Origin: Halothermothrix sp.
GTDB lineage: Bacteria; Bacillota; Halanaerobiia; DY22613
Length of the DNA stretch: 64,000 nt
Direction of reading: 5' to 3'
NCBI GenBank assembly: GCA_016841825.1
Contig: JAENYK010000001.1
Location: 248,001-312,000 of the forward strand
In this document: one piece after another, positions 1 to 64,000 of the stretch
How positions within the stretch are numbered: position 1 is the stretch's first letter
Layout of the letters: every line of letters begins with the position of its first letter
Program-made: the position numbers and the translations under genes
The notes under the pieces: generated by a model
The model's database searches: none
Told to the model about the DNA's origin: nothing
The model's input: only the letters and a program-made list of their open reading frames with translations

Positions 1-503
1 TGTCGCGGAGCCCCCATTCCCACCAGAAGCATATCTGGTCTTAGGGCTGCAATCTCTGCAATAACCTGTTCTCGCACCTCATCAGTCAAATATCCATGAT
101 GGGTTCCCCTGATCTGTAATTCTGGATACCTCTCCTGCAAAGCAAGGGCAGCCTCGTCCACAACTCCGGGATTTCCACCTAACAAATAAATCGAATATCC
201 CTTCTCTGCAGCCAATGCAAAAAATCTTGTAGAGAGATCAAAACCCGTTACCCGTTCAGGAACATCAATTCCGATAAAATGTCTCGCTGCCAGAACCAGA
301 CCAATACCATCGGGAACTATCAGATCAGCATTGTTCATAATCTGATAGAACTCCTCATCTGCCTGAGCTGTCATTAACATCTCTGGATTACCAGTAATAA
401 TCTGCCGGGGAACTCCTCCGGCAATGGTCTTCTCAATCCAATCCAGGGTCTCTTCCATGGTGATGATATTAACTTTTACTCCTAATATTTTAATTGTATT
501 CAT
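1..503 (-). CDS. WecG/TagA/CpsF-family glycosyltransferase, partial (3' end outside window)
   Basis: Translating the minus strand from an ATG at 501-503 gives an open frame to the window edge. Family landmarks are visible: an N-terminal ILGVKVNIITMEE segment, the NADLIVPDGIG acceptor motif, ERVTGFDL, and LLVGMGAPRQ just before the edge. The family moves N-acetylmannosamine or a related sugar onto a lipid-linked sugar in cell-wall polymer synthesis, at the inner face of the membrane. A second in-frame ATG at 522-524 overlaps the csaB stop, but the ATG at 503 has a better GGTGAT ribosome site. It sits 20 bp after csaB, so it is probably in the same operon. Family assignment is firm; the exact sugar is not known. 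Confidence 0.88.
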   Translation of the reverse strand, partial: MNTIKILGVKVNIITMEETLDWIEKTIAGGVPRQIITGNPEMLMTAQADEEFYQIMNNADLIVPDGIGLVLAARHFIGIDVPERVTGFDLSTRFFALAAEKGYSIYLLGGNPGVVDEAALALQERYPELQIRGTHHGYLTDEVREQVIAEIAALRPDMLLVGMGAPR

Positions 504-523
504 AGTATCACCAACATCTTTCA

Positions 524-1621
524 TTATAACAAATTTAAAACCATTCTGGCATTCTTTCTGGCCTGTTCTTGAAGCATGCCAACCTGGGTTATAATCTGTT
601 CTCGATAATTAGCCAGATCATCTAATCTTCGAATAATCTCAATATACAAAGATTCAGACTGTAAACTCTCTATATTAGCTATGGCTTGATCAGAAATCCG
701 CTTGAGAAAACTATCAATCTTCGGGTCGTATGATATACCTACAATTGGTACATGAGCAACTGCAGAGAAAATTAACGCATGCAGCCTAATCCCTATCAAC
801 AGACTCAACTGTTGATAAAAAGTCAGCATCTGATCAGGTTGATACTCTCCTTCGATCACCTTAACTTTCGAGAGATTAGATCCTATCTCCTGGCAAAAAG
901 GCAGATCAACTTCCCGATGCATGGGAATCAGCAAAATCTCTGCTTCTCTCTCTTTCTGTAATCGTTCAATTGTTTGAATTAGAGCTTCTTTAAATCCTGT
1001 CAACCCTTGCCACGGGCGAGGAGCAATTCCAATCAGCGGAATACCCCTTTCGGTACATCTATTTCTCAATTTTAAAAGTTCCCGATATTCTTGAGTCTCA
1101 GGAGCTCTGGGCTCTAACAGTACCACAGGATCCACAGTCACTTCCATTGGTGGTTTTCGGACACCAATGGATTCAAGCAGGGCTAATGATTCCTGATCCC
1201 GAACAGTAATCAACTGTACCCAATTAGCCAAAATTCTAGTCAACAATCTGCCCCAAAAACCTTCAATCGGTCCAATACCCTGAGCGTAAAAAGCAACCTT
1301 CTTTCCCAATATCTTGGCAAGGCCAACTACTCCCAAATAATAGGGAATAGTCAGCTGACTTGTCACATCCTGCAAAAGACTTCCTCCACCACTGACCAAC
1401 AGGTCAGCATTCTGCAAAGTTTTAACAATCTGGAGAATCCTCCACCTGTCTCTGGCATTAACCCCATACCGATTGGCAGTACTCTGAGGATCTTTAGATA
1501 AAACAGTGATCTCCAGATCAGGTTCTTCATTACGTAATGCCTGAATAATTGACTGCAAAACAGCCTCATCACCCAAGTTATCGAATCCATAATAACCAGA
1601 GATAACGACCTTTTTAATCAT
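524..1621 (-). CDS. csaB: Polysaccharide pyruvyl transferase CsaB
   Basis: 365 aa. It has the family start GYYGFDNLGDEAVL (residues 9-22), a glycine-rich SGGGSLLQD loop near 77-85 and GIRLHALIFS near 277-286. CsaB adds a pyruvyl ketal to the peptidoglycan-linked secondary polymer, creating the ligand that S-layer SLH domains bind. The start overlaps the end of the upstream DUF5693 gene by 8 bp and a TagA-type transferase follows, which is the usual wall-anchor arrangement. Length is normal for the family and nothing looks damaged. Confidence 0.92.
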   Translation of the reverse strand: MIKKVVISGYYGFDNLGDEAVLQSIIQALRNEEPDLEITVLSKDPQSTANRYGVNARDRWRILQIVKTLQNADLLVSGGGSLLQDVTSQLTIPYYLGVVGLAKILGKKVAFYAQGIGPIEGFWGRLLTRILANWVQLITVRDQESLALLESIGVRKPPMEVTVDPVVLLEPRAPETQEYRELLKLRNRCTERGIPLIGIAPRPWQGLTGFKEALIQTIERLQKEREAEILLIPMHREVDLPFCQEIGSNLSKVKVIEGEYQPDQMLTFYQQLSLLIGIRLHALIFSAVAHVPIVGISYDPKIDSFLKRISDQAIANIESLQSESLYIEIIRRLDDLANYREQIITQVGMLQEQARKNARMVLNLL

Positions 1622-3626
1622 AAACCCAACTCCTTAGCCTCTCCCATAACTTCAGGACCTGATTATATAACCAGATTAGAATTAATCCGCCGCCAATACC
1701 CAGAACAATAGCTGAAATCACCCGGAGCAAAGAAGCAATAATCGGTGTATGGATATGAGAAAATGTGTTGATAATGGTCAATTGTCCGATCGAACCAACA
1801 ATCAACAAAGGTAATGCCAATCCTCTTTTCTCTTTTTTCAATAGATAGTACAATGCCAGAATCATAAATGGGTGTCCGATAGCAAATTCTTTGAAGCGTG
1901 GTCGATATATCAATAGATCCTCAAGTAAATCCCTAATCTTTATCTCAATTGAAGATACCGGCAAGATCGGAAAGTTCCCTGTACGTCCAATATAAATCAA
2001 TCCAGCTAATCCCAAAAGTCCGAACAGCAATAAGTGCGAATAGCGAACAGGCCGATTCAGATAACGTGGTATAGCCTTAACTAACTCTGCATAATCTGCT
2101 AACTTCTTAACACCAATATTTTGGAGAATATAATAAATTATAATTATCATTAGCGGTAAAATAAAAGTTAATTTGATTCCTCTGAACTGGTTAATCTGGT
2201 ATATGTAACGAACATCACTCAATAGACCAATAACCATTACAACACCCATCATAGTTATTCCGATCACCTTAAAAAAGAGGAGTATCCCCTGCCCAATCGG
2301 TTTCTGTTCCGTATTGGCTAACCTGACAGCCTGATCAAAACCATAGATAATAGCCAGAGATGGGAACACAACCGCTGCCAATAGGGCTAACATATCTCGA
2401 GTTAATAGCACAAAACCTTTAAAACTAAGGACAAAGGTTCCCAAAATTGCCAGCACCAACAGACCGTACTCCACCCAATCCGGTATAATAATAAACTTAT
2501 TCAATAACACCAATCCGGCAGCAAAAAGACCAATACTTAAGATAACAATCCAGATGGGTGATGTCCGCCAACCGGGAAATGGTTGAGCTGTTCCCAAAGT
2601 ATAACCACTTCTGGCCAGGTTTGTTTTTATATCCTGCAGAAGACGCTGATTAAGCTCTAAAGGTTTTACTTTCTCTTTCCCCACCAGAAATGGACGATAA
2701 TACAATGTACGAACATTTCGTTCCTTAATAGAACGAATATAACGATCTAAAACCTTAACATAAGTATAGCTATCCATCTCTTTTTGTTGAAAGCTATGAA
2801 CCCTGGTGATATTCATTCCAGTAAGCACAGCCAGCTCTTTGATACCCAACTGTGGACCGATAAAAGGTTCAATCATTCCAACATTTATTCCGAATTCTTC
2901 CAGGATCTCCGCAGTCTCATTTAAACGATCAGGATAACCAATAACTGTCGCTCCGGAGAAGACAATCTGTGAAATCTCTCCCCTGGCCTGAACATCTTGC
3001 AAAATTTCGGGTAAGACTGCCAATCTCTCTTTGGTATCTCCAACTCTAGGTACTACTTTTAAGCCAGCAGAGGAGATCAACTCTATCTCTTCAGGGCTAA
3101 AACCCAAAAGATGACTGGTAATCCCCGAATCCCCGTTTTCTACTTCCAAAATATAGACTCCACGTTCATAATCTTTATAAGAACCCCGGGTAATCACATC
3201 AGGTAATTTCTGAATAATAGTAGAAAGATGCTGATATGTATCATGTTCAGTGAATAAAAGAAAGTAGTTATCGATATCAGTTTCAGGTTGAAAGAGATCT
3301 ACAAATGCCGCATCAAGCTTATCAGACAGATAATACTCACGGGCCAGCTCCCCTCCACCAACAATCACCAATTCATTATTACTCACATAGTGATTGAGTG
3401 TCTTCTCATAAATTGCAACCGAAGTAACCCCCGCATCTTTTAATTTTTCAAGTAACTCTTTTGGTTTCATCTTGGTAACCCGCTGCAACTGTTCAAAGGC
3501 AGGATAGTCCAGTACAATCTCAACTATTTTGCTCTGTTCTTCCAGGCGATAACGCCCAAAAGCAACAAACAAACCTGTTATCAGACTAATTAAAATAAAT
3601 CCGATAAATATTCTTCTTTTAATCAC
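1614..3626 (-). CDS. DUF5693 family multi-pass membrane protein
   Basis: About 670 aa. I chose a GTG start at 3624-3626 because it is preceded by GGGGAG/GGAGGT and gives a typical basic-then-hydrophobic N terminus (IKRRIFIGFILISLITGLF). An upstream ATG at 3683 would add 19 residues with a weaker site. The N-terminal half is soluble and probably extracytoplasmic (residues ~25-370); the C-terminal half holds about eight hydrophobic helices. From memory DUF5693 genes often sit directly ahead of csaB, as here (8-bp overlap). A role in wall-polymer assembly or flipping is inferred from context only; no catalytic motif is recognised. Confidence 0.75.
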   Translation of the reverse strand: MIKRRIFIGFILISLITGLFVAFGRYRLEEQSKIVEIVLDYPAFEQLQRVTKMKPKELLEKLKDAGVTSVAIYEKTLNHYVSNNELVIVGGGELAREYYLSDKLDAAFVDLFQPETDIDNYFLLFTEHDTYQHLSTIIQKLPDVITRGSYKDYERGVYILEVENGDSGITSHLLGFSPEEIELISSAGLKVVPRVGDTKERLAVLPEILQDVQARGEISQIVFSGATVIGYPDRLNETAEILEEFGINVGMIEPFIGPQLGIKELAVLTGMNITRVHSFQQKEMDSYTYVKVLDRYIRSIKERNVRTLYYRPFLVGKEKVKPLELNQRLLQDIKTNLARSGYTLGTAQPFPGWRTSPIWIVILSIGLFAAGLVLLNKFIIIPDWVEYGLLVLAILGTFVLSFKGFVLLTRDMLALLAAVVFPSLAIIYGFDQAVRLANTEQKPIGQGILLFFKVIGITMMGVVMVIGLLSDVRYIYQINQFRGIKLTFILPLMIIIIYYILQNIGVKKLADYAELVKAIPRYLNRPVRYSHLLLFGLLGLAGLIYIGRTGNFPILPVSSIEIKIRDLLEDLLIYRPRFKEFAIGHPFMILALYYLLKKEKRGLALPLLIVGSIGQLTIINTFSHIHTPIIASLLRVISAIVLGIGGGLILIWLYNQVLKLWERLRSWVYD

Positions 3627-3746
3627 AATCTCCCCGACCTCCATAACACGTATTTTGAATATGTTTTTAATCCCCATACCCATCTTTCATAGTTCTACTT
3701 TATGGTGAGAAAATCCTTTATCTGAATTTTGCGAGAATACATCTAG

Positions 3747-3854
3747 GTTCTATGATTCCCACTTCTATAAGTGGAAGCTGCCTGGTTCTACTTCAGATAG
3801 GGTTGAATCCTTATCTGAAACCCCGAGGTTCAGCTTTAGCTGAACGAATTCACT
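3747..3854 (+). repeat. Structured repeat, copy A
   Basis: One of three copies of a ~108-bp element (others at 20489 and 58562, the last inverted). It contains three ordered stem-loops: CCCACTT/AAGTGG, a long TTCAGATAGGG/CCTTATCTGAA stem around TTGAAT, and a near-perfect GTTCAGCT/AGCTGAAC stem, ending GAATTCACT. In the middle stem this copy has GATAGG with CCTTATC where copy B has GGTGGGG with CCCCATC, so the changes compensate and support a folded RNA or DNA. It lies alone between DUF5693 and DUF2993. It could be the relic end of an IS200/IS605-type element (inference). Confidence 0.75.
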
Positions 3855-3975
3855 TAATCAGATATTATTATTTACGTCTATTTCCTGGTAATCATACTCC
3901 TAAAAATATTATTATCTATGGGGATTCTTTTTAATCATCAGGATGACGGAATGAACGCTAAGTGGAGAAAGGATA

Positions 3976-4020
3976 AAAGTTTTTTTACGACTTTTGTACT
4001 ACTCCTCCGTAAAAAACTTT
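3976..4020. terminator. AT-rich inverted repeat, possible terminator
   Basis: AAAGTTTTTTTACG pairs with CGTAAAAAACTTT across an 18-nt loop. It sits in the roughly 440-bp gap between 3684 and 4124, which otherwise contains repeat copy A and the terminator at 4064. The stem is A/T-rich, so its function as a terminator is uncertain. Confidence 0.35.
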
Positions 4021-4063
4021 CTACACCGATCTTTCAAACCACTATCTCCCTGAAAATATCATC

Positions 4064-4103
4064 AAAAAAGACTGTGCCAGGTGCTTCGCACCTCACACAG
4101 TCT
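4064..4103 (-). terminator. Rho-independent terminator after the DUF2993 gene
   Basis: On the minus strand AGACTGTG and GGTGC pair with GCACC and CACAGTCT around a short GAA loop, followed by six T residues. It lies 22 bp after the stop codon of the DUF2993 gene and ends the prfB-DUF2993 transcript. Confidence 0.85.
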
Positions 4104-4124
4104 CGTAGTATTAAGGATAAAGTG

Positions 4125-4796
4125 CTATACCTCACTTCCTCCCAGAGCCTGAATCTTCCCTTCTAAAATCTTGATCTCTTTTACGTCCAGAGGGATTGGT
4201 GAATCTTTTAATCCCAGATCAAACTCTAAAGCACTCAAAACCTGAGACACAAAGATTGCCGAAATTCTGGCTTCATCTAAATCAATAGGCACGAAACGAA
4301 TCCGATAATCATCAACTATCTCTAAAGTTCCCGTTAATTTTAGATCAATCCAGTTCTGTAACTTTACATAAACTATTGCCTTGTCCGGTTTTAGCTCAAC
4401 CCGTAGTTCATCTAACTGAGGTAAGATAGTCTTCAGATATCTGTTTAAATCTTCCTCAAGAATATCTGCCTGAAAGAAAAGATTACTCCCACCAAATGCC
4501 CTGGTTCCCTGAGGGGTATCAACAAAAACCAAATCCTCATACCGGGACTCCAGGCTATCAATCCGAACCTGGTCAATTATTACACCTCTGGTCTTAAAAG
4601 AGCTATGCTGTACTCTACCGGTTAGCAGAAGTAGAGCCGGGTGAGTTCTAATCTTCACCTCCAGAGCATCTACTCCTGCGACCTGTTGACGGAGTGCTGT
4701 CTCTACCTGGTTTTCATAGTATCTGGGTAATAGAACCTCTGTTACTCCTAATCCAATAAACAAAACTATGAATATAATCAGGAAAAATCTGCGCAT
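4125..4796 (-). CDS. DUF2993 (LmeA-like) lipid-binding protein
   Basis: 223 aa with an N-terminal hydrophobic anchor (residues 3-22, FFLIIFIVLFIGLGVTEVLL) followed by an extracytoplasmic beta-rich domain. The pattern of a basic pair, GRVQ..F..RGV and DQVRIDSLESRYEDL resembles the DUF2993/LmeA family, whose characterised mycobacterial member binds phospholipid and supports lipomannan elongation. Here the role is unknown. It follows prfB by 13 bp and shares its terminator, so it is probably cotranscribed by position rather than function. Confidence 0.75.
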   Translation of the reverse strand: MRRFFLIIFIVLFIGLGVTEVLLPRYYENQVETALRQQVAGVDALEVKIRTHPALLLLTGRVQHSSFKTRGVIIDQVRIDSLESRYEDLVFVDTPQGTRAFGGSNLFFQADILEEDLNRYLKTILPQLDELRVELKPDKAIVYVKLQNWIDLKLTGTLEIVDDYRIRFVPIDLDEARISAIFVSQVLSALEFDLGLKDSPIPLDVKEIKILEGKIQALGGSEV

Positions 4797-4809
4797 ACCA
4801 CAATCACTC

Positions 4810-5905
4810 CTATCTCTTGCGCTTTAGATAAGCCTGAATGAAGGAGTCCAGATCACCATCCATCACTTTCTGCACATTTCCTTCTTCTATATTAGTTCTA
4901 TGATCTTTGATCATATTATACGGATGGAATACATAGGAACGGATCTGACTTCCCCAGGCAATCTCTTTATATTCACCTTTAACCTCTTCCAATTCTTCCT
5001 CCTGTATTTGCTTATAATGTTCATAAAGTCTGGCTTGTAAAATCTTCATCGCCATATCCCGATTCTTATGCTGAGAACGCTCATTCTGACACTGAACTAC
5101 GATACCCGTTGGCAAATGAGTAATCCGCACAGCAGAGTCGGTTGTGTTTACATGCTGACCACCAGCACCACTGGCTCGATAAGTGTCTATCTTAAGTTCG
5201 GTAGGGTCGATATCCACCTCTACATCATCAGTAATTTCCGGAAGTACGTCAATAGAAGTAAAAGATGTATGACGGCGACCAGCAGAATCAAAAGGTGAGA
5301 TCCGAATTAAGCGATGTACCCCACGCTCTGCTTTCAGGTAACCATAAGCATAATCTCCTTTAATTAACAAAGTGACACTTTTTATTCCTGCTTCATCGCC
5401 CGGTAAGAATTCCAAAGTCTCCACTTCATAGCCACTTTTCTCTGCCCACCGGGTATACATCCGCAGCAACATTGAAGCCCAGTCCTGTGACTCTGTACCA
5501 CCCGCACCGGGATGAATCGCCAAAATTGCATTATTTGGGTCATATTCTTCACTTAAGAGGGTTCTCAGTTCCAGAGCATCCACCTCTCTGCATAATTCAG
5601 GTAGACTGATTTTCACATCACGTAAAACAGATTGGTCTTCCTCTTCTTCAGCCATCTCTAACAATATCAGGCTGTCTTCCACCTGAGAATACAGGCTTTC
5701 ATAAAAATCTATCCGTTTTTTAAGATTACTGGCTTGTTGAGCAATCTTTTGTGCCTCTTCTGGATTATCCCAAAATGTCGGTTTAGTCATCTCTGCTTCT
5801 AATTTACCATGTCTGGCTTTTAGTCCAGCAAGGTCAAAGGGACTCACCCAATTCTTTCATTTTTTGAACTAATCCACTCAGTTCTTTAGCATATTCACGA
5901 AACAT
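4810..5905 (-). CDS. prfB: Peptide chain release factor 2 (programmed +1 frameshift)
   Basis: The product needs two frames: 5905-5837 (ATG, 23 codons ending CTT) and then 5835-4810 after skipping one T at a CTT TGA C site, giving 364 aa. The SPF stop-codon recognition tripeptide is at about residues 203-205 and the GGQ hydrolysis motif at about 248-250, matching normal RF2 spacing. RF2 releases peptides at UGA and UAA, and the in-frame UGA lets it regulate its own synthesis. The start has AAGGAG about 9 bp upstream. A short first-frame ORF alone would be missed, but upstream and downstream parts align with standard RF2. Confidence 0.96.
5833..5839 (-). promoter_or_regulatory. RF2 autoregulatory +1 frameshift site
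   Basis: The heptamer CTTTGAC occurs on the minus strand with the UGA in the first frame, preceded by GGGTGAG, which can act as the internal Shine-Dalgarno-like stimulator. This is the conserved bacterial prfB recoding signal. When RF2 is scarce the ribosome slips forward and completes the protein. Confidence 0.93.
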
Positions 5906-5954
5906 TCTTCTTCACTCCTTTAGACCAAATTTGCGTTGCCAAACACCTTATATA

Positions 5955-5983
5955 AGGATACCAGATATTTGTGAATTCGTCAA
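5955..5983 (-). promoter_or_regulatory. SigA-type promoter of prfB
   Basis: TTGACG (5978-5983) and TATCCT (5955-5960) are separated by exactly 17 bp on the minus strand, about 50 bp before the prfB start codon. Confidence 0.7.
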
Positions 5984-6013
5984 TTTATTTGACAACTTCA
6001 TACAGCAGACAGA

Positions 6014-6631
6014 TCAATTGTCATTAATTTTCCAACTCTCGTAGAATACTACCTCTTCAAACCTCTTTCGCTCAATCTCTTGTGGTTCTTTAGCCGCATA
6101 CCCAATAGGCATTAAGAATAAACAGATCATATCATCAGGTAGGTTAAGAATTCTGGCAGCCTCCTCAGTATCCAGATACCCTATCCAACATGCCCGCAGA
6201 CCATGGTTTACTGCTGTCAGAAATACATGTTCTCCAGGGATTAATGGAGAACCATTGACCCAGAACTTACCGATCAACTTTCGATCAGCATATTGATTTA
6301 GATAATTGATCAACTCATCCCCAAATCTGGTCTGATTAACAATCAATCCAAAATCATCTGCAGGCAGATCTCTCAGATCCACTTCCAGACTGGCACAATA
6401 TGCGATAACTACTGGCGCAGAAGCGATCCACATCTGATCACCAGCTGCCTTTGCCAAAGCCTCTTTTCGCTGCTGATCTCTAATCACTCCATAGTAGCAG
6501 TTTTGCCCATTACCGGGCGTTGGTGCTAAACGTGCTGCTTCAAGGATGTCCCTCACTATCTCTTCTGAAACCGGATCAGCCAAGAACTCCCGGCACGATC
6601 TTCTCTGCAGGATTACTTCCATGAATTCCAT
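6014..6631 (-). CDS. Nitroreductase family protein
   Basis: About 205 aa. The N-terminal LQRRSCREFLADPVSEE with the following ARLAPTPGNGQN loop is the FMN-binding signature of nitroreductases, and ACWIGYLDTEEAARILNLPDD and LFLMPIGYAAKEP match the C-terminal half. Such enzymes use FMN and NAD(P)H to reduce nitro compounds, quinones or flavins in the cytoplasm; the substrate here is unknown. I start at the ATG at 6629-6631, ten bases after GGGG; a TTG two codons upstream is also possible. A terminator hairpin lies just upstream, so the gene has its own short leader. Confidence 0.88.
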   Translation of the reverse strand: MEFMEVILQRRSCREFLADPVSEEIVRDILEAARLAPTPGNGQNCYYGVIRDQQRKEALAKAAGDQMWIASAPVVIAYCASLEVDLRDLPADDFGLIVNQTRFGDELINYLNQYADRKLIGKFWVNGSPLIPGEHVFLTAVNHGLRACWIGYLDTEEAARILNLPDDMICLFLMPIGYAAKEPQEIERKRFEEVVFYESWKINDN

Positions 6632-6667
6632 TTTCAATTAACCCCTTTCCTTTTCGTTTCGATAAAT

Positions 6668-6696
6668 AAAAAAACTGCGAGAGTATACTCCCACAG
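6668..6696 (-). terminator. Terminator or attenuator just ahead of the nitroreductase gene
   Basis: On the minus strand CTGTGGGAG pairs with CTCTCGCAG around TATA, followed by seven T residues. It is only 37 bp upstream of the nitroreductase start, so it either ends the small-ORF transcript from 6.8-7.2 kb or attenuates read-through into the nitroreductase. Confidence 0.75.
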
Positions 6697-6811
6697 CTTA
6701 ATAACAATCTAAGCAATACTTATGGTTCAAGAGCATCTCCCAAAATCTATAATCGAGCGTAACAAGACAGAACTGTTTGCAGCCCAGTCCTTTTGCACTG
6801 GTGTACCCCAA

Positions 6812-6949
6812 TTATAACGCGCCGCACGCGTAGTTAGATTTTTTGAATATTGTCAAGCAGCAACTCCTGAGTATCTCAATCGTTTTCATTAATAAATCTA
6901 AATTATCAGCCGGGATGATTTTAACCTGATCTCCACATCCTCCGCACAT
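6812..6949 (-). CDS. Possible 45-aa Cys-rich small protein
   Basis: An ATG three bases after the stop of the 39-aa membrane protein opens a 45-codon frame starting MCGGCGDQVKIIPADN and containing six cysteines, with CGGCG and SCC clusters. No clear ribosome site is present other than possible translational coupling. The CXXC-like start hints at metal binding, but I do not recognise a family and it may be a remnant. The rest of 6697-6811 shows nothing I can name. Confidence 0.3.
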   Translation of the reverse strand: MCGGCGDQVKIIPADNLDLLMKTIEILRSCCLTIFKKSNYACGAL

Positions 6950-6952
6950 ATA

Positions 6953-7072
6953 TCAAAAATCTTCCCTCTGGTCTGCTTCCCGTTTCTTCATCATATTCTT
7001 CAAAACCCGCATCTTAATCGGAAAACCAACTACCACAACAATACCCAAAATCACCCAACCCCACCATGGCAT
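6953..7072 (-). CDS. 39-aa single-pass membrane protein
   Basis: An ATG at 7070-7072 is preceded by an excellent GGGAGGTGAG ribosome site seven bases away. The peptide begins MPWWGWVILGIVVVVGFPI, a clean membrane helix, and ends with a charged tail (KMRVLKNMMKKREADQRE). No family is recognised. It lies 167 bp after the TetR gene on the same strand and could be a small accessory protein of that locus. The strong ribosome site is the main reason to believe it is translated. Confidence 0.6.
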   Translation of the reverse strand: MPWWGWVILGIVVVVGFPIKMRVLKNMMKKREADQREDF

Positions 7073-7193
7073 CTGCTCTCACCTCCCTTACGCTATGCCT
7101 TTTACGAATTCTCCTCTTAAGCAGCAATAACGCCACAACTGTAATTCCCACAATCTACAGAGAATAAACTCCTAACTGACTCCAACTAGCCAT
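7014..7193 (-). pseudogene. Small membrane ORF interrupted by TAG
   Basis: The frame from an ATG at 7191-7193 reads MASWSQLGVYSL, hits TAG at 7155-7157, then continues IVGITVVALLLLKRRIRKRH, a membrane helix with a basic tail. Removing the TAG restores a plausible small membrane protein that overlaps the start of the 39-aa protein. The ribosome site is poor, so this may be a decayed gene or chance. Confidence 0.25.
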
Positions 7194-7238
7194 TCCCATT
7201 ACTATCTTATAAAAACCTAAATACGACCAATAGATAGG

Positions 7239-7856
7239 TTAAATCCCAATACCCTTTTGAATAAAATCAATCATCTCCTCAATTACCCCCATAATCTCGT
7301 CCAGGTTCTCCAATTTATTATTCCTCAAATATTGTTCCAATGTAGTATTAACGACAACGTACAAAATCTCTGCAATTAGGTCTATATTAATCGCCGGATT
7401 AATCTCACCATTCTCTAGTCCCATACTCAATATTTGCCGATAAAAGACAGAGGCTTCTGGGATTTGCTCTCCATAAATCTCCCTTTTAAGTTCTCTACTG
7501 GGACTATTCATGAATAATTCACCAATTCGGGCCCACTTAGGATGATCTAAAAAAAATTGAATACCTACTCTAAGCAGTTCACGCAAAACGCCATAAAACC
7601 CCAGTTCCTGCTTCCTGGCTATTATAGGAGTCAAATTGACCATCTTTTGCTGACCAACCATATCCAGAATATACTTGTATAAATCTTTTTTATCGGCAAA
7701 ATACTGATAGAAACTCCCCCGGGGAATCTCAGCATTACGAATAATACTGGCAATATTCGCTTCATCATAGGTTTTTGCTGCAAATTCAGCGATTGCAGAG
7801 TTCAAAATTCTTTTCTTCTTCTCCTCTGGCAGGTTGAAAAATGTACTTGTTGGCAC
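7239..7856 (-). CDS. TetR/AcrR-family transcriptional regulator
   Basis: 205 aa. The N-terminal helix-turn-helix is typical: KKKRILNSAIAEFAAKTYDEANIASIIRNAEIPRGSFYQYFADKKDLYKYIL (given here as the region 13-64). The C-terminal ligand domain is generic. It is divergently placed from the MarR-MATE efflux operon. Two identical palindromes ATGACA-N4-TGTCAT lie in its own promoter region and very probably are its operators, implying autorepression and possibly control of the divergent genes. The effector is unknown. Confidence 0.88.
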   Translation of the reverse strand: MPTSTFFNLPEEKKKRILNSAIAEFAAKTYDEANIASIIRNAEIPRGSFYQYFADKKDLYKYILDMVGQQKMVNLTPIIARKQELGFYGVLRELLRVGIQFFLDHPKWARIGELFMNSPSRELKREIYGEQIPEASVFYRQILSMGLENGEINPAINIDLIAEILYVVVNTTLEQYLRNNKLENLDEIMGVIEEMIDFIQKGIGI

Positions 7857-7885
7857 TCATTCTCTCCCCTCTCTTTGTCTGCTGT

Positions 7886-7934
7886 ATGACACAGATGTCA
7901 TATAATGAGCAAAAATATATGACATCTGTGTCAT
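7886..7934. promoter_or_regulatory. Paired TetR operators
   Basis: Two copies of a perfect palindrome lie in the TetR leader: ATGACACAGATGTCAT at 7886-7901 and its reverse-complement form at 7919-7934, 33 bp start to start (about three helical turns). Each has ATGACA half-sites with a 4-bp spacer. They sit immediately downstream of the tetR -10 box. Confidence 0.8.
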
Positions 7935-7938
7935 ATTG

Positions 7939-7968
7939 ATTATAAGCCAAGATTACCCGATTAGTCAA
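7939..7968 (-). promoter_or_regulatory. SigA promoter of the TetR gene
   Basis: TTGACT (7963-7968) and TATAAT (7939-7944) with an 18-bp spacer on the minus strand. The start site would fall inside the operator pair, fitting repression. Confidence 0.8.
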
Positions 7969-7991
7969 GCTAATTTTTACACATAATTTTA

Positions 7992-8020
7992 TTGACATTA
8001 TCTCTTTCTTCGCATATAAT
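7992..8020 (+). promoter_or_regulatory. SigA promoter of the MarR-MATE operon
   Basis: TTGACA (7992-7997) and TATAAT (8015-8020) with a 17-bp spacer, a consensus promoter 63 bp before the MarR start. Confidence 0.88.
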
Positions 8021-8023
8021 ATT

Positions 8024-8037
8024 GTTAGAATTCTAAC
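8024..8037. promoter_or_regulatory. MarR autoregulatory operator
   Basis: A perfect 14-bp palindrome GTTAGAATTCTAAC lies directly downstream of the -10 box, followed by looser TTAG/CTAA half-sites up to 8066. Position and symmetry fit repression by the adjacent MarR protein. Confidence 0.7.
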
Positions 8038-8082
8038 CATTAGATTTCTTAAAATTAGTTTTCTAAGCAAGGGGGTCAGGAT

Positions 8083-8538
8083 ATGGATTATTTTCAACTA
8101 ATGTTAAAGATGCTCCGAACCTTTCATCTAGTTCAGCGAACACTTCTGAACGACTTTCGCAACTCTGACTTTAATACCAACTTGAATAGGACTCAACGGC
8201 GAGTACTCATGCACCTCTATGAAGAAGAGGAACATACCATGACTGCATTATGCAAAAGAACAGAGTTACAAAAAGGCAGTATGACATCTGTAATTGACAG
8301 TCTGGAAGAATTGAATTATGTAGAGAGAAAGAGAAAGGGTACTGATCGTCGCAAACTATTCATTACACTTACCCCACAGGGTGTTGTAATGGCTGAACAA
8401 CTTAGAGATGCCATGAATCAATATCTTGAAGATAAATTACAACCACTAACTAAAGAAGATATTTATCACTTTTCCCAACTATTAGACCAACTCTGGGAAC
8501 TCAACCAAAAATTAATTACAACCAAGGAGGATTTATAA
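8083..8538 (+). CDS. MarR-family transcriptional regulator
   Basis: 151 aa with a winged helix-turn-helix: MTALCKRTELQKGSMTSVID recognition region (residues ~65-84) and the wing KGTDRRKLFITLTPQG. Ribosome site AAGGGGG precedes the ATG. Its stop overlaps the start of the MATE transporter (TAATG), so the two are translationally coupled. It most likely represses its own operon until an effector, perhaps an exported compound, binds. Confidence 0.9.
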   Translation: MDYFQLMLKMLRTFHLVQRTLLNDFRNSDFNTNLNRTQRRVLMHLYEEEEHTMTALCKRTELQKGSMTSVIDSLEELNYVERKRKGTDRRKLFITLTPQGVVMAEQLRDAMNQYLEDKLQPLTKEDIYHFSQLLDQLWELNQKLITTKEDL

Positions 8539-9917
8539 TGAAAATGCAACAAGATCGCAAATATGAATTAGGTCATGAGAAAATAAAAAATTTACTAATA
8601 AAATATTCAACACCAGCCATCATTGCTATGCTGTTTAACTCTCTGTACAATTTGGTTGACACTATCTTTATCGGTCAAGGTGGAGGAACATTGGCTATCG
8701 CCGGTCTGGCGATCTCTTTTCCCATCCAGATGTTAATTATGGCCATCGCTCAAACAATTGGTATTGGTGCTGCTTCAATCATCTCGCGGAACTTAGGTGC
8801 GGGGAATCAGCGCAAAGCCGAACAGACAGCAGGAATCTCTTTTACAGCAGTGACAGTTTTAAGTATTGGTTTTTCGATACTGGGTTTGATTTTTATAAAT
8901 CCTCTGCTGCAGCTCTTTGGAGCGACTAATGACATCTTACCCTACGCTAAAGAATATATGTCAATTATTTTAATGGGAAGTTTTTTCTTCTCTTCTGCCA
9001 TGTCTGCCAATAATCTGGTTCGGGCAGAAGGTTCTGCAAAAAATTCAATGATTAGTATGATTATTGGTACTGTATCCAATATCATTTTGGATCCGATCTT
9101 CATCTTTGGTTTTAACATGGGAATCAAAGGTGCAGCACTGGCTACTGTTATCGCCCAATGCTTATCTTTTATCTATCTGGTAAGATTCTTCATCGGTGAG
9201 AAGAGTCTATTGAAAATTCGCCGTGAGGATCTAAAATTAGATGTTCCACTTCTCAAAGAAATCTTTGCTATCGGCGCTTCTTCCTTTACCCGGACTGTAG
9301 CAGGAAGTCTGTTTTCAATTGTGGTAAATAATTCTCTGGGATTTTATGGAACATCCTTACACATTGCTATCTATGGTATCTCAAATCGTCTGGTCATGTT
9401 TTTTATGATGCCTCTTCTGGGTATCGTTCAGGGTTTACAACCAATTGTTGGATTCAATTACGGGGCTAAAAATTTGCAGCGGGTCAAAGATGCCTTAAAA
9501 TTAGCTATAACTGCTTCCACAACTTTCGCCTTTTTTAGTTTCGCCATTCTGATGATTTTCACAAAACTATTGGTTCAGGCATTTAACAATGATCCGGCTT
9601 TACTCACAGAAGGAGTCCCCATCGTTAGAACTATGAGTATTTTTGTTCCCGTGATTGGTTTTCAAATGATCGGTGCCAGTCTTTTCCAGGCCATCGGTAA
9701 AGCATTGCCCGCTTTAATCTTATCGATGTCCAGACAGATTTTATTCTTAATTCCCCTATTATTGATACTCCCACTCTTCTTTGGTTTATATGGAATCTTT
9801 TATGCATTCCCAGCTTCTGACTTACTATCGACCGCTGTTACTGGATTCTGGGTATCTAAAGAGATGACCATCATGAATAAATACCTGGCGAAAGAAGATA
9901 TTGAAAAAGCCAGTTGA
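8538..9917 (+). CDS. MATE-family multidrug efflux transporter
   Basis: 459 aa, about twelve membrane helices in two homologous halves. The motifs NSLYNLVDTIFIGQGGG near residues 34-50 and PLLGIVQGLQPIVGFNYGA near 290-308 are typical of the NorM/MepA branch. These pumps exchange Na+ or H+ for cationic drugs and dyes at the cytoplasmic membrane. The coupled upstream MarR regulator and strong promoter fit inducible drug or metabolite efflux. Substrate unknown. Confidence 0.92.
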   Translation: MKMQQDRKYELGHEKIKNLLIKYSTPAIIAMLFNSLYNLVDTIFIGQGGGTLAIAGLAISFPIQMLIMAIAQTIGIGAASIISRNLGAGNQRKAEQTAGISFTAVTVLSIGFSILGLIFINPLLQLFGATNDILPYAKEYMSIILMGSFFFSSAMSANNLVRAEGSAKNSMISMIIGTVSNIILDPIFIFGFNMGIKGAALATVIAQCLSFIYLVRFFIGEKSLLKIRREDLKLDVPLLKEIFAIGASSFTRTVAGSLFSIVVNNSLGFYGTSLHIAIYGISNRLVMFFMMPLLGIVQGLQPIVGFNYGAKNLQRVKDALKLAITASTTFAFFSFAILMIFTKLLVQAFNNDPALLTEGVPIVRTMSIFVPVIGFQMIGASLFQAIGKALPALILSMSRQILFLIPLLLILPLFFGLYGIFYAFPASDLLSTAVTGFWVSKEMTIMNKYLAKEDIEKAS

Positions 9918-10003
9918 TTTGAGGTTCACGTAAAATGAATATTTCACCCCGAAGTAATTTATAAACACTACACCGAGATTAGTTAACTCTCATCAGAAAA
10001 ACT

Positions 10004-10055
10004 AAAAGTGACTGCCAAAAAGTTATTGTAAACTTATAAGGTCAGTCACTTTTTT
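10004..10055 (+). terminator. Terminator after the MATE gene
   Basis: AAAAGTGACTG pairs with CAGTCACTTTT, followed by T residues, about 90 bp after the MATE stop. The flanking A-run makes it potentially bidirectional. Confidence 0.85.
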
Positions 10056-10139
10056 ATTGTTGAATTTCTATTCTCTTTACTAATGATTAACTTTGATAAA
10101 AACAGATCATTAAATGAAAGATTAGTCAGGGTATGATAA

Positions 10140-10790
10140 TTATTTTTTATAGACCCCCCACTTAATCAGATTTAGATACTCATCAAAATCAACAATCATC
10201 TTTTCATATACTTCTTTCAAAAATTTGTCATCCACCAGATTCAGATTACTTAGATTAGCATAGTTAGAATATTTTTTCGCAAACCCTTCGCGTAAAAATG
10301 CCAGAAGCTCAACCAATTTAACAAGATCGACACTATCCTTTAAAGCAGAAGTATCAATATCTTTATAATATACACCTTTGGCTAGATCGGTAAGTTTCTC
10401 AACTCGTTCAGACAACTCTTTTTCTAATCCATCCGGAATTTCTCTCATAGACTTATTAATTAATACGCCCATTTTTGGTGCTTCCACAACCATTTTGATC
10501 TTAAGCAAGCCCCAGACCTTCATTCGGTCAAAAATATCTCTAGCCGTGACTTCCTCAGACAACCGACCAACCATCTCAATATAATAATCAATAGCATAGT
10601 CAAGGATATACAAAAAGAGATTCTTTTTATTCCCAAAATAGTGGAATAGACTTCCTTTGGAAATTCCCGCAGCTTCAATTATTCGATTAGTCGAGGCATT
10701 TTCATAACCATATGTGGCGAATTCGTCTATACAAATCTGACGAATCAGCTCTCTCTTTTCATTTGGTAATTTTTCGAAATTCTCAAACAT
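10140..10790 (-). CDS. TetR/AcrR-family transcriptional regulator
   Basis: 216 aa from the ATG at 10788-10790 (AAGGATG ribosome site nine bases upstream; a longer frame exists but is less likely). The helix-turn-helix TNRIIEAAGISKGSLFHYFG spans about residues 32-51. It follows the ABC exporter genes on the same strand after a terminator. Its promoter region carries TTAACA-N6-TGTTAA and shares a diverged ~150-bp segment with the region ahead of the flavodoxin gene, suggesting that it controls both. It may also control the ABC exporter. Confidence 0.88.
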   Translation of the reverse strand: MFENFEKLPNEKRELIRQICIDEFATYGYENASTNRIIEAAGISKGSLFHYFGNKKNLFLYILDYAIDYYIEMVGRLSEEVTARDIFDRMKVWGLLKIKMVVEAPKMGVLINKSMREIPDGLEKELSERVEKLTDLAKGVYYKDIDTSALKDSVDLVKLVELLAFLREGFAKKYSNYANLSNLNLVDDKFLKEVYEKMIVDFDEYLNLIKWGVYKK

Positions 10791-10805
10791 GCAAAAACAT
10801 CCTTT

Positions 10806-10960
10806 CGTCACTATTAAAGTCACTTTAACAACAGACTGTTAATTCTTTAGTATAATGATTTCAGAAGGAGCTTTGTCACTGAAATAAACATCATTTGGTT
10901 ATTTATACTCTTACCTATAAAGTTTGGAAGACTTCCCTTCCAAAATGTCATTAAAATGAA
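10806..10960 (-). repeat. Duplicated promoter segment, copy 1 (ahead of TetR)
   Basis: This segment can be aligned over about 150 bp with 13781-13935: shared blocks include TTAAAGTC, TAACAACA, CTGTTAAT, GTTATTTATACTCT and AAATGTC in the same order. Both copies sit between an upstream gene's terminator and the start of a minus-strand gene. An 18-bp palindrome at 10825-10842 (TTAACA-N6-TGTTAA) is conserved in both. Confidence 0.7.
10825..10842. promoter_or_regulatory. Candidate TetR operator
   Basis: TTAACA and TGTTAA half-sites separated by six bases, between the presumed TetR promoter and its start codon. The equivalent site at 13796-13813 differs by one half-site base. Confidence 0.55.
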
Positions 10961-10963
10961 ACA

Positions 10964-10990
10964 GGGTATGCTGACAATCTCATCATACCC
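10964..10990 (-). terminator. Hairpin after the ABC exporter operon
   Basis: GGGTATG pairs with CATACCC on the minus strand, 20 bp after the permease stop codon, followed by a moderate T-rich stretch. Probable but weak terminator. Confidence 0.55.
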
Positions 10991-11009
10991 TCAAACAAAT
11001 ACTTTTTAT

Positions 11010-11822
11010 TTATACAGTGATATCTTTCCTCTCATAAAAATAGTATGTCAAACCAATACAAAAAACATTTATTATCAAAATGAGAATCAGATAAATTAAA
11101 TCTATTCGTCCTGTTGGAATTATATCAGCGGGTTCCACATATTTGAATGGGCTTAGCCATTTCAACCAACCCATGCTCTCTGTCATACCTGAGATAATGC
11201 CGCAAAAATAAGTCAAGAATACGATCCCCAGGGAGGCAGATAGTACAGTCTTACTTTTAGTGATAAACGTAGACAGTAAAAATCCTATCGAAGCAAAAGT
11301 CAGATGCAGTAAAAACGGAGCCACAATAATCAATAAAAAAGTAGTTATACTAAATGGTTCACGTTTGATTATTTGAAAAACTGCGAACACTGCCAGCCCT
11401 AACACCAGATTCAGGATGAATACATTGAATAGATAGCTCAGTAATTTACTGGTTACAATCTCCCTACGGGTCAATGGCTTAGCTAAAAGAAATTCAATGG
11501 TCTTCTCCCCTTCTTCTTTTGATAGAAGTCCTGCTGAAAGCATTATTGCATAAATACTACCCAGGAGCATGACAAACAAACCCACATACATCGCATAAAA
11601 CCCAAAGATGTCAGTAATAGATAATCTATCTAATCCAAAAGCTGAGTTATAGAATGCCCGGACTCCTTCTGGCATGCCATTAACCATATCCATCATATTT
11701 GCAGCATCATCTGCCATCGAAGGATATAAGAACATCACTGATGACACCAGAGCAATAATAATGATTCCCCACAAAATTAAACCTTTTTTGTTAATATTCA
11801 GTTCACGTAATAGTAGATTCAT
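11010..11822 (-). CDS. ABC-2 type exporter permease
   Basis: 270 aa with six hydrophobic segments. The loop KEEGEKTIEFLLAKPLTRREIVTSKLL near residues 102-128 is the conserved cytoplasmic element of ABC-2 permeases (NatB/CcmB-like). It overlaps the upstream ATPase gene by one base (stop/start overlap), so the two form one exporter. Such pairs usually export lipids, ions, or antimicrobial peptides or drugs; substrate unknown. Confidence 0.88.
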   Translation of the reverse strand: MNLLLRELNINKKGLILWGIIIIALVSSVMFLYPSMADDAANMMDMVNGMPEGVRAFYNSAFGLDRLSITDIFGFYAMYVGLFVMLLGSIYAIMLSAGLLSKEEGEKTIEFLLAKPLTRREIVTSKLLSYLFNVFILNLVLGLAVFAVFQIIKREPFSITTFLLIIVAPFLLHLTFASIGFLLSTFITKSKTVLSASLGIVFLTYFCGIISGMTESMGWLKWLSPFKYVEPADIIPTGRIDLIYLILILIINVFCIGLTYYFYERKDITV

Positions 11823-12706
11823 TATTCCCCCTCCTTCTCATAATAATGCATAAAGATCTCTTCTAAAGAAGGTTCTTCGATCGTGACGTTCTGTACATTC
11901 AATTGAGATAACTCATATAATAATCTTTTAATCTCACCACTATACAATACTTTAACACTGTTATTCACAATCTCTTTCTGAATGATTCCGGATAAATTTA
12001 AATCACTGTGCTCATCTTTTGCAAAATCAACCCTGATAGTTCGAAATTTATTCTGTCTCAAATCTTCGATATTCTCAACTTTGAGTATCCTGCCTTCTTT
12101 AATAATCGCCACTTTGTCACACATTTTCTGAACTTCACTTAAAACATGAGAAGAGAAGAATACGGTTGTTCCATTCTGATTCTCTTCTTTTAATAACTCA
12201 AAAAATCTGTTTTGAATCAATGGATCTAGACCTCCAGTGGGTTCATCAAGAATTAACAGCTTAGGAGCGTGCAAAAGTGCCTGTACTACTGCAACTTTCT
12301 TCTTATTACCATAAGACATGTCGTCAATCTTCCTATTTAGATCTAAATCTAATCTGTCAGCAAGATAGTTCATTCGATCCGTACAATCTTGATTGTAAAA
12401 CTTTGCTGAGTATTGGAACAGATCCCGTGCTCTCATATCATCGTAATAACTGACTTCAGCTGGAATATAACCGATGCTCTGCTTGATTTTTTTTGTATCC
12501 TGAACACAATTCTGGCCAAAGATTTGAGCAGAACCCTCTGTTGGGTAGATAAAATTTAAGAGTATACGGATAGTAGTAGATTTGCCTGCTCCATTTGGAC
12601 CAATGAAGCCAAAGATGGTTCCTTCCGGAACTTCTAAGTTAACTTCGACAATACCTCTGGCTTTTCCATAATACTTAGTTAAATTAGTAGTTTTGATAGC
12701 ATACAT
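11822..12706 (-). CDS. ABC transporter ATP-binding protein
   Basis: 294 aa. Walker A GPNGAGKST (residues ~36-44), signature MSYGNKKKVAVVQALLH, Walker B LLILDEPTGGLDP and switch SSHVLSEV are all intact. The C-terminal ~80 residues form the usual NatA-type extension. GGGGTGA precedes the ATG. Transcription starts at a well-defined promoter bracketed by two TTGACC-type palindromes, so it is tightly repressed, probably by a TetR protein. Confidence 0.93.
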   Translation of the reverse strand: MYAIKTTNLTKYYGKARGIVEVNLEVPEGTIFGFIGPNGAGKSTTIRILLNFIYPTEGSAQIFGQNCVQDTKKIKQSIGYIPAEVSYYDDMRARDLFQYSAKFYNQDCTDRMNYLADRLDLDLNRKIDDMSYGNKKKVAVVQALLHAPKLLILDEPTGGLDPLIQNRFFELLKEENQNGTTVFFSSHVLSEVQKMCDKVAIIKEGRILKVENIEDLRQNKFRTIRVDFAKDEHSDLNLSGIIQKEIVNNSVKVLYSGEIKRLLYELSQLNVQNVTIEEPSLEEIFMHYYEKEGE

Positions 12707-12723
12707 AAATAATCACCCCTTTT

Positions 12724-12781
12724 TTGACCATATGGTCAATTTGTATATTGTCATTATACTATAGATTGACCAGGTAGTCAA
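12724..12781 (-). promoter_or_regulatory. Promoter with two flanking TetR-type operators
   Basis: Minus-strand -35 TTGACT (12776-12781) and -10 TATAAT (12753-12758) with a 17-bp spacer. Palindrome TTGACCATATGGTCAA (12724-12739) lies just downstream of the start site, and a second copy TTGACTACCTGGTCAA overlaps the -35 box (12766-12781). This arrangement is classic double-operator repression of the ABC operon. Confidence 0.82.
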
Positions 12782-12886
12782 TGAGTAGAAAAAATATTTT
12801 CCTGTACTTTTACTTAAGTTCATTCCACTCTCTCAACGAAATCTATACCATAGATGTAAAAGTGATGATTTGATCCGTTATTTTGA

Positions 12887-13117
12887 CTAATAAATCTGAA
12901 TCTCAAAGATATCATCTATTCGATCTTTCATATATTGATGTGCATCAAAGACACCTTGATTATAGACTTCTGGAGCCAATTCTTCCAGGAAAAAATTTAA
13001 GATTAATGTGGCTGCAAGCTCACCAATATCCTGATCTCTCTTTTCTAAAAAGAATGTCTTTATCGCCTGAATCATATGATCTTTTTTCTCTTTGTTTAGT
13101 TTAATCTTTTCATTCAT
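12887..13117 (-). CDS. DUF2164 family protein
   Basis: 76 aa. The pattern IKLNKEKKDHMIQAIKTFF, RDQDIGELAATLILNFFLEELAP and YNQGVFDA matches DUF2164, small acidic helical proteins of unknown function. AAAAGGAG precedes the ATG. It lies 41 bp downstream of the flavodoxin gene and is probably cotranscribed with it. Confidence 0.8.
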   Translation of the reverse strand: MNEKIKLNKEKKDHMIQAIKTFFLEKRDQDIGELAATLILNFFLEELAPEVYNQGVFDAHQYMKDRIDDIFEIQIY

Positions 13118-13158
13118 TTGATACCACTCCTTTTCTAAGAATACATCTTCAATCCATT

Positions 13159-13635
13159 TTACATTTTCTCCAGCATCTTAGTTGCGAAATTTTTAATATT
13201 CTCCTCTTCAATTGCAAACTGGCTTTCCTTTACTTTGCCGACATTTTTGACCACCATTCTAGACAGAAAACCCATTTTGGAGAGATCATATTCATAGCCA
13301 AAATATCCCCGGGCATGGGCCTGTTCGTATAAGCTGTCAAACGCAGCCTTCATCTGTTCATCTACCACCTCTTTACCACCACAACAGATAAATATCCCCA
13401 CTCTCTTCCTCATCAGTAAATCTTTATTTTTATCACATAACTTTCTGATTTGAGATTGAATTTTGTCCATGTGAATTGAACCACCGATGATTATCTGATC
13501 ATATTCCTGTAAATTAGGAACTCTGTCCTTGACTGCATTTACTAGTATAACATCCTCAGATAAACTTTTTGCCAATAACTCAGCCGACTTCTTAGTAGTC
13601 CCATGTTTACTGGCATAGATTATGATCGTCTTCAT
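13159..13635 (-). CDS. Flavodoxin-domain protein (HemG-like)
   Basis: 158 aa. The FMN phosphate loop YASKHGTTKKSAE (residues 7-19) and IIIGGSIHMDKIQ (48-60) fit the flavodoxin_5 family, which includes protoporphyrinogen oxidase HemG and menaquinone-linked relatives. It is likely a cytoplasmic or membrane-peripheral electron carrier. Ribosome site GGGAGG precedes the ATG. The upstream region is the second copy of the duplicated promoter segment. No haem genes are nearby, so a haem role is not supported. Confidence 0.82.
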   Translation of the reverse strand: MKTIIIYASKHGTTKKSAELLAKSLSEDVILVNAVKDRVPNLQEYDQIIIGGSIHMDKIQSQIRKLCDKNKDLLMRKRVGIFICCGGKEVVDEQMKAAFDSLYEQAHARGYFGYEYDLSKMGFLSRMVVKNVGKVKESQFAIEEENIKNFATKMLEKM

Positions 13636-13780
13636 ACACGTTCCTCCCTCTAAAAAATACTTCTTCTAGCAAAACCAATCTACTTCTCATGTCCTACAAT
13701 GTCTTATCTGCGTCTTTATCCCATATCTTTACAAGTATTAATTTGGAAATCTTATTACTTTATAAGAAGACATCAAAATA

Positions 13781-13935
13781 TTAATTAAAGTCGCACTAAC
13801 AACAAGCTGTTAATGCCTTAAGTTTAACGACTTCACAAGAGGATTTGTCCCTCCACTAAAGTAAACAGCATTCAGTTATTTATACTCTCATCTGTAGAAG
13901 CTGAGAGACTTCTCTTCTGAAATGTCGTAAAAAAA
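13781..13935 (-). repeat. Duplicated promoter segment, copy 2 (ahead of flavodoxin)
   Basis: Diverged copy of 10806-10960, described there. It fills the gap between the cysS terminator and the flavodoxin gene; candidate operator at 13796-13813. Nothing else is seen in 13636-13987 apart from the terminator at 13929. Confidence 0.68.
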
Positions 13936-13962
13936 GCAAAGTCACCCAAAGGTAACTTTGCT
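13929..13962 (-). terminator. cysS terminator
   Basis: AGCAAAGTTACC pairs with GGTGACTTTGCT on the minus strand and is followed by seven T residues, 26 bp after the cysS stop. Confidence 0.9.
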
Positions 13963-13987
13963 AATTATCAAACATACTCAGTCAACC

Positions 13988-15394
13988 TTATTGCTCAGGA
14001 GTAACAACTTCCCATACTTGACCTTCTTTCGTATCTTTCACTAATACTCCCTTTGCTTTCAGTTCATCTCGCAGAGCATCCGAGCGAGCCCAATCTTTAT
14101 TAACTCTGGCTTCTTTTCGCTCTTCGATCAACTGCATCAAATCCACCGATAATTCCTGCTGTTTTTCAATCTCCTGATCTAAATTCAGCCCAAAGACCCG
14201 ATCCATCTCCAAAATCAAATCATAACCTTCTTTAGAGACAACCTCCGAATTGCGTACCATCTCCCAGAGAATACCCAGAGCCTCCGGTACATTCAAATCA
14301 TCATCTATTGCCTCTTCAAAACGCTTTTGATAGTGGTCTAGTTGGCTCATATTAGCCAGATGATTCGTAGATTCACGGAATTTCTCTACATTAATCCACA
14401 ATCTAGTTAACGCAGTATTTGCACTCTCCAGACCATTCCAGGTAAAATTCATCGTCTTACGATAATGAGCATTTAAGCACATATAGCGATAGGCCAGAGG
14501 GTTATAACCCCGCTGAGCAATATCAGAAATAGTCCAGACATTCCCCAGACTCTTAGACATCTTACCTCCGTCAACCTGTAAAAACTCCCCATGCATCCAA
14601 TATCTGACTACTTCTTTGTCAGTATAACCTGTATTCTGGGCGATCTCATTCTCGTGATGAATGGGAATATGGTCTATCCCTCCGGTATGCAGTTCAAACT
14701 CCTGACCAAGATATTTGATGCTCATGGCTGAGCACTCAATATGCCATCCCGGATAACCCATTCCCCACGGGCTCTCCCACTGCATAATATGATTCGGTTC
14801 AGCTCTTTTCCAGAGAGCAAAATCAGCTGGATGACGTTTTTCAGGATTCACATCTACCCTGGCACCTGCCATCTGCTCTTCTAAATTAATCCGCGACAAT
14901 TTACCATAATCAGCTAATTTGCTGATATCAAAATATATACCATCAGAAATCTCATAAGCATAGCCCTTCTCCAAAAGAACTTTAACAAAATCGATCATCT
15001 CCTGAATATGTTCAGTAGCTCTGCAGACTATCTTTGGTTTGAGTAAGTTTAGTCGCTCAAAATCCTTAAAAAATACATCTGTAATCTGTTTTGCTATCTC
15101 CCACGGACTTTGTCCGGTCTCTTTAGCCCTCTTGATCATCTTATCTTCACCTTCATCAGCATCTGATAATAGATGCCCCACGTCGGTGATATTCATAACA
15201 TGTTTAACCTCAAACCCATTATATTCTAAAACCCGACGAAGCAGGTCAGCGAACACATATGACCGTATATTCCCTATATGAGCATAGTTATATACAGTAG
15301 GTCCACAAGTGTACATTCCCACTTCTTTATCATTTTTTAATGGCACAAACTCCTCTTTCTGACGAGTGAGTGTATTATACACATGCAAACTCAT
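13988..15394 (-). CDS. cysS: Cysteinyl-tRNA synthetase
   Basis: 468 aa from the ATG at 15392-15394 (AAGGAGGG seven bases upstream). HIGH-type motif in YNYAHIGNIRSY (near residues 33-44), zinc ligands in the TCGPTVYN and GWHIECSAM regions, and KMSKSLGN are present. It charges tRNA-Cys in the cytoplasm. No T-box leader is visible. It follows secA after a terminator, so it probably has its own promoter. Confidence 0.96.
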   Translation of the reverse strand: MSLHVYNTLTRQKEEFVPLKNDKEVGMYTCGPTVYNYAHIGNIRSYVFADLLRRVLEYNGFEVKHVMNITDVGHLLSDADEGEDKMIKRAKETGQSPWEIAKQITDVFFKDFERLNLLKPKIVCRATEHIQEMIDFVKVLLEKGYAYEISDGIYFDISKLADYGKLSRINLEEQMAGARVDVNPEKRHPADFALWKRAEPNHIMQWESPWGMGYPGWHIECSAMSIKYLGQEFELHTGGIDHIPIHHENEIAQNTGYTDKEVVRYWMHGEFLQVDGGKMSKSLGNVWTISDIAQRGYNPLAYRYMCLNAHYRKTMNFTWNGLESANTALTRLWINVEKFRESTNHLANMSQLDHYQKRFEEAIDDDLNVPEALGILWEMVRNSEVVSKEGYDLILEMDRVFGLNLDQEIEKQQELSVDLMQLIEERKEARVNKDWARSDALRDELKAKGVLVKDTKEGQVWEVVTPEQ

Positions 15395-15534
15395 AATACT
15401 CCCTCCTTTTGACATTGTCACACAAATTCTATGACATTCCAAGATTCCTTATTAATCTTATCACATAATTATCAGTTTGAAAACTGTTTTTGTAAATTTA
15501 CTCCGGATTTTCTGTAAATAATTTCATAAATGAG

Positions 15535-15559
15535 AAAACCTGTGACACAGCCACAGGCT
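15535..15559 (-). terminator. secA terminator
   Basis: CCTGTG pairs with CACAGG around GCTGTGT, followed by TTTTCTC, ten bases after the secA stop on the minus strand. Confidence 0.75.
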
Positions 15560-15568
15560 TTACTCCCT

Positions 15569-18166
15569 CTATCTACCACAGCACTTCTTATATTTTTTCC
15601 CACTACCACAGGGGCATGGCTCATTACGACCAATCTTCTCACCTTTGACAATTGGTTCTCGTTTGACCTCATTATTCTCAGGTGAGTTGTTAGTATACAT
15701 CTCCCTTTGCGGAGCCGCTTGACCTGGTTGACGCAGAGCCAGATTAGTTGTATCCTGATCGCCGGATACATGAGTGATCTGACGTTCTTTCATCTGAGTC
15801 TCCCCGGTAATTACTCTAATATGGAAGAGAGTTTTAATCACATCTGATCTGATACTCTCGGTCATATTTTTGAAGAGATCAAAAGACTCAAACTTATATT
15901 CTGTCAAAGGATCTCGCTGACCATATGCCCGTAAACTAATACCCTGGCGTAAATCATCCATCATATCCAGATGATCCATCCATTTTCGATCAATAATTGA
16001 CAGAGCTATTTGCTTCTCCAATTGACACATAACCTGAGAACCCAATGATTCTTCACGATTAACGTATAATCTGTTCAGTTTATCCCACAAATACTCAGAA
16101 ATCTCAGCAAAATCTTTACCTTTTAAATCTTCCACTTTGACCAATTCCCGATCTGCAAAACTCTGCTCCCAATAAGTCATTAAACCTTCCAGATCCCAAT
16201 CTTCGGGGTGAATCTCTTTTGGCAGATAGATTGATAGCATATCCTCTAACATTTTTTCTGCCATACCCAAAATTTTCTCCTTAAGCTTATCTTCCAATAA
16301 CATCTCTCGACGCTGATTGTAAATAATCTCTCTCTGTTTATTCAATACATCATCATATTCTAAGACATGTTTTCTAATCTCAAAATTACGGGCTTCAACC
16401 TTCTTCTGCGCCCGCTCGATAGACTTGCTGATTAAAGAATGCTCAATTGGCATATCTTCTTCCATCCCCAGCTTATCCATAATGGCATAAATATTATCTG
16501 AACCGAAGAGACGCATCAGGTCATCTTCCAGAGAGATATAGAACTGGGAAGAACCCGGGTCACCCTGACGTCCAGCACGACCACGAAGCTGATTGTCTAT
16601 CCGTCTACTCTCATGGCGCTCAGTACCAACTATATGAAGGCCACCCAGTTCTTTAACTCCTTCTCCGAGAACAATATCAGTACCACGGCCAGCCATGTTC
16701 GTAGCAATAGTTACCCGATTACTATGACCTGCATCTTTGATAATCTCAGCTTCCTGGGCATGATACTTAGCGTTCAATACTTTATGGGAAACGCCCCGTT
16801 TTTTTAACATCTCACTCAGCATTTCAGAATTTTCAATCGAGATGGTACCGACCAGAATAGGCTGCCCTGTCTGATGACGTTTGACAATCTCCTCCACAAC
16901 AGCTGTGAACTTAGCTTTTTCTGATTTATAGATCACATCAGCCATGTCATCTCTAATCATTGGTTCATTGGTTGGAATGACAACAACAGGCAATTTATAA
17001 ATTTTGATAAACTCCTCTTCTTCAGTCTCAGCAGTACCAGTCATCCCTGCCAATTTATTATACATTCTAAAGTAATTCTGATATGTAATACCGGCAAGGG
17101 TCTGACTCTCCCGTTGGACCTTCACTCTCTCCTTGGCTTCTATCGCCTGATGCAAACCATCACTATACCTTCGTCCAGCCATGATCCGTCCAGTAAATTC
17201 ATCAACGATCATTACTTCACCTTCGGCTACTACATAATCCCGATCTCGCTTCATCAATACATGGGCTTTCAAAGCTTGATTCAGATGATGTACCAGATCC
17301 ATATGTTCATTATCGTATAAATTACCTACTCCAAGAACCTTCTCAACTTGATGAACCCCTTCCTCAGTGGGGGCTACTGTTCTGGCTTTCTCATCAACAG
17401 TATAATCCTCATCTTTGACCAATCTGGGAACAATTTTTGCAAATCTCCCATAGATTTCCGGAGACTGATCTGAAGGCCCAGAGATAATCAACGGAGTTCT
17501 GGCTTCATCGATCAGAATACTATCCACCTCATCAATAATCGCAAAATTCAATTCACGCTGCACAAGATGTTCGGGAGTCATGGACATATTATCTCGTAAA
17601 TAATCAAAACCAAACTCATTATTGGTCCCATAGGTAATATCTGCATGATATGCTTGTCGCCGCTCTTCCGGGGACATATCATGGAGAATAACTCCTACTG
17701 TCAAACCTAAGAATTCATAAACTTTACCCATCCATTCAGCATCACGCCTGGCCAGATAATCATTAACTGTAACCACATGAACGCCGTTACCGGTCAGAGC
17801 GTTCAGATATGCTGGCAAAGTCGCAGCCAGGGTTTTACCTTCACCGGTTTTCATCTCAGCGATCTTCCCCTGATGTAGAACAATCCCGCCGATCAATTGT
17901 ACATCATAATGGCGAAACTTCTCGAGAGTAGATCTTTGGGCTGCTTCTCGCACAACAGCAAAAGCTTCAGGCAATAAATCATCAATGGTCTCACCTTTTA
18001 CTAAACGGGCTCTAAACTCATCGGTCTTGGCACGAAGTTCTTCATCATTCAAAACTTTAATCTGTGATTCTAAGGCATTAATTCGTTCAACCAGTGGATA
18101 GATCTTCTCTAATTCCACCTCATTAGCATCTCTAAATACATTAAAGATACCTTTCAAAAAACTCAT
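15569..18166 (-). CDS. secA: Preprotein translocase ATPase SecA
   Basis: 865 aa. Walker [51 protein letters not shown] and the C-terminal zinc motif [13 protein letters not shown] are all intact. SecA drives export of unfolded proteins through SecYEG. The start has AAGGGGTGAG. A 51-aa membrane protein gene lies 16 bp upstream on the same strand and a SigH-like promoter precedes that. Nothing is unusual in the coding region. Confidence 0.97.
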
Positions 18167-18182
18167 CTATCTCACCCCTTAT

Positions 18183-18338
18183 TTATTTTATCCATAAATC
18201 ATAATATGATAGGAGGATCGCCCCTAAAACTATCGGATTAGTAACCAGATGCCCCACTCCTACAATGTCCAAAACCCATGTCAGAAGTGTAACATGGGCT
18301 ACTAACCCCAAAACTCTTAACCGTTTTACGGTAAGCAA
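18183..18338 (-). CDS. 51-aa hydrophobic protein ahead of secA
   Basis: A TTG at 18336-18338 follows AGGGAG by nine bases and directly follows two in-frame stops. The peptide LLTVKRLRVLGLVAHVTLLT, WVLDIVGVGHLVTN and PIVLGAILLSYYDLWIK predicts two membrane helices. The stop is 16 bp before the secA start, so it is almost certainly cotranscribed. No family is recognised; a link to protein export is inferred from position only. Confidence 0.6.
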   Translation of the reverse strand: MLTVKRLRVLGLVAHVTLLTWVLDIVGVGHLVTNPIVLGAILLSYYDLWIK

Positions 18339-18365
18339 ACTCTATCACTCCCTTTCTCTTATCAT

Positions 18366-18395
18366 GTATTCTTCGAAAGATTGGCAAACTCCTTG
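18366..18395 (-). promoter_or_regulatory. SigH-like promoter of the secA unit
   Basis: CAAGGAGTT (18387-18395) and GAAGAATAC (18366-18374) are spaced 12 bp, close to the Bacillus SigH consensus RNAGGAWWW-N11/12-RNNGAATWW with three mismatches. Confidence 0.5.
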
Positions 18396-18464
18396 CAGGA
18401 TAAGTGAATTTTTTGACGAAGGAGTAAAAGTAGATCTTGAACGTAAATTGATGGAGGTTTGAAT

Positions 18465-19640
18465 ATGTTTGATTTAACGTTTAATTTAGATAATATTATT
18501 ATTCTGGCATCCGGATCTTATCTGTCAATTAGAGGTATTCAGGAGGCTTTCAAATACCTTAAAAAAAAATATTTTCAAACTTATCTTCCACTAAAACAGG
18601 CATTACAATACAGAAGGATTCCTGAAGTCTATCACTATCATCTCTTCAACTATGCTCAGAAATTAATTAATCTGGACAAACCCATTAAGAGCAAAAAGTA
18701 TCTGAAGATCATCTTAGAAGCTAATCCTGACTATCATCAGGCTAACTATTTAATGGGGGTAGCCTTATCTGCTGAGAAGAATTATCACACAGCAAAGCAA
18801 TATTTGGAGAGAGAAACAGCCAACAATCCTGACCATCCACTGGTATATTTTTTCTTAAGCCAGGCCTGCTTCAAACTCAACCTTTTTGATGAAGCACTGC
18901 AGGCTGTGGAGAAAGCTATTGAACTAAATCCTTACTATTATTCTTCTTATTTTCTGGCTATGGATATCTTTGCTAAACTGCATGTTGACCCTGAGAAAGA
19001 ATGGCACTTCTTTCAACATGCTGAAGAGCTAAAATGTTTAACCCGTCCTGTCTGGGTACACATGGCTAGGTTGGAAGAGAAGTTCTTACCGGATGATGAG
19101 AGGCAGAGACGGCAGGAAGTATACGAATCTCTGGAAAATAATTGGCTAGAAGCAAACCGTTTAAAGGAGAAAACATTAAAGGCATTAGCCACTAAAAACT
19201 TCTATAAAGCAGAAAGTTTCGCGCTAGAAGGTCTATACCTGAATCCTCATGATAATCAATTATATCAACTATATGATCAGATTCTTATTGCACAAAGGAA
19301 ATTTCCCAATGCTTTAGAATTCTATCTTCAATCATCCAAACGAATTAACTTTAATCCACTGGAAGCTACTCTACGTCTAGTTGATTATTATGTGTTCAAC
19401 AAGCAGTATCCGATAGCCTTAGAGAAGATGCTAAACCTCTCTACCAAACATCCTAACGCCAAATTTCTCCATTACCCCCTTGGCATCTTATATAACTGGA
19501 TTGGAGAATCTACCAAAGCTTTAAATCATCTTAAAAAGGCTATCTATTATGACCGAGATGTTAGAAAACTTGTTTTAAAGAATCCGGAATTAGAAAATCT
19601 CCGCAAAAGCGAAGACTTTCAGCAGATTATAAAATCTTGA
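18465..19640 (+). CDS. TPR-repeat protein, membrane anchored
   Basis: 391 aa from the ATG at 18465 (GGAGG seven bases upstream). A hydrophobic N-terminal segment (DNIIILASGSYLSIRGI) is followed by several tetratricopeptide repeats, seen as NPDYHQANYLMGVALSAEKN, NPDHPLVYFFLSQACFKLNL and NPYYYSSYFLAMDIFAKLHV with ~34-residue periodicity. TPR arrays are protein-interaction scaffolds; the partner is unknown. It is convergent with phnC, with nine bases between the stop codons. Confidence 0.8.
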   Translation: MFDLTFNLDNIIILASGSYLSIRGIQEAFKYLKKKYFQTYLPLKQALQYRRIPEVYHYHLFNYAQKLINLDKPIKSKKYLKIILEANPDYHQANYLMGVALSAEKNYHTAKQYLERETANNPDHPLVYFFLSQACFKLNLFDEALQAVEKAIELNPYYYSSYFLAMDIFAKLHVDPEKEWHFFQHAEELKCLTRPVWVHMARLEEKFLPDDERQRRQEVYESLENNWLEANRLKEKTLKALATKNFYKAESFALEGLYLNPHDNQLYQLYDQILIAQRKFPNALEFYLQSSKRINFNPLEATLRLVDYYVFNKQYPIALEKMLNLSTKHPNAKFLHYPLGILYNWIGESTKALNHLKKAIYYDRDVRKLVLKNPELENLRKSEDFQQIIKS

Positions 19641-19649
19641 ATTATTTCA

Positions 19650-20408
19650 TCACCGCATATCATCTGCGGTGATAGGACGTCCATAAATCATCTCAAAAGT
19701 ATCCTCTGTGCAGGAATGTGCTGATCCGTCAAATACCAACTCACCATTACGCAAACCAATTATTCGATCTGCATACTCCAGTGCCAGATCGAATAATTGT
19801 AAGTTAACAATCGTAGTCATCTCCAGCTCTTGATTAATTCGCATCAAATCTTTCATCACAATATGAGATGTAGGTGAATCTAAAGATGCAACAGGTTCAT
19901 CAGCAAGAATAACTTTAGGTTCCTGAGCTAAAGCTCTGGCAATCCCAACCCGCTGCTTTTGTTCATCAGATAAATGGTCAGCACGGACAAAAGCCTCCTC
20001 AAGAATATCTACTCTTGCCAGACTGTCAAAGACAATCTCCTTATCACACTTAGGAAAAATGCCCAACAGGCTCCGCCAGGTTGCCAGATGTCCAACCCTT
20101 CCTGTCATAACATTGCGAAATACAGAAGATCTTTCCACAAGATTAAAATTCTGAAAGATCATGCCAATCTCAGTTCTAATTTGCCGCAATTCTTTAGGAG
20201 AAGCAGCAGTTACATTTCTACCGTCAAACCAGACATCTCCAGCCGTTGGTTCAATCAAACGGTTAAGAGTTCGCAGTAAGGTAGATTTACCAGCACCACT
20301 CAAACCTACGATGACAACAAATTCTCCAGATTCGATAGACAGGTTTACATTGTTTAATGCCTGAACACCACCCGGGTAAGTCACTGATACATTTTTGAAT
20401 TCGATCAT
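19650..20408 (-). CDS. phnC: Phosphonate/phosphite ABC transporter ATPase PhnC
   Basis: 252 aa. Walker A GLSGAGKST (residues ~38-46), Q-loop MIFQNFNLVERSSV, a signature-region variant LSDEQKQRVGIARAL and Walker B VILADEPVASLD. Note LSDEQ in place of the usual LSGGQ. PhnC energises uptake of phosphonates or phosphite with PhnE and PhnD. No phnE is present, phnD upstream is interrupted, and repeat copy B sits between them, so the system looks incomplete here. Confidence 0.85.
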   Translation of the reverse strand: MIEFKNVSVTYPGGVQALNNVNLSIESGEFVVIVGLSGAGKSTLLRTLNRLIEPTAGDVWFDGRNVTAASPKELRQIRTEIGMIFQNFNLVERSSVFRNVMTGRVGHLATWRSLLGIFPKCDKEIVFDSLARVDILEEAFVRADHLSDEQKQRVGIARALAQEPKVILADEPVASLDSPTSHIVMKDLMRINQELEMTTIVNLQLFDLALEYADRIIGLRNGELVFDGSAHSCTEDTFEMIYGRPITADDMR

Positions 20409-20488
20409 TTTCTTCCCCCTACTTTTAGTGTTATAAAAAGGGTGCCATTAGGATACCAATCAAATCCTCTGCAGATATTAGATCTAAA

Positions 20489-20597
20489 ATTCTATGACTC
20501 CTACTTCTATAAGTGGGAGCTACCTTGTTTTACTTCAGGTGGGGTTGAATCCCCATCTGAAGCCCAGAGGTTCAGCTTTAGCTGAACGAATTCACTA
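20489..20597 (+). repeat. Structured repeat, copy B
   Basis: Second copy of the three-stem element described at 3747. Middle stem TTCAGGTGGGG/CCCCATCTGAA. Its right end (GAATTCACTAG) runs into the phnD stop codon, so phnD terminates at the boundary of the element, which suggests insertion at or near the 3' end of phnD. Confidence 0.78.
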
Positions 20598-21479
20598 GAT
20601 CTCAGTAATCTTGCCCTGCATCTCCTGATAGGTTTCGCGAACCACCTGATATTTTGCACTACTGGTTGCAGCAAAACTACTTGCATCAAAAATATCATCC
20701 AGAATTCTAACTTCTTCTTCAGTATTACCAATAGATAAAAAAGTAGCTTTAATCTTAACAAGCAGAGCATCATCTAATTCTTTACGAGCAACAATACCAT
20801 CATTAGGAATATAATCTGTATAACCGATAATACTGATCTTCTCCAATACATCTGGATATTCCCCTTTGATAGCTGTACGAGCATCAGTAAAGGACAGAGA
20901 ACAATCGACATCACCATTATACACTGCTAATACACCTGCATCATGACCACCAGCGAAGATATATGTAAGATCTTTCTCTGGATCTAAACCCACAACATTT
21001 TTTAAGTACACATAAGGGAATAAGTAGCCGCTTGCAGACGCTGGATCAACGAATGCAATAGTCTTACCTTCTAAATCTTTTACATCTGTAATTCCGCTAT
21101 CAGCCCTGACATTAAACTGAGCACGATAGCTGTTGGCACCATAGCGTACAGTGTTAACCAGAATCTCCACACCATAACGATCTTCAGCTAATACCATACC
21201 GAAAGGACCAAACAGACCGACGTCCACTTTACCTTTACCCATAGCTTCGATCAGACCAATATAACTGGTGGAGATGTATGGGTATACATCTATTCCAATC
21301 TCCGCACTTAGCATCTCAGCCAATGACTCTCAGTTATCGACCAATTTGTCAACTCCCCGGGAAGGAACCATACCCAATACCAGGCGGTTTGGAGTCTCAC
21401 CATTTGGTTGCGCAAAAGCTGGAATTACCCAAAAAGCTAACATTAATACTGCTAAAGTCAATACAACAAACTTCTTCAT
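20595..21479 (-). pseudogene. phnD: PhnD phosphonate-binding protein, interrupted by in-frame TGA
   Basis: The full frame starts at the ATG 21477-21479 (AAGGAGG site) with a signal peptide (KKFVVLTLAVLMLAFWVIPA, ending FAQ) and LVLGMVPSRGVDKLVDN, then TGA at 21330-21332 as codon 50, then ESLAEMLSAEIG and the rest of a normal PhnD (VDVGLFGPFG, ASASGYLFPYVYLKN). Without the TGA the protein is 293-294 aa, the usual length. The stop separates the signal peptide from the binding domain, so export would fail. It may be real decay, a sequencing error, or read-through. Confidence 0.82.
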
Positions 21480-21651
21480 TTGAAATTTGTCCTCCTTTTT
21501 TGCTTTAATGATGTTTTTACATATTAATTTTTAGCATGACAAATGTCTGAAAGTTCACCCTCAGATTTTTTCATGCCTTATAATAATTCTAGGAAATTAA
21601 ATCAAATCCTTTTCAGTTCGAGAAAAAGATCAATAACTCCCATCAAACCAT

Positions 21652-21852
21652 CTATTCATCTATACTCTTGCCATTCGTAAGTAGGTTATCAATCATAGCC
21701 CCTACAATCAAGCCAATTCCTGCGCCTCCTCCACAGAAAATAGCAAAATATTTGTTGGCAAAATGTAAACCTAAAAATGAACCAATGGCACTACCCAGAA
21801 TCAAACCCAGACCTATCCAGGGAATAGTTTTCCTTCTATCCTGCTGTGTCAT
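21652..21852 (-). CDS. Small two-helix glycine-rich membrane protein
   Basis: 66 aa from the ATG at 21850-21852 (GGAAG eight bases upstream). WIGLGLILGSAIGSFLG and AIFCGGGAGIGLIVGAMIDN form two helices with glycine-zipper spacing, typical of small inner-membrane proteins of unknown function. A clear paralogue lies at 23830-24030. No partner is evident. Confidence 0.7.
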   Translation of the reverse strand: MTQQDRRKTIPWIGLGLILGSAIGSFLGLHFANKYFAIFCGGGAGIGLIVGAMIDNLLTNGKSIDE

Positions 21853-21900
21853 CAAAATCACTTCCTTTCTAAATTAGTCATTTTGGAGAAAAGAATAATC

Positions 21901-22836
21901 TTACCCTGAAGTGAACATTGAAAGATTTAACTCTCTCGATAAAACCTGCAATACCTGACTACCAGCGATGCTGTTCCCTTTTTCATCCAGAGCAGGGCCA
22001 ATCACTCCAATACCCCATTTACCAGGAACTGCTGCCAGAATACCTCCACCGACACCACTTTTCGCCGGAATACCTACATCAATAGCAAATTCTCCTGAAG
22101 AATTGTACATTCCACAGGTGACCATAAAGGTTTTGATAATTCTAGCAATTCTCCCGGGAATAATGACTTCTCCTGTTTCATTGGAACGACCATTGTTAGC
22201 CAATACTGTACCGATCCTTGCCAGATCTGCAACCGTCAACATGATCGAACATTGACGGAAATAAAGATCCAACACATCCTCCACATCACCATTGATTACC
22301 TGCTCGTTTAACATAAAATACGCCAGAGCCCGATTGCGATGACCTGTTTGCTTTTCAGATAGATAGACTGAATGGTCAATTCTAACCTCCTCTTTACCAG
22401 TCAATTTCTGAATCAAATTGGTAATTCTAGCAAAACGTTCGCTCACATCTCGACCTTGAATCAATGAAGTAACAGCAATAGCTCCCGCATTAATCATCGG
22501 GTTTAAAGGTCTACCCGGCCGCAAGGTTTCCAGTTTAATGATAGAGTTAAAAGGATCACCAGTTGGTTCCTTACCAATTTTGCCAAATACTACCTCTTCA
22601 CCTGAATCCATCAAAGTTAGAGCCAGAGTAATAACTTTGGAGATACTCTGAATAGTAAATTCATAGTCTATATCTCCCGCGGTGAATATCTGCCCAGTTA
22701 GATCTATCATAGCTATCCCCAGAATATTAGGATTAGCTTTACTTAATTCAGGAATATATTTGGCTACTTGTCCACGTTGAGTCCAACTTCGCTTCTCTTC
22801 TATGATTTGAATTAATCTTTGCTGAAAATTCTGCAT
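21901..22836 (-). CDS. glsA: Glutaminase A
   Basis: 311 aa from the ATG at 22834-22836; a longer frame extends upstream without support. The serine-based glutaminase signature SISKV (Ser64, Lys67) is present with GDPFNS, PMINAGAI and the C-terminal KSGVGGGILA region. It hydrolyses L-glutamine to glutamate and ammonia in the cytoplasm. Length and motifs are normal. It appears to be a single-gene unit. Confidence 0.94.
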   Translation of the reverse strand: MQNFQQRLIQIIEEKRSWTQRGQVAKYIPELSKANPNILGIAMIDLTGQIFTAGDIDYEFTIQSISKVITLALTLMDSGEEVVFGKIGKEPTGDPFNSIIKLETLRPGRPLNPMINAGAIAVTSLIQGRDVSERFARITNLIQKLTGKEEVRIDHSVYLSEKQTGHRNRALAYFMLNEQVINGDVEDVLDLYFRQCSIMLTVADLARIGTVLANNGRSNETGEVIIPGRIARIIKTFMVTCGMYNSSGEFAIDVGIPAKSGVGGGILAAVPGKWGIGVIGPALDEKGNSIAGSQVLQVLSRELNLSMFTSG

Positions 22837-23087
22837 ATAAGGCCACACCCTTCTTATGTTAGCTATATATAAGTATATATTTAATAATATTATAAAAAAT
22901 CCTCTATGAAAGTTTGAATTTTTACACAAATTTGATCTCTGGATCAAGGAAATAAGTTGAAAAAGTTATTCAAAGTGTATCCATATGGCAATTTACTCTC
23001 ATTGTATCTAATCTTTATGAAAAGTCAAGTAAAATTAACTATTCCTTTGCTAGTCAAAAAGGAAGGCGTCAGACAATAAACTAGACA

Positions 23088-23115
23088 ATAAAAAATAGGG
23101 TTACCATAACCCTAT
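23088..23115 (-). terminator. Terminator after the receiver gene
   Basis: ATAGGGTTA pairs with TAACCCTAT around TGG on the minus strand, followed by a T-run. Confidence 0.85.
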
Positions 23116-23142
23116 CTCATTAAAATATATCAAATTATTCAT

Positions 23143-23538
23143 CTAAACTATTGCAGTTTTCACCAATTTGTCCAACCTGGCCATTATCCTTTTTACTCTT
23201 TTAACTAATGTGTCTATATCTACTGGTTTAATCAGATAATCTACAATCCCGATATCAATAACTTCCTGAATAGAAGCACGGCGTCTTTCAGCAGAGACCA
23301 CCATAATTGGAATCGTCTGATAGATCGGGTCTTCTTTCAAACGCTTAATGATATAATAGCCATGTTCACTTCCAAGAAAAAGTTCAATGATTATTAGATC
23401 GATCTCCTCTGTAAGTAATGCAGAGAACAACTGCTTGCTATTTACTGCATCCAAAACTTTAAAATTTTCTCTACTTAATGCTTTCTTCCATTTATTTTTC
23501 AGGTTCATCGTATCATCAACTATGATAATTTTACCCAT
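23143..23538 (-). CDS. Stand-alone receiver-domain protein lacking the acceptor Asp
   Basis: 131 aa, a single response-regulator receiver fold without an output domain. The acidic pair (VDD, residues 7-9), Ser82 and Lys104 in IKPVD are present, but the phospho-acceptor position in DLIIIELFLG is Glu52 instead of Asp. A Glu often mimics the phosphorylated state, so the protein may be constitutively active or phosphate-independent (inference). No histidine kinase is nearby. GGGAGATGAGG precedes the ATG. Confidence 0.85.
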   Translation of the reverse strand: MGKIIIVDDTMNLKNKWKKALSRENFKVLDAVNSKQLFSALLTEEIDLIIIELFLGSEHGYYIIKRLKEDPIYQTIPIMVVSAERRRASIQEVIDIGIVDYLIKPVDIDTLVKRVKRIMARLDKLVKTAIV

Positions 23539-23829
23539 TTCCTCATCTCCCTTTTTCTGGAATAATTTGTGATGTCACTTTCCACTATTATTATATCACA
23601 GAAAAAGCTGGATGATTGATAAAACTTTAGCTCAAATTCTAAAATCGTTCTTTTTTCCTTATCCAATTTTTTCTGGTTAGGTAGTGAGAACTAGGGAATT
23701 TTATCCTTATACTACACCAGTGACAAAAGTCGATCTATCAATTCCGACATAAGGATTGAGACAACATCCCTACAGAACTGGCAGACCGACTTAGCTAATG
23801 AATCCGGTAAAACTATTGAATTTTCGGAG

Positions 23830-24030
23830 TTAGTCGCCTTCATTCCCTCCATCTCTAGTTTGAGCATCAATTATCGAGCCTAAAATCAAGCCACCTCCAG
23901 CACCACCCAATCCAAACCAAATAAAGTAAGCTGGTATAATGATGATCCCCACCAGAAATCCAATTGCTGCGCCAAAAATAAGTCCTAATCCTGTCCATTG
24001 AAATTTCTGTTTACTGTTATTTACTTTCAC
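23830..24030 (-). CDS. Small two-helix glycine-rich membrane protein (paralogue)
   Basis: 66 aa. WTGLGLIFGAAIGFLVGII and WFGLGGAGGGLILGSIIDAQ parallel the protein at 21652-21852 in helix layout and in the GLG-I-G-AIG and GGAG-GLI-G-ID pattern. Function is unknown. The ribosome site GGGGGTGA precedes the ATG. Confidence 0.68.
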   Translation of the reverse strand: MKVNNSKQKFQWTGLGLIFGAAIGFLVGIIIIPAYFIWFGLGGAGGGLILGSIIDAQTRDGGNEGD

Positions 24031-24215
24031 TCAAGTCACCCCCTTCCAAACCACATTTTTTTAGATAAGTTTTTGCCGATATCATTATTTAAATTAAACA
24101 CTTGTTTCTCAATCAAAATTGCCGAGTTGATTACAAAATGTCTAATATAATTTAAAACAGAACAAGATTTTGTGTATATCGCCATTAAATCAAATAACCA
24201 CCTTAAATAAGGTGA

Positions 24216-24662
24216 TTATATGACTTCACTACTCTTTAAATTTTTGTGTCTAATCTCAGTTACACCGGTTTTCTGTAAGATCTCCACAATCTGATGAAAG
24301 ACTTCACGTCCCTGACCACTTCGTGATACAGTAACCACTTGAACAGAAAGACCTGGCTTGAAAGATTCATTTAAAAGAAACTCCCTAAATGTCGGGGGCA
24401 TCTTTCCGGCCCAGACTGGCATAATCAGGATGATCTCAGTGACCTCTTCCGAACTGGTGTATTTGTCACCCACTAAACTATAGGAATAACCTTTGTTAAA
24501 AAGCGTGTTAAATCCGGCCTTGAGATAACCAAAAGTTCCCCAATAGCGATTCTCAGGTATATCCATAACCTGAACTTTATAACCAGCCTCATTTTTCGAA
24601 TATCTATCAGCAACTTGAGCACATGTACCTGTCCGTGAATAAAAAAATATTTTCTTTGACAT
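24216..24662 (-). CDS. Flavodoxin-family protein
   Basis: 148 aa. FYSRTGTCAQVADRY (residues 7-21) is an FMN phosphate-binding loop, and IILIMPVWAGKMPPTFREFL matches the second flavin loop of flavodoxin-like NADPH-dependent reductases. It is likely a small FMN electron-transfer protein. It stands alone, with GGGGAG before the ATG and no informative neighbours. Confidence 0.8.
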   Translation of the reverse strand: MSKKIFFYSRTGTCAQVADRYSKNEAGYKVQVMDIPENRYWGTFGYLKAGFNTLFNKGYSYSLVGDKYTSSEEVTEIILIMPVWAGKMPPTFREFLLNESFKPGLSVQVVTVSRSGQGREVFHQIVEILQKTGVTEIRHKNLKSSEVI

Positions 24663-24825
24663 TTCAACTCCCCCTGATTATGTATATATAGCATACATTC
24701 TGCATCAATCAGGCTTTTACCTTTGATGAAGTTAAAAAATCCATGAATTTATATAAAATCACGACCATAGTCCCTTCTAACACACAACTCCATCCCAAGA
24801 GGATAAAAAGTTTTGACCTGAAAGA

Positions 24826-25524
24826 TTACTGAAATTGACGTCTAATTCCCATCAATGTAAATACATATGCAATTATGTTCCAGACGACCAAAGATATTAT
24901 TGAAGGAATTACTTCCCCAAAAGAGCCAGCCTGTATACTAACTCTCATCATTATGGTAACAGAAGAACTTGGCAGATATTCAATCATACTCTGAAATACT
25001 TTTGGTAATACCTCTGCAAACATTGGAGTTAAAAAGAAGAATAACATTGCCGGGCTACTAATCGCTCCTGCAGCAACTTGACTATTGGTAAATAAACCAA
25101 TTATTAAGCCAATCTGAATAAAAAAGACAGAAGCCAGAACAACCCCAAACCAGAGAAGTACCTGATTCCCGGTCAATCCATTATTTGGAGCCAAAACTAA
25201 AAAGACATCCACAATGATAATCATTAATGAAAATAGAACTTTTCCCATAATAATCTCTTCATGTCGGGCAGGAGAGATCAGCAGACTATCCAAAGTACCT
25301 TTCTCTTTCTCTTCAGCAGTCAAAAATCCCGGAATCATGACTCCCACCATAGCCAGAGCGTAAATAATCCACATTGGTAATAACTGTTCTTTAGGGCCCT
25401 GAGTTAATTTGGTCATAATAAACGCTAAAAATGGTGCCAACACGACAATTGGGAGAATAGATGGATTTTTCATCAGATCCCGTAAATCTTTTATGATTAA
25501 TTTGCTAATAATCTGGCTTCTCAT
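24826..25524 (-). CDS. ABC-2 type transporter permease
   Basis: 232 aa with about six membrane segments. The loop TAEEKEKGTLDSLLISPARHEEIIMGKVL near residues 70-98 is the ABC-2 permease cytoplasmic element. Its start overlaps the end of the ATPase gene (ATGA). The pair is separated from the radical SAM cluster by a strong terminator at 26586, so I treat it as a separate exporter, though it could serve the same product. Confidence 0.86.
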   Translation of the reverse strand: MRSQIISKLIIKDLRDLMKNPSILPIVVLAPFLAFIMTKLTQGPKEQLLPMWIIYALAMVGVMIPGFLTAEEKEKGTLDSLLISPARHEEIIMGKVLFSLMIIIVDVFLVLAPNNGLTGNQVLLWFGVVLASVFFIQIGLIIGLFTNSQVAAGAISSPAMLFFFLTPMFAEVLPKVFQSMIEYLPSSSVTIMMRVSIQAGSFGEVIPSIISLVVWNIIAYVFTLMGIRRQFQ

Positions 25525-26369
25525 AGAATCTCCTCCCCTGTCAGTTTGATAAATACCTGAGCCAGTGTTGCTTCCCGCGAATGGAGCGTCAATATCTGCT
25601 CATTCTTCAACAGTTGACTTAAGGCATCAGGTGTTGTCTGATCATCCATATTTAGAGCTTTTTCTCTGACCTCATCTTCGATTGCATATGTTACTTCTAT
25701 AGTTCTCTCACCATGTTCTAACTTCAGTTCATAAGGTTTACCTGCTGCAACAATCTTCCCTTTACTAATAAAGGCTAACATATCACACAATTGATCAGCT
25801 TCTTCCATATAATGAGTGGTCAGTATGATAGTTGTCCCTTCATTTTTTAACTCTCTAATCTGCTCTCTAATAATCTCTGAAGATGTTGGATCAAGCCCAG
25901 AAGTAGGTTCATCCAGAAAGAGAATTTCAGGATTATGCAGCAGTGCCCGGATGATTGTCACCCGTTGTTTCTGTCCTTTTGATAGTTTTTTGAATTGAGC
26001 TTTGCGCTTCTCCTCCAGCTGAAAACGCTTTATTAATTCATTCACTCTTTCTTTACCGATCTTATATAAGCTAGCGTAAAAATATAAATTCTGTTCAACA
26101 GTAATCCGCTCATAAAAATTTGGAGAATCGAAAACAACTCCAATCTTATCATGCATAGCTTTGGCATTGTTAACTACATCAATACCATCAATAAAAATCT
26201 CACCATCTGTCGGTTTTAAAAGACCAATCATCATGCGAATTGTAGTGGTTTTCCCCGCTCCGTTAGGTCCTAAAAATCCAAAAACCTCTCCTTTTGCTAC
26301 CGCGAAACTGACTCCATTTACTGCTTCTACGCTGCCAAATTTTTTGACAACATTTTTCACCTCAATCAT
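25521..26369 (-). CDS. ABC transporter ATP-binding protein
   Basis: 282 aa. Walker A GPNGAGKTT (residues ~35-43), signature LSKGQKQRVTIIRALLH, Walker B ILFLDEPTSGLDP and TTHYMEEADQ are intact. It pairs with the overlapping permease downstream. The gap 26370-26585 upstream contains no ORF that I can support and presumably holds its promoter. Confidence 0.92.
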   Translation of the reverse strand: MIEVKNVVKKFGSVEAVNGVSFAVAKGEVFGFLGPNGAGKTTTIRMMIGLLKPTDGEIFIDGIDVVNNAKAMHDKIGVVFDSPNFYERITVEQNLYFYASLYKIGKERVNELIKRFQLEEKRKAQFKKLSKGQKQRVTIIRALLHNPEILFLDEPTSGLDPTSSEIIREQIRELKNEGTTIILTTHYMEEADQLCDMLAFISKGKIVAAGKPYELKLEHGERTIEVTYAIEDEVREKALNMDDQTTPDALSQLLKNEQILTLHSREATLAQVFIKLTGEEIL

Positions 26370-26585
26370 TCCCTATAGCCTCCTTTAAGTTGATTGTCGA
26401 AGAGAACTACTAAACTATAGTATTCTGTTCTAAGCATCACCACTAAATATATATTATCAAATGCCAATTTATCTGCCACTATTTTAGTCCACTTCCACAC
26501 ACCTCTCTTTTCACCAATTCTCAAAAACATCTAGCAGATCTTATCTATTATTGTTCAACAGACCCCTCAGATATTCCTTTAACAT

Positions 26586-26625
26586 AGAAAAAAAGCTGTG
26601 AACAATTTAAATCAACAGCTTTTTT
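26586..26625. terminator. Bidirectional terminator closing the radical SAM cluster
   Basis: AAAAAGCTGT pairs with ACAGCTTTTT around a 15-nt loop, with A and T runs on both sides. It lies between the first SPASM gene (stop at 26755) and the ABC exporter. Confidence 0.85.
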
Positions 26626-26754
26626 CTATACTATCAATTTATTTCAAACAGACACCCTTTCCTCCAGCTAATAAAAATCTTAACTCTTTTCCATTCCTCT
26701 GGCTTATAACTTGCCACTGCCGTCATCAGCGGCCTTCAGACAGTCTCCCACCTA

Positions 26755-28086
26755 TCAATCTGTTCTGATCAGATACTCAAACCATGATTGTGAATCTGAA
26801 CCATACTGTTCATATAAATGTCCAATCTCTGAAAAAATCTTCAACTTAATGTTACAGTTCACTTCATCTGGTCTAGCATCAACATCACCGAATTCCATAT
26901 AAGAGAAAGCCCGACATCCACCGCCACAGACATATTTTAACTCACAATCACGACATTTCTCAATCCAACAGACACTCATCTTTCGAAGATGATGAATTTT
27001 TGATCCTGACCACAAATCCTGCAAAGAATTCTTCCGAATATTACCGCAATAGGGTTGATCCATCGGAAAAGTTCCACACGGTAAGACATTTCCTGTCGGT
27101 GAGATAATAATTCCTGCTGATCCCAGACCACAGTCAAATCCTTCACCCCGATCTCTTTTTTCAAGCAGAATCGTCTCTGCCCGATTTTTATGAGGGCAGT
27201 TCTTCTCAGTCCACAGATCATTAAACAGGATCACCTGAGCAACCTCAGCATCACTTAACTCAAGTTCTGCCCTATAATCGAGGGCTCTTCCCAACATTTT
27301 AATATTACTGGCTGTATATTTTTCAGCCCCCAACGAAAGAGCAAAATTCCCCAATTCTTTATGCAGATGATAATTAGCACGCATTATTGTCGAATTAATA
27401 TTGAATGGAAGCTGAGATTGTTTACACCACTCGATCACCCGCCTAATTTGATCATAATTACCTGCACCGCGCAGCTCATCATTAATCTCTTTGGTAATAC
27501 TATCAAGACTCAAATCCAGAAGCACAGCTTTATTTGCTAAATTTTCGATTACTCCGGCCGATAAAGTCATTCCATTAGTACCAATCGTTAATTTTCTTCC
27601 AACATTGGCAATATAATTGACAATCTCCATAAAACCAGGATGCAAAGTTGCTTCACCACCTGACAGAACTACTTCCTCTAAGCCCAGTGCCAGAGCCTGG
27701 TCGATTAAATTAATAACTTCTGCTGTCTGCAGTTCTCCGACTTTCTTTTCTCCAGACCTGAACATACAGTATTTACAATTTAGATTACAGGCATTTGTCA
27801 GATAGACAGTTAATTTTCGCAAAAGAGGGATAGGTTCTTCCTGCAAAAAACCATTTTCTAGCAGATGAGCTATAAAACTACTCACGAACTCCTGATCACA
27901 TTCTGAACCAATTTCCGACAGATGATCATTTATCATTGAGATATCATCTATACATAATAGGTCTTCCACAATTAGTCTGGTATCTTTATCTAATGGAATT
28001 CCATTATGTTCTTTTTCATTAACCAGATACTCGGTTCCGTCAATTGACCTCAAACCAACACCTGAGCAGAATTTGTAATAATTCAT
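26755..28086 (-). CDS. SPASM-domain radical SAM protein (first)
   Basis: 443 aa from the ATG at 28084-28086 (AAGGAGA site). An N-terminal ~90-residue PqqD-like leader-binding region is followed by the radical SAM cluster Cys100-X3-Cys104-X2-Cys107 (TNACNLNCKYC), SGGEATLHP, and a SPASM domain with CGLGSAG, LPCG, CRDCELKYVCGGGCRAF and a final Cys. Such enzymes install thioether, C-C or epimer modifications in peptides. It is separated from the upstream gene by a 10-bp-stem inverted repeat, so it may have its own promoter. Confidence 0.9.
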   Translation of the reverse strand: MNYYKFCSGVGLRSIDGTEYLVNEKEHNGIPLDKDTRLIVEDLLCIDDISMINDHLSEIGSECDQEFVSSFIAHLLENGFLQEEPIPLLRKLTVYLTNACNLNCKYCMFRSGEKKVGELQTAEVINLIDQALALGLEEVVLSGGEATLHPGFMEIVNYIANVGRKLTIGTNGMTLSAGVIENLANKAVLLDLSLDSITKEINDELRGAGNYDQIRRVIEWCKQSQLPFNINSTIMRANYHLHKELGNFALSLGAEKYTASNIKMLGRALDYRAELELSDAEVAQVILFNDLWTEKNCPHKNRAETILLEKRDRGEGFDCGLGSAGIIISPTGNVLPCGTFPMDQPYCGNIRKNSLQDLWSGSKIHHLRKMSVCWIEKCRDCELKYVCGGGCRAFSYMEFGDVDARPDEVNCNIKLKIFSEIGHLYEQYGSDSQSWFEYLIRTD

Positions 28087-28148
28087 TGGTTTTCTCCTTT
28101 CCTTATGCGAATACACTTTCCAGATACGATTTCACACTCTGTACAAAG

Positions 28149-28189
28149 AAGGCTATAGATTCTTATTACTCTTTAGAAACTATAGCCTT
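28149..28189. terminator. Inverted repeat between Yip1-like gene and first SPASM gene
   Basis: A perfect 10-bp stem AAGGCTATAG/CTATAGCCTT with a 21-nt loop. It lacks a strong T-run on the minus strand, so it may be a partial terminator that lowers expression of the last SPASM gene. Confidence 0.5.
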
Positions 28190-28238
28190 TAAAACTTTAG
28201 CAATGTTATTGATTAATGTTATCAGTAGATGATATTTT

Positions 28239-28838
28239 TTAAGCAAAAAGTAGTACTGGCGGAATATTGAGTATCAGCCATAACAAAATAGTATATCCAA
28301 TAGCCCATCCCTGTTTGACCTCCACTTTCTTATGGAAATAATAATAGAGTATAATCGAAGACCATAAGGAAAAAAGACTTATTCTACTACCAAGATCACT
28401 CAAAATAGGCTTTGAAAATATGTCCATTAACACTTTTACGTTTAATTCTAACACTCCCGGTAAGCCTGTTTTACTAATTAGTGCAGTCCAGACGATACCC
28501 AATATAATCGGCAAATATATCCAGACACTATATCCAAAAATATCTGCAAAGTTTTCTTGAGACTTATATAATCTGACTACAATCCAGATAACTATCGCCA
28601 TCAACAGGACGCTGCTGAACATAACAATATTCAGCATCACTCCCTGAATAACAACCAATACACCAGATAAAGTCTCGGTCATCTCCAGATCATTATAATC
28701 TTGCGGCAGAATTAGAATACTTAAAAAAGTACAGAAAACAACTAAACTGATCCCTATCCAAATATTTAACTGCAAATTTTGCCCAAAATACTTCTTAGGT
28801 TTACTCAAAAATAACCCCATATTTTTTAATGAACTCAT
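28239..28838 (-). CDS. Yip1-like integral membrane protein (second)
   Basis: 199 aa, five hydrophobic helices after a short N-terminal region (FLSKPKKYFGQN) typical of bacterial YIP1-domain proteins. It resembles the Yip1-like protein at the other end of the cluster (45602-46240) in layout: an FxxxPxxxF start and five helices. Its start overlaps the preceding gene's stop, so it is translationally coupled. A role as membrane anchor or in immunity is a guess. Confidence 0.7.
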   Translation of the reverse strand: MSSLKNMGLFLSKPKKYFGQNLQLNIWIGISLVVFCTFLSILILPQDYNDLEMTETLSGVLVVIQGVMLNIVMFSSVLLMAIVIWIVVRLYKSQENFADIFGYSVWIYLPIILGIVWTALISKTGLPGVLELNVKVLMDIFSKPILSDLGSRISLFSLWSSIILYYYFHKKVEVKQGWAIGYTILLWLILNIPPVLLFA

Positions 28839-30412
28839 ACCTCATCTCCCCCAATATCAGTTGATTTGAAGAAATTATCCAGATAGACCAGCCGATAGAT
28901 ACTGCTCAATCTCACAACCTGCTCAATATGATTTGTTAAACGTTCAACAGGAGCATATTGATCTGTTAGCAATATCCCATCTTCCAGATCATACTCTCTG
29001 GTCAAAGAATATTGACCAGCAAATACCTGTAAATTATCTTTGATCACAGGGTCAGTACCCTTCCAATTTTGAACCCGGGTCAACAGTTCCTCCTTATTGA
29101 CTAACGAGTCACCATTATCAGCCACAATAATGATATTGCGTAATAATGTTGGATCATTCAGCTCTTCACTATCATGTTTTTTGGGAAAAATATAGGCATG
29201 GTTAAATTGGCTGGTTATCGTTTTCAAGATACTCTTAAACATTAAAGAGTCTTCGCCTTCCAGGGAACTGATAATGTTTACCACTAAGACCCCTTCTGGC
29301 TTCAGACAGGCTCGAGCCTGGGCAAATACTTCTTTTGTCGTCAGATGGAAAGGAGGTGCTGCAGTCCCATATGCATCGAAGATTACTATATCATACCTGG
29401 TTGAAGTCTTTTTAAAAAACATCCGTCCGTCTTCAACATATACCTGTGACTGTCTTTGATCAAAATTAAATATGTTTTTAGCGACATCAATTACTACCGG
29501 ATCAATCTCAACTATGTCCATCTGAAAATCGGAATAATTATTCTTAAAAGTCTCAAAACCGTAACCTGTCCCCAGACCCAGAAGTAAGCCTTTTTTCATC
29601 TCCGGAGTAAAAAGGGAGCCCAGATGGAAATAATCCTGATAAGGTATATAGCGATCTCCATCAATCACTTCACCCGATTCATCAATCTTAATCGCACCAC
29701 CCTGAGAGATTCCATTCAACAACAGCCATCTTCTACCATTGTAATCTGCAACAACTACCTGATTATAAGGACCATCTTTTTCAAAAACGATCGCATCTGA
29801 ATCAATTACCGGAATTAGAATCAGGAGCAGCAAAGCGGCGATATAGAACTTTTTTCCTTTTAACGCCACCAATACTAACAGAATCAAAACAACTGACATA
29901 CTATACAGGATATTGTTCACCCCAAGATAGGGGATAAACACAAATGTTGTTAAAAACGTACCAATAATACTGCCCAAAGTGGACAAAGCACTTAACTGTC
30001 CTGCGATACTGCCAATACTCTCTGTACCTTTACTGCATAATTTAATGGCAAAAGGTGAGACTGTACCCAGAAGAATTCCCGGAGGTACAAAGAGAATTAG
30101 TGCAGCAATGAGTGGCCCTACCGTCATCCCAATCAAACTACTCCCCATCAGAATAAAAGGAGCAAAGGGTGGGATTAATAAGATTAATCCTCCGGCACCT
30201 GCGATCAAATATAATAAAATCTCAATCCGCGGATAACGATCGGCAATTCGTCCACCCCAATAGTATCCAAGCGATAGTGCTGCCAAAATCATTCCGATCA
30301 TTGCTGTCCAGACATACGAAGTACTGCCAAAGTATGGAGCGATTACTCTACTTCCCAAAGTCTCTAAAATCATTACCGATGCACCACAGATAAAAACAAT
30401 AACTCTTAACAA
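28835..30412 (-). CDS. Membrane-fused spermidine-synthase-like protein
   Basis: 525 aa with a TTG start after GGAGGGGG. Residues ~1-200 form about seven or eight transporter-like helices (SLGYYWGGRIADRYPRIE resembles an MFS loop). Residues ~215-500 are a spermidine-synthase-type Rossmann fold with GLLLGLGTGYGFETF and DIVEIDPVVIDVA. These membrane-fused synthases are common, but the small-molecule role is rarely known. The cluster position suggests alkyl or aminopropyl transfer or transport of the product; the substrate is unknown. Confidence 0.82.
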   Translation of the reverse strand: MLRVIVFICGASVMILETLGSRVIAPYFGSTSYVWTAMIGMILAALSLGYYWGGRIADRYPRIEILLYLIAGAGGLILLIPPFAPFILMGSSLIGMTVGPLIAALILFVPPGILLGTVSPFAIKLCSKGTESIGSIAGQLSALSTLGSIIGTFLTTFVFIPYLGVNNILYSMSVVLILLVLVALKGKKFYIAALLLLILIPVIDSDAIVFEKDGPYNQVVVADYNGRRWLLLNGISQGGAIKIDESGEVIDGDRYIPYQDYFHLGSLFTPEMKKGLLLGLGTGYGFETFKNNYSDFQMDIVEIDPVVIDVAKNIFNFDQRQSQVYVEDGRMFFKKTSTRYDIVIFDAYGTAAPPFHLTTKEVFAQARACLKPEGVLVVNIISSLEGEDSLMFKSILKTITSQFNHAYIFPKKHDSEELNDPTLLRNIIIVADNGDSLVNKEELLTRVQNWKGTDPVIKDNLQVFAGQYSLTREYDLEDGILLTDQYAPVERLTNHIEQVVRLSSIYRLVYLDNFFKSTDIGGDEV

Positions 30413-30425
30413 TAATACCCCCTCC

Positions 30426-31763
30426 TTAGCTCAGATTCTCACTATAAAATATTTTCTTCCATTCACAACTCTGTCTCTCGGGTATTCCGAAAGAACCATG
30501 ATTAATCGTCAGATTATACCCAATGCAGCCGCCTTTACAGACCTCTCTAACTTCACAGTTAGCACATTCAGGAATGTCAGATAATCTCCATCGTCGTATC
30601 TGTTGAAAGATCTCTGATTCAGTCCACATATCTTTGAGTGATTGGTCAGAGACATTTCCAATCGCAAACTGATTGGGGAATATCTGACAGGGATATACAT
30701 CTCCCATCGCTGTGATAAAACAATTGGTCGTCCCTGCCGTACATAATTCCAGCGGCAAACCCTCCAACTGACGATCTATATCCTCTTTCAAAGAAATCTC
30801 ACCAAAAGAGAAATTTTGATTGTTTGACTTATATTCCGAGTAATATCTCTGCATCTCCAATACCTGTTCAGTAGTCAGTCCCAGGTCTTCCCGATTAGAA
30901 TCAGCTCTTCCACTTAGCATCACATCTATCGGGTTATATGAACTGGCTCCCAATTCTTCCACAAATTTTGGAAACTCCCGATACTCACTATAATTTACTC
31001 TGGACATCACTGTGGAGACAACAGTACGCACTCCGTGCTGTCTCAACGCTCTAATCGCAGAACAAATTTTGTCGAAAGATCCTCTACCCCTCACCCGATC
31101 ATTAGTTTCAGATGTAATTCCATCCAGACTGACCTGAACACTGACCGGATTTAAATATCCAAGTTCTTCTGCTAACTCTGATGTAATCAATATTCCGTTA
31201 GTAAAAAGGCTAAACGGAAGATTCTTTTCTTTCAACAGATGACAAAATTCCAGTAGCCTGGGATGCAATAGAGGTTCTCCACCAGTTAAAACCAATTCAA
31301 TTGGATGCATTACCTGTAACTGGTCAATAATCAATTCAAACATCTCTTTTTTCATCAATCTCTTCTCAACGGAACCTGCCTCAATATAACAGTGATGACA
31401 ACGAAGGTTACAGTCTGTGGTTAACTGAATGGTCGCCAGATCTAAAGGAAACTCTTCCAAATCAAGATACAACTCCCGATTTCCTCTCTCATCTTCAGCG
31501 GGAATCAGAATCCCCTGTGTATACAGATAGGCGATTAATTGAAACACATCTTCTGTCACCTGTTGTTCTTTAAAATCCTCAAGATTCTGTACCTCATTCT
31601 GCAGATCTACAATCGACTTAGTTCCATCGCAGCGTCGAATCACTTCTAGCCCCAGCCTATTCATTCGCATCTTCCAGAGGGTTTTAGGATTATATAAGAA
31701 TAATCCATATTTTCGAATCTTACCGCGAATTCCCGAGGCCAGAGATAACCTTGCATCTTGCAT
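30426..31763 (-). CDS. SPASM-domain radical SAM protein (second)
   Basis: 445 aa. I start at the ATG 31761-31763 because GGGAGG lies nine bases upstream and the longer frame would overlap the preceding gene by 140 bp. Residues ~1-90 form a PqqD-like region (RLGLEVIRRCDGTKSIVDL). The radical SAM cluster is Cys118/122/125 (TDCNLRCHHC), followed by LTGGEPLLHP, and the SPASM ligands CTAGTTNCF, YPCQIF and CANCEVREVCKGGC. It lies 16 bp after the third SPASM gene and is probably coupled. Likely a peptide-modifying enzyme. Confidence 0.9.
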   Translation of the reverse strand: MQDARLSLASGIRGKIRKYGLFLYNPKTLWKMRMNRLGLEVIRRCDGTKSIVDLQNEVQNLEDFKEQQVTEDVFQLIAYLYTQGILIPAEDERGNRELYLDLEEFPLDLATIQLTTDCNLRCHHCYIEAGSVEKRLMKKEMFELIIDQLQVMHPIELVLTGGEPLLHPRLLEFCHLLKEKNLPFSLFTNGILITSELAEELGYLNPVSVQVSLDGITSETNDRVRGRGSFDKICSAIRALRQHGVRTVVSTVMSRVNYSEYREFPKFVEELGASSYNPIDVMLSGRADSNREDLGLTTEQVLEMQRYYSEYKSNNQNFSFGEISLKEDIDRQLEGLPLELCTAGTTNCFITAMGDVYPCQIFPNQFAIGNVSDQSLKDMWTESEIFQQIRRWRLSDIPECANCEVREVCKGGCIGYNLTINHGSFGIPERQSCEWKKIFYSENLS

Positions 31764-31779
31764 AGTCAATGCCTCCCGT

Positions 31780-33120
31780 TCAATATTTGGAAAAAAGAAT
31801 TTGTCTCTGGAGACAACGTTCTTCGTTTGGTGCTCCATACCAGTCTCCATGAATCGGAAGTGCCCAGGCCCGGCAGCTGGCATCACATAGTTGGTTGTAT
31901 TGACAATCTCTACATTTCTCAATCTGATCTATCTCCAGATGGCGAATTTTCTGTAGTAATTCACCGTTTTGCCAGATATCAGTAAAAGACCGCTGACGAA
32001 TATTGCCATCAACATAACCCATACCGTCATAGAGCCTCCAACAGGGGGTAGTAGTTCCATCAGCCAGAATAACAACCGTACTCAAACAGCTATTACAAGC
32101 TTTCTTAACCGAAACTGGATTAATCAACTCACCTAAGATACTGGTATGAAATACACTACCAATGGCAACCTTCTGCGGCTCTGGAGATGAAGCCAGACTG
32201 GTGTAATAAGAGATAAACTCAATCTGTTCATCCATAGATAAAGCTACATCATCCCAGTTTTCTTTAGCTCGTCCCATTTTGCGAACATAGTCATAGGCGA
32301 ACTCATAGACACCCAATTCCTGTGCTAACTCGTACAATTTCCGGTATTCGTGAAAGTTCACTCGGGAAATTACCGAATTAATGCACACAGGCAAACCCGC
32401 TGCAACCATCTGTTTGATTTTGGGAATTAATCTGGCAAACTTACCTTTTCCCCTATATTTATCATGAATTTCTGCTGTTGCCCCATCCATACTAATCTTT
32501 AAAGATGCCAGAGCACACTTTTGCAGTCTCTCTATAGCTTCTTCGTCCACCAGAGAACCATTTGTGCATAAGCTTACTAACATACCTTTACTATTGGCAT
32601 ATTCAACCAGATCCAGAAAATCCGGACGTAAAAATGGTTCCCCACCAGTTAACGTAATATGTAATGGCTTAAATTTAGCAAGTTCATCCATCAAAGCCAT
32701 TATCTCTTCAGTCGTCATCTCATCCTCAGTAACAGACTCGGAATTTGGAAAGCAGTGAATACATTTAAAATTACATCGATTAGTCACCCGCATACTTACC
32801 AATTCGATATTTGGTTCTAACTGTTCAGGAGCAACCGGTTTACCCGTTGACTGGTCAAAAGTGATCCAATCTTTTTGTAATAACAGATTAAAAAAATCCT
32901 GACAGTCATTTAAGATAACATCAAAATCTGCTGCAAACTCTTCACTAGCTTTCTGGGCTATATCAGAAATTGAATGTTTGCCGTCAACATAACTTATAAA
33001 ATAAGTCCCGGTTTCATTTAACTTCATGCGGCCAGGAAAATCATAAATGTCATATAAAAGTGATCCATAAGGCTTTTTTTTCCAGAATATATTACTTTTC
33101 ATGAATACTCTCTCACACAT
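31780..33120 (-). CDS. SPASM-domain radical SAM protein (third)
   Basis: 446 aa from the ATG 33118-33120, preceded by GGAAGGTG. N-terminal PqqD-like domain (LNETGTYFISYVDGKHSISD), then Cys116/120/123 (TNRCNFKCIHC), LTGGEPFLRP, and SPASM ligands ACNSCLSTVVILADGTTTPC, CRDCQYNQLCDASCRAW. The frame stays open 44 codons upstream to an ATG that overlaps the MacB stop, and that stretch encodes a precursor-leader-like VEVSDEKF; see the separate entry. Either the enzyme carries a fused leader or two starts are used. Confidence 0.88.
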   Translation of the reverse strand: MCERVFMKSNIFWKKKPYGSLLYDIYDFPGRMKLNETGTYFISYVDGKHSISDIAQKASEEFAADFDVILNDCQDFFNLLLQKDWITFDQSTGKPVAPEQLEPNIELVSMRVTNRCNFKCIHCFPNSESVTEDEMTTEEIMALMDELAKFKPLHITLTGGEPFLRPDFLDLVEYANSKGMLVSLCTNGSLVDEEAIERLQKCALASLKISMDGATAEIHDKYRGKGKFARLIPKIKQMVAAGLPVCINSVISRVNFHEYRKLYELAQELGVYEFAYDYVRKMGRAKENWDDVALSMDEQIEFISYYTSLASSPEPQKVAIGSVFHTSILGELINPVSVKKACNSCLSTVVILADGTTTPCWRLYDGMGYVDGNIRQRSFTDIWQNGELLQKIRHLEIDQIEKCRDCQYNQLCDASCRAWALPIHGDWYGAPNEERCLQRQILFSKY

Positions 33121-33252
33121 CTTTTCACCTTCCCACTTCCTTGTAAAATAGCATACATTGTAATATAATAAGATTGCAGAATAAAAGATCTGAATAGTGA
33201 ACTTCTCATCACTAACCTCTACAAACAGATCCTTTGTTCTGCTTTTATTCAT
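33121..33252 (-). other. In-frame leader-like segment ahead of the third SPASM gene
   Basis: An ATG at 33250-33252 overlaps the MacB stop (ATGAATAA) and opens a frame reading MNKSRTKDLFVEVSDEKF, then a hydrophobic stretch (IFYSAILLYYNVCYF) and directly into the SPASM enzyme without a stop. The motif VSDEKF is the conserved leader core of the four precursor peptides, and 25 bp (33200-33224) are identical to 46368-46392. It is either a fused leader peptide or a decayed precursor gene. Confidence 0.6.
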
Positions 33253-34429
33253 AATTCAATGACTCAATTGGGTCTAATTGTTGAGCCTTCCAGGCGGGAT
33301 ACAGTCCAGAAATAACTCCAATTCCGACTGCAAATCCCAATGAGATGGCAATTGTCTCCCAGGTGATCTTTGATTGAATCGGACTCAACTGATTAACTAT
33401 AGTTGAACCAAGATAACCTAACCCTATCCCCAAACATCCCCCGGTCAGACAGAGTACAATCGCTTCAATAATAAACTGAGCCAGAATATAGTTCTTCTTA
33501 GCTCCTAATGCTTTTCGTATTCCAATCTCCCGGGTTCTTTCAGTTACAGTAACCAACATAATATTCATAATACCAATTCCACCAACTACCAGAGAGATAC
33601 TGCCAATAGCTCCTAACAAAGCTGTAAGCACAGTTGTCAGCATTTTGATATTATCCTGAAGTTCAGTGATCGGTGTAACCAAAAACGGAATGTAGTTATA
33701 TTTTAGATTGAATAGTTTTTTCAGCTGATTTTGCACCTGAACTGTTTTGATCTGAGGGTTATGCTGCAGTAGGACCATCTCATTTTCATAATTACCTGTT
33801 TGAACACGATAGATAGTATCCGGGATATATATCTTCTGATCCCCAGTAAACCCCATATTCAAATCATTCTGTTTAGCCAACACTCCAATAATCTTAAACT
33901 TTACTTCCCCCAATTGAACCTCTCTACCGACCACATCTTCTTCTGTCTGCAAAATATCTTCTTTAACCTTCTGACCGATGACACAGACCGGAATCTGACT
34001 AGATTCTTCTAAAGAAGTAAAGAATCGTCCCGATTCAAATTTGAGATGAACAACTTTAGTAAAATTATAAGTTGTACCCAGGACGTAAGTATAGACACTC
34101 TCTGTTCTGTATTTGACCAGAGTCTGCCACCAATTTATTGGCACAATCTCCCTGATGTCCTGTGACCCTTTCTCAATCAGCATCAAATCACTCTGACTAA
34201 ACCAGCGGGGAACTCTGTTTTTGTTGGTAATGTCTGCTTCAATAATCAATGTATTCATTGACGTACTTGAGAACTCATCTAAGAGCATTGATCTGGCACC
34301 AGAACCCAGAGAGATCATGAGCATCACCGAAGCTACTCCAACCAAAATCCCAAACAGGGCTAACAGATTGCGAAATTTGCTAGTCAACAAACTTTCCAGA
34401 CTAATCTGCATTACATCCAAAAAATGCAC
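33245..34429 (-). CDS. MacB-type ABC permease (no ATPase domain)
   Basis: 394 aa with a GTG start eight bases after GGGGGG. One N-terminal helix (LLALFGILVGVASVMLMISLG), a large extracytoplasmic MacB core domain (residues ~50-260) and three C-terminal helices with TERTREIGIRKALGAKK. MacB-type permeases act mechanically with an adaptor rather than as channels. The adaptor gene is directly upstream (5-bp gap) and the nearest ATPase is two genes further on; they may together export the modified peptide. Confidence 0.88.
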   Translation of the reverse strand: MHFLDVMQISLESLLTSKFRNLLALFGILVGVASVMLMISLGSGARSMLLDEFSSTSMNTLIIEADITNKNRVPRWFSQSDLMLIEKGSQDIREIVPINWWQTLVKYRTESVYTYVLGTTYNFTKVVHLKFESGRFFTSLEESSQIPVCVIGQKVKEDILQTEEDVVGREVQLGEVKFKIIGVLAKQNDLNMGFTGDQKIYIPDTIYRVQTGNYENEMVLLQHNPQIKTVQVQNQLKKLFNLKYNYIPFLVTPITELQDNIKMLTTVLTALLGAIGSISLVVGGIGIMNIMLVTVTERTREIGIRKALGAKKNYILAQFIIEAIVLCLTGGCLGIGLGYLGSTIVNQLSPIQSKITWETIAISLGFAVGIGVISGLYPAWKAQQLDPIESLNYE

Positions 34430-34434
34430 TTGAA

Positions 34435-35685
34435 TTACCCCCCAGACCGTCTAAGATGTTCTAAATATTCATAGGGACCGACAACCACTCTATCTCCAGG
34501 ATGTATTCCCCGAATGATCTCTATATCTCCATGCTGAATAATTCCTGTCTGGACAGTCACCCGTTCCACTTTCCCATTCTTCTCAACAAATACATAACGC
34601 ACAGTCTGTTCTCCGGCTTCCTCTTCCATCAGAGCATCAATCGGTAAACAGATAGTCTGTTCTCTGATCTCTTCCTCAATCAACGCCCCAATAGACAAAC
34701 CAGAATATAGATCAGCAGTATTTACAAAGATCACTTCAACTTTAAATCTGGTCAAACCATTTGATATCTGAGGATTTTCATCAATATTATTGACCTCACC
34801 CCAGATTTCGATTGACTGATCAAATTCTGGTCTAAGTAAGACCGATTGACCTTTTTTAATATAGGAGATGTCAAACTCGTTTATCCAGATCTCTGCCACT
34901 TTATAAATTGGATCAGAAAGGAAAGCAAGCTGACTGCCAGAATTCACCCACTGCCCCTCTTCTACCAACAGATCTTTTAGAATCCCCTGTCGTTCGACTA
35001 CGACCGTCAGATTTTTTAGTTCTTCCTGTAATCGAAGCAACTCCTCCTGAAGTTTACTGTTGGACAGCTCTGCCAGAGCGATTCGCTCATCCTGCACTGC
35101 CAGATCAATCTCAGTATTTGCAATACTCAAAGTAATGATCTCTAAATCGCGTTGATGGTTGTTAATCTCAACAAGCAGATCTTCAACCTCTTGCCCCGCA
35201 GCATCTCCTAACTCATAAATCTGCTGTACTAACTTATACTTCTCTTCCAACCTCTGTATTGTATTCAGCAGATCTTCTCTTTGGATCAACTGTTCTTTTT
35301 TCTGTAAGTTAAGCTTGGATACCTGATATTTTAGCAGTTCCAACTCTCTAGAATCGATTTTAAGTTGATATTCCTGATCTTTTAATTGGTTTCGTTTTTG
35401 AACATTCTCCAATTGAAGAATTGGTTGATCTGCCTGAAGATGATCTTTAACTTCAACATAGATCTCTTTCACCAGACCATCAATTCTACTATAGATAGTT
35501 TGAGCTTTATAATCCTGGACTTTACCAGCACCTTCAATCTCAACCATCAATGGTTGTAATTCGACAACCTGAATTATCCCATCACCTAATACCTGTTCTA
35601 CTCCTGCCCTGGACAGAAAACCAATCCAGATCCATAGCCCTACCAGGGATAATGCTCCAATAATCATCCAACTCTTTTTCTTCAT
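34435..35685 (-). CDS. HlyD/MacA-type adaptor (membrane fusion protein)
   Basis: 416 aa from ATG at 35683-35685. N-terminal anchor helix (IIGALSLVGLWIWIGFLS), lipoyl half-motifs split by a long coiled coil (about residues 95-225, heptad-rich LKDQEYQLKID and LVQQIYELGDA), and a C-terminal beta barrel with GLTRFKVEVIF. Adaptors of this kind link MacB-like permeases to export in Gram-negatives and function as extracellular domains in Firmicutes. It pairs with the MacB-type permease downstream. Confidence 0.87.
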   Translation of the reverse strand: MKKKSWMIIGALSLVGLWIWIGFLSRAGVEQVLGDGIIQVVELQPLMVEIEGAGKVQDYKAQTIYSRIDGLVKEIYVEVKDHLQADQPILQLENVQKRNQLKDQEYQLKIDSRELELLKYQVSKLNLQKKEQLIQREDLLNTIQRLEEKYKLVQQIYELGDAAGQEVEDLLVEINNHQRDLEIITLSIANTEIDLAVQDERIALAELSNSKLQEELLRLQEELKNLTVVVERQGILKDLLVEEGQWVNSGSQLAFLSDPIYKVAEIWINEFDISYIKKGQSVLLRPEFDQSIEIWGEVNNIDENPQISNGLTRFKVEVIFVNTADLYSGLSIGALIEEEIREQTICLPIDALMEEEAGEQTVRYVFVEKNGKVERVTVQTGIIQHGDIEIIRGIHPGDRVVVGPYEYLEHLRRSGG

Positions 35686-35701
35686 CAACCTTACCCCTTA
35701 T

Positions 35702-36721
35702 TTAGTCATTATAACTATTTTTTAAAACCATACTGGCTATTGTCAGCATAAGGATATTGAAGACAACGATATAGACGAAACTTATCCATCCTGGCCATTG
35801 ACCATTAAGTGCCCCACTCAACATATCTTTAGCATAGGAGGAAGGTAAGACAGCCTTGATAATTTTTAAAACTCCTCCCCCATCGGGAATCATTGCAAAA
35901 AAAGCCAGCGGCATCATCACAATTATGCTGTAGCTGGTCGCTTCCTGCAAATTCTTACACAATCCAGAGATTATCAGACCCAGACCGGCAAAAGCAAAGG
36001 TGATTAACACCGTATAGATCAACGAGACGATAATACTCGATATTTCAGTCACGATTCCCAACAAGATTCCCATAGATACAGTCATGATCACTGAGAACAG
36101 AGTCATCAGTGTGACAAAGATTATCTTTCCTAAGATAATCTGATGATAACCAACGGGCGTTGTTAAGAGATAATCCAGTGTCTGCTTATCTTTCTCGGCA
36201 CTGATCATCGTCACTGAATGAGATACTGCGATAAAGATAATTGCAAAGACCAGAATACCTGCCAGATAATTGAGACTGTCAGTCTCAATACTGATCCCCT
36301 GGATGTCAAATTCAATTCCATCACCAACATGTTGTTCATATATTGCATTCTGCAATATACTCAGGGCAATCTTCCCCATAGATTGATTCTCAACATAATA
36401 CACCTGGATATCTCCGGCAGAATTTTGGGGAAGAGATACCGCAATTGGGGCATCTCCACCATCAACAAGGTTTTTAGCCTGTTCAAAGTTCTCAACTCTT
36501 CTAATCTGGATCATCTCTTCACTGATTTCGACAGTTCTCTGTAGTATCGCCTCATCTTGCTCAACATCTTCAGGGATGATCATCGTTAAGCTAAACTGCT
36601 CAGTGAACATAAAACCCATAACGATTGTTACCACTATCGGCAAAACGATCAAGATTAAGAGAACCCAATTTCGCAAGCCCTGTAAGATCTCTTTATTCAA
36701 AATTACAAAAATTTTTTTCAT
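35702..36721 (-). CDS. ABC-2 type permease (NatB-like)
   Basis: 339 aa. One N-terminal helix, an extracytoplasmic domain (residues ~45-160) and five further helices. SAEKDKQTLDYLLTTPVGYHQIILGK is the ABC-2 loop. It lies one base after the ATPase gene stop and so is its partner. Together with MacB and the adaptor there are two permease types and one ATPase in this sub-block. Confidence 0.86.
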   Translation of the reverse strand: MKKIFVILNKEILQGLRNWVLLILIVLPIVVTIVMGFMFTEQFSLTMIIPEDVEQDEAILQRTVEISEEMIQIRRVENFEQAKNLVDGGDAPIAVSLPQNSAGDIQVYYVENQSMGKIALSILQNAIYEQHVGDGIEFDIQGISIETDSLNYLAGILVFAIIFIAVSHSVTMISAEKDKQTLDYLLTTPVGYHQIILGKIIFVTLMTLFSVIMTVSMGILLGIVTEISSIIVSLIYTVLITFAFAGLGLIISGLCKNLQEATSYSIIVMMPLAFFAMIPDGGGVLKIIKAVLPSSYAKDMLSGALNGQWPGWISFVYIVVFNILMLTIASMVLKNSYND

Positions 36722-36722
36722 C

Positions 36723-37643
36723 TCAATCCCTCAACTCTCTTCCAGTTAATTGGATGAAAATATCTTCCAAACTTAACTGAGCCTGTTGAATTTTTGTAAT
36801 AACTAAACCATTACCCATCCCATCACCTAGACAATACAGAAATTTTTGTAACTGTTTAACATAAAAAATGCCTCTGTTCTCCTCCTGACTCTGTAAAACA
36901 GCCACCTCAGCGGGTACAAATTTGAGCAGTTCAGCTAAAGCAAATGATTCTATCTCAAACTTTAAACTATCCGAGTATTGGGTATGTAAGTTCTGATAAC
37001 TGTCATACGCACAGAGTTCACCATGATCAATAATCGCAACTGTATCTACAACTTTCTCCACCTCCGCTATGTTGTGAGAGGTTAACAATACTGTAGTACC
37101 CTGTCTTTTTAGATCCAGGATTAGATCACGAATTAGTACCGTCGATTGAGGATCAAGCCCAGTGGTTGGTTCGTCTAAGATCAAAATTTGTGGATTGGGT
37201 AATAAAGCGCGGGCGATACCTAATCTTTGCTTCATCCCTTTGGAGAAATTTCTTACCAGTTTATTTTGATCGACCAGATTAAATAGCCCTAACAATTCCT
37301 TAATTCTGCTTTTAGCCTCTCTGGTTGGCAGATTGTAGAGGTTAGCAGCAAAACTCATATTCTCCATCGCTGTCAGATCTTCATAAACTGTATCACTGTC
37401 GAAGACTACGCTCATCAGGGACTTTACTTTCGCCAAATCTGTAGAAATGTCCATTCCATTAATCTTAATCTGGCCGGCAGTGGGGTTTAACAAGCCGCAG
37501 ATAATTCGTAAAATTGTTGTTTTGCCAGCACCGTTAGGGCCTAAAAGGGAAAAAATCTCGCCTTTTTTGATCTCAAAACTAATATCATTGACGGCTACCA
37601 GATCTGCATACTCTTTTCTTAAACCTTCTACTTTGATCATCAT
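36723..37643 (-). CDS. ABC transporter ATP-binding protein of the cluster
   Basis: 306 aa from ATG at 37641-37643 (AAGGAG five bases upstream). Walker A GPNGAGKTT, signature FSKGMKQRLGIARALLP, Walker B ILILDEPTTGLDP and TSHNIAEVEK are intact. It follows a cobalamin-type radical SAM gene by 13 bp. It probably energises the adjacent ABC-2 permease, and could also serve the MacB permease, which has no ATPase of its own. Confidence 0.92.
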   Translation of the reverse strand: MMIKVEGLRKEYADLVAVNDISFEIKKGEIFSLLGPNGAGKTTILRIICGLLNPTAGQIKINGMDISTDLAKVKSLMSVVFDSDTVYEDLTAMENMSFAANLYNLPTREAKSRIKELLGLFNLVDQNKLVRNFSKGMKQRLGIARALLPNPQILILDEPTTGLDPQSTVLIRDLILDLKRQGTTVLLTSHNIAEVEKVVDTVAIIDHGELCAYDSYQNLHTQYSDSLKFEIESFALAELLKFVPAEVAVLQSQEENRGIFYVKQLQKFLYCLGDGMGNGLVITKIQQAQLSLEDIFIQLTGRELRD

Positions 37644-37656
37644 ATCAACTCCTTTC

Positions 37657-38985
37657 TTATAGTTTAGCAATCATTTGAGCATCATAAAATAAATTTTGAA
37701 TTACATCTGAATTTAAATATCTCGTTGAAATTACCGGATTGGTAAAGTTATATTGATCCCAATCTCTTGTCAGAAAGCGAATCCCCAGATCTTCAGCATG
37801 TTGATAGAAATAAGTTCCGGGAAGTGGTGTAAAGATTGCAAATACTAACCTGATATGATTATCCCGTTCATCAATCTGGATACTCTTTAAAGCTCTCCCT
37901 AGATTCAATGTATGTAAAATATCTTCCTGATTATCATCGGGTAGTCCAATAATCATCGAACAGATTACATTTAATCCTACCTCATATGCTTGACGAACAG
38001 CATTCTTTACTTCTGAAGTACTGATACCTTTATCAATTTTCTCCAACATGGCATCACTTCCACTCTCCACCCCAAATTGAATGGAGTAACACCCGGACTC
38101 TTTCATCAGACTCAAAATCTCTGAGTCCACTGTATTAACCCGTCCCTCACATTGCCAGACAATATCTAAACCCCGCTCTTTTAGTCCATAACAGAACTCT
38201 TTAACCCGCTTTTTAGAATAAGTAAAGGTATCGTCAGCAATAAAAAATTGATCCCGATTGAAGTTCTTGTGCAATAATTCAATCTCATCGAGTACCTTGA
38301 CCAATGAGCGTTGACGATATCGTTTACCAGAGTACACGTTGGCAGAACAAAATCTACAGTTAAATGGACAACCTCTACCGGTTACGATATTCATCACTCC
38401 ATTGACTTGATCGTACTGCTCTAAATTTAGCAGATCATAGGCAGGAAAGGCAAGCTGATCTAAGTCAGTAATAAACTCCCGCTGTTCTGTATGGACTATC
38501 TCACCATCTTTTAAAAAACTAATTCCTCTGATCTGATCCAATCTTTGAACAGACCGACCAAGATAATGTTCAGTTATTTCAGCAAAAGTCAATTCACCTT
38601 CATGTCGACAAACTATATCAACAAACCCTGTCTGCAATGTTTCTGTAGGAAGAAAGGTTGGTTGTGGCCCACCCATAATTACAATAATCGCAGAATCAAC
38701 CTCTTTTGTAATCTGGGCCACACGAATTCCATTGCGATAATTGTTCACTGTACTGGTAATTCCTACAAGCTTCGGTTTTACCTGAGCCAGGTATTCTTTT
38801 AAATCCTTCCCTTTCATTCCCCGCATTCCAAGATCGAGAATCTCCACAGAATATTTATCCCGAACCATTGTCGCCAGATACCCTAATCCTATTGGAGGTA
38901 AACAGTTGTGTAATGCATTATACTTTTTATCGGCAAAGGCTGCACTAGGTGGACTAATCAAGACTATATCAGGCTTTGATTCCAT
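37657..38985 (-). CDS. Cobalamin-binding-type radical SAM enzyme A
   Basis: 442 aa. N-terminal B12-binding Rossmann domain (residues ~1-150; PPIGLGYLA, MGGPQPTF) without the DxHxxG histidine, then a radical SAM core with Cys206-X3-Cys210-X2-Cys213 (GRGCPFNCRFC), FIADDTFTY, and the class-B motif FTPLPGTYFY. The family performs C-methylations and other chemistry on unactivated carbons. The C terminus (LGIRFLTRDWDQYNFTNPVI) is shared with enzymes B, C and E. It is one of five paralogues here; the peptide is the likely substrate (inference). Confidence 0.88.
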   Translation of the reverse strand: MESKPDIVLISPPSAAFADKKYNALHNCLPPIGLGYLATMVRDKYSVEILDLGMRGMKGKDLKEYLAQVKPKLVGITSTVNNYRNGIRVAQITKEVDSAIIVIMGGPQPTFLPTETLQTGFVDIVCRHEGELTFAEITEHYLGRSVQRLDQIRGISFLKDGEIVHTEQREFITDLDQLAFPAYDLLNLEQYDQVNGVMNIVTGRGCPFNCRFCSANVYSGKRYRQRSLVKVLDEIELLHKNFNRDQFFIADDTFTYSKKRVKEFCYGLKERGLDIVWQCEGRVNTVDSEILSLMKESGCYSIQFGVESGSDAMLEKIDKGISTSEVKNAVRQAYEVGLNVICSMIIGLPDDNQEDILHTLNLGRALKSIQIDERDNHIRLVFAIFTPLPGTYFYQHAEDLGIRFLTRDWDQYNFTNPVISTRYLNSDVIQNLFYDAQMIAKL

Positions 38986-38997
38986 TTTCCATCCCCC

Positions 38998-39369
38998 TTA
39001 AAACCACTGATCTTTTGGATATAAATGTTTATAGAGCCGACAATACCACTGGTTGATCTTAAATCCCAGACTCCGTCGATTGTGAACAACCATTCGCTTT
39101 TTCATGATCTGATAAAACTGCTCCAAATCATGATAGAGGGCTGTTTTATCATCTAATTGATACTCTTCTTTCATACATTCGATAATTTCCGAAAAACTTT
39201 TATCTTCTTTCATTAGTTCTAAAAGATAGACCGAAGTGTCATTCAATTCCACATATGAATAAAGCAATCTATCTTTTAACAGAATAACTCCATCCTCTTC
39301 TACCACAGAAATCCCCTGACCTATTACCGGAACCATATTCTTTCCTTTTTTTTCAATGCTCTTATTCAT
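38998..39369 (-). CDS. PqqD-like leader-binding protein (first)
   Basis: About 123 aa if it begins at the ATG 39367-39369, which overlaps the upstream stop as ATGAATAA; a later ATG at 39335 with GGAAAG upstream is an alternative. VVEEDGVILLKDRLLYSYVELN, LMKEDKSFSEIIECMKEEY and the winged-helix pattern resemble PqqD/RRE domains that bind RiPP leaders. The extra C-terminal ~25 basic/aromatic residues are unusual. It sits between two cobalamin-type enzymes and may deliver the precursor to them. Confidence 0.72.
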   Translation of the reverse strand: MNKSIEKKGKNMVPVIGQGISVVEEDGVILLKDRLLYSYVELNDTSVYLLELMKEDKSFSEIIECMKEEYQLDDKTALYHDLEQFYQIMKKRMVVHNRRSLGFKINQWYCRLYKHLYPKDQWF

Positions 39370-40708
39370 CCAGTTCATCCCTCCAACATCGGTAAGACTC
39401 TACCAGAAAATTGGTTAATTGAGCACGCTTTAAATGTCGAGTCTCAATAACTGGCTGCAAGAAATTATACTGATTCCAATCCTTTGTCAAAAATTTAATA
39501 CCCAACTCTTCAGCATGTTCATAAATATATGTTCCCGGTAACGGAGTACAGATCGCAAAAGCAGTCTGGATTTTGGAAGTAGCTGAACCTTCACGCAGAC
39601 TATGGAGACTCTGAGCAAATTTAATCGTATTATTGACCATCTCCTCAGTCTCCATCGGTAGTCCAATTATAAAAGAACATTTAACATCCAGTTGGGCATG
39701 ATGGGCATCCAGAACTGCCTGACGCACCTGATCTAAACTAATCTCTTTTTTGATCTCTTTCAAAATTTCAGGATTGGCTGACTCTACCCCAAATTGTACC
39801 CCGACACAGCCTGCTGCTTTCATGGTAGTCATTAGATCATAATTCACAGTATTAACCCTGGCCTCACATTTCCATTTAATTTTCAGGCCAAGTTGAATAA
39901 TCCTTTCACAAAAATCCCTTACTCTATCCTCATAAAAAGTAAACGTATCATCCAGTATCATAAATCGCTGCACATTTTTTTCATGAATCAGATATTCAAT
40001 CTCTCCGATAACATCTTCGATGGGCCGTACCCGATATTTCCGTCCACTCAATGCATGAGCCACGCAAAAAATACAGCCATATGGGCAACCTCTTCCGGTA
40101 ATAATTGGAGCAATATTGTTATATTTATTATAATCAAAGATATGATGCACAGGTGAACCCAGATCCTTTACATCAGTAAAACCTTTACGCTTCTCTGTGC
40201 GAATAATCTGTTCATTTTTCAGATAGGCGATCCCTTTAATCGCTGATAGATCTCTCTGGTTGGCCTGAAAAACTTTCATTAACTCGATAATCGTCTCTTC
40301 TCCTTCATTAATGCAGACTATATCAATATATCCAGAACGTAAAGCATCTTCCGGAATAAAACTTACGTGAGGCCCTCCCATAATTACTTTAGTCTGCGGA
40401 AGAACCTGTTTAACGATTTGGGCTACCAATAAACCGTTATTATAGTTATTCACCAGAGCGGTAATCCCTACTATTTGGGGAGTAGTTGTCTGCAGAAGAT
40501 CTATTAATTCCTGCTTTCCCATCCCCTCAGTAGCCATGTCAATGATATCAAAAGAATAATTATGTAACATCAAAGATTTTGCTACATAACTTAATCCAAC
40601 AGGTGGTAAACTATTATGCGTTCCAGAAACCAATTCTTCAAATACAACAGATGGTGGACTAATGAGAAGAATATCCGGTTGAATAACATTCATCTTCTCT
40701 ACTTCCAT
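39362..40708 (-). CDS. Cobalamin-binding-type radical SAM enzyme B
   Basis: 448 aa; the ATG at 40706-40708 overlaps the preceding PqqD-like gene's stop (TAATG). B12 domain with PPVGLSYVA and MGGPHVSF but no DxHxxG. Cluster Cys208/212/215 (GRGCPYGCIFC), FMILDDTFTF, and CTPLPGTYIY. The C-terminal LGIKFLTKDWNQYNFLQPVI matches enzymes A, C and E. It has Cys residues VGVQFGVES near the core, as in the other members. Role inferred as for A. Confidence 0.87.
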   Translation of the reverse strand: MEVEKMNVIQPDILLISPPSVVFEELVSGTHNSLPPVGLSYVAKSLMLHNYSFDIIDMATEGMGKQELIDLLQTTTPQIVGITALVNNYNNGLLVAQIVKQVLPQTKVIMGGPHVSFIPEDALRSGYIDIVCINEGEETIIELMKVFQANQRDLSAIKGIAYLKNEQIIRTEKRKGFTDVKDLGSPVHHIFDYNKYNNIAPIITGRGCPYGCIFCVAHALSGRKYRVRPIEDVIGEIEYLIHEKNVQRFMILDDTFTFYEDRVRDFCERIIQLGLKIKWKCEARVNTVNYDLMTTMKAAGCVGVQFGVESANPEILKEIKKEISLDQVRQAVLDAHHAQLDVKCSFIIGLPMETEEMVNNTIKFAQSLHSLREGSATSKIQTAFAICTPLPGTYIYEHAEELGIKFLTKDWNQYNFLQPVIETRHLKRAQLTNFLVESYRCWRDELDE

Positions 40709-41046
40709 TAGAATGGAGCCCAATCTTTGATTATTAGCCCCATATCCTCCATATTATCCAGAAATGCTTCCAGATCTTGAGTAACCTGTTCAGTCTCAAC
40801 ATCATATTCTTCTACAATCCGCTTAACCATATCTTCAATTGTATTTCCACCATCACATAACTCCCAAAAGATAACACCGATACCCTGGATTCGAATGACA
40901 TTACCTTCAACAGTGAACTCTCCACTATCATTGGCAGATCCATTACTCAGATAGACAACAACAGACTTATCCTCACTCTCAATATTCTCATATTTCCAGA
41001 GAACTACTTTTTTCTTTGGTGTATAAGCTAAATATGCACTATCCAT
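40708..41046 (-). CDS. PqqD-like leader-binding protein (second)
   Basis: 112 aa with AAGGAG before the ATG. The C-terminal half (GIGVIFWELCDGGNTIEDM, VKRIVEEYDVETEQV, DLEAFLDNMEDMGLI) has the PqqD winged-helix signature, including the W/F-x-L-x-D-G turn. The first ~45 residues are a separate beta-rich region (TVEGNVIRIQ). It is coupled to enzyme B by a stop/start overlap and lies seven bases after the protease gene, forming a leader-binding, protease and modifying-enzyme block. Confidence 0.75.
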   Translation of the reverse strand: MDSAYLAYTPKKKVVLWKYENIESEDKSVVVYLSNGSANDSGEFTVEGNVIRIQGIGVIFWELCDGGNTIEDMVKRIVEEYDVETEQVTQDLEAFLDNMEDMGLIIKDWAPF

Positions 41047-41053
41047 CCTTTAA

Positions 41054-41689
41054 TCACTCCTTATCTCTTTTGCTTTGCATCAGATATCCTAGCATCTCAA
41101 GAACACAAAACGCCAGTAGTCTTATTCGTTTTCCTAAACCGATCTGATAAGCTTTGGAGATCTGTCTGATCCGACGCCCATCTCCCCCTGCTATCAAAGT
41201 ATATAGATTAAATATCAAAAAAATCACCAAACCCACATTGATCACCAGATCACAGTGATACAATATACTAATTGTTAGCGTGATAAACAAAAGAATTGAC
41301 ACCCCGACCGGTCCAGCATACAAAATCTTAATTATTTCATTAACATCCATATTTTGATCGGCGAATAAGATCCGCATTTTAAATTGAACCGGCAGCATCA
41401 CCACCTGATATGAGTCTCCTTTCAACAGAGCATACCATTCTAACAGGTGACAGAACTCATGGACCACTATAGAAAGAATAGGAATTAAAATTATAACAAT
41501 TGCAGAATTCAAAGTGAACCATCCCAGACTAACGGTTCCTTCCACAGCCCAATTGAGTCCAACAGACAATAGTGTCAAAAAAAGTAAAGGGATAATCATA
41601 TATTTAGTCGATATTTTTAAAAGTCGTAAAAAACTGATCCCCGGTTTTTCATTTCTTGTATATTCCCAGACAACTCCCCGCAAGTACAT
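41054..41689 (-). CDS. HEFCH-motif membrane metalloprotease (M50/DUF3267-like)
   Basis: 211 aa from the ATG at 41687-41689, overlapping enzyme C's stop (TGATG). Four or five helices; HEFCH at residues 77-81 sits at the end of the second helix (IPILSIVVHEFCHLLEWYA), as in membrane-embedded zinc proteases. The third ligand is not certain; an NPDG motif is absent, but AGPVGVSILLF follows a hydrophobic domain. It is the only obvious protease in the cluster and may remove the leader during export (inference). Confidence 0.72.
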   Translation of the reverse strand: MYLRGVVWEYTRNEKPGISFLRLLKISTKYMIIPLLFLTLLSVGLNWAVEGTVSLGWFTLNSAIVIILIPILSIVVHEFCHLLEWYALLKGDSYQVVMLPVQFKMRILFADQNMDVNEIIKILYAGPVGVSILLFITLTISILYHCDLVINVGLVIFLIFNLYTLIAGGDGRRIRQISKAYQIGLGKRIRLLAFCVLEMLGYLMQSKRDKE

Positions 41690-42999
41690 CACTGATCACC
41701 TACCATTTCCCGGACAGGTGCATTAGCTGCAAAAAATAACTCACGTAAATCGTCCTGAGTAAAGTGTTCAGTATTAATAACCGGTTCCATAAATGTATAT
41801 CGATCCCAGTCTTTAGTCAGAATTTCAATCCCGAAATCCTCTGCACGGTCATAGAACTCAGTGCCCGGTAAAGGTGTAAGAATGGAAAAATAGATCGTAA
41901 TATCTGCTTCTGTCGGTGATTGCTTTAATTCGCGTAATTGGTGAATCAAATCAAAAGTCCTATGCAGACTTTCTTCAGTATCTTCCGGAAGCCCCAAAAT
42001 AAATGAGCAGGTCAACTGCATTCCAATATCATGAATCCGTCTTGCTGCATCCAGGATCAACTCAAGAGAGATTCCTTTACCAATATTTTTCAGTACCTTC
42101 TCATCTCCAGATTCTATACCCAACAATATTCCTTTACAGCCAGCCCGGTACATAAGTTCCAGGCTATTCTGAGGAACACAATCAACCCTGGTTCCACATC
42201 CCCAGATCAGACCGTAATTCCGCTCGATTAAACCTGAACAGATCTCCTGGGTTCTTTTCTGATTATAAACAAAAGTATCATCAGCAAAATATACCCGTTT
42301 AATCTGAAATTTATTATATAATTCATCAATCTCTGCTAAAACATTTTTCGCAGAACGAGCCCGAAATTTACGTCCACATAATGAACTGGACGCACAAAAC
42401 TTACAGACAAACGGACAACCCCGTCCCGTAATAATCGTTCCAGATTCCTGATATAAAGAGATATCCATTAATTCTCTGGCTGGAAAAGGAACCTGGTCTA
42501 ATTCTTTAATCATCGAACGCTTTTTGGTAAAGATCAAATCATTTCCTTTCCGGAAAACTATCCCCGCTATATCTTCAAGTTTTTCCGGATTTCCCGCAAA
42601 TCTATGACGAACTAGTTCGAGAAAAGTATATTCACCTTCTCCCAGAACAATTACATCAATCTCCTTAACCTGAGTTAGAGTCTCTTCAGCCAGAAAGGTC
42701 ACATGCGGTCCTCCCATGGCCACCATAGCTTCCCCGCCTAAAACTTCTTTCACAATTCGGGCAACCTTACATCCACTCTTATGAACATTAACCAGAGATG
42801 AGATGCCCACAATCTTTGGTCTATTCTCCTCAAGGATCTGTATAAGCTCATTTTTTTTCATCTTAGTCGCTGCCATATCAATAATCTTTACAGAATACCT
42901 ATCTTTGACCATTCCGGCCAAATAACCTAATCCCAGAGGAGGGACTTGACTTCTTTCAGCTCCAACAATGGGAGGCAAAATAAGTAGAATATCAAGCAT
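41689..42999 (-). CDS. Cobalamin-binding-type radical SAM enzyme C
   Basis: 436 aa. B12 domain (PPLGLGYLA, MGGPHVTF) without DxHxxG, cluster Cys195/199/202 (GRGCPFVCKFC), FADDTFVYNQ, LTPLPGTEFY and a C-terminal LGIEILTKDWDRYTFMEPV-like segment (here FGIEILTKDWDRYTF). It is most similar to enzyme E: the two share FPARELMDISLY-like and ESGTIITGRGC-like stretches. GGGGGAAG precedes the ATG. Role inferred as peptide C-alkylation or related. Confidence 0.88.
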   Translation of the reverse strand: MLDILLILPPIVGAERSQVPPLGLGYLAGMVKDRYSVKIIDMAATKMKKNELIQILEENRPKIVGISSLVNVHKSGCKVARIVKEVLGGEAMVAMGGPHVTFLAEETLTQVKEIDVIVLGEGEYTFLELVRHRFAGNPEKLEDIAGIVFRKGNDLIFTKKRSMIKELDQVPFPARELMDISLYQESGTIITGRGCPFVCKFCASSSLCGRKFRARSAKNVLAEIDELYNKFQIKRVYFADDTFVYNQKRTQEICSGLIERNYGLIWGCGTRVDCVPQNSLELMYRAGCKGILLGIESGDEKVLKNIGKGISLELILDAARRIHDIGMQLTCSFILGLPEDTEESLHRTFDLIHQLRELKQSPTEADITIYFSILTPLPGTEFYDRAEDFGIEILTKDWDRYTFMEPVINTEHFTQDDLRELFFAANAPVREMVGDQ

Positions 43000-43011
43000 A
43001 GTCTTCCCCCT

Positions 43012-44289
43012 TTAAACCTGTGATAATTCAATCATCGCATTTATATAAGCTTCACGAATCTCATTAGCATTTAAGTTTTTGGTATTAAAGATTGGATTAT
43101 TAGGACTAAAATCATCATAAGTTTTTGCCAGAATTTCTATTCCGTATTCATCTTTCTGCATCAAAAACGGTGTTCCCGGATATGGGGTAACAACATTAAA
43201 AAATACATCACTGCCATAATCTTTTTTCAAAGAGATAGCCAGATCGATCGACTCCCGCAGCGTCTTTTTAGTATCACAATGATGTCCTAACATAATTGTA
43301 CAGATCGGTTTGATTCCAGCTTTACTGGTCATTTGCACAGTATTTCTGACCTGTTCTAGAGTAATATTCTTCCGTATCAGATTCAAAACTTCCTGTGAAC
43401 CAGCCTCCACGCCAAACTCAATTCCCGCACATCCACTTTCCTTCATAGCCTGTAACATCTCTTCATCCAGAGTATCTACTCTGGATTCACACCACCAGCT
43501 AACTCCCGGAAGACTATCTTTGAGCCGACAGCAGAGTTCCAATAAACGCCGTCGATTTGAGGTCAATGTGCTGTCCTGAAATGCTAAAAACCGATTATTT
43601 TCATCAAAAGGCAGAGTTTTTAACTCAGCCATAATATTTTCAATTGATCTTTCACGATATCTCCCTTTATTTATAACCCTGGATACACAAAAAACACACC
43701 GTCCTGGGCAACCTCTGGTTGAGACTATACTAAAAGGCACTTGATATCTGGAAAGATCAAAATCTCCTCTCGCGGGAAAAGGTATTTCATTCAGATTATG
43801 AATAACATCCCGTTCAGGAGTCAGGATCACATGCTGGTTTTTTTTAAAACCAATTCCCTGAATATCTGGCAAACTCCCCTGACCTTCTAAAAAATAATTT
43901 GCCAATTCAACAATAGTTTTCTCCCCTTCACCGCGCACAACAATATCAACCTCATCATATTCAAGACATTCTTCTACAGTAAACGTCGGGTGAATCCCCC
44001 CTAGCAGTGTGACAATGTTCGGGTGGGATGCCCTGATAATTCGCAATATTCTGATTGTATTATTGAAATTTTCGGTAGCAGTAGACACTCCAATGATTTT
44101 CGGTTTCTCTGCTGTAATAACTTCTGTGATGTATTCCCTTAAACCTTTACCACAAGCTGATAGATCATATGCTTTGGCACTAAATCCTGCATCTCTTAAG
44201 ACCGCAATCAGATAAGCAATCCCCAGAGGTGGAGTCAGAGGTCTTTTCTCAAAATCAGATGGTGCTTGCAGCAGTATAATCTCAGACAT
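43012..44289 (-). CDS. Cobalamin-binding-type radical SAM enzyme D (divergent)
   Basis: 425 aa. B12 domain (PPLGIAYLIAV, LGGIHPTFTVEE), cluster Cys194/198/201 (TRGCPGRCVFC), LAFQDSTLTSNRRR in place of the ADDTF-Y pattern of A, B, C and E, and VTPYPGTPFL rather than TPLPGT. It also lacks the WDQYNF-like tail, ending with KTYDDFSPNNPIFN. It is therefore the most diverged of the five and probably has a distinct chemistry. It lies 12 bp downstream of enzyme C in the same direction. Confidence 0.86.
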   Translation of the reverse strand: MSEIILLQAPSDFEKRPLTPPLGIAYLIAVLRDAGFSAKAYDLSACGKGLREYITEVITAEKPKIIGVSTATENFNNTIRILRIIRASHPNIVTLLGGIHPTFTVEECLEYDEVDIVVRGEGEKTIVELANYFLEGQGSLPDIQGIGFKKNQHVILTPERDVIHNLNEIPFPARGDFDLSRYQVPFSIVSTRGCPGRCVFCVSRVINKGRYRERSIENIMAELKTLPFDENNRFLAFQDSTLTSNRRRLLELCCRLKDSLPGVSWWCESRVDTLDEEMLQAMKESGCAGIEFGVEAGSQEVLNLIRKNITLEQVRNTVQMTSKAGIKPICTIMLGHHCDTKKTLRESIDLAISLKKDYGSDVFFNVVTPYPGTPFLMQKDEYGIEILAKTYDDFSPNNPIFNTKNLNANEIREAYINAMIELSQV

Positions 44290-44299
44290 TTATCTCACC

Positions 44300-45586
44300 T
44301 CAACTTACAACCAGTGTTTCAAAGAGATAACCTTTCAACTGTTCTTTTGAAAGATTTCGTGTTTCGATCACTGGTTCTGTGAATTTAAAATTATCCCAGT
44401 TCTGACTGAGGAATTTTATCCCCAATTCTTCAGCATGTTCCCAATAGTATGTTCCAGGTAGTGGTGTCATAATCCCGAAAGTCGTATAGACAGGACACTC
44501 TTCTGTACCTATCTCCCTCAACTTATTGGCAAAACCCAGCGTATCTCTGACAGATTGATCAGTATCTTCAGGAAAACCGATAATAAAATAGCAAGTTACA
44601 ACCAAACTTGCTTCATGAGCCTCTAACACGGACTGCTCCACCATCTCCACGGTAATCCCCTTCGAGATACATTTTAATATCTCATTATTGCCTGACTCTA
44701 CTCCAAATCCAATTTTTCGACATCCAGCTTTTTTCATGTACTGTAAAAGTTCAAAAGGAATAGGTGGGTTAACCCGGGAAGTGCAGCACCATTGAATTGG
44801 TAGATTTTTAGTGATCAGCTTATCACAAAATTCATAAATTCGTTGATGATTTAAGACAAACGTATCATCCAATAAAAAAATCTCTTCCACACCATAGTTT
44901 CGATAAAGTAATTCCATCTCATCAATAACTCGATCAACACTTCTCAACCGATATCTTCCACCACAGAGGTAATTGGCCGCACAGAATTTACAGGTAAAGA
45001 CACAACCCCTTCCGGTAATAATCGAACCGGCTCTCTCATAAGTTGACAGATCGATCAGTTCCCGAGCCGGTAATGGCAGAGCATCAAGGTCTTTAATCAA
45101 TTCCCTCTCCGCAGTAACAGTAATCTGTTCCCCATTCATAAAAGCGATCCCTTTGATCTCTGCAAGGGAGCTGGGGTATTTCTCCAGATAATATTCCACA
45201 AGTTCAGTAAATGTCAGTTCTCCCTCAAAACGAACTACCACGTCAATATATCCTGTTTTCAAGACCTGTTTAACAATACAGGTAGCATGAGATCCACCCA
45301 TAATCACCGGAATTTCGGGATTATGTTCTTTAATAAGCTTTGCCAGACGACATCCGTTGTTATGAATTGTCACTAGAGAACTAATCCCAATAATCTTTGG
45401 GTCTTCCTGTGCCAGATATTCCATAAACCGATCTTTCTTCATCGGAGTGGCTACAAAATCTAAAATCTTAACTGTATATCCTTTCTGCTGAAGACATGCT
45501 GCAATATAGCAGATACCAAGAGGGGGAACTTCATGTCTGGTAAACTCATCGATGGAAGCCGGTATAATCAGTAAAATATCAGTCAT
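44300..45586 (-). CDS. Cobalamin-binding-type radical SAM enzyme E
   Basis: 428 aa; GAGGAGATGG before the ATG. B12 domain (PPLGICYIA, MGGSHATC) without DxHxxG, cluster Cys195/199/202 (GRGCVFTCKFC), LLDDTFVLN, MTPLPGTYYW and LGIKFLSQNWDNFKFTEPVI. It is the first modifying enzyme after the precursors and the Yip1-like protein, so probably the most expressed of the five. Closest to enzyme C. Confidence 0.88.
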   Translation of the reverse strand: MTDILLIIPASIDEFTRHEVPPLGICYIAACLQQKGYTVKILDFVATPMKKDRFMEYLAQEDPKIIGISSLVTIHNNGCRLAKLIKEHNPEIPVIMGGSHATCIVKQVLKTGYIDVVVRFEGELTFTELVEYYLEKYPSSLAEIKGIAFMNGEQITVTAERELIKDLDALPLPARELIDLSTYERAGSIITGRGCVFTCKFCAANYLCGGRYRLRSVDRVIDEMELLYRNYGVEEIFLLDDTFVLNHQRIYEFCDKLITKNLPIQWCCTSRVNPPIPFELLQYMKKAGCRKIGFGVESGNNEILKCISKGITVEMVEQSVLEAHEASLVVTCYFIIGFPEDTDQSVRDTLGFANKLREIGTEECPVYTTFGIMTPLPGTYYWEHAEELGIKFLSQNWDNFKFTEPVIETRNLSKEQLKGYLFETLVVS

Positions 45587-45601
45587 AATCCATCTCCTCT
45601 T

Positions 45602-46240
45602 TTATTTGGTCAATCGCTGTAACAGCAGGTAATTGTAGCTAATCTGCCAACTTGTAGATAAAATCCAGAAAATAATTGTAATGACCAGTGATTTCTTTAA
45701 CGAAAGGTTTGAAACATTTTTTATTGCAGCAGATGCCATTGCAATATATGCAACAGCGAAAGGAGTAATACTGGCCAGAATCATTCCATGTAATGTAAAT
45801 AATCTCTCTTCCAACGGTAGAAAAGCCTCCAAACCTAAAGGAATCATCTGACCTGTTGGCAATAAAACCAGAGTAGTTAGCAGCATTGCAAACAGACTTG
45901 GTAAGATAAAATACCCCGTCATTGAAAAGATGACTTTGGCCTTTACCTTACTTCCCCCTGCCAACCGAATAAACAGACTGTACACTCCAGTTCTTATAAC
46001 CCAATAAATAAGATTAGTTATAACCAGAATAACCATATTAATTAATTGAGTTGATTCTCCATCGGGTATATCAACATTGAAATAATTTTCCATGACATTT
46101 TGATAAAAATCGCCGTTAGGGATACTTATAAAAGTATATAAAAGGATAAATACTATTGGTAAAATAATGGTAGGATTCTCTTTAAGCTGTCTAAAAAAAA
46201 TTCCTGGTTCGGTGAATAAGTTCAATTGTCTAACTTGCAT
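45602..46240 (-). CDS. Yip1-like integral membrane protein (first)
   Basis: 212 aa, five helices. NLFTEPGIFFRQLKENPTI is the typical short cytoplasmic start of bacterial Yip1-domain proteins; GGGSKVKAKVIFSMTGYFILP-like stretch near residues 93-113 is conserved in the fold. GGAGGAGATT precedes the ATG. It is the first gene after the precursors, and a similar protein lies at the far end of the cluster. Function unknown; membrane docking, export or self-immunity are possibilities. Confidence 0.72.
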   Translation of the reverse strand: MQVRQLNLFTEPGIFFRQLKENPTIILPIVFILLYTFISIPNGDFYQNVMENYFNVDIPDGESTQLINMVILVITNLIYWVIRTGVYSLFIRLAGGSKVKAKVIFSMTGYFILPSLFAMLLTTLVLLPTGQMIPLGLEAFLPLEERLFTLHGMILASITPFAVAYIAMASAAIKNVSNLSLKKSLVITIIFWILSTSWQISYNYLLLQRLTK

Positions 46241-46279
46241 AGAATCTCCTCCTCATAAAGAAGATATTATAAAAAAGAA

Positions 46280-46294
46280 TTAGTGTGGGGCATA
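46280..46294. repeat. 15-bp inverted repeat, distal arm
   Basis: TTAGTGTGGGGCATA here is the exact reverse complement of 47237-47251. The two arms enclose the four precursors and the mini-ORF. The arms could pair in the mRNA or in DNA. Confidence 0.7.
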
Positions 46295-46330
46295 TAGTAA
46301 ATCGGGTATTCAATCAAAACTCGATTATTC

Positions 46331-46414
46331 TTATCCTGTAAATAACCTATCAACAGGATTTAGATCAAACTTCTCATCACTAACCTCTACAATCAGAGAA
46401 GAATTTCTGCCCAT
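46331..46414 (-). CDS. 27-aa leader-like mini-ORF
   Basis: ATG at 46412-46414 with TAGGG six bases upstream; the peptide starts MGRNSSLIVEVSDEKFDLN and ends PVDRLFTG. It keeps the VSDEKF block of the precursor leader but has no core. 25 bp (46368-46392) are identical to the segment ahead of the third SPASM gene. It is either a truncated precursor or a functional leader decoy. A short hairpin (46333-46359) covers its end. Confidence 0.5.
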   Translation of the reverse strand: MGRNSSLIVEVSDEKFDLNPVDRLFTG

Positions 46415-46435
46415 AAAATCCCTACCAAAGAGATT

Positions 46436-46600
46436 TTACCAGCAATGTTTAGCAATAATTGCACCAGTAGCAGCAGCACCAGTAGTAATCCCAGCACCTG
46501 CCACAATTGCAGTACCTGGCTCAATTTCAGCAGAAGTTCCACTCATTGTAAACTGCTCATCACTAATTTTTACAACAGGAACATTATATTTTTTCTTCAT
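46436..46600 (-). CDS. RiPP precursor peptide 1
   Basis: 54 aa, minus strand; the ATG at 46598-46600 follows the stop of precursor 2 by 16 bases and has only a GGTGG site, so it is probably coupled. Leader MKKKYNVPVVKISDEQF carries a YxxP-type RRE-binding motif. The core region is small-residue rich (TAIVAGAGITTGAAATGAII) and ends AKHCW. It is the most diverged of the four copies (21 or so differences from precursor 3), so it may give a distinct product. Confidence 0.82.
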   Translation of the reverse strand: MKKKYNVPVVKISDEQFTMSGTSAEIEPGTAIVAGAGITTGAAATGAIIAKHCW

Positions 46601-46616
46601 AGTGGCCACCACCCGA

Positions 46617-46781
46617 TTACCAGCAATGCTTAGTAATGACTGCGGTAGTAGCAACACCAGCAGTAGTAATTCCAGCAGCTGCTACAGTTGCAGTACCTGG
46701 CTCAACTTCTGCGGATATCCCATTCATTACAAATTTCTCATCACTTACCTGTACAACAGGTGCAGAATATCTTTTTTTCAT
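46617..46781 (-). CDS. RiPP precursor peptide 2
   Basis: 54 aa; ATG at 46779-46781 with GGAGGAAT seven bases upstream. Leader MKKRYSAPVVQVSDEKFVM, then NGISAEVEPG and a core TATVAAAGITTAGVATTAVI ending TKHCW. It differs from precursors 3 and 4 at nine positions, mostly conservative. The conserved Cys-Trp end and Gly/Ala/Thr/Ile/Val composition suggest the modified segment. Confidence 0.87.
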   Translation of the reverse strand: MKKRYSAPVVQVSDEKFVMNGISAEVEPGTATVAAAGITTAGVATTAVITKHCW

Positions 46782-46834
46782 GGGTATTCCTCCTTTTTTA
46801 TAATCAGCAGACTAATACAGTCGCAAATTACTAA

Positions 46835-46999
46835 TTACCAGCAATGCTTGGCAATAATTGCAGTAGTTGCACCACCTACAGTAGTGATACCGGCTGCTGC
46901 TACAGTCGCAGTAGCTGGTTCAATCTCTGCAGAACTTCCACTCATCACAAATTTCTCATCGCTTACCTGTACAACAGGTGCAGAATATCTTTTTTTCAT
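46835..46999 (-). CDS. RiPP precursor peptide 3
   Basis: 54 aa; ATG at 46997-46999 with GGAGGAAT. Leader MKKRYSAPVVQVSDEKFVM, SGSSAEIEPA, core TATVAAAGITTVGGATTAII, tail AKHCW. Protein identical to precursor 4 with two synonymous base changes, indicating recent duplication or purifying selection. The Y-x-x-P-x-V pattern and DEKF resemble leader motifs bound by PqqD-like domains (compare lasso leaders), by analogy. Confidence 0.88.
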   Translation of the reverse strand: MKKRYSAPVVQVSDEKFVMSGSSAEIEPATATVAAAGITTVGGATTAIIAKHCW

Positions 47000-47046
47000 G
47001 GGTATTCCTCCTTTCAGTGTCAAATTGTCCTCTAGCTTAGTGTTAA

Positions 47047-47211
47047 CTACCAGCAATGCTTGGCAATAATTGCGGTAGTTGCACCACCTACAGTAGTGAT
47101 ACCGGCTGCTGCTACAGTTGCAGTAGCTGGTTCAATCTCTGCAGAACTTCCACTCATCACAAATTTCTCATCGCTTACCTGTACAACAGGTGCAGAATAT
47201 CTTTTTTTCAT
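47047..47211 (-). CDS. RiPP precursor peptide 4 (promoter-proximal)
   Basis: 54 aa, TAG stop, ATG at 47209-47211 with GAGGAGGAAT. The amino acid sequence equals precursor 3. It is first in the transcript, 192 nt after the predicted promoter -10. The four copies repeat every ~180-218 bp. No signal peptide is visible, so export needs the dedicated ABC machinery. Confidence 0.88.
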   Translation of the reverse strand: MKKRYSAPVVQVSDEKFVMSGSSAEIEPATATVAAAGITTVGGATTAIIAKHCW

Positions 47212-47236
47212 GGGTATTCCTCCTCTCTCAATAGAT

Positions 47237-47251
47237 TATGCCCCACACTAA
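47237..47251. repeat. 15-bp inverted repeat, proximal arm
   Basis: TATGCCCCACACTAA, exact complement of the arm at 46280-46294. It lies in the untranslated leader 26 bp ahead of the first precursor. Confidence 0.7.
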
Positions 47252-47318
47252 ACCTTAAAACCTAAAATTGTTCAACCATTAGTTAAAATTACAATAGAAT
47301 TTCATAATCATAACCTAA

Positions 47319-47332
47319 TGAAAACGATTACA
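47319..47332. promoter_or_regulatory. cre-like site in the precursor leader
   Basis: On the minus strand TGTAATCGTTTTCA matches the Bacillus CcpA consensus TGWAANCGNTNWCA at every fixed position. It is about 70-80 bp downstream of the predicted start site, so it could act as a transcription roadblock for the precursor operon under good carbon supply. CcpA in this organism is not shown here. Confidence 0.55.
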
Positions 47333-47402
47333 TTTTTGAAACAAAAAAATAACACTCAATATACAGAAGTTGTAATAATAGATTTTTTTTCCTTACATGT
47401 CT

Positions 47403-47431
47403 ATTATAAGCTATATTCCCCAAATAATCAA
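47403..47431 (-). promoter_or_regulatory. SigA-type promoter of the RiPP cluster
   Basis: TTGATT (47426-47431) and TATAAT (47403-47408) with a 17-bp spacer on the minus strand. The leader of about 190 nt contains the cre-like site and the proximal repeat arm. The remaining 47432-47614 is AT-rich without any recognised gene. Confidence 0.72.
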
Positions 47432-47614
47432 TAGGAAAGAGCAACATTTTCTATCTTTTTAATTTCACCCAAAATATAAGTATTATAAATAAATATTTAG
47501 TTTTTTTATTTTTTTAGATAATTTAATAATATTTTATTAATTATTTAACCACAGTCAACGTATAGCGAAATTGAGTAGAGTGATATCGTTCTCATGGCTG
47601 CCCGGCACACATAT

Positions 47615-47645
47615 AAAAGACTGTTAAAGTTGTTAACAGTCTTTT
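47615..47645. terminator. Terminator between NUDIX gene and RiPP cluster
   Basis: AAAAGACTGTTAA pairs with TTAACAGTCTTTT around AGTTG; a strong symmetric stem with T runs, serving the NUDIX gene. Confidence 0.88.
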
Positions 47646-47711
47646 ACTCTTTAATATAATAATACTTTCAAAGTACTGATAATCTCGAAAATAGTTCAAT
47701 AAGATTATAAT

Positions 47712-48116
47712 CTATATTTGAGAACATGCTTTTTGCAAAGCGACAATCAATGGAATATCAGCAGGTGCAAAAGAATAATTATCCATCTCGCTTAAAGTTA
47801 CCCATTGAATCTGATCATGATCACTCAACATCAACTCCCCTTCCCGATAGGTAGCCAGAAAACCAATCAGTTCAATAGATATGTGGGGATAGGTATAACA
47901 ACTTGTAGTCAGATATTGATCGATAGTAATCTTGATGCCAAATTCTTCAAAGATTTCACGTTGCAAACATTCTTCTGGAGATTCCCCCGGCTCTATCTTT
48001 CCTCCGGGAAACTCCCACATACCGGCAAGCTTACCAATTCGTTTACGAGCAATCAGATATCTGTTAGCTAAAGCTCTATCTGGGTGTTGAATTATTGCAG
48101 CTGTTACTTGAACCAT
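47712..48116 (-). CDS. NUDIX hydrolase, MutT-like
   Basis: 134 aa from ATG at 48114-48116 (GAGGAGG upstream). The NUDIX box G-x5-E-x7-REUxEE-x-GU is present as GGKIEPGESPEECLQREIFE followed by EFGI. KRIGKLAGMWEFPGGK and ITIDQYLTTSCYTYPH resemble 8-oxo-dGTP diphosphatases. It likely cleans oxidised nucleotides. A strong terminator follows, separating it from the peptide cluster. Confidence 0.9.
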   Translation of the reverse strand: MVQVTAAIIQHPDRALANRYLIARKRIGKLAGMWEFPGGKIEPGESPEECLQREIFEEFGIKITIDQYLTTSCYTYPHISIELIGFLATYREGELMLSDHDQIQWVTLSEMDNYSFAPADIPLIVALQKACSQI

Positions 48117-48275
48117 CAGAAGCCTCCTCAATAATGTAGTTTTACAGTAACCTTAGTATTCCACTTGACTCAACTATATTGCAGGTAAATAATGGACAAC
48201 CGTTAATTATCTCCCCATACTTACAGCTTATCGAAAAAATCATCATCTATTTAACGCGCAATACCTAATTGCGAA

Positions 48276-48932
48276 TCAGGTTGTCCTTGACTGTAGATAT
48301 TCTTCTAACCCCCTGGCCCTCAAAACACAAGCTGGACATTCACCACACCCTGCTCCAATTATTCCATTATAACAGGTTACAGTGTTATGTAAGATCTCTT
48401 CAAAGCACCCCAGTTGGTCAGCCAACTCCCAGGTTTGGGCTTTACTTAACCACATCAAAGGTGTATGGATCTCAAATTGATAATCCATTGCTAAATCAAG
48501 GGTTACATTCAAAGATTTGATAAATACATTCCGACAGTCGGGATATCCACTAAAATCAGTTTGCGATACACCAGTAACAATATGTCTAATCCCTCTCTGT
48601 TTCGCTAAAACTGCAGTGAAGGTTAAAAATAACATATTCCGTCCATCAACAAAGGTGTTCGGTAGATCCCTCTTCTCCCCGTATTTTTCTACATCAATAT
48701 TATCACGCGTCAGAGCATTTGGTGCCAATTGATTTAAGAGACCAAGGTCGAGAATAGTGTGTTTCACTTTCAGTTGTCCCGCTATTGTTGATGCCTGTTC
48801 CAATTCAATTTTATGCTTTTGTCCATAATCGAAGCTGATCGTTTCCACTACTGCAAAGTTTTTAAGAGCCCAATATAGACAAGTCGTTGAATCCTGACCA
48901 CCACTAAATACTACAATTGCTGTATCTTTCAT
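48276..48932 (-). CDS. queC: 7-cyano-7-deazaguanine synthase QueC
   Basis: 218 aa. ATP-PPase loop [10 protein letters not shown] (residues 9-18), FDYGQKH, and the zinc ligands Cys in [19 protein letters not shown] are intact. QueC makes preQ0 from 7-carboxy-7-deazaguanine in queuosine synthesis. queD and queE are not adjacent and no preQ1 riboswitch is visible in 48933-49043. GGAGGAGATC precedes the ATG. Confidence 0.95.
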
Positions 48933-49043
48933 CTGATCTCCTCCAATATATATTTCTCAGACTCTACTGTCTTAATTTTGAGCAAGAGTTATAATCTGAA
49001 TGATAATTAATATCGGAATTACTCCTACCTAAGATAAACTCTT

Positions 49044-50126
49044 TTACTCCCATACATCCAAACTTTCTATTCCACTGCGCAATACCAATTGGCGTAACCT
49101 TTGTCCATACATAGCAGGAGATTTAACATTTTTGAGTAGAACATTGGCAAAAAGTTTCCTGCATCTCCTCTTATAGCGACTATCCAGACCAGTAAATCCC
49201 TGATTTATTGAATCAGCCAGAACCATCGCACTTCGAAAAGCATAACTCAAACCCTCAGCAGAACTGGGACTAATCCATCCTGCAGCTTCCCCAATAAGAA
49301 GAATACCAGCTTTTCCAGTATTAATCTGCCCAAGGTTCAATGGTCGTAGAATAAATGCACCTTCTTTTTTAGTCTCTTCACCAAACTGATACCCGAAATT
49401 CTCCAATTTTAACTTCAACAGTTCAAATTTCTGATGAACATTTTCACCCATCTCCAGCGCTGCTCCCAAAATCAGGAGGTCTTCTTTCGGTATAATCCAG
49501 GAATAAAAATCAGTAATCTCAGGATCAAAGATCGCTCCGAAATAAGGTGAAGTCTTCTGAGATTTATACCATTTCTGAATTGAAATATATCGCTTTGGCC
49601 ATTTTTTCTCACCAAAAGCCTGTTTTCGGACCTGAGAAAAAGCTCCATCGGCACCGATAATAATTCTAACAGTCCGCTCAATAATCTTCCCTTTATACAA
49701 TAATTTCAACCGATAACCGTTACCACTTTGTTCATAAGATTTAAACAAACAATCATCCATTATTTCTGCATTATCAGGGATTTGCGACACCAACCAGCGG
49801 TCAAACTTCTCCCGATCAATATTAATGTAAAAACGCTGATAATATCTCTCCAGACCTACACTTAGATCAATAGTTCTCACTGCAAAAATCTGTGGACCGA
49901 CCAACACGCTTTTGGGTAATGCCAACCCCATCCGGGCCAGCATCTTCTGCGCATCAGGAGCTACCAGACCTCCGCAACATTTTCGAAAAGAACCTACATC
50001 TACCTCCTGAGTCAATCTCCTGCGATCTATTAATAATATTTTGCATTTTTCCCCCATACGGGTCGCTACCATCCTTGCCAATGTCGCACCCGCTGGCCCT
50101 CCTCCAATAATCGCTATATCAAACAT
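49044..50126 (-). CDS. FAD-dependent oxidoreductase (geranylgeranyl-reductase-like)
   Basis: 360 aa. N-terminal FAD motif IIGGGPAGATLARM (residues 6-19), CCGGLVAPDAQ and GILLIGEAAGWISPSSAEGL near 280-300 match the geranylgeranyl reductase/PHBH superfamily. Members reduce isoprenoid chains or oxidise small aromatics; the substrate here is not determined. It lies alone with a good AAGGAG site. Confidence 0.83.
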   Translation of the reverse strand: MFDIAIIGGGPAGATLARMVATRMGEKCKILLIDRRRLTQEVDVGSFRKCCGGLVAPDAQKMLARMGLALPKSVLVGPQIFAVRTIDLSVGLERYYQRFYINIDREKFDRWLVSQIPDNAEIMDDCLFKSYEQSGNGYRLKLLYKGKIIERTVRIIIGADGAFSQVRKQAFGEKKWPKRYISIQKWYKSQKTSPYFGAIFDPEITDFYSWIIPKEDLLILGAALEMGENVHQKFELLKLKLENFGYQFGEETKKEGAFILRPLNLGQINTGKAGILLIGEAAGWISPSSAEGLSYAFRSAMVLADSINQGFTGLDSRYKRRCRKLFANVLLKNVKSPAMYGQRLRQLVLRSGIESLDVWE

Positions 50127-50307
50127 ACTTTACTCCTTTGTTTTAATATTAGCTTAGATTTAGCCAATTAATCTACCCTAATCGCATATATATATGCACC
50201 AATCTCCATCCATGCAAAGTTATCGACTTCCCGAGCATTTTCTAAAATAATTATAAATCAAAAAATCGGCAGGTCTCCCCACCGATTAATCTGTAGCTGG
50301 CAACCTA

Positions 50308-50655
50308 CTACTCCACTATTATATCCACCGCGTTCTCCCATTGACCATGTAGGTTACACAGGATATAGGCCCGTAATGTACAGGATTCTTCTAACTTAAC
50401 TCTCAGTGTCGCCTCTGGTTTCATCTCGGGAGTAAAACCGACTCTACCCAGATGATAATAATTGGCATAAAGATCAACATACTGAATAAAATGACCTGGT
50501 TCTACCGGATGATCAATCTCCCCCATCTTTACAGTAACCTCAAAGAACTCACCTTGTTTTACCTTTGCTGGTACACTAATCAATGGTACATGTTTCTGTT
50601 CCAGTGTAGTCTTCTCCTGGGGATTGCTTGCACTCTTAATATCATAAAATGCCAA
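50308..50655 (-). CDS. Superoxide reductase (class II SORL, neelaredoxin type)
   Basis: 115 aa from a TTG at 50653-50655, six bases after GGAGGTG; a longer frame with a poor start exists. The iron centre ligands are visible: Glu20-Lys-His22, His49, His55, Cys100 and His103 (EKH-type, DHPVEPGHF, CNLHG). It reduces superoxide to peroxide in the cytoplasm. It follows the rubrerythrin gene by 15 bp, which disposes of the peroxide. Confidence 0.92.
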   Translation of the reverse strand: MAFYDIKSASNPQEKTTLEQKHVPLISVPAKVKQGEFFEVTVKMGEIDHPVEPGHFIQYVDLYANYYHLGRVGFTPEMKPEATLRVKLEESCTLRAYILCNLHGQWENAVDIIVE

Positions 50656-50670
50656 CAGATTCACCTCCAA

Positions 50671-51228
50671 TTATTTTCTAAATTCTTTAAATTTTTTCTT
50701 CGGAGCTCCACAAATTGGGCATTTATCAGGAGTTCCATCTTTCACAGTATGCCCACATATACCACACACACTTACATATTGCAGATCATAATCATTTCCA
50801 GACAACACCGACTCCCTGGCTTCACTATATAATTTTGAATGGATCTTCTCTGCTTCTAGAGCATAGTGAAAAGAGCGAATAGCATCTTTCTCCTGTTGAT
50901 CTTTAGCAACCAGATAAAATGAAGGATACATCTGCTCAATCTCATAATTCTCTCCCCCAATAGCACCTTCCAGATTATCTGCAGTTGATCCCAGACCAAA
51001 ACCTGCCCCAGATGCAACCAGAAAATCACCACTAATGTTAGACAAAGCGACAAAATGATTGCCAGCATGCACCTCTTCTGCATAAGCGATCGCTTTAAAC
51101 AACAGACCTACATTGGGAAAACCATCCTCTTCAGCTTTCCTTCCCCAGACCAAATATCTCTGGTAAGCCTGACTCTCTCCACCAAAAGCTGAACGCAAAT
51201 TTTCAGAAGTCATCTCATTTTTTACCAT
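50671..51228 (-). CDS. Rubrerythrin
   Basis: 185 aa from the ATG at 51226-51228 (AAAGGTGG). The N-terminal diiron domain has paired E-x-x-H-type ligands (GGESQAYQRYL, YAEEVHAGNHF, ALEAEKIHSKLY) and the C-terminal rubredoxin-like domain has CGICGHTVKDGTPDKCPICG. It reduces hydrogen peroxide with electrons from rubredoxin. It forms an operon with the superoxide reductase gene under a SigH-like promoter. Confidence 0.95.
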   Translation of the reverse strand: MVKNEMTSENLRSAFGGESQAYQRYLVWGRKAEEDGFPNVGLLFKAIAYAEEVHAGNHFVALSNISGDFLVASGAGFGLGSTADNLEGAIGGENYEIEQMYPSFYLVAKDQQEKDAIRSFHYALEAEKIHSKLYSEARESVLSGNDYDLQYVSVCGICGHTVKDGTPDKCPICGAPKKKFKEFRK

Positions 51229-51329
51229 CAAAATACCACCTTTCATTTATTTAATTAAACTTTTAAGAACAAGCTGGCTACCGAATAATCTTCACAATCT
51301 AGTTTAATCAATATTTTTCCTATTTATAA

Positions 51330-51360
51330 CCAATTCTCGAAATATTCTCGAATTTCCTGC
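51330..51360 (-). promoter_or_regulatory. SigH-like promoter of rubrerythrin-SOR
   Basis: GCAGGAAAT (51352-51360) and CGAGAATTG (51331-51339) with a 12-bp spacer fit RNAGGAWWW-N12-RNNGAATWW with two mismatches in the -10. Confidence 0.6.
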
Positions 51361-51370
51361 CAATATAATA

Positions 51371-51411
51371 AAAAAATCCACAGTTACTGGTTACTCCATA
51401 ACTGTGGATTT
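51371..51411 (-). terminator. Terminator after the LysM gene
   Basis: AAATCCACAGTTA pairs with TAACTGTGGATTT, followed by T residues on the minus strand, 17 bp after the LysM stop. Confidence 0.87.
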
Positions 51412-51427
51412 ATTATCTTCCGTTAAA

Positions 51428-52141
51428 TTAATCAGCTTCAGGTGGTACACAAATATTCTGACCTACCGAGAGATTATCTGGATCTGTAATCTGAGGGTTA
51501 GCATCCAAAATTGCCGATAAAGTTACATTCCATTGCTGAGCAAGCCGATATAAGTTATCACCAGGCTTCACTACATACACCCGACCTGGACATTCTACCG
51601 AAGATCTCGGGATACATATCTGTTGACCAATCTGTAATCTATTTGGATTAATTCCTGGGTTAGCAGCAATGATCTCATCAACACTTACACTATATTGTTG
51701 AGCCAACCGATAAATAGTATCTCCAGCTCTGATCACATAAATCTCTCCACCTTCACAAAATTCAGGTTCAGGTTCTTCACCGGGAATACAGATTTTTTGA
51801 CCAATGTATAGTCTGTCTGGGTCAATGCCTGGATTAGCTGCCAACAGCGCATCTACGGACATTTCAAAACTCTGGGCGATCCTATAAATGGTATCCCCCG
51901 CTTTAATTGTGTACAGTTGACCTCCGGGACATGCTGGGACAGGAATACATATCCTCCGCCCCACCTGCAAACTATCAGGATCTAGACCGGGGTTTGCTGC
52001 CAAAATAGAATCAACCGAAATCTCATACCGTAAAGCCAATCGATAAATCGTATCACCCGACCTTATGGTATAAATCTGACCTCCAGGACATTGGGGTTGT
52101 TGTTGTTGCCGACTTCCGTGAAAGCCATAATAGTTACCCAT
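51428..52141 (-). CDS. Four-LysM-domain protein
   Basis: 237 aa. Four near-identical LysM repeats, each of the form YTIRSGDTIYRLALRYEISV with PGLDPDSLQVGRRICIP-like ends, at about residues 24-69, 74-120, 132-178 and 187-232. They bind N-acetylglucosamine polymers such as peptidoglycan. There is no signal peptide; the start MGNYYGFHGSRQQQQ is short and polar, as in spore-coat or SafA-like proteins (inference). It stands alone with its own terminator. Confidence 0.9.
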   Translation of the reverse strand: MGNYYGFHGSRQQQQPQCPGGQIYTIRSGDTIYRLALRYEISVDSILAANPGLDPDSLQVGRRICIPVPACPGGQLYTIKAGDTIYRIAQSFEMSVDALLAANPGIDPDRLYIGQKICIPGEEPEPEFCEGGEIYVIRAGDTIYRLAQQYSVSVDEIIAANPGINPNRLQIGQQICIPRSSVECPGRVYVVKPGDNLYRLAQQWNVTLSAILDANPQITDPDNLSVGQNICVPPEAD

Positions 52142-52266
52142 ATTTAACCTCCTCTCATATGTTCATAATTAATATTATGAAAAACCCCGGAAAAATGTGA
52201 ATATGAATATATAAAAAACACCTCTCCAAATCGAGATTTCAGTTCGGAAAATATTCCACAGAAGAT

Positions 52267-53481
52267 TTATCCTCTCCCGCTTAGCCGTTCTGGAAGATTT
52301 AAATTAGATCTGGTCTTTAGAGACAATGTAATTATCATGGCAATGGTTACCAATCCTCCAATTCCAATAGATGTGTAGTTTCCTACTAATCCACTTATCA
52401 GATAACGGATCAACATAACCCCCATCATATTTATACCACTAAATAAGGAGACAACCGACCCCCTGATAGTGGAAGGAACAAGAGAATGAATCCACCCGCG
52501 ATAAATTGGAAAGAAGCCACCATATCCAACCCCAAACAGAAAAAAACCAGCATTAAATATAATTATACTTTCACTATGTAAAACCAGCAAAGCACCAACT
52601 AAATGCAGAATCCAGATGGTTATTACTGCCTTTATCTTTGAAATGCCTTTGCTTGCTACAAGACTACCTAAAACCAATCCACCTATACCTACCCATCCAT
52701 AGAACAGTCCATCATAATTAAAACCTGGCTCAAGACCCAAAGCATATCCCTTATCTCGCCAGAAGGATAAAAAAATTGCATATATGCTATAATTAATTAA
52801 CAATAGACCAACCAGTTTGATTAATTTGGAAGTTTTTAGAAAACAATTAACACTTCTGCTTACCAACGTTATTATCGACTCAGTAACATACCGTCTATTA
52901 TCCCGTAAAATTGTGATTAAAAGAAGCCCGCCCAAGATTTTGACAACCCCTGCAGAGAGCATTACTATCCAGGCAAATTCCCCCTTTACCATTCCGGCAA
53001 AAAATATACCCAATCCGGCGCTGACCAGCGATGTTATACCGCTTGATCGGGCAAAATATTTCAATGAATCTCTATTTGCATTTCCTGACAATTTATCAAA
53101 AAACCATGCTGTCAGAGAAGTATACATCTGAGATTCACCTGTACCAATTAGAATCGCTCCCAGAATAAAATATCGCATCGCATCTCCAAAAACAAAAAAT
53201 GCAATCCCCATGGCGGATATAATTAATCCCAGACCGTAAACTTTCATTCGACCAAATTTATCTGCCAGCACACCCCTGGGAAACTCCATAAGTATCATCA
53301 CCCAGGAAATAATCAATGGCAAGATTAATATATTGGCATGTCCATAGATTTTCTCAGCCCAGAAAAGTGCAAACGCACTACCATACAACCAATGACTGAT
53401 AATATGCATCAATGTTCCCAGATATAATCCACCCTGTGGTTTCCGGTCGAAATAATTCCTAATCACTGCTAATCTCTTCAA
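52267..53481 (-). CDS. Major facilitator superfamily transporter
   Basis: 404 aa with a TTG start eight bases after GGGAGGG. About twelve helices and the MFS loop FPRGVLADKFGRMKVYGLGL (residues ~68-87). No substrate signature is clear. It lies divergently from the SPFH gene with about 300 bp between them, which holds the SigH-like promoter of the latter. Confidence 0.87.
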   Translation of the reverse strand: MKRLAVIRNYFDRKPQGGLYLGTLMHIISHWLYGSAFALFWAEKIYGHANILILPLIISWVMILMEFPRGVLADKFGRMKVYGLGLIISAMGIAFFVFGDAMRYFILGAILIGTGESQMYTSLTAWFFDKLSGNANRDSLKYFARSSGITSLVSAGLGIFFAGMVKGEFAWIVMLSAGVVKILGGLLLITILRDNRRYVTESIITLVSRSVNCFLKTSKLIKLVGLLLINYSIYAIFLSFWRDKGYALGLEPGFNYDGLFYGWVGIGGLVLGSLVASKGISKIKAVITIWILHLVGALLVLHSESIIIFNAGFFLFGVGYGGFFPIYRGWIHSLVPSTIRGSVVSLFSGINMMGVMLIRYLISGLVGNYTSIGIGGLVTIAMIITLSLKTRSNLNLPERLSGRG

Positions 53482-53716
53482 TATTTTCCCTCCCTCAATT
53501 TAATCCACTAATTAATTACTCTATCGTCATGTTATAATTTTCATCTGCTAAAAACACAGTTTCTTTTTATTGCTTTTTTTCTTAAATTATAGCATTTTAC
53601 GACTTTAACTGTCAATAACATTCCATCCTCGCATAAATTATACCGACGTTATCCAGTATAAAGTGAAAAACGAACCTATTATTCTCTTTCACTTTTATAA
53701 TAAATTTGCTCACCAA

Positions 53717-53745
53717 AAAGGACTTTTTTTCTATTCGATGAATAT
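53717..53745 (+). promoter_or_regulatory. SigH-like promoter of the SPFH gene
   Basis: AAAGGACTT (53717-53725) and GATGAATAT (53737-53745) separated by 11 bp; one mismatch to RNAGGAWWW-N11-RNNGAATWW. It is 36 bp before the SPFH start codon. The rest of 53482-53716 shows nothing recognisable. Confidence 0.65.
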
Positions 53746-53780
53746 ACTTTATATCATTCATTTAAAAGGGAGGAATACCT

Positions 53781-55064
53781 ATGGATAACAATAACATTGA
53801 ATCTCAAATTCAGGAGTTTAAACCCCAAAAGCAAAAGTTTAAGCTGCCCATCAAGGGACCACTCATCGTCATTGTTCTTATCATTGTCATTATTGGTATC
53901 GTCGGAGGGAGTACGCTTGATCGCAATGACCTGGGTTTCTACAAATTGGTTCAACCAATTAAAGGCGATATGCGGGTTATTCAGGAAACCGGTTGGTATT
54001 TCAAATGGTTTGGAACTGTCACCTCATGGAAAGAAGCTGACACATTGTACTGGTCAAAGTGGCCTGATGAAGGTAAAAGAAATGATACTTCTATTGATGT
54101 CCGTTTTGCTGACGGAGGTATTGGTTATGTCAGTATGAACGTGCGATATATGATGCCAACTGCCGATCCCCAGAGACTTCAAATACAAAAAGTCTTCAAA
54201 ACCAATGATGCATTCCAATTAGGGGCTATAGAGCAGATGGCTATGCAAGCCAGTCAGATAGCTGCTTCTATGATGACTGCTGAAACCTCCTATCGTAATA
54301 AACCACAGTTCATGTCTTACATAATTGACCAGGTAGTAAATGGTCTTTATGAGACCAGATCTGTCGAAATTTCACGTGGTGACAACGATACTATCACTTT
54401 ACAGGAGATAGTTAAGGACAAAAACGACATACCATTACGCAAACCTCGTGATCTAGAATCTTACGGAGTCAATATTGTCAACGTTAACGTAACTGACATC
54501 GACTATGAAGCTGACGTCCAACAAAAGATCAATCAGAAACGGGAAAAAGCTCAGGAAGCTGAATTAGCCAAATATGAAGCAGAAAAAGCCCGTCAAGATA
54601 CCATTGCTGCTGAAGAGACTGGTAAAAAAGAAGTAATGGTCGCCAAATATGAAGAAGAGCAAAAGAAAGTTCGGGCAACTATTCAAGCTGAACAGGATAA
54701 AGAAGTTGCCGAGATCCAGGCTCAAAAAGAACTGGCCGTTGCAGAATTGGCAAAATAAAGAGCACAAGTAGAGTTGGAGACTGAAAAATTAAGGGCTGAA
54801 TCTGTTCGTGTTCAGGCAGATGCTGAAGCTGAAGCCAAGAAAAAGTTAATTGAAGCTGACGGTGCCCTCCAGCAAAAATTAGAAGCCTTAATCCAGGTCA
54901 ATCAGGTCTGGGCTGAAGCGTACACTCAACAACGTCCGACCCCAGATATAATCATGGGTGGTGGTTCAGAACAATATACTGGATTGGAAGCCAATGCTTT
55001 CATGCAAATGCTTATGATTAAACTCGCGAAAGACTTAAGCTTAGATTTAGAAATTAATCAATAA
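53781..55064 (+). pseudogene. SPFH/band-7 membrane protein interrupted by in-frame TAA
   Basis: Continuous frame of 427 codons with a single TAA at 54756-54758 (codon 326). Residues 28-47 form a membrane anchor (GPLIVIVLIIVIIGIVGGST), followed by an SPFH/stomatin-like domain (to about 260) and a long coiled coil rich in Glu/Ala/Lys. The TAA lies within the coiled coil (VAELAK, stop, RAQVELETEK), so the truncated product retains the SPFH domain but loses the C-terminal ~100 residues. A single substitution from a sense codon (AAA, CAA or GAA) would explain it. GGGAGG precedes the ATG. Confidence 0.85.
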
Positions 55065-55070
55065 AGCTAA

Positions 55071-55108
55071 AACAGACCTGATCTTCTCAACAGATCAGGT
55101 CTGTTTTT
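55071..55108 (+). terminator. Terminator after the SPFH gene
   Basis: ACAGACCTGATCT pairs with AGATCAGGTCTGT, followed by TTTTT, eight bases after the stop. Confidence 0.9.
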
Positions 55109-55129
55109 ATCTATGTTAGGGTCTTTCAA

Positions 55130-57748
55130 TTAACCAGTTTTTTGAGTTCGATAATCCATCACCAGCTGCCACTTTTCAGGACTCAGAGGTCGATCAAAAC
55201 TGCGTAAATCAGCCAACTCAAATCCGTGTTTATTAGCAAGTTGCCGTGTAAAAAGAATGCTCTCCAGAGTAATCCCAGATGAACCGATACTGGTATGCTG
55301 ATAGTGGTGCTCCAACGCCAACATCATCGTTTCAGCCATACAGGCATAGGCCAGACCCTTTTCGAAACCAAAATTCCACCCCAGAGAAGGACGTCCAGGT
55401 ACACCAATAACTCCTCCATCAATTACCAGAACATCAGGTCTCAACATCTCCACCTCTTTACTCACATTCCCCGGTTTAGAAATATCACACACAATAGCTC
55501 CATACTTTAAGTTATGAGGTGTGATCAATTTATCAATACTACTGGTTGCACAGACAACTATATCTGACAGAGATAGTCCTTCATTAATTCGTGTGGTAAC
55601 TAAAATCGGACTATCTTTACCATTTACTCTTTTAGCAAACTCTGCAAATTCACTGACAGGTGCATCCACGGATGGCAAGCTGCCGTATTTGCATAAACGT
55701 TGACCTACAGTTCTGCCAGGTAAATGCTTACCGTCTTTTAGAATAGTAACCAAATATCGATAAATATCCCCTGCTATACTATACAATCGCCTCAGACTGG
55801 AACGTTCATTTGCCGGGTTACCAATCAGTACCAATTGAGATACCTGTTCTGCCAACAGCAGAGCAACACCTTTTCCAATCGAACCTGTCGCTCCCACAAC
55901 TGCAGCACTAGCTGTCTCGGGAGAAGTTTTCAATTTACTCAAAGAATCTATAACAGCATCTACTGCTGACACCACAGTATAGCTATTTCCTGTTGTTAAC
56001 GGTATCCCTTCATCTTTTATGTATAGACCACCCATGGAAACAACAGAAGTGAAGGCTCCGAGTCCGACAATCTTTGCTCCCCGTTCTTTAGCCAATTCTA
56101 AACCAGATCTCAATTCAGCCAGAGCTTCCTCTTTTGACATCGCAATTAACTCCCGGGTAGTTCTGGGAATAGCTATAAACTCCCCATAAGCTCTCTTTCC
56201 ACTTTTCGAACTCACCCTGGTTGCAGACAGAACAAAAGGTTCTAACAGATTACCCAATCGATTGGTTAATCTGCTTAATTCTCCATCATTAAAAGAAGCT
56301 AAACTATCATCAAATTCATAATAATTCCGTAAATCCAGAGGATGTATCAAAAATGCAAATCTACCTTCCGTTGAATCTTCTGTAGGTCTGATAACCTGCT
56401 CTTCTTTATGAACTACAGATTTATACTCTTTATTTGCGGTCACATCAATTAGAAAAGAGACAAATTTTGCAGTATGGCCTTCACTTAAAACCCGGAGCAT
56501 TGACTCAATCTTATCCACACAGGCATGACACTGTTCCTCACTAATAATTAACGGTGGCTCTATCCGAATTACATGATTACCATTGAGAGTAGGTGCTACC
56601 CGTAACTGCTGATTATTTAACAAATAACTGGAGACAATCGGAGTCAACATATCCTGCTCAGCAATAGGACCTAACATGCTTCCGGGAAAGGTATATCGAT
56701 CAATGCCAAATTCAATTCCCATCATTAAACCTCGACCGCGGACTGATTTAATCAACTGCGGATAATCTTTTTGTAGAGCTGTCAGCCTGGATTTGAGTAA
56801 TTCACCGCGTTCACTAATCTGCTTTAACATCTGATCATTATCTCTGGTAAGAATATCTAAGACCCTGATTCCAATCCTACAGGCAAGAGAATTGCCGGCA
56901 AACGTTGAAGAATGCTTATTGGCAAATTCTTCATTATAAACTTCTGCAGTAGACAGACAGGCACCTACAGGAATAATACCACCACCCAGAGCTTTGGCTA
57001 TTACCAGCACATCTGGTATAACCTGTTCATGTTGACAGGCAAATAACTTACCGGTTCTACCCAGACCAGTCTGGATCTCATCCAGAACCAATAATACACC
57101 ATGTCTTGAACAGATCTCTCTAACCTGTCGCAAATAACCCACAGGAGGTTCTACAATTCCACCTTCACCCTGAATAGGTTCCAGAATAAAAGCAGCATAA
57201 TAATCAGGTCTGGCACTCAACTCTTCTTCCAGAACCTGAGCATTACCATATTCGATACATTCGAACCCTTTTATCGGTGCACCAAAAGCTTTTTGGTAAC
57301 CAGGATTACCCGTAGCTGATAAAGCCCCCATCGTCTTACCATGAAAACTATTAATTGTTGTCAAAATGCCCATTCGACCGGTAGCAGAACGAGATAATTT
57401 GATAGCCGCTTCGACTGACTCAGTACCACTATTGGTATATGTAACGTATTTTAAACCTTCCGGAGCAATTTGAATTAGTCTTTTCGCCAATTCTCCCGCA
57501 GCGTTTAAGGCTGAAGGTTGAATAAATGAAGGTTCATAACTTCGTTGAAAATCTTGAATACACTCCCAGATTTCCGGATGGTTATATCCGAAAGGTAATG
57601 CCCCATAGGCAGCAATACAATCCAGATAGCACTTTCCTTCACTATCATAGAGATAGCAGCCCTCTCCCCGAATATATTTTTTGTCCATCTTAATATCTTC
57701 CAATAATTTACCAAGATGTGGATTTACATACTCAATATATGGATGCAT
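55130..57748 (-). CDS. Class III aminotransferase fused to acyl-ACP-reductase-like domain
   Basis: 872 aa from the ATG at 57746-57748 (GGAGGAGAAAT). Residues ~1-430 are a PLP aminotransferase with TNSGTESVEAA (104-114), DEIQTGLG (223-230) and Lys252 in IAKALGGG. Residues ~465-830 resemble cyanobacterial acyl-ACP reductase: LGAFTS, TTGNSYTVV, the NAD(P) loop AVVGATGSIGKG (616-627), and Cys803 in YACMAETMML, which aligns with the catalytic Cys of that enzyme from memory. This would reduce an acyl thioester to an aldehyde and aminate it. Substrate unknown. Nothing suggests a frameshift. Confidence 0.82.
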   Translation of the reverse strand: MHPYIEYVNPHLGKLLEDIKMDKKYIRGEGCYLYDSEGKCYLDCIAAYGALPFGYNHPEIWECIQDFQRSYEPSFIQPSALNAAGELAKRLIQIAPEGLKYVTYTNSGTESVEAAIKLSRSATGRMGILTTINSFHGKTMGALSATGNPGYQKAFGAPIKGFECIEYGNAQVLEEELSARPDYYAAFILEPIQGEGGIVEPPVGYLRQVREICSRHGVLLVLDEIQTGLGRTGKLFACQHEQVIPDVLVIAKALGGGIIPVGACLSTAEVYNEEFANKHSSTFAGNSLACRIGIRVLDILTRDNDQMLKQISERGELLKSRLTALQKDYPQLIKSVRGRGLMMGIEFGIDRYTFPGSMLGPIAEQDMLTPIVSSYLLNNQQLRVAPTLNGNHVIRIEPPLIISEEQCHACVDKIESMLRVLSEGHTAKFVSFLIDVTANKEYKSVVHKEEQVIRPTEDSTEGRFAFLIHPLDLRNYYEFDDSLASFNDGELSRLTNRLGNLLEPFVLSATRVSSKSGKRAYGEFIAIPRTTRELIAMSKEEALAELRSGLELAKERGAKIVGLGAFTSVVSMGGLYIKDEGIPLTTGNSYTVVSAVDAVIDSLSKLKTSPETASAAVVGATGSIGKGVALLLAEQVSQLVLIGNPANERSSLRRLYSIAGDIYRYLVTILKDGKHLPGRTVGQRLCKYGSLPSVDAPVSEFAEFAKRVNGKDSPILVTTRINEGLSLSDIVVCATSSIDKLITPHNLKYGAIVCDISKPGNVSKEVEMLRPDVLVIDGGVIGVPGRPSLGWNFGFEKGLAYACMAETMMLALEHHYQHTSIGSSGITLESILFTRQLANKHGFELADLRSFDRPLSPEKWQLVMDYRTQKTG

Positions 57749-57764
57749 ATTTCTCCTCCTCTTC

Positions 57765-57810
57765 TGTGTACAATTTTGTGCACAACCTTTATTATATCCA
57801 TTTTGCACAA
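57765..57810. promoter_or_regulatory. TTGTGCACAA-type operator cluster
   Basis: The perfect palindrome TTGTGCACAA (57776-57785) is flanked by TGTGTACAA (57765-57773) and TTGCACAA (57803-57810), with TATAAT on the minus strand (57791-57796) between them. It could be a regulator site for the aminotransferase fusion gene. No regulator gene is adjacent. Confidence 0.4.
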
Positions 57811-57832
57811 AAAAATAATCTCCTGCAAAGAT

Positions 57833-58087
57833 TTAAGAAAAATTTATCAGGAGAAAATTTAAAATTAGAAGAAGTCCTATCAAACATCCATTAATTATCA
57901 GGTCTCTACGATGCACTTTAGTCCGACCAAGAATAAATCTACTACTTCTTTTCTGTAAAAACTGCCGCACACTCCTGGGCAGTTTGTCAAAATACTTTTT
58001 GTAGCGAAAGACCTTCCGCAAAAAAACAGCCACTTCAAACAAAGTCAATCCAAACAAAGCTAGCCGATATAGTGAAAATAGATTCAT
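57833..58087 (-). CDS. Small membrane protein of unknown function
   Basis: 84 aa. Two hydrophobic helices (LYRLALFGLTLFEVAVFL and IINGCLIGLLLILNFLLINF) flank a very basic middle (RKVFRYKKYFDKLPRSVRQF, KRSSRFILGRTKVHRRD). Its start overlaps the end of the DUF1232 gene by four bases, so they are coupled. No family is recognised. Confidence 0.6.
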   Translation of the reverse strand: MNLFSLYRLALFGLTLFEVAVFLRKVFRYKKYFDKLPRSVRQFLQKRSSRFILGRTKVHRRDLIINGCLIGLLLILNFLLINFS

Positions 58088-58542
58088 CCCAACCTCTCCA
58101 AAACAAGTTTGACTGCAATCCCAATTACCGCACAGATAATCAGTGAGATTAGCGTAATCCTCACTTTACGATTATGTTTACGAATCTCAATATCTGCAAA
58201 CTCTTCAGCTGATTTCACCAGATATTTCTTCAACTCATGGCCCAACATTGCTACTGTCCCCATAATAAGTGCAGCATCATCGGTCAGACCAGCCGCCGGA
58301 ATGACATCAGGTATTGCATCTAAAGGACTGATTAGATATAATAGTGTTCCAATTGCCAGAGCCTTGGATTTCCAGGCTGCCTGCGGATCTTTAATCATCT
58401 TATATAATGCCTGAACCTTGGGCCAGACCTCTTTAATCGCTCCTTTATACATCTTCCCTAATTTTTGAGATATTTTTTGAATATCAGATTCTTTTGCTTC
58501 CCTGGTAAATTTTTTTAACAACTCCTCTTTCTGAAGCTTCAC
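58084..58542 (-). CDS. DUF1232 (YkvA-like) membrane protein
   Basis: 152 aa, GTG start after AAGGAGG. Central WKSKALAIGTLLYLISPLDA followed by IPDVIPAAGLTDDAA is the DUF1232 signature; a C-terminal helix (ITLISLIICAVIGIAVKLVL) anchors it. Function is not known. Coupled to the small membrane protein. Confidence 0.85.
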   Translation of the reverse strand: MKLQKEELLKKFTREAKESDIQKISQKLGKMYKGAIKEVWPKVQALYKMIKDPQAAWKSKALAIGTLLYLISPLDAIPDVIPAAGLTDDAALIMGTVAMLGHELKKYLVKSAEEFADIEIRKHNRKVRITLISLIICAVIGIAVKLVLERLG

Positions 58543-58561
58543 AGTTTCTCCTCCTTTTCGC

Positions 58562-58672
58562 AGTAAACTCGTTCAGCTAAAGCTGAACTTCGAGGTTTCA
58601 GAATGGGGATTCAACCCCACCTGAAGTAGAATAAGGCGGCTCCCACTTATGAAAGTGGGAGTCATAGAACTT
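58562..58672 (-). repeat. Structured repeat, copy C (inverted)
   Basis: Third copy, on the minus strand, upstream of the DUF1232 gene. The stems CCCACTT/AAGTGGG, TTCAGGTGGGG/CCCCATTCTGAA and GTTCAGCT/AGCTGAAC are preserved; the end reads GAGTTTACT instead of GAATTCACT. Nothing else is seen between 58673 and 58961. Confidence 0.77.
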
Positions 58673-58961
58673 AGATATATTATCAAGATTCAACCAATAA
58701 CCAAAATTACCTGCTTTTTATAACTGATTTACTTAACTTTCTCTTCATATATAGAGAAAATAACTATCAAAAATTACTCAATGACACAATTTGCTTTTAC
58801 TCAAACTAGAACAAATTTGATTTATCAGTCAGCTACCTTTTTTTGAAAAAAGCTCTTTTTCTTTCTTAAAAGAAGGAAAGCCTTATCGTAAATCTTTTCC
58901 AGAAACGACTGTAAAAAGTGACCTCTGCATCTTCCCAAAGCTATCTACAATCCACAAACTC

Positions 58962-59012
58962 AAAAAAAGGGGCTGCTGTAGTGGTTTATAAAAACCACTA
59001 CAGCAGCCCCTT
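58962..59012 (-). terminator. PepF terminator
   Basis: A perfect 20-bp stem (AAGGGGCTGCTGTAGTGGTT and its complement) around TTTATAAA-like loop, followed by seven T residues, directly after the pepF stop. Confidence 0.93.
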
Positions 59013-59045
59013 GACAAATCAATCAGCTTAATCTGTCAGAACAAA

Positions 59046-60830
59046 TTATTTATTCAAAGCATCTGCCAATTCTATAAATTTCTCAATATCTTTCACAATC
59101 AACCCTAATGAACTCCTCCAAAAATCAATTGAGTTCACATCAATACCTACCATCTTAGTTGCTTCAATAATACTCATGCTGCCTGTTGCTCTTAATAGAT
59201 CATCATAGTTTTCGACAAAGGCATCACCCTGTTTTAAATACTCAGAATACAACCCCAGAGCAAAGAGCAGTCCGAAAGCATATGGAAAATTATAATAATT
59301 ACGATCAGCAGAATAATAGTGACTCTTGTTAACCCACATATATGGATGTAAGTATTCCGGATCTAAACCTTCACCATAGGCTTCCTTTTGCGCCGAGACC
59401 ATCAGATCTTTCAGTTCTTTAACAGACAAGGAATAGTCTTTGCGTCGGTTAAATAGTTCATCTTCAAATAAGAAGCGACTATAAATGTCTACAATAACCT
59501 GCCCGGCAGTTGATACCGAACTCTCCAAAATACTAAATGCTTCTTCCTGAGTGGCAGTCTCCAGAGCAGCATTTACTACAATAGTCTCCGCAAAAATTGA
59601 TGCAGTCTCAGCCAGAGGCATTGGATAACGACTATTTGCCACACTTTCAGTAATTAGACACAGGCCATGATAGCCATGACCTAACTCATGCGCTAAAGTA
59701 GTCACATTGTTGAAAGTTCCGTTAAAGTTCATCAAAATTCGACTCTCTTTGATCGGATGAATATTAGAACAGAAAGCACCACCCCGTTTACCTTGACGTG
59801 GTTCAGCATCGATCCATCTCTTTGCAAAAGCATTGTCAGCAAAATCTGCCAGTCTGTCAGTAAAGGTTCTGAAGTTTTTAACGATAAATTCTCTGGCTTC
59901 CTGATATGTAAATTCCTTCTCTCCAGTACCAACAGGAGCAAACATCTCATAGAAAGGAAGTCCATTCCTATAACCCAGCAACTCAGCTTTCTTTCTGAAG
60001 TATTGACGGAAAGTTGGTAGACTCTCTCTAATCGCCTCAAACATAACAACCAGAGTCTCTTTTTCCATTTTGGACTGTAAGAGAGTCTCATGTAATGGGG
60101 ATTCATAGCCCTTCATGTTAGCAACCGTAATTACCTCACCTTTGATCCCATTCAAAGCTGCTGCAGAACCTTCTTCAATCTTCTCATAAGCCTTAAGCTC
60201 AGCCTGATAAGCATTCTTTCTAACCTCTGGTCTGGCGTGATAGGCCAGATTCCTCACTACTGGTAACGGTAATTGTTTCTCTTCACCATCCAGAGTAATG
60301 TCTACTGACAAGGTTGAGACCAGTTTATTCTGAAGTTTTGCCCAGGCTTTGGAACCAGTATTAGACATTTGAGCGATCAGAACTTCCAGTTCATTACTCA
60401 ACAAATATTTACTCTGCCTGGCTATATTCCTCAAATAGAAACTATGTTCAGTTAATAGTGCGGAAGCAGAGATCAGCTTCTCCAGATTATTCAGTTCGCC
60501 TACCCATCTTTCCAGACGAACTACAGACTCAGTTATCTCATTTCTTTTGTTGTCTAATAATTCCAGAGTCTGTAAAGCTCTATCATTAGTAACATCTGTG
60601 CTCATTGTCAATCTGGCAAAAGCATTTAAACGTAGAAAACAACTAGTAAAATCATTGTTCAAAGTAATGTACTCTTCCAATTTCTGCACCGCATCTTCCT
60701 GATCATGCAAATTTGTCGCAACCCACTGGTTAATTTTGTCAATATATTCATCCAGTTTGTTGAGTGAATTTTGAAACTCTTTTGACTCAAAAGAAGTAAA
60801 TAATTGGTCCAGATCCCATCTTAATTCCAT
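59046..60830 (-). CDS. pepF: Oligoendopeptidase F
   Basis: 594 aa from the ATG at 60828-60830 (GGGAGGG eight bases upstream; an upstream ATG is less likely). The M3B zinc motif HELGHGYHGLC (HExxH) is present, with the following ESVANSRYPMPLAETASIF supplying the downstream Glu. It cleaves oligopeptides of about 7-17 residues in the cytoplasm. It has a SigH-like promoter and a strong terminator, so it is a single-gene unit. Confidence 0.95.
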   Translation of the reverse strand: MELRWDLDQLFTSFESKEFQNSLNKLDEYIDKINQWVATNLHDQEDAVQKLEEYITLNNDFTSCFLRLNAFARLTMSTDVTNDRALQTLELLDNKRNEITESVVRLERWVGELNNLEKLISASALLTEHSFYLRNIARQSKYLLSNELEVLIAQMSNTGSKAWAKLQNKLVSTLSVDITLDGEEKQLPLPVVRNLAYHARPEVRKNAYQAELKAYEKIEEGSAAALNGIKGEVITVANMKGYESPLHETLLQSKMEKETLVVMFEAIRESLPTFRQYFRKKAELLGYRNGLPFYEMFAPVGTGEKEFTYQEAREFIVKNFRTFTDRLADFADNAFAKRWIDAEPRQGKRGGAFCSNIHPIKESRILMNFNGTFNNVTTLAHELGHGYHGLCLITESVANSRYPMPLAETASIFAETIVVNAALETATQEEAFSILESSVSTAGQVIVDIYSRFLFEDELFNRRKDYSLSVKELKDLMVSAQKEAYGEGLDPEYLHPYMWVNKSHYYSADRNYYNFPYAFGLLFALGLYSEYLKQGDAFVENYDDLLRATGSMSIIEATKMVGIDVNSIDFWRSSLGLIVKDIEKFIELADALNK

Positions 60831-60929
60831 ACTTAATGCCCTCCCTACCATTTTTTATTATACTTCCCAACAAAGGTTAAACATAAAAGTGTAAAAGACT
60901 CTTATGCACTTTTAGAACTCTACATAAAA

Positions 60930-60958
60930 AAATTCTTCGCATAACGAAAAATTCCTGC
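60930..60958 (-). promoter_or_regulatory. SigH promoter of pepF
   Basis: GCAGGAATT (60950-60958), 11-bp spacer, GAAGAATTT (60930-60938): no mismatch to RNAGGAWWW-N11-RNNGAATWW. This is the best of the set. Confidence 0.72.
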
Positions 60959-61098
60959 ATATATATAAAATATATACTTGTTCATCTGTCCACTTAATTC
61001 ATTATGGTGAATCTACACTCACCAACCAATTTAATTCTACAATCCTTTAAATAATTGAGAATATTTATTCCAAAACAACATTTTCCTCCTCCTGACAA

Positions 61099-61127
61099 GC
61101 AGGAATTTACCAATAAATCTTGAACTA
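61099..61127 (+). promoter_or_regulatory. SigH-like promoter of the HD gene
   Basis: GCAGGAATT (61099-61107), 11-bp spacer, CTTGAACTA (61119-61127): perfect -35 but a weak -10 with GAAC for GAAT. It faces away from the pepF promoter in the 360-bp divergent gap. Confidence 0.5.
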
Positions 61128-61192
61128 TTGTTAGTACATTTTCAATGCCAGGTAACTATGGCATACCATTAATAGAGAAAGGGGGAAAGTTA

Positions 61193-61897
61193 ATGTTACT
61201 CACATTGGATAGTGTTAAATCTAACCCTGATTTTCATCTGATGATCAAAAAAGCCCATGCTTATCTACAGGAGAGAGGTTATACAGAACATGGTTTTCGC
61301 CATGTCAACTATGTCTCTAAAGTCACAGAATATATTTTGCAGACTTTAGAATATGATGATCGAACAGTTGAACTGGGAGCCATTACCGGTTATCTCCATG
61401 ATATTGGGAACATGTTTAACCGTAAACATCATGGAATCTCCGGTGCCCAGATCGTATATACTGAACTAAGACGTCTAAATGTTCCTCTGGATGAGATTTG
61501 TACCATTACAACCGCTATAGCTAATCATGAAGAAGAGATCGGTTTTCCAGTCAGTCCGGTTTCTGCAGCACTTATTATTGCCGACAAGAGCGATGCCCAT
61601 CGAACCAGAGTTCACAAACGTAACTCCAGTGATATTCATGACCGGGTTAATCTCGCCATTCAGGACTCACGGGTTGAAGTCGATCAACAGAATAAGAATA
61701 TCACCTTATATATTGATTATGACTCTGCCCTCTGTCAAGTGATGGACTATTTTGAAATTTATCTCTCCCGGATGGAGATGTGCAAAGCTGCTGCTTCTCA
61801 CCTGGGATGTCGATTCCGCCTACTAATTAACAATTTGGAACTTTTAGGCCATGTCACTGACGGGCAAGTTGCAGCAACCGAAGATATGAGTTCCTAA
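61193..61897 (+). CDS. HD-domain phosphohydrolase
   Basis: 234 aa from the ATG at 61193 (AAAGGGGG seven bases upstream). Metal-binding pattern: His in YTEHGFRHVNYVSKV, His-Asp in GYLHDIGNMFNRKHHG, and DKSDAHRTRVH. These residues fit a Mg2+/Mn2+-dependent phosphohydrolase, such as a nucleotide- or cyclic-nucleotide-acting enzyme; the substrate is unknown. The C-terminal ~100 residues (IQDSRVEVDQQNKNITLYID) are family-specific. Confidence 0.87.
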   Translation: MLLTLDSVKSNPDFHLMIKKAHAYLQERGYTEHGFRHVNYVSKVTEYILQTLEYDDRTVELGAITGYLHDIGNMFNRKHHGISGAQIVYTELRRLNVPLDEICTITTAIANHEEEIGFPVSPVSAALIIADKSDAHRTRVHKRNSSDIHDRVNLAIQDSRVEVDQQNKNITLYIDYDSALCQVMDYFEIYLSRMEMCKAAASHLGCRFRLLINNLELLGHVTDGQVAATEDMSS

Positions 61898-61909
61898 GCT
61901 AATCATTTC

Positions 61910-61940
61910 AAAGCCGCCTTTTTGTGAAGGCGGCTTTATT
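61910..61940 (+). terminator. Terminator after the HD gene
   Basis: AAAGCCGCCTT pairs with AAGGCGGCTTT, loop TTTGTG, followed by a short T stretch. Confidence 0.87.
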
Positions 61941-61967
61941 ATAAAGAGATTATCAACTCATATACCT

Positions 61968-62333
61968 CTAGTTTGCCTCAGTTAATCTTCTGGTTGCAAT
62001 TACCGCTATTCCCAGACCAACTAAATCTTTGATAATCACTTGACCCGATTCGATCGGTGCTGAGACGATCAAACTACTAATCTCCTGCATCGCCTGGCCA
62101 ATCCTCTCTTTAGGTATTGGTTTTATAGTTTTTACAGGTATCACTGCATAGACTCCACCTCTGACCCGAACTGTTGTCGTCAAAGTCCGGGTTGGATGAT
62201 AGATCTCCTCTTCAGCATAACCTATCCCCCGCCGACACCGATTACCATGCACGGCTAAGATCTTCACTTCATCAAATTCTACATTAAGCAGACATCCACG
62301 AGGACATTGAATACAGATCACTTCTCGCTGCAT
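61968..62333 (-). CDS. DUF1667 domain protein
   Basis: 121 aa. ICIQCPRGCLLNVEF (residues 6-20) and VHGNRCRRGIGYAEEEI (28-44) give a CxxC...C metal- or FeS-like set, followed by HPTRTLTTTVRVRGG and VIPVKTIKPIPKE. DUF1667 genes are typically third in a glycerol-3-phosphate dehydrogenase operon, as here. A role in electron transfer is inferred. AAGGAGG precedes the ATG. Confidence 0.9.
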   Translation of the reverse strand: MQREVICIQCPRGCLLNVEFDEVKILAVHGNRCRRGIGYAEEEIYHPTRTLTTTVRVRGGVYAVIPVKTIKPIPKERIGQAMQEISSLIVSAPIESGQVIIKDLVGLGIAVIATRRLTEAN

Positions 62334-62348
62334 TTGCAGACCTCCTTT

Positions 62349-63623
62349 TTAAGATACCTCTTTTATCACAACAGATAGTTTTCCAACTTGAATCATCTTC
62401 TCCCAATTAGTGAAACTAACTGTAATCCGTATCATTTCTGCCGGTTTCAAAAATTTTTTCTTTGTACGATAGATCTCTTCTTTCCCAACCCAAAACTGTA
62501 TCTCTCCTACACTCATAGGTTCTGTCACTCTGAAATAGAAATCTATCGGATCAGTGATCGGTTCCTGTATCTTTTGCGGTATAACGTAACGAACATTGTT
62601 ACCTGGGCTGATTTCAATCTGTTCTCCCTGTACCCTCTGACTATCAATATACCTGGCTGCTGCTCTTCCGGCAAGATTTGCCTCTTCTGTCACATAATCT
62701 ACCAGATCATGTACTTGCAGCACATTGCCACAGGCAAAAATTCCAGGAATACTCGTCTCCCGATTCTGATTAACTAGAGCACCTCCCGTTACCTTATCCA
62801 ACCCTATCTCAGCCATACGGGTTAACTCATTCTCAGGTATCAATCCAACTGATAACAGCAAAGTGTCCACTGCTTGATAGCGTTCTGTTCCCGGTATTGG
62901 AACCAGATTAGCATCAACTCTGGCGATAGTCACTCCTTCAATCCTCTCAAATCCATGAATCTGCACTACAGTATGACTCAACAACAGTGGTATCTGATAG
63001 TCTTCCAGACACTGAACGATATTTCTGGTCAATCCATTAGAATAAGGCATGATCTCCAATACACCTAACACCTGGGATCCTTCCAAAGTCATTCGCCTGG
63101 CCATAATAAGACCAATATCTCCAGATCCTAAAATCAAAACCTTTTTCCCCGGTAAATATCCCTCAATATTGATATATCGCTGAACAGTACCGGCGGTGAA
63201 TATGCCGGCTGGTCTACTGCCTGGAATTCTAATTGCCTCTCTTGTTCGCTCCCTACAGCCCATTGCCAGAACTACTGCTTTTGTCTGATAGATCACCATT
63301 CCATCAGTCCGATTTACTGCATAGACCCACTTTTCCTGTCCTTTAGCTGCAATTTCTAAAACCATTGTATTGGTTTTAATCTCAATTTTGGTTTCAGCTA
63401 CCCAATCTATAAACCGCTGAGCATATTCTGGTCCTGTCAATTCCTCCCCAAAATAATGTAAGCCAAATCCATTATGAATACACTGGTGGAGGATTCCGCC
63501 CAATTCTATATCACGTTCAATTAGAACAATGTTCTGAACTTTTTCTTCATCAGCCGCCAATGCTGCCGCCAATCCTGCAGGTCCGCCACCAATAACCACC
63601 AGGTCTACCTTCCTTTTTTGCAT
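62349..63623 (-). CDS. FAD-dependent pyridine-nucleotide oxidoreductase of the glp operon
   Basis: 424 aa. FAD loop VIGGGPAGLAAALAADE (residues 10-26), NAD(P) loop VLILGSGDIGLIMARRM (165-181) and the second FAD motif GIFACGNVLQVHDLVDYVT (near 298-316). It is the GlpB-like/NADH-oxidase-like subunit found between GlpA and DUF1667 in anaerobic Firmicutes. It probably transfers electrons from glycerol-3-phosphate oxidation. The glpA-type gene ends 17 bp upstream. Confidence 0.9.
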   Translation of the reverse strand: MQKRKVDLVVIGGGPAGLAAALAADEEKVQNIVLIERDIELGGILHQCIHNGFGLHYFGEELTGPEYAQRFIDWVAETKIEIKTNTMVLEIAAKGQEKWVYAVNRTDGMVIYQTKAVVLAMGCRERTREAIRIPGSRPAGIFTAGTVQRYINIEGYLPGKKVLILGSGDIGLIMARRMTLEGSQVLGVLEIMPYSNGLTRNIVQCLEDYQIPLLLSHTVVQIHGFERIEGVTIARVDANLVPIPGTERYQAVDTLLLSVGLIPENELTRMAEIGLDKVTGGALVNQNRETSIPGIFACGNVLQVHDLVDYVTEEANLAGRAAARYIDSQRVQGEQIEISPGNNVRYVIPQKIQEPITDPIDFYFRVTEPMSVGEIQFWVGKEEIYRTKKKFLKPAEMIRITVSFTNWEKMIQVGKLSVVIKEVS

Positions 63624-63640
63624 ATTACCCCCTTCCTTTC

Positions 63641-64000
63641 TTATTGGCCTTTGGTAACTCCACTAAGAATATAAGAATTTCCACCTTCTTTAGTAATCTC
63701 CAATTTCGACAGATTACTGTATTTAGCAATTAGATCCATAATCTTTGAACCGCAAAAACCTCCCTGACATCTACCCATTCCGGCACGAACTCGACGTTTA
63801 ATTCCACCCAGTGTTCTGGCCGGAAGCGGTCTAGTCAAAGCATCGACCACCTCTGCTTCTGTTACCTGCTCACAGCGGCAGATTATCTGCCCATAACGGG
63901 CATCCTGATCGATCAACCTGGCCTGTTCTTCTCGCGAAAGATCACTAAAACGGATAACAGGTTTCCGATAATACCCGAAACTCTTCTTAGGACGAAGAAT
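63641..64000 (-). CDS. GlpA-like glycerol-3-phosphate dehydrogenase, C-terminal part
   Basis: Partial: the frame is open to the window edge (about 119 codons seen). The visible part has YGYYRKPVIRFSDLS-like text (residues FGYYRKPVIRFSDLS), then DARYGQIICRCEQVTEAEVV and RAGMGRCQGGFCGSKI, the BFD-like [2Fe-2S] cysteines C-x-C...C-x4-C typical of GlpA-type dehydrogenases. It oxidises glycerol-3-phosphate to dihydroxyacetone phosphate; it heads the operon continuing to DUF1667. Confidence 0.88.
   Translation of the reverse strand: MLRPKKSFGYYRKPVIRFSDLSREEQARLIDQDARYGQIICRCEQVTEAEVVDALTRPLPARTLGGIKRRVRAGMGRCQGGFCGSKIMDLIAKYSNLSKLEITKEGGNSYILSGVTKGQ

Follow-up and report, generated by a model that had tools for sequence, protein, structure and literature searches.

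The window, as the whole stretch of DNA analysed is called here, comprises 64,000 nt from Halothermothrix sp. (assembly GCA_016841825.1, contig JAENYK010000001.1, positions 248,001-312,000, forward strand). It carries a run of minus-strand genes in which four precursor peptide genes are followed by genes for a Yip1-domain protein, the B12-radical SAM enzymes E, D and C, a membrane protein with the motif HEFCH, a PqqD-type protein, enzyme B, a further PqqD-type protein and enzyme A. Beyond A, the run continues with an ABC ATPase, a permease, MacA-like and MacB-like proteins, two radical SAM-SPASM enzymes and an MFS/spermidine-synthase-like gene, past which lie a second Yip1 gene and a third SPASM enzyme. 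The precursor array is separated from the first Yip1 gene by a gap of 195 nt; from this gene through the MFS/spermidine-synthase gene, adjacent minus-strand genes overlap or lie no more than 15 nt apart. The features are:

47047..47211, minus strand: precursor peptide 1, 54 aa, with a YSAPVV leader motif and C-terminal AKHCW
46835..46999, minus strand: precursor peptide 2, protein identical to precursor 1
46617..46781, minus strand: precursor peptide 3, 85% identity to precursor 1
46436..46600, minus strand: precursor peptide 4, 72% identity to precursor 1
46331..46414, minus strand: short ORF with the leader fragment VEVSDEKF, probably a relic
45602..46240, minus strand: Yip1-domain membrane protein (PF04893, 52.9 bits)
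44300..45586, minus strand: B12-radical SAM enzyme E (model pLDDT 93.8)
43012..44289, minus strand: B12-radical SAM enzyme D, of a divergent group (model pLDDT 90.3)
41689..42999, minus strand: B12-radical SAM enzyme C (Pfam B12-binding and Radical_SAM)
41054..41692, minus strand: membrane zincin (HEFCH), candidate leader protease (PF11667 DUF3267, E=0.004, below cut-off)
40708..41046, minus strand: predicted PqqD-type leader-binding protein (RRE; PF05402, 57.5 bits)
39362..40723, minus strand: B12-radical SAM enzyme B (Pfam B12-binding and Radical_SAM)
38998..39378, minus strand: predicted PqqD-type leader-binding protein (RRE; PF05402, 35 bits)
37657..38985, minus strand: B12-radical SAM enzyme A (Pfam B12-binding and Radical_SAM)
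36723..37670, minus strand: ABC transporter ATPase (drrA-like, 273 bits, below cut-off)
35702..36721, minus strand: ABC-2 permease (PF12698)
34435..35688, minus strand: HlyD/MacA-type adaptor (PF13437)
33245..34429, minus strand: MacB/FtsX-type permease (PF12704, PF02687)
33199..33222, minus strand: precursor-leader-like DNA relic before SPASM1 (for its pattern, 0.02 matches would be expected in the window)
31780..33252, minus strand: PqqD-radical SAM-SPASM enzyme 1 (SPASM1), true start probably near 33110
30426..31922, minus strand: radical SAM-SPASM enzyme 2 (SPASM2) with a weak PqqD region, true start probably past the SPASM1 end
28835..30412, minus strand: fused MFS/spermidine-synthase-like protein (NF037959, 198 bits), 13 nt after SPASM2
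28239..28838, minus strand: second Yip1-domain protein, possible member (domain match)
26755..28116, minus strand: third radical SAM-SPASM protein (SPASM3), possible member (domain match)

The four 54-codon precursor ORFs stand in tandem at 46436-47211, and three share a strong ribosome site. At the DNA level they are copies of a 184-nt repeat, 71-98% identical to the reference copy. The encoded peptides follow the consensus MKK[RK]Y..PVV..SDE.F.M.G.SAE.EP.TA.VA.AGITT...AT.A[IV]I[AT]KHCW; each has a single Cys, and the core contains neither Tyr nor Phe, the final Trp being the only aromatic residue noted. In all six pairs of window precursors dN was lower than dS (dN 0-0.19, dS 0.05-0.89, Nei-Gojobori), which argues that the precursors are held by selection as peptides. 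A scan of five precursors against NCBIfam returned no covering model and a sole match, to lasso_cyano, at E=0.31.

The five B12-radical SAM genes at 37657-45586 are all intact and on the minus strand, as the preliminary description had it, and A to E all exceed the curated Pfam cut-offs for the B12-binding and Radical_SAM domains. Each thus combines an N-terminal B12-binding domain with a radical SAM domain carrying the CxxxCxxC site, as expected of B12-dependent radical SAM enzymes. The divergence of D is also borne out, since it is 35% identical to E, compared with 42-43% for A, B and C, and falls in a separate tree group; it has TPYPGT where A, B, C and E have TPLPGT. Two of the motifs described earlier need rewording. 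An ADDTF..Y motif is present in A and C, but B reads ILDDTFTF and E reads LLDDTFVL, so that only DDTF is common to A, B, C and E (QDSTL in D). Similarly, these four enzymes do share a similar tail, but its exact form is W-[DN]-x-[YF]-x-F; in D it is replaced by YDDFSP. The motif DxHxxG is indeed absent from all five, but the label TsrM-like that had been attached to this absence does not hold: DxHxxG was sought in the first 140 residues of each of the 44 rows of our tree and found in 0 of 44, so its absence says nothing special about A to E. In a review, the residues described on the lower side of the cobalamin are R69, W76 and L322, for TsrM, TokK and Mmp10 (PMC9692996). Genes for B12-radical SAM enzymes are common in the source genome (28 matches at E <= 1e-10); against the family profile, however, E <= 1e-105 is reached by the five cluster enzymes alone, so that chance does not explain their grouping.

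In the tree, which was built from 44 chosen rows out of 158 search hits, A, B, C, E and ten rows of four other genomes form one 14-row clade (bootstrap 97, SH-aLRT 94); an earlier 69-row tree that did not include L127 gave a corresponding clade of 13 rows with a support of 96. A, B, C and E appear as a single branch in 8% of bootstrap trees. The four Anaerocolumna enzymes group together (100/99), away from A, B, C and E, so enzyme copies have multiplied independently at least once. D pairs with the enzyme of locus L142 (90/88, unstarred), more weakly than the A/B/C/E clade is held together, and these two sit in a group with L141 and three archaeal enzymes (91/88, unstarred). TPYPGT recurs in the L141 and L142 enzymes. 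At L142, a YxxP ORF directly precedes a PqqD gene, which is followed by the D-like enzyme; L141 has PqqD, a D-like enzyme and two SPASM genes, with a less certain precursor ORF that was chosen by eye partly for its YxxP and is thus weaker evidence than the better placed L142 ORF. On the D side, the neighbourhoods of the archaeal loci L017 and L020 showed no precursor, and L021 showed PqqD and no clear precursor. To judge from these sequences, the divergence of D looks like a trait of a group whose members are also tied to PqqD.

When a collection of 84,980 species was scanned with patterns derived from A, B, C and E, 79 loci were retained. The neighbourhoods of the nearest of these, together with other stretches of their genomes, yielded four further gene sets with the same peptide type, in mostly distantly related bacteria. 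The Pelotomaculum set (L015) has two clade enzymes, two PqqD and two SPASM genes and a precursor MKKVYEAP...VYNKHCPW. The Eubacterium set (L018) has one clade enzyme, two PqqD genes, one SPASM gene and a precursor ending in AAALAKWC. The Anaerocolumna set (L019/L111/L125) has four clade enzymes, three PqqD and two SPASM genes and a precursor ending in TIYTKHCW; a peptidase resembling M50 is also present, its 25.6 bits falling just under the cut-off of 27.2. In Thermoflexales (Chloroflexota; L127/L016/L126), two contigs carry at least three complete enzymes, the SPASM genes lie on a third, and the set also includes PqqD and two tandem precursors ending in VY[AV]KNCAW, for which dN was 0.008 and dS 0.205. 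In Eubacterium the lone B12 enzyme stands beside a core of similar length, so enzyme number does not track core length, a point against the explanation preferred below. PqqD genes adjoin the clade enzymes in L015, L018, L019 and L127, and the precursors share a contig with the clade enzymes except for two L016 rows, whose precursors are on another contig of the genome. The enzyme of genome G1353 (L155), which passed a looser score cut, has neither PqqD nor a precursor and is not part of the system.

One small ORF design recurs in all five clade genomes: the leader contains YxxPx[LVIFA], the core is aliphatic and the C-terminus reads K-x-C-(x)-W or KWC. In its broader form, [YW]xxPx[LVIFA], the leader motif occurs in 9/9 precursor sequences compared and in 2-10% of each peptide's shuffles; this motif is described as bound by RREs, namely the recognition proteins of lasso peptides and LPP (PMC13381572). 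Across the aligned precursors, the only invariant columns are the first Met, the Y and P of YxxP and the terminal K and C, and Ala accounts for 28-52% of the C-terminal 25 residues of the seven precursors from the five K-x-C-W/KWC genomes. A filter for such tails, written post hoc after the precursors had been seen, matched four ORFs in the window, one each in L015, L018 and L019 and two in L127, and matched at 0 of 84 other loci (1,283,319 bases; own-genome loci and duplicates excluded, some overlap). SPASM1 has a close partner in Anaerocolumna (49% identity, support 100/100), and its best matches elsewhere reach 23% in the KWC Eubacterium, 35-38% in Pelotomaculum and 29-33% in Thermoflexales. 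This is a hint only that SPASM1 goes with KHCW, the Pelotomaculum and Thermoflexales enzymes not being separable.

The A/B/C/E clade is rare. Strict-cut matches were found in 1 of 59 genomes of the source's own class, 1 of 397 of the Anaerocolumna family, 1 of 346 of the Thermoflexales class, 2 of 113 of the Pelotomaculum class and 2 of 295 of the Eubacterium order (one match D-like in each of the last two); with 4-5 candidates scored per genome in the large genome sets, absences there are not firm. Matches in the source's own phylum numbered 2 in 398 genomes, one of them unrelated in context, and in the phylum around G1151 they numbered 2 in 309, namely G1151 and seemingly the same context-unrelated genome. 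A search for the precursors in 60 relatives and the source genome gave a match in the latter only (1/61).

In comparisons with family models, A to E scored 174-207 bits for BchE (TIGR02026, cut-off 481), 161-205 for HpnJ (TIGR03471, cut-off 578), 150-196 for ApyD (NF050148, cut-off 750), 84-128 for the RiPP maturation C-methyltransferase model rSAM_ocin_1 (TIGR03975, cut-off 282) and 28.9-53.6 for TsrM (TIGR04428, cut-off 500). No specific family cut-off is reached by any of the five, an observation that weighs against the best explanation given below. An HpnJ family search found matches in two control genomes, none above cut-off. A placement with lipid or nucleotide enzymes, named beforehand as the outcome that would speak against peptide substrates, did not occur, but the models for BchE (porphyrin), HpnJ (hopanoid) and ApyD (peptide), which here stand in for a tree with those sequences, score nearly alike and cannot settle the point.

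AlphaFold models of E and D match B12-radical SAM structures over their full length. Among the structures ranked by Foldseek, AprD4 is the best fold match (Z 35.7 for E, 34.9 for D), and CysS (33.2, 31.8), MgmA (31.9, 32.7), OxsB (31.5, 31.4) and TsrM (29.2, 28.9) follow. AprD4 is also the best PDB sequence match (162 bits), covering the radical SAM part only, unlike the matches to MgmA, OxsB, CysS and TokK, which extend into the B12 domain. That AprD4, first in both sequence and fold, is a diol dehydratase and no methylase counts against methylation. Kinship with TsrM was rejected on the basis of the low model scores, a PDB sequence match that is the weakest of the six best (72 bits) and the general absence of DxHxxG. 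For SPASM1 and SPASM2, the closest PDB match is SkfB (6EFN), followed for SPASM2 by 5WGG, which we take to be CteB.

The best explanation, to which we give a probability of roughly 0.7, is a RiPP pathway: several B12 enzymes would place C-methyl groups on residues of an aliphatic core, and the K-x-C-W terminus would be the site of SPASM chemistry. That the gene cluster is a RiPP pathway we hold with high confidence, because the same clade and the same precursor design recur in five genomes, PqqD genes lie beside the enzymes and the precursors are under selection. Short leader-core precursor genes adjoin the maturase genes, and PqqD matches are paired with a fitting leader motif, binding being predicted. 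The context of precursors, PqqD, SPASM and exporters, with the same arrangement in other genomes, bears out the earlier assignment of the enzymes to a peptide pathway. C-methylation of the core by at least one of the B12 enzymes is probable, since the closest folds include the peptide-acting MgmA and the methylases CysS and TsrM, and ApyD and PoyB/PoyC provide precedents. For a division of the core among the B12 enzymes by position, the chances appear even, and SPASM chemistry at K-H-C-W is proposed tentatively, at slightly less than even odds. Genes, domains, predicted folds, gene order, the clade, the common precursor type and purifying selection are results of the analysis; from these we infer leader binding, the methylation itself with its number and sites, the division of labour among the enzymes, the crosslink, leader cleavage and export.

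Under this explanation, the four tandem genes would give rise to 54-aa precursors, whose YxxPx[VLIFA] leader would be held by PqqD-type proteins, two of them free and others present as PqqD regions on SPASM enzymes. Using SAM and methylcobalamin, A, B, C, E and D would methylate the aliphatic core (about TATVAAAGITTVGGATTAIIA) at unactivated carbons, and may share this work by position or residue. At least one SPASM enzyme would modify the C-terminal K-H-C-W, most likely via the single Cys (thioether) or a ring carbon; as SkfB and 5WGG are nearest to the SPASM enzymes, a thioether from the single conserved Cys is the first guess. The membrane zincin, itself a weak call (E=0.004, below cut-off), may cut off the leader, and the ABC exporters would release the hydrophobic peptide.

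A more specific version, in which alpha-carbon methylation of Ala (perhaps Val) creates Aib-like residues and the products are ribosomal counterparts of peptaibols with a crosslinked K-x-C-W end, is a long shot when taken as a whole; as part of it, the peptides would be helical, protease-proof and membrane-active. It is suggested by the Ala content of the precursor ends, by hydrogen abstraction being easier at the alpha carbon than at the alanine methyl and by the 2-methylglutamine formed by MgmA. This product of MgmA is termed C-alpha methylation in a reference title.

Among the alternatives, the one that survives best, at a low probability, is that all five modify this peptide by chemistry other than methylation, making C-C crosslinks or rearranging the carbon skeleton while cobalamin relays electrons. 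PbsB, a B12-radical SAM enzyme of another RiPP pathway, crosslinks rings, which speaks against methylation; it is described as joining two ortho-tyrosines, in biphenomycin-like peptides, and the same source calls BchE a cyclase and HpnJ a protein of hopanoid biosynthesis, so that neither of these top family models is named there as a methylase (PMC12257519). However, the phenols linked by PbsB are aromatic and the window core offers the final Trp only, and five crosslinkers on one short aliphatic core are hard to imagine. Less probable still, the B12 domain could be vestigial and the enzymes could be radical oxidases, dehydratases or epimerases of Thr, Ala or Val residues, as might be thought from the first rank of AprD4, which works without B12. 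Yet PF02310 is kept, along with the radical SAM domain, in all 14 rows of clade set A6, and it is the matches to MgmA, OxsB, CysS and TokK, not that to AprD4, that reach into the B12 domain. Finally, a lipid, porphyrin or other small-molecule substrate with peptide genes nearby by chance, as the BchE and HpnJ scores, no lower than those of the peptide model ApyD, would allow, is very improbable: clade and precursor type go together in five genomes, and PqqD genes are interleaved with the enzyme genes.

The open-licence literature that was searched contained no description of such a cluster. Judged by its genes, it would represent a RiPP family that combines a known enzyme type in unusual number with a new precursor type. 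If the C-methylating RiPP pathway proposed here is correct, the RiPP family is an undescribed one in which a single short peptide is worked on by as many as five B12-radical SAM enzymes. With four tandem substrates and its own enzyme set, the cluster would allow a direct test of how related B12 enzymes divide one peptide, and it could yield tools to methylate unactivated carbons in peptides.

Compared with known systems, A to E share with TsrM the B12-radical SAM fold and the lack of an axial His, but the sequence match is weak and TsrM methylates tryptophan C2. AprD4 (PDB 6FD2) is closest in fold and sequence and has TPYPGT in common with D, but it acts on an aminoglycoside precursor. MgmA, the MCR glutamine methylase (PDB 9CCB), is a compact B12-radical SAM enzyme of similar fold that acts on a peptide residue; it differs in having one protein substrate in methanogens, the identity is 23-24% in the aligned fold and the scores stay below the TIGR04014 cut-off. 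The sactipeptide and ranthipeptide maturases SkfB and 5WGG resemble SPASM1 and SPASM2 in PDB sequence match, but the window precursors have one Cys only and no NCBIfam cut-off is reached. Sactipeptides are defined by core Cys residues that a SPASM enzyme links to alpha carbons. Proteusins have a long nitrile-hydratase or nif11-like leader, whereas the window precursors have 54 aa in all and match no proteusin leader model of NCBIfam. ApyD, reported to produce beta-methyltyrosine in a RiPP (PMC11117315), is likewise a B12-radical SAM enzyme of a RiPP pathway, and its model is among the top three NCBIfam models for A, C, D and E and third for B; in contrast, it is longer (645-position model), carries its own RRE and acts on Tyr. 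In polytheonamide biosynthesis, PoyC and PoyB are described as dividing the core between them (PMC11285071), and multiple C-methylations, an aliphatic core and more than one B12-radical SAM enzyme with a split by position would be common to both systems, those in the window by inference. Unlike the polytheonamide pathway, the window combines a short YxxP leader with PqqD proteins, a terminal K-x-C-W and two to three SPASM enzymes.

The precursor array, with its four tandem 54-aa precursor genes, is enclosed in its entirety by a 20-nt inverted repeat, the arms of which (window positions 46275-46294 and 47237-47256) match at 90% and are spaced 942 nt apart. This repeat bracketing the array may represent a trace of recombination or a long-range RNA stem. 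A 23-nt stretch was also found to be common to two precursor-leader fragments, at 33199-33222 and 46331-46414; the former sits at the start of the ORF for the first PqqD-radical SAM-SPASM enzyme, 13 kb away from the array. The pattern of these two fragments looks as if precursor copies had been dispersed and had later decayed.

Past the cluster, positions 26755-28838 encode one further SPASM enzyme (the third) and another Yip1 protein (the second), and both may be cluster members.

Among the other loci, a Bathyarchaeota locus (L128:6036-10419) carries a SPASM-like gene, a B12-binding radical SAM gene and a weakly B12-radical SAM-like gene in a row, with no precursor evident there. In Anaerocolumna (L019:110-3362), a LanC-like gene adjoins the gene set and a 719-aa ABC exporter-like ORF, the N-terminus of which, in our reading, looks like a C39 peptidase, lies immediately ahead of the precursor. 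In Pelotomaculum (L015:14469-16598), the HlyD adaptor carries a fused Yip1-like region (25.9 bits, below the cut-off), and this fusion hints that the window Yip1 protein has a role in export.

Follow-up and report, generated by a model that had tools for sequence, protein, structure and literature searches.

The 64,000-nucleotide stretch of Halothermothrix sp. DNA that we analyzed (the window) contains four tandem genes for short peptides followed by a run of radical SAM enzymes, and we read the region, with a probability of about 0.55, as a locus for RiPP biosynthesis whose family matched none described. The precursor would consist of a leader, an uncharged stretch and a KHCW end, and would be modified by radical SAM enzymes, cleaved and exported. 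As judged from sequence, the array is a real set of RiPP precursors and apparently represents an undescribed, sparse family. The features of the locus are given in Table 1.

Table 1. Features of the precursor locus, ordered from the first-transcribed end (positions in the window).
Feature	Position	Strand	Basis or remark
5' arm of long-range inverted repeat, TTAGTGTGGGGCATA in transcript	47237-47256	.	25 nt upstream of p4 ATG
Precursor p4, 54 aa MKKRYSAPVVQVSDEKFVMSGSSAEIEPATATVAAAGITTVGGATTAIIAKHCW, transcribed first	47047-47211	-	ORF, GGAGG 7 nt upstream, repeat family D1
Precursor p3, same protein as p4	46835-46999	-	ORF
Precursor p2, 54 aa, 8 residue differences vs p4	46617-46781	-	ORF
Precursor p1, 54 aa (not 73), 15 residue differences vs p4	46436-46600	-	ORF
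Degenerate fifth copy, 27-codon ORF, leader motif VEVSDEKF, without core or KHCW tail	46331-46414	-	repeat D2, blastn self match
3' arm of long-range inverted repeat, TATGCCCCACACTAA in transcript	46275-46294	.	39 nt upstream of Yip1 start
Yip1/YknW-like membrane protein	45602-46240	-	Pfam Yip1 5e-14; NCBIfam YknW below cut-off
B12-binding radical SAM enzyme	44300-45586	-	Pfam/NCBIfam scans
B12-binding radical SAM enzyme	43012-44289	-	Pfam/NCBIfam scans
B12-binding radical SAM enzyme	41689-42999	-	Pfam/NCBIfam scans
M50/site-2-protease-like membrane metallopeptidase (HEFCH ... GGDG)	41054-41692	-	motif, predicted fold
Discrete PqqD-like RiPP recognition element	40708-41046	-	Pfam PqqD 1.7e-15
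B12-binding radical SAM enzyme	39362-40723	-	Pfam/NCBIfam scans
Second PqqD-like protein	38998-39378	-	Pfam PqqD 1.8e-8
B12-binding radical SAM enzyme	37657-38985	-	NCBIfam matches below equivalog cut-offs; paralogue alignment
ABC transporter ATPase	36723-37670	-	ORF reading; homologous genes in L012, L013, L015
ABC-2 type permease	35702-36721	-	weak NCBIfam matches
HlyD/MacA/YknX-like adaptor	34435-35688	-	domain scans
MacB/YknZ-like permease	33245-34429	-	domain scans
Sixth copy, relic leader fragment in frame just upstream of SPASM gene 31780	33199-33229	-	blastn self match
SPASM radical SAM enzyme with fused PqqD domain	31780-33252	-	Pfam Radical_SAM, SPASM, PqqD
SPASM radical SAM enzyme	30426-31922	-	Pfam/NCBIfam scans
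Fused MFS/spermidine-synthase-like protein	28835-30412	-	domain scans
Second Yip1/YknW-like protein	28239-28838	-	domain scans
Third SPASM radical SAM enzyme	26755-28116	-	Pfam/NCBIfam scans

The four tandem precursor ORFs that an earlier note on this DNA had reported at 46436-47211 are present. They lie on the minus strand, with start-to-start spacings of 181, 218 and 212 bp (a period of 180-218 bp had been given) and KHCW at the C-terminal end of all four, and p3 and p4 encode the same protein. The two synonymous bases said to separate p3 from p4 were found, and the stop codon differs as well (TAA/TAG). From ATG all four genes, and not only the second and fourth, have 54 codons; p1 and p3 become 73 aa long only when read from GTG/TTG codons further upstream. 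A Shine-Dalgarno-like site precedes each precursor (GGAGG for p2-p4, GGTGG for p1). The D1 repeats that make up the array are 184 nt long and 71-98% identical. Values of dS and dN were 0.51 and 0.07 between p4 and p2, and 0.89 and 0.16 between p4 and p1. The repeats and the mostly synonymous change between copies place the array beyond chance, and dN, being mostly far below dS, indicates that the frames are coding, in line with translation under constraint. These values give no evidence of the diversification proposed earlier; only in the p1/p2 core was dN about equal to dS (0.23 vs 0.22, at few sites). Divergence mainly in the core did not hold for p1 (8/28 leader vs 7/22 core residues against p4) and was weak for p2 (3/28 vs 5/22). 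It is plausible that the duplicate copies serve dose, since two copies would yield one product and the Chloroflexota relative described below also has two near-identical tandem copies. A promoter scan did not rise above shuffles, and no Rfam elements were found within 24000-50500 of the window.

Related cassettes were found by a scan with a B12-radical-SAM alignment; the precursor-based search gave nothing close. B12-radical-SAM cassettes were present in MAGs of Pelotomaculum (contig L012), Eubacterium (L013), Anaerocolumna (L015) and Thermoflexales, a Chloroflexota (L011). The precursors of the first three end in ...AIAGAVYNKHCPW (tail KHCPW; Pelotomaculum, 1209-1361), ...VAAAALAKWC (Eubacterium, 8669-8851) and ...GTIYTKHCW (Anaerocolumna, 3463-3651), and in each case precursor, peptidase, PqqD, B12-radical-SAM and SPASM genes lie on one contig. 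The Eubacterium MAG has a single B12-radical-SAM and a single SPASM enzyme. A profile built with these three precursors picked out a tandem pair on the Chloroflexota contig L093 (E 2e-5, before the pair entered the profile). The two are nearly identical, end in KNCAW and are followed by the peptidase and a PqqD-like ORF; the B12-radical-SAM genes of this MAG are on the separate contig L011. Of the 40-80-aa ORFs in the 79 scan loci (6,630 in total), a K.C.?W ending occurs in only two, the Pelotomaculum and Anaerocolumna precursors. The designation as precursor genes is well supported by the constraint between copies, by the same-strand radical-SAM, PqqD, M50 and exporter genes, and by these four distant relatives that share the three-part peptide, three of which adjoin the same enzyme set. 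In Pelotomaculum, Yip1 and HlyD domains are fused in one protein (L012, 14472-16601), a parallel to the YknW- and YknX-like proteins that individual genes encode in the window cluster. The Anaerocolumna precursor is directly preceded by a LanC-like protein and a C39-peptidase ABC exporter (L015, 110-3362), and a lanthipeptide-type cluster may adjoin the precursor there.

Direct search of the genome contigs revealed no close precursor relatives. The profile detected no relative among 61 relatives, 59 class-mates and 300 phylum-mates, and no further convincing member in genomes around the known members (295 and 156 for Anaerocolumna and Eubacterium, 113 for Pelotomaculum, 301 Chloroflexota); across all these sets the only other match was broken and stop-containing (7e-4). 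For the SPASM protein, neither 349 phylum genomes nor plasmids yielded a close orthologue. As recovered by these searches, the precursor family is either sparse or too divergent for the profile to reach.

In all seven distinct precursors, YxxPx[V/F/A/I] lies close to the N-terminus. An uncharged middle of 21-30 residues follows, with an A/G/S/T/V/I content of 75-96%, and after it come Lys and the tail, which across the family reads K-H-C-W, K-H-C-P-W, K-N-C-A-W or K-W-C. Between the two phyla nothing but the tail and YxxP is invariant, and the sequence that separates them diverges freely. The leaders all fit [Y/W]xxPx[L/V/I/A/F/Y], the motif bound by discrete recognition elements (RREs) of lasso peptides and also reported for PQQ leaders (PMC13381572), and a discrete PqqD-like RRE is encoded in the locus, as in RRE-dependent RiPPs. 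This match suggests that the N-terminal YxxPx[V] motif is most likely the recognition end. The invariant Cys and Trp had been proposed earlier as the modification or recognition end; the tail is indeed conserved across phyla, and the invariant Lys and Cys with the nearby Trp are better read as a modification or release end. Structure prediction gave a helix-prone middle in a low-confidence model and nothing further usable. No NCBIfam or Pfam model matched the precursors above cut-off, and no description of a KHCW tail was found among open-access papers. A likeness of TVGG to TvgA (PMC9062424) was dropped, as TVGG occurs in p3/p4 only.

Downstream of the array, the same-strand run encodes five B12-radical-SAM enzymes, three SPASM enzymes, two PqqD proteins, the membrane peptidase and transporters, so that an encoded precursor with a leader stands beside modifying enzymes, as is general for RiPPs. 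Among the NCBIfam families listed, no equivalog was reached at cut-off by the B12-radical-SAM and SPASM proteins. In peptidase homologues of five clusters, HExxH and the distal DG were invariant (5/5), and one relative matched Pfam M50 just below cut-off. The best PDB matches of the window peptidase model were the site-2 proteases 3b4r and SpoIVFB, which are weak matches (E 0.06, TM about 0.4). The MFS/spermidine-synthase-like protein lies inside the cluster, and it could conceivably act on the peptide as an aminopropyl- or methyltransferase. PADLOC matches (viperin-like, PDC-M51A, mads_2) were attributed to general similarity within superfamilies, and the plasmid matches of the B12-radical-SAM gene 44300, about 30% identical, were regarded as generic relatives.

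We propose that the YxxPxV leader would bind the discrete PqqD-type recognition elements, which would pass the precursor to the B12-radical-SAM enzymes for probable C-methylation of unactivated Val/Thr/Ile/Ala carbons. The SPASM enzymes would probably carry out epimerization, or form a cross-link via the invariant Lys, Cys or Trp. The M50/site-2-protease-like peptidase would then cleave the membrane-associated precursor, and the YknWXYZ/ABC-type pumps would export the hydrophobic product, protect the producer, or both. Duplicate copies would raise precursor supply, with p1 and p2 giving close congeners.

A different division of the peptide has a smaller but real chance of being correct: only the C-terminal K-x-C-(x)-W would go into the product, the Ala-rich stretch would be a membrane-spanning presenter, and the M50 protease would clip off the modified tail. 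Since the middle diverges freely and the last residues are invariant, a small tail product fits at least as well as a large core, and the length, lack of charge and predicted helix of the middle, followed by Lys, agree with it. Mycofactocin and PQQ are small products made from a precursor, and for two of the SPASM proteins the highest-scoring model is that of the mycofactocin maturase, although its cut-off is not reached. The M50 proteases TglG and TmoG remove C-terminal residues from the scaffold peptides of pearlins (PMC10885120). However, the hydropathy of the middle is moderate (KD 1.2-1.9), and no lanthipeptide-dehydratase-like (LanB-like) peptide aminoacyl-tRNA ligase, or PEARL, was recognized among the cluster proteins scanned, a subset of the ORFs. 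Eight radical SAM enzymes also seem many for four residues, and a large modified core comprising the whole hydrophobic half is therefore modestly favored over a tail-only product, although the pattern of conservation speaks for the tail.

The array is enclosed by an inverted repeat of 20 nt, 15 bp of it exact, which has no other genomic copy at 0-1 mismatches and was matched by no shuffle. A 14-bp inverted pair surrounds the Eubacterium precursor (8632-8645/8888-8901) and an 11-bp pair the Anaerocolumna precursor (3406-3416/3720-3730), the latter weaker alone and reached in 24/1,000 shuffles. Flanks of 160 nt for the window and 120 nt for the other loci were tested, and pairs of at least 11 bp were found at 3/4 precursor loci vs 0/60 control genes, a post hoc comparison made after the repeat had been noticed and not pre-planned. 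The Pelotomaculum and Chloroflexota (L093) loci have local hairpins after the precursor instead of a bracketing pair. In L093 (1000-1900), the two precursor genes lie within longer repeats, each then followed by a GTCGGCCTG/CAGGCCGAC hairpin. The stems predicted in silico for the window, Eubacterium and Anaerocolumna have mean pairing probabilities of 0.97-0.99, and the bracketing repeat is likely a long-range mRNA stem that could protect or separate the precursor mRNA. DNA inversion is possible and less likely than such a stem. We regard it as very unlikely that the array is switched on and off as an invertible or mobile DNA cassette with the repeat at its borders, which would in itself be compatible with a RiPP. 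Perfect 15-bp repeats that exactly bracket the array and are absent elsewhere would suit a cassette, but no recombinase was noticed among the window ORFs, no target-site duplication was seen, and the arms of the three clusters are unrelated in sequence, as would be expected sooner of a conserved RNA stem than of a site for a recombinase.

The degenerate fifth copy sits downstream of p1, and a 30-bp leader piece at 33200-33229 is 97% identical to the precursor leader. The piece lies in the in-frame upstream part of the ORF of SPASM gene 31780, the first-transcribed of the three SPASM genes (26755, 30426, 31780); the true start of this gene is probably at about 33120, and a precursor may once have adjoined it. 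These two relic leader copies indicate that the array has turned over. It is nevertheless barely credible that the four ORFs belong to a family in decay, or that they encode small structural peptides with no relation to the neighboring enzymes: dN/dS is well below 1 in most comparisons, ribosome sites are present, and distant genomes have this type of peptide together with the same enzymes.

A more far-reaching reading combines several of these points and is, taken whole, improbable: an undescribed RiPP family of Bacillota-type bacteria and Chloroflexota in which up to eight radical SAM enzymes act on one short precursor, intramembrane proteolysis releases a product centered on the K-x-C-(x)-W tail, and a long-range mRNA stem, with arms that keep their pairing and not their sequence, separates the precursor message from that of the enzymes. 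The precursor signature defined here, a leader with YxxPx[V], a stretch that is uncharged and rich in Ala, and a K-x-C-(x)-W end, escapes the family models searched, and an unusually large number of B12 and SPASM radical SAM enzymes accompanies it. Relatives of the Eubacterium type, with one enzyme of each kind, would offer a simple entry to the chemistry, enzyme by enzyme. The bracketing repeats suggest a route by which RiPP operons could make precursor in excess over enzymes.

Sactipeptides and ranthipeptides have a Cys thioether to a backbone or side-chain carbon; the tail here has a single Cys, and the maturases fall below the cut-offs of all families listed. Streptide, darobactin and other Lys-Trp cross-linked RiPPs share with this locus a SPASM enzyme and a Lys 2-4 residues from Trp, but they differ from it in the extra invariant Cys, the tail position and the B12-radical-SAM enzymes found here. 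Polytheonamide-type proteusins are modified by the B12-radical-SAM enzymes PoyB and PoyC and the epimerase PoyD. The present locus resembles them in combining B12-radical-SAM enzymes with an Ala/Val/Thr/Gly-rich hydrophobic sequence, whereas Pfam and NCBIfam revealed no nitrile-hydratase/Nif11 leader in the 54-aa precursors, which have a short YxxP leader and a separate PqqD instead. Mycofactocin and PQQ loci resemble the present one in the PqqD-type RRE and the SPASM enzyme, mycofactocin also in a conserved C-terminus of the precursor, and PQQ also in a YxxP-like leader motif; in contrast, many B12-radical-SAM enzymes are present here, and the SPASM proteins scored 183, 177 and 133 bits against the maturase (MftC) cut-off of 265.

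Pearlins (TglA, TmoA) likewise combine an M50 protease of the membrane with product formation at the C-terminal end (PMC10885120), whereas the tail here is genetically encoded. In the epipeptide operons of EpeX/YydF (epeXEPAB, yydFGHIJ), a small precursor, a radical SAM maturase, an M50 membrane peptidase and an ABC transporter are combined as in this locus (PMC12871923, PMC10885120), and the radical-SAM-modified EpeX is acted on by the M50 enzyme EpeP (PMC10885120, PMC12871923). An M50-type membrane peptidase beside radical SAM enzymes was recognized here by motif and fold, with similarity below the Pfam gathering threshold, and the precursors reached no epipeptide precursor model. No B12-radical-SAM enzyme or discrete PqqD is described for EpeX/YydF, and the precursors here differ further in their Ala-rich stretch and K-x-C-(x)-W tail.
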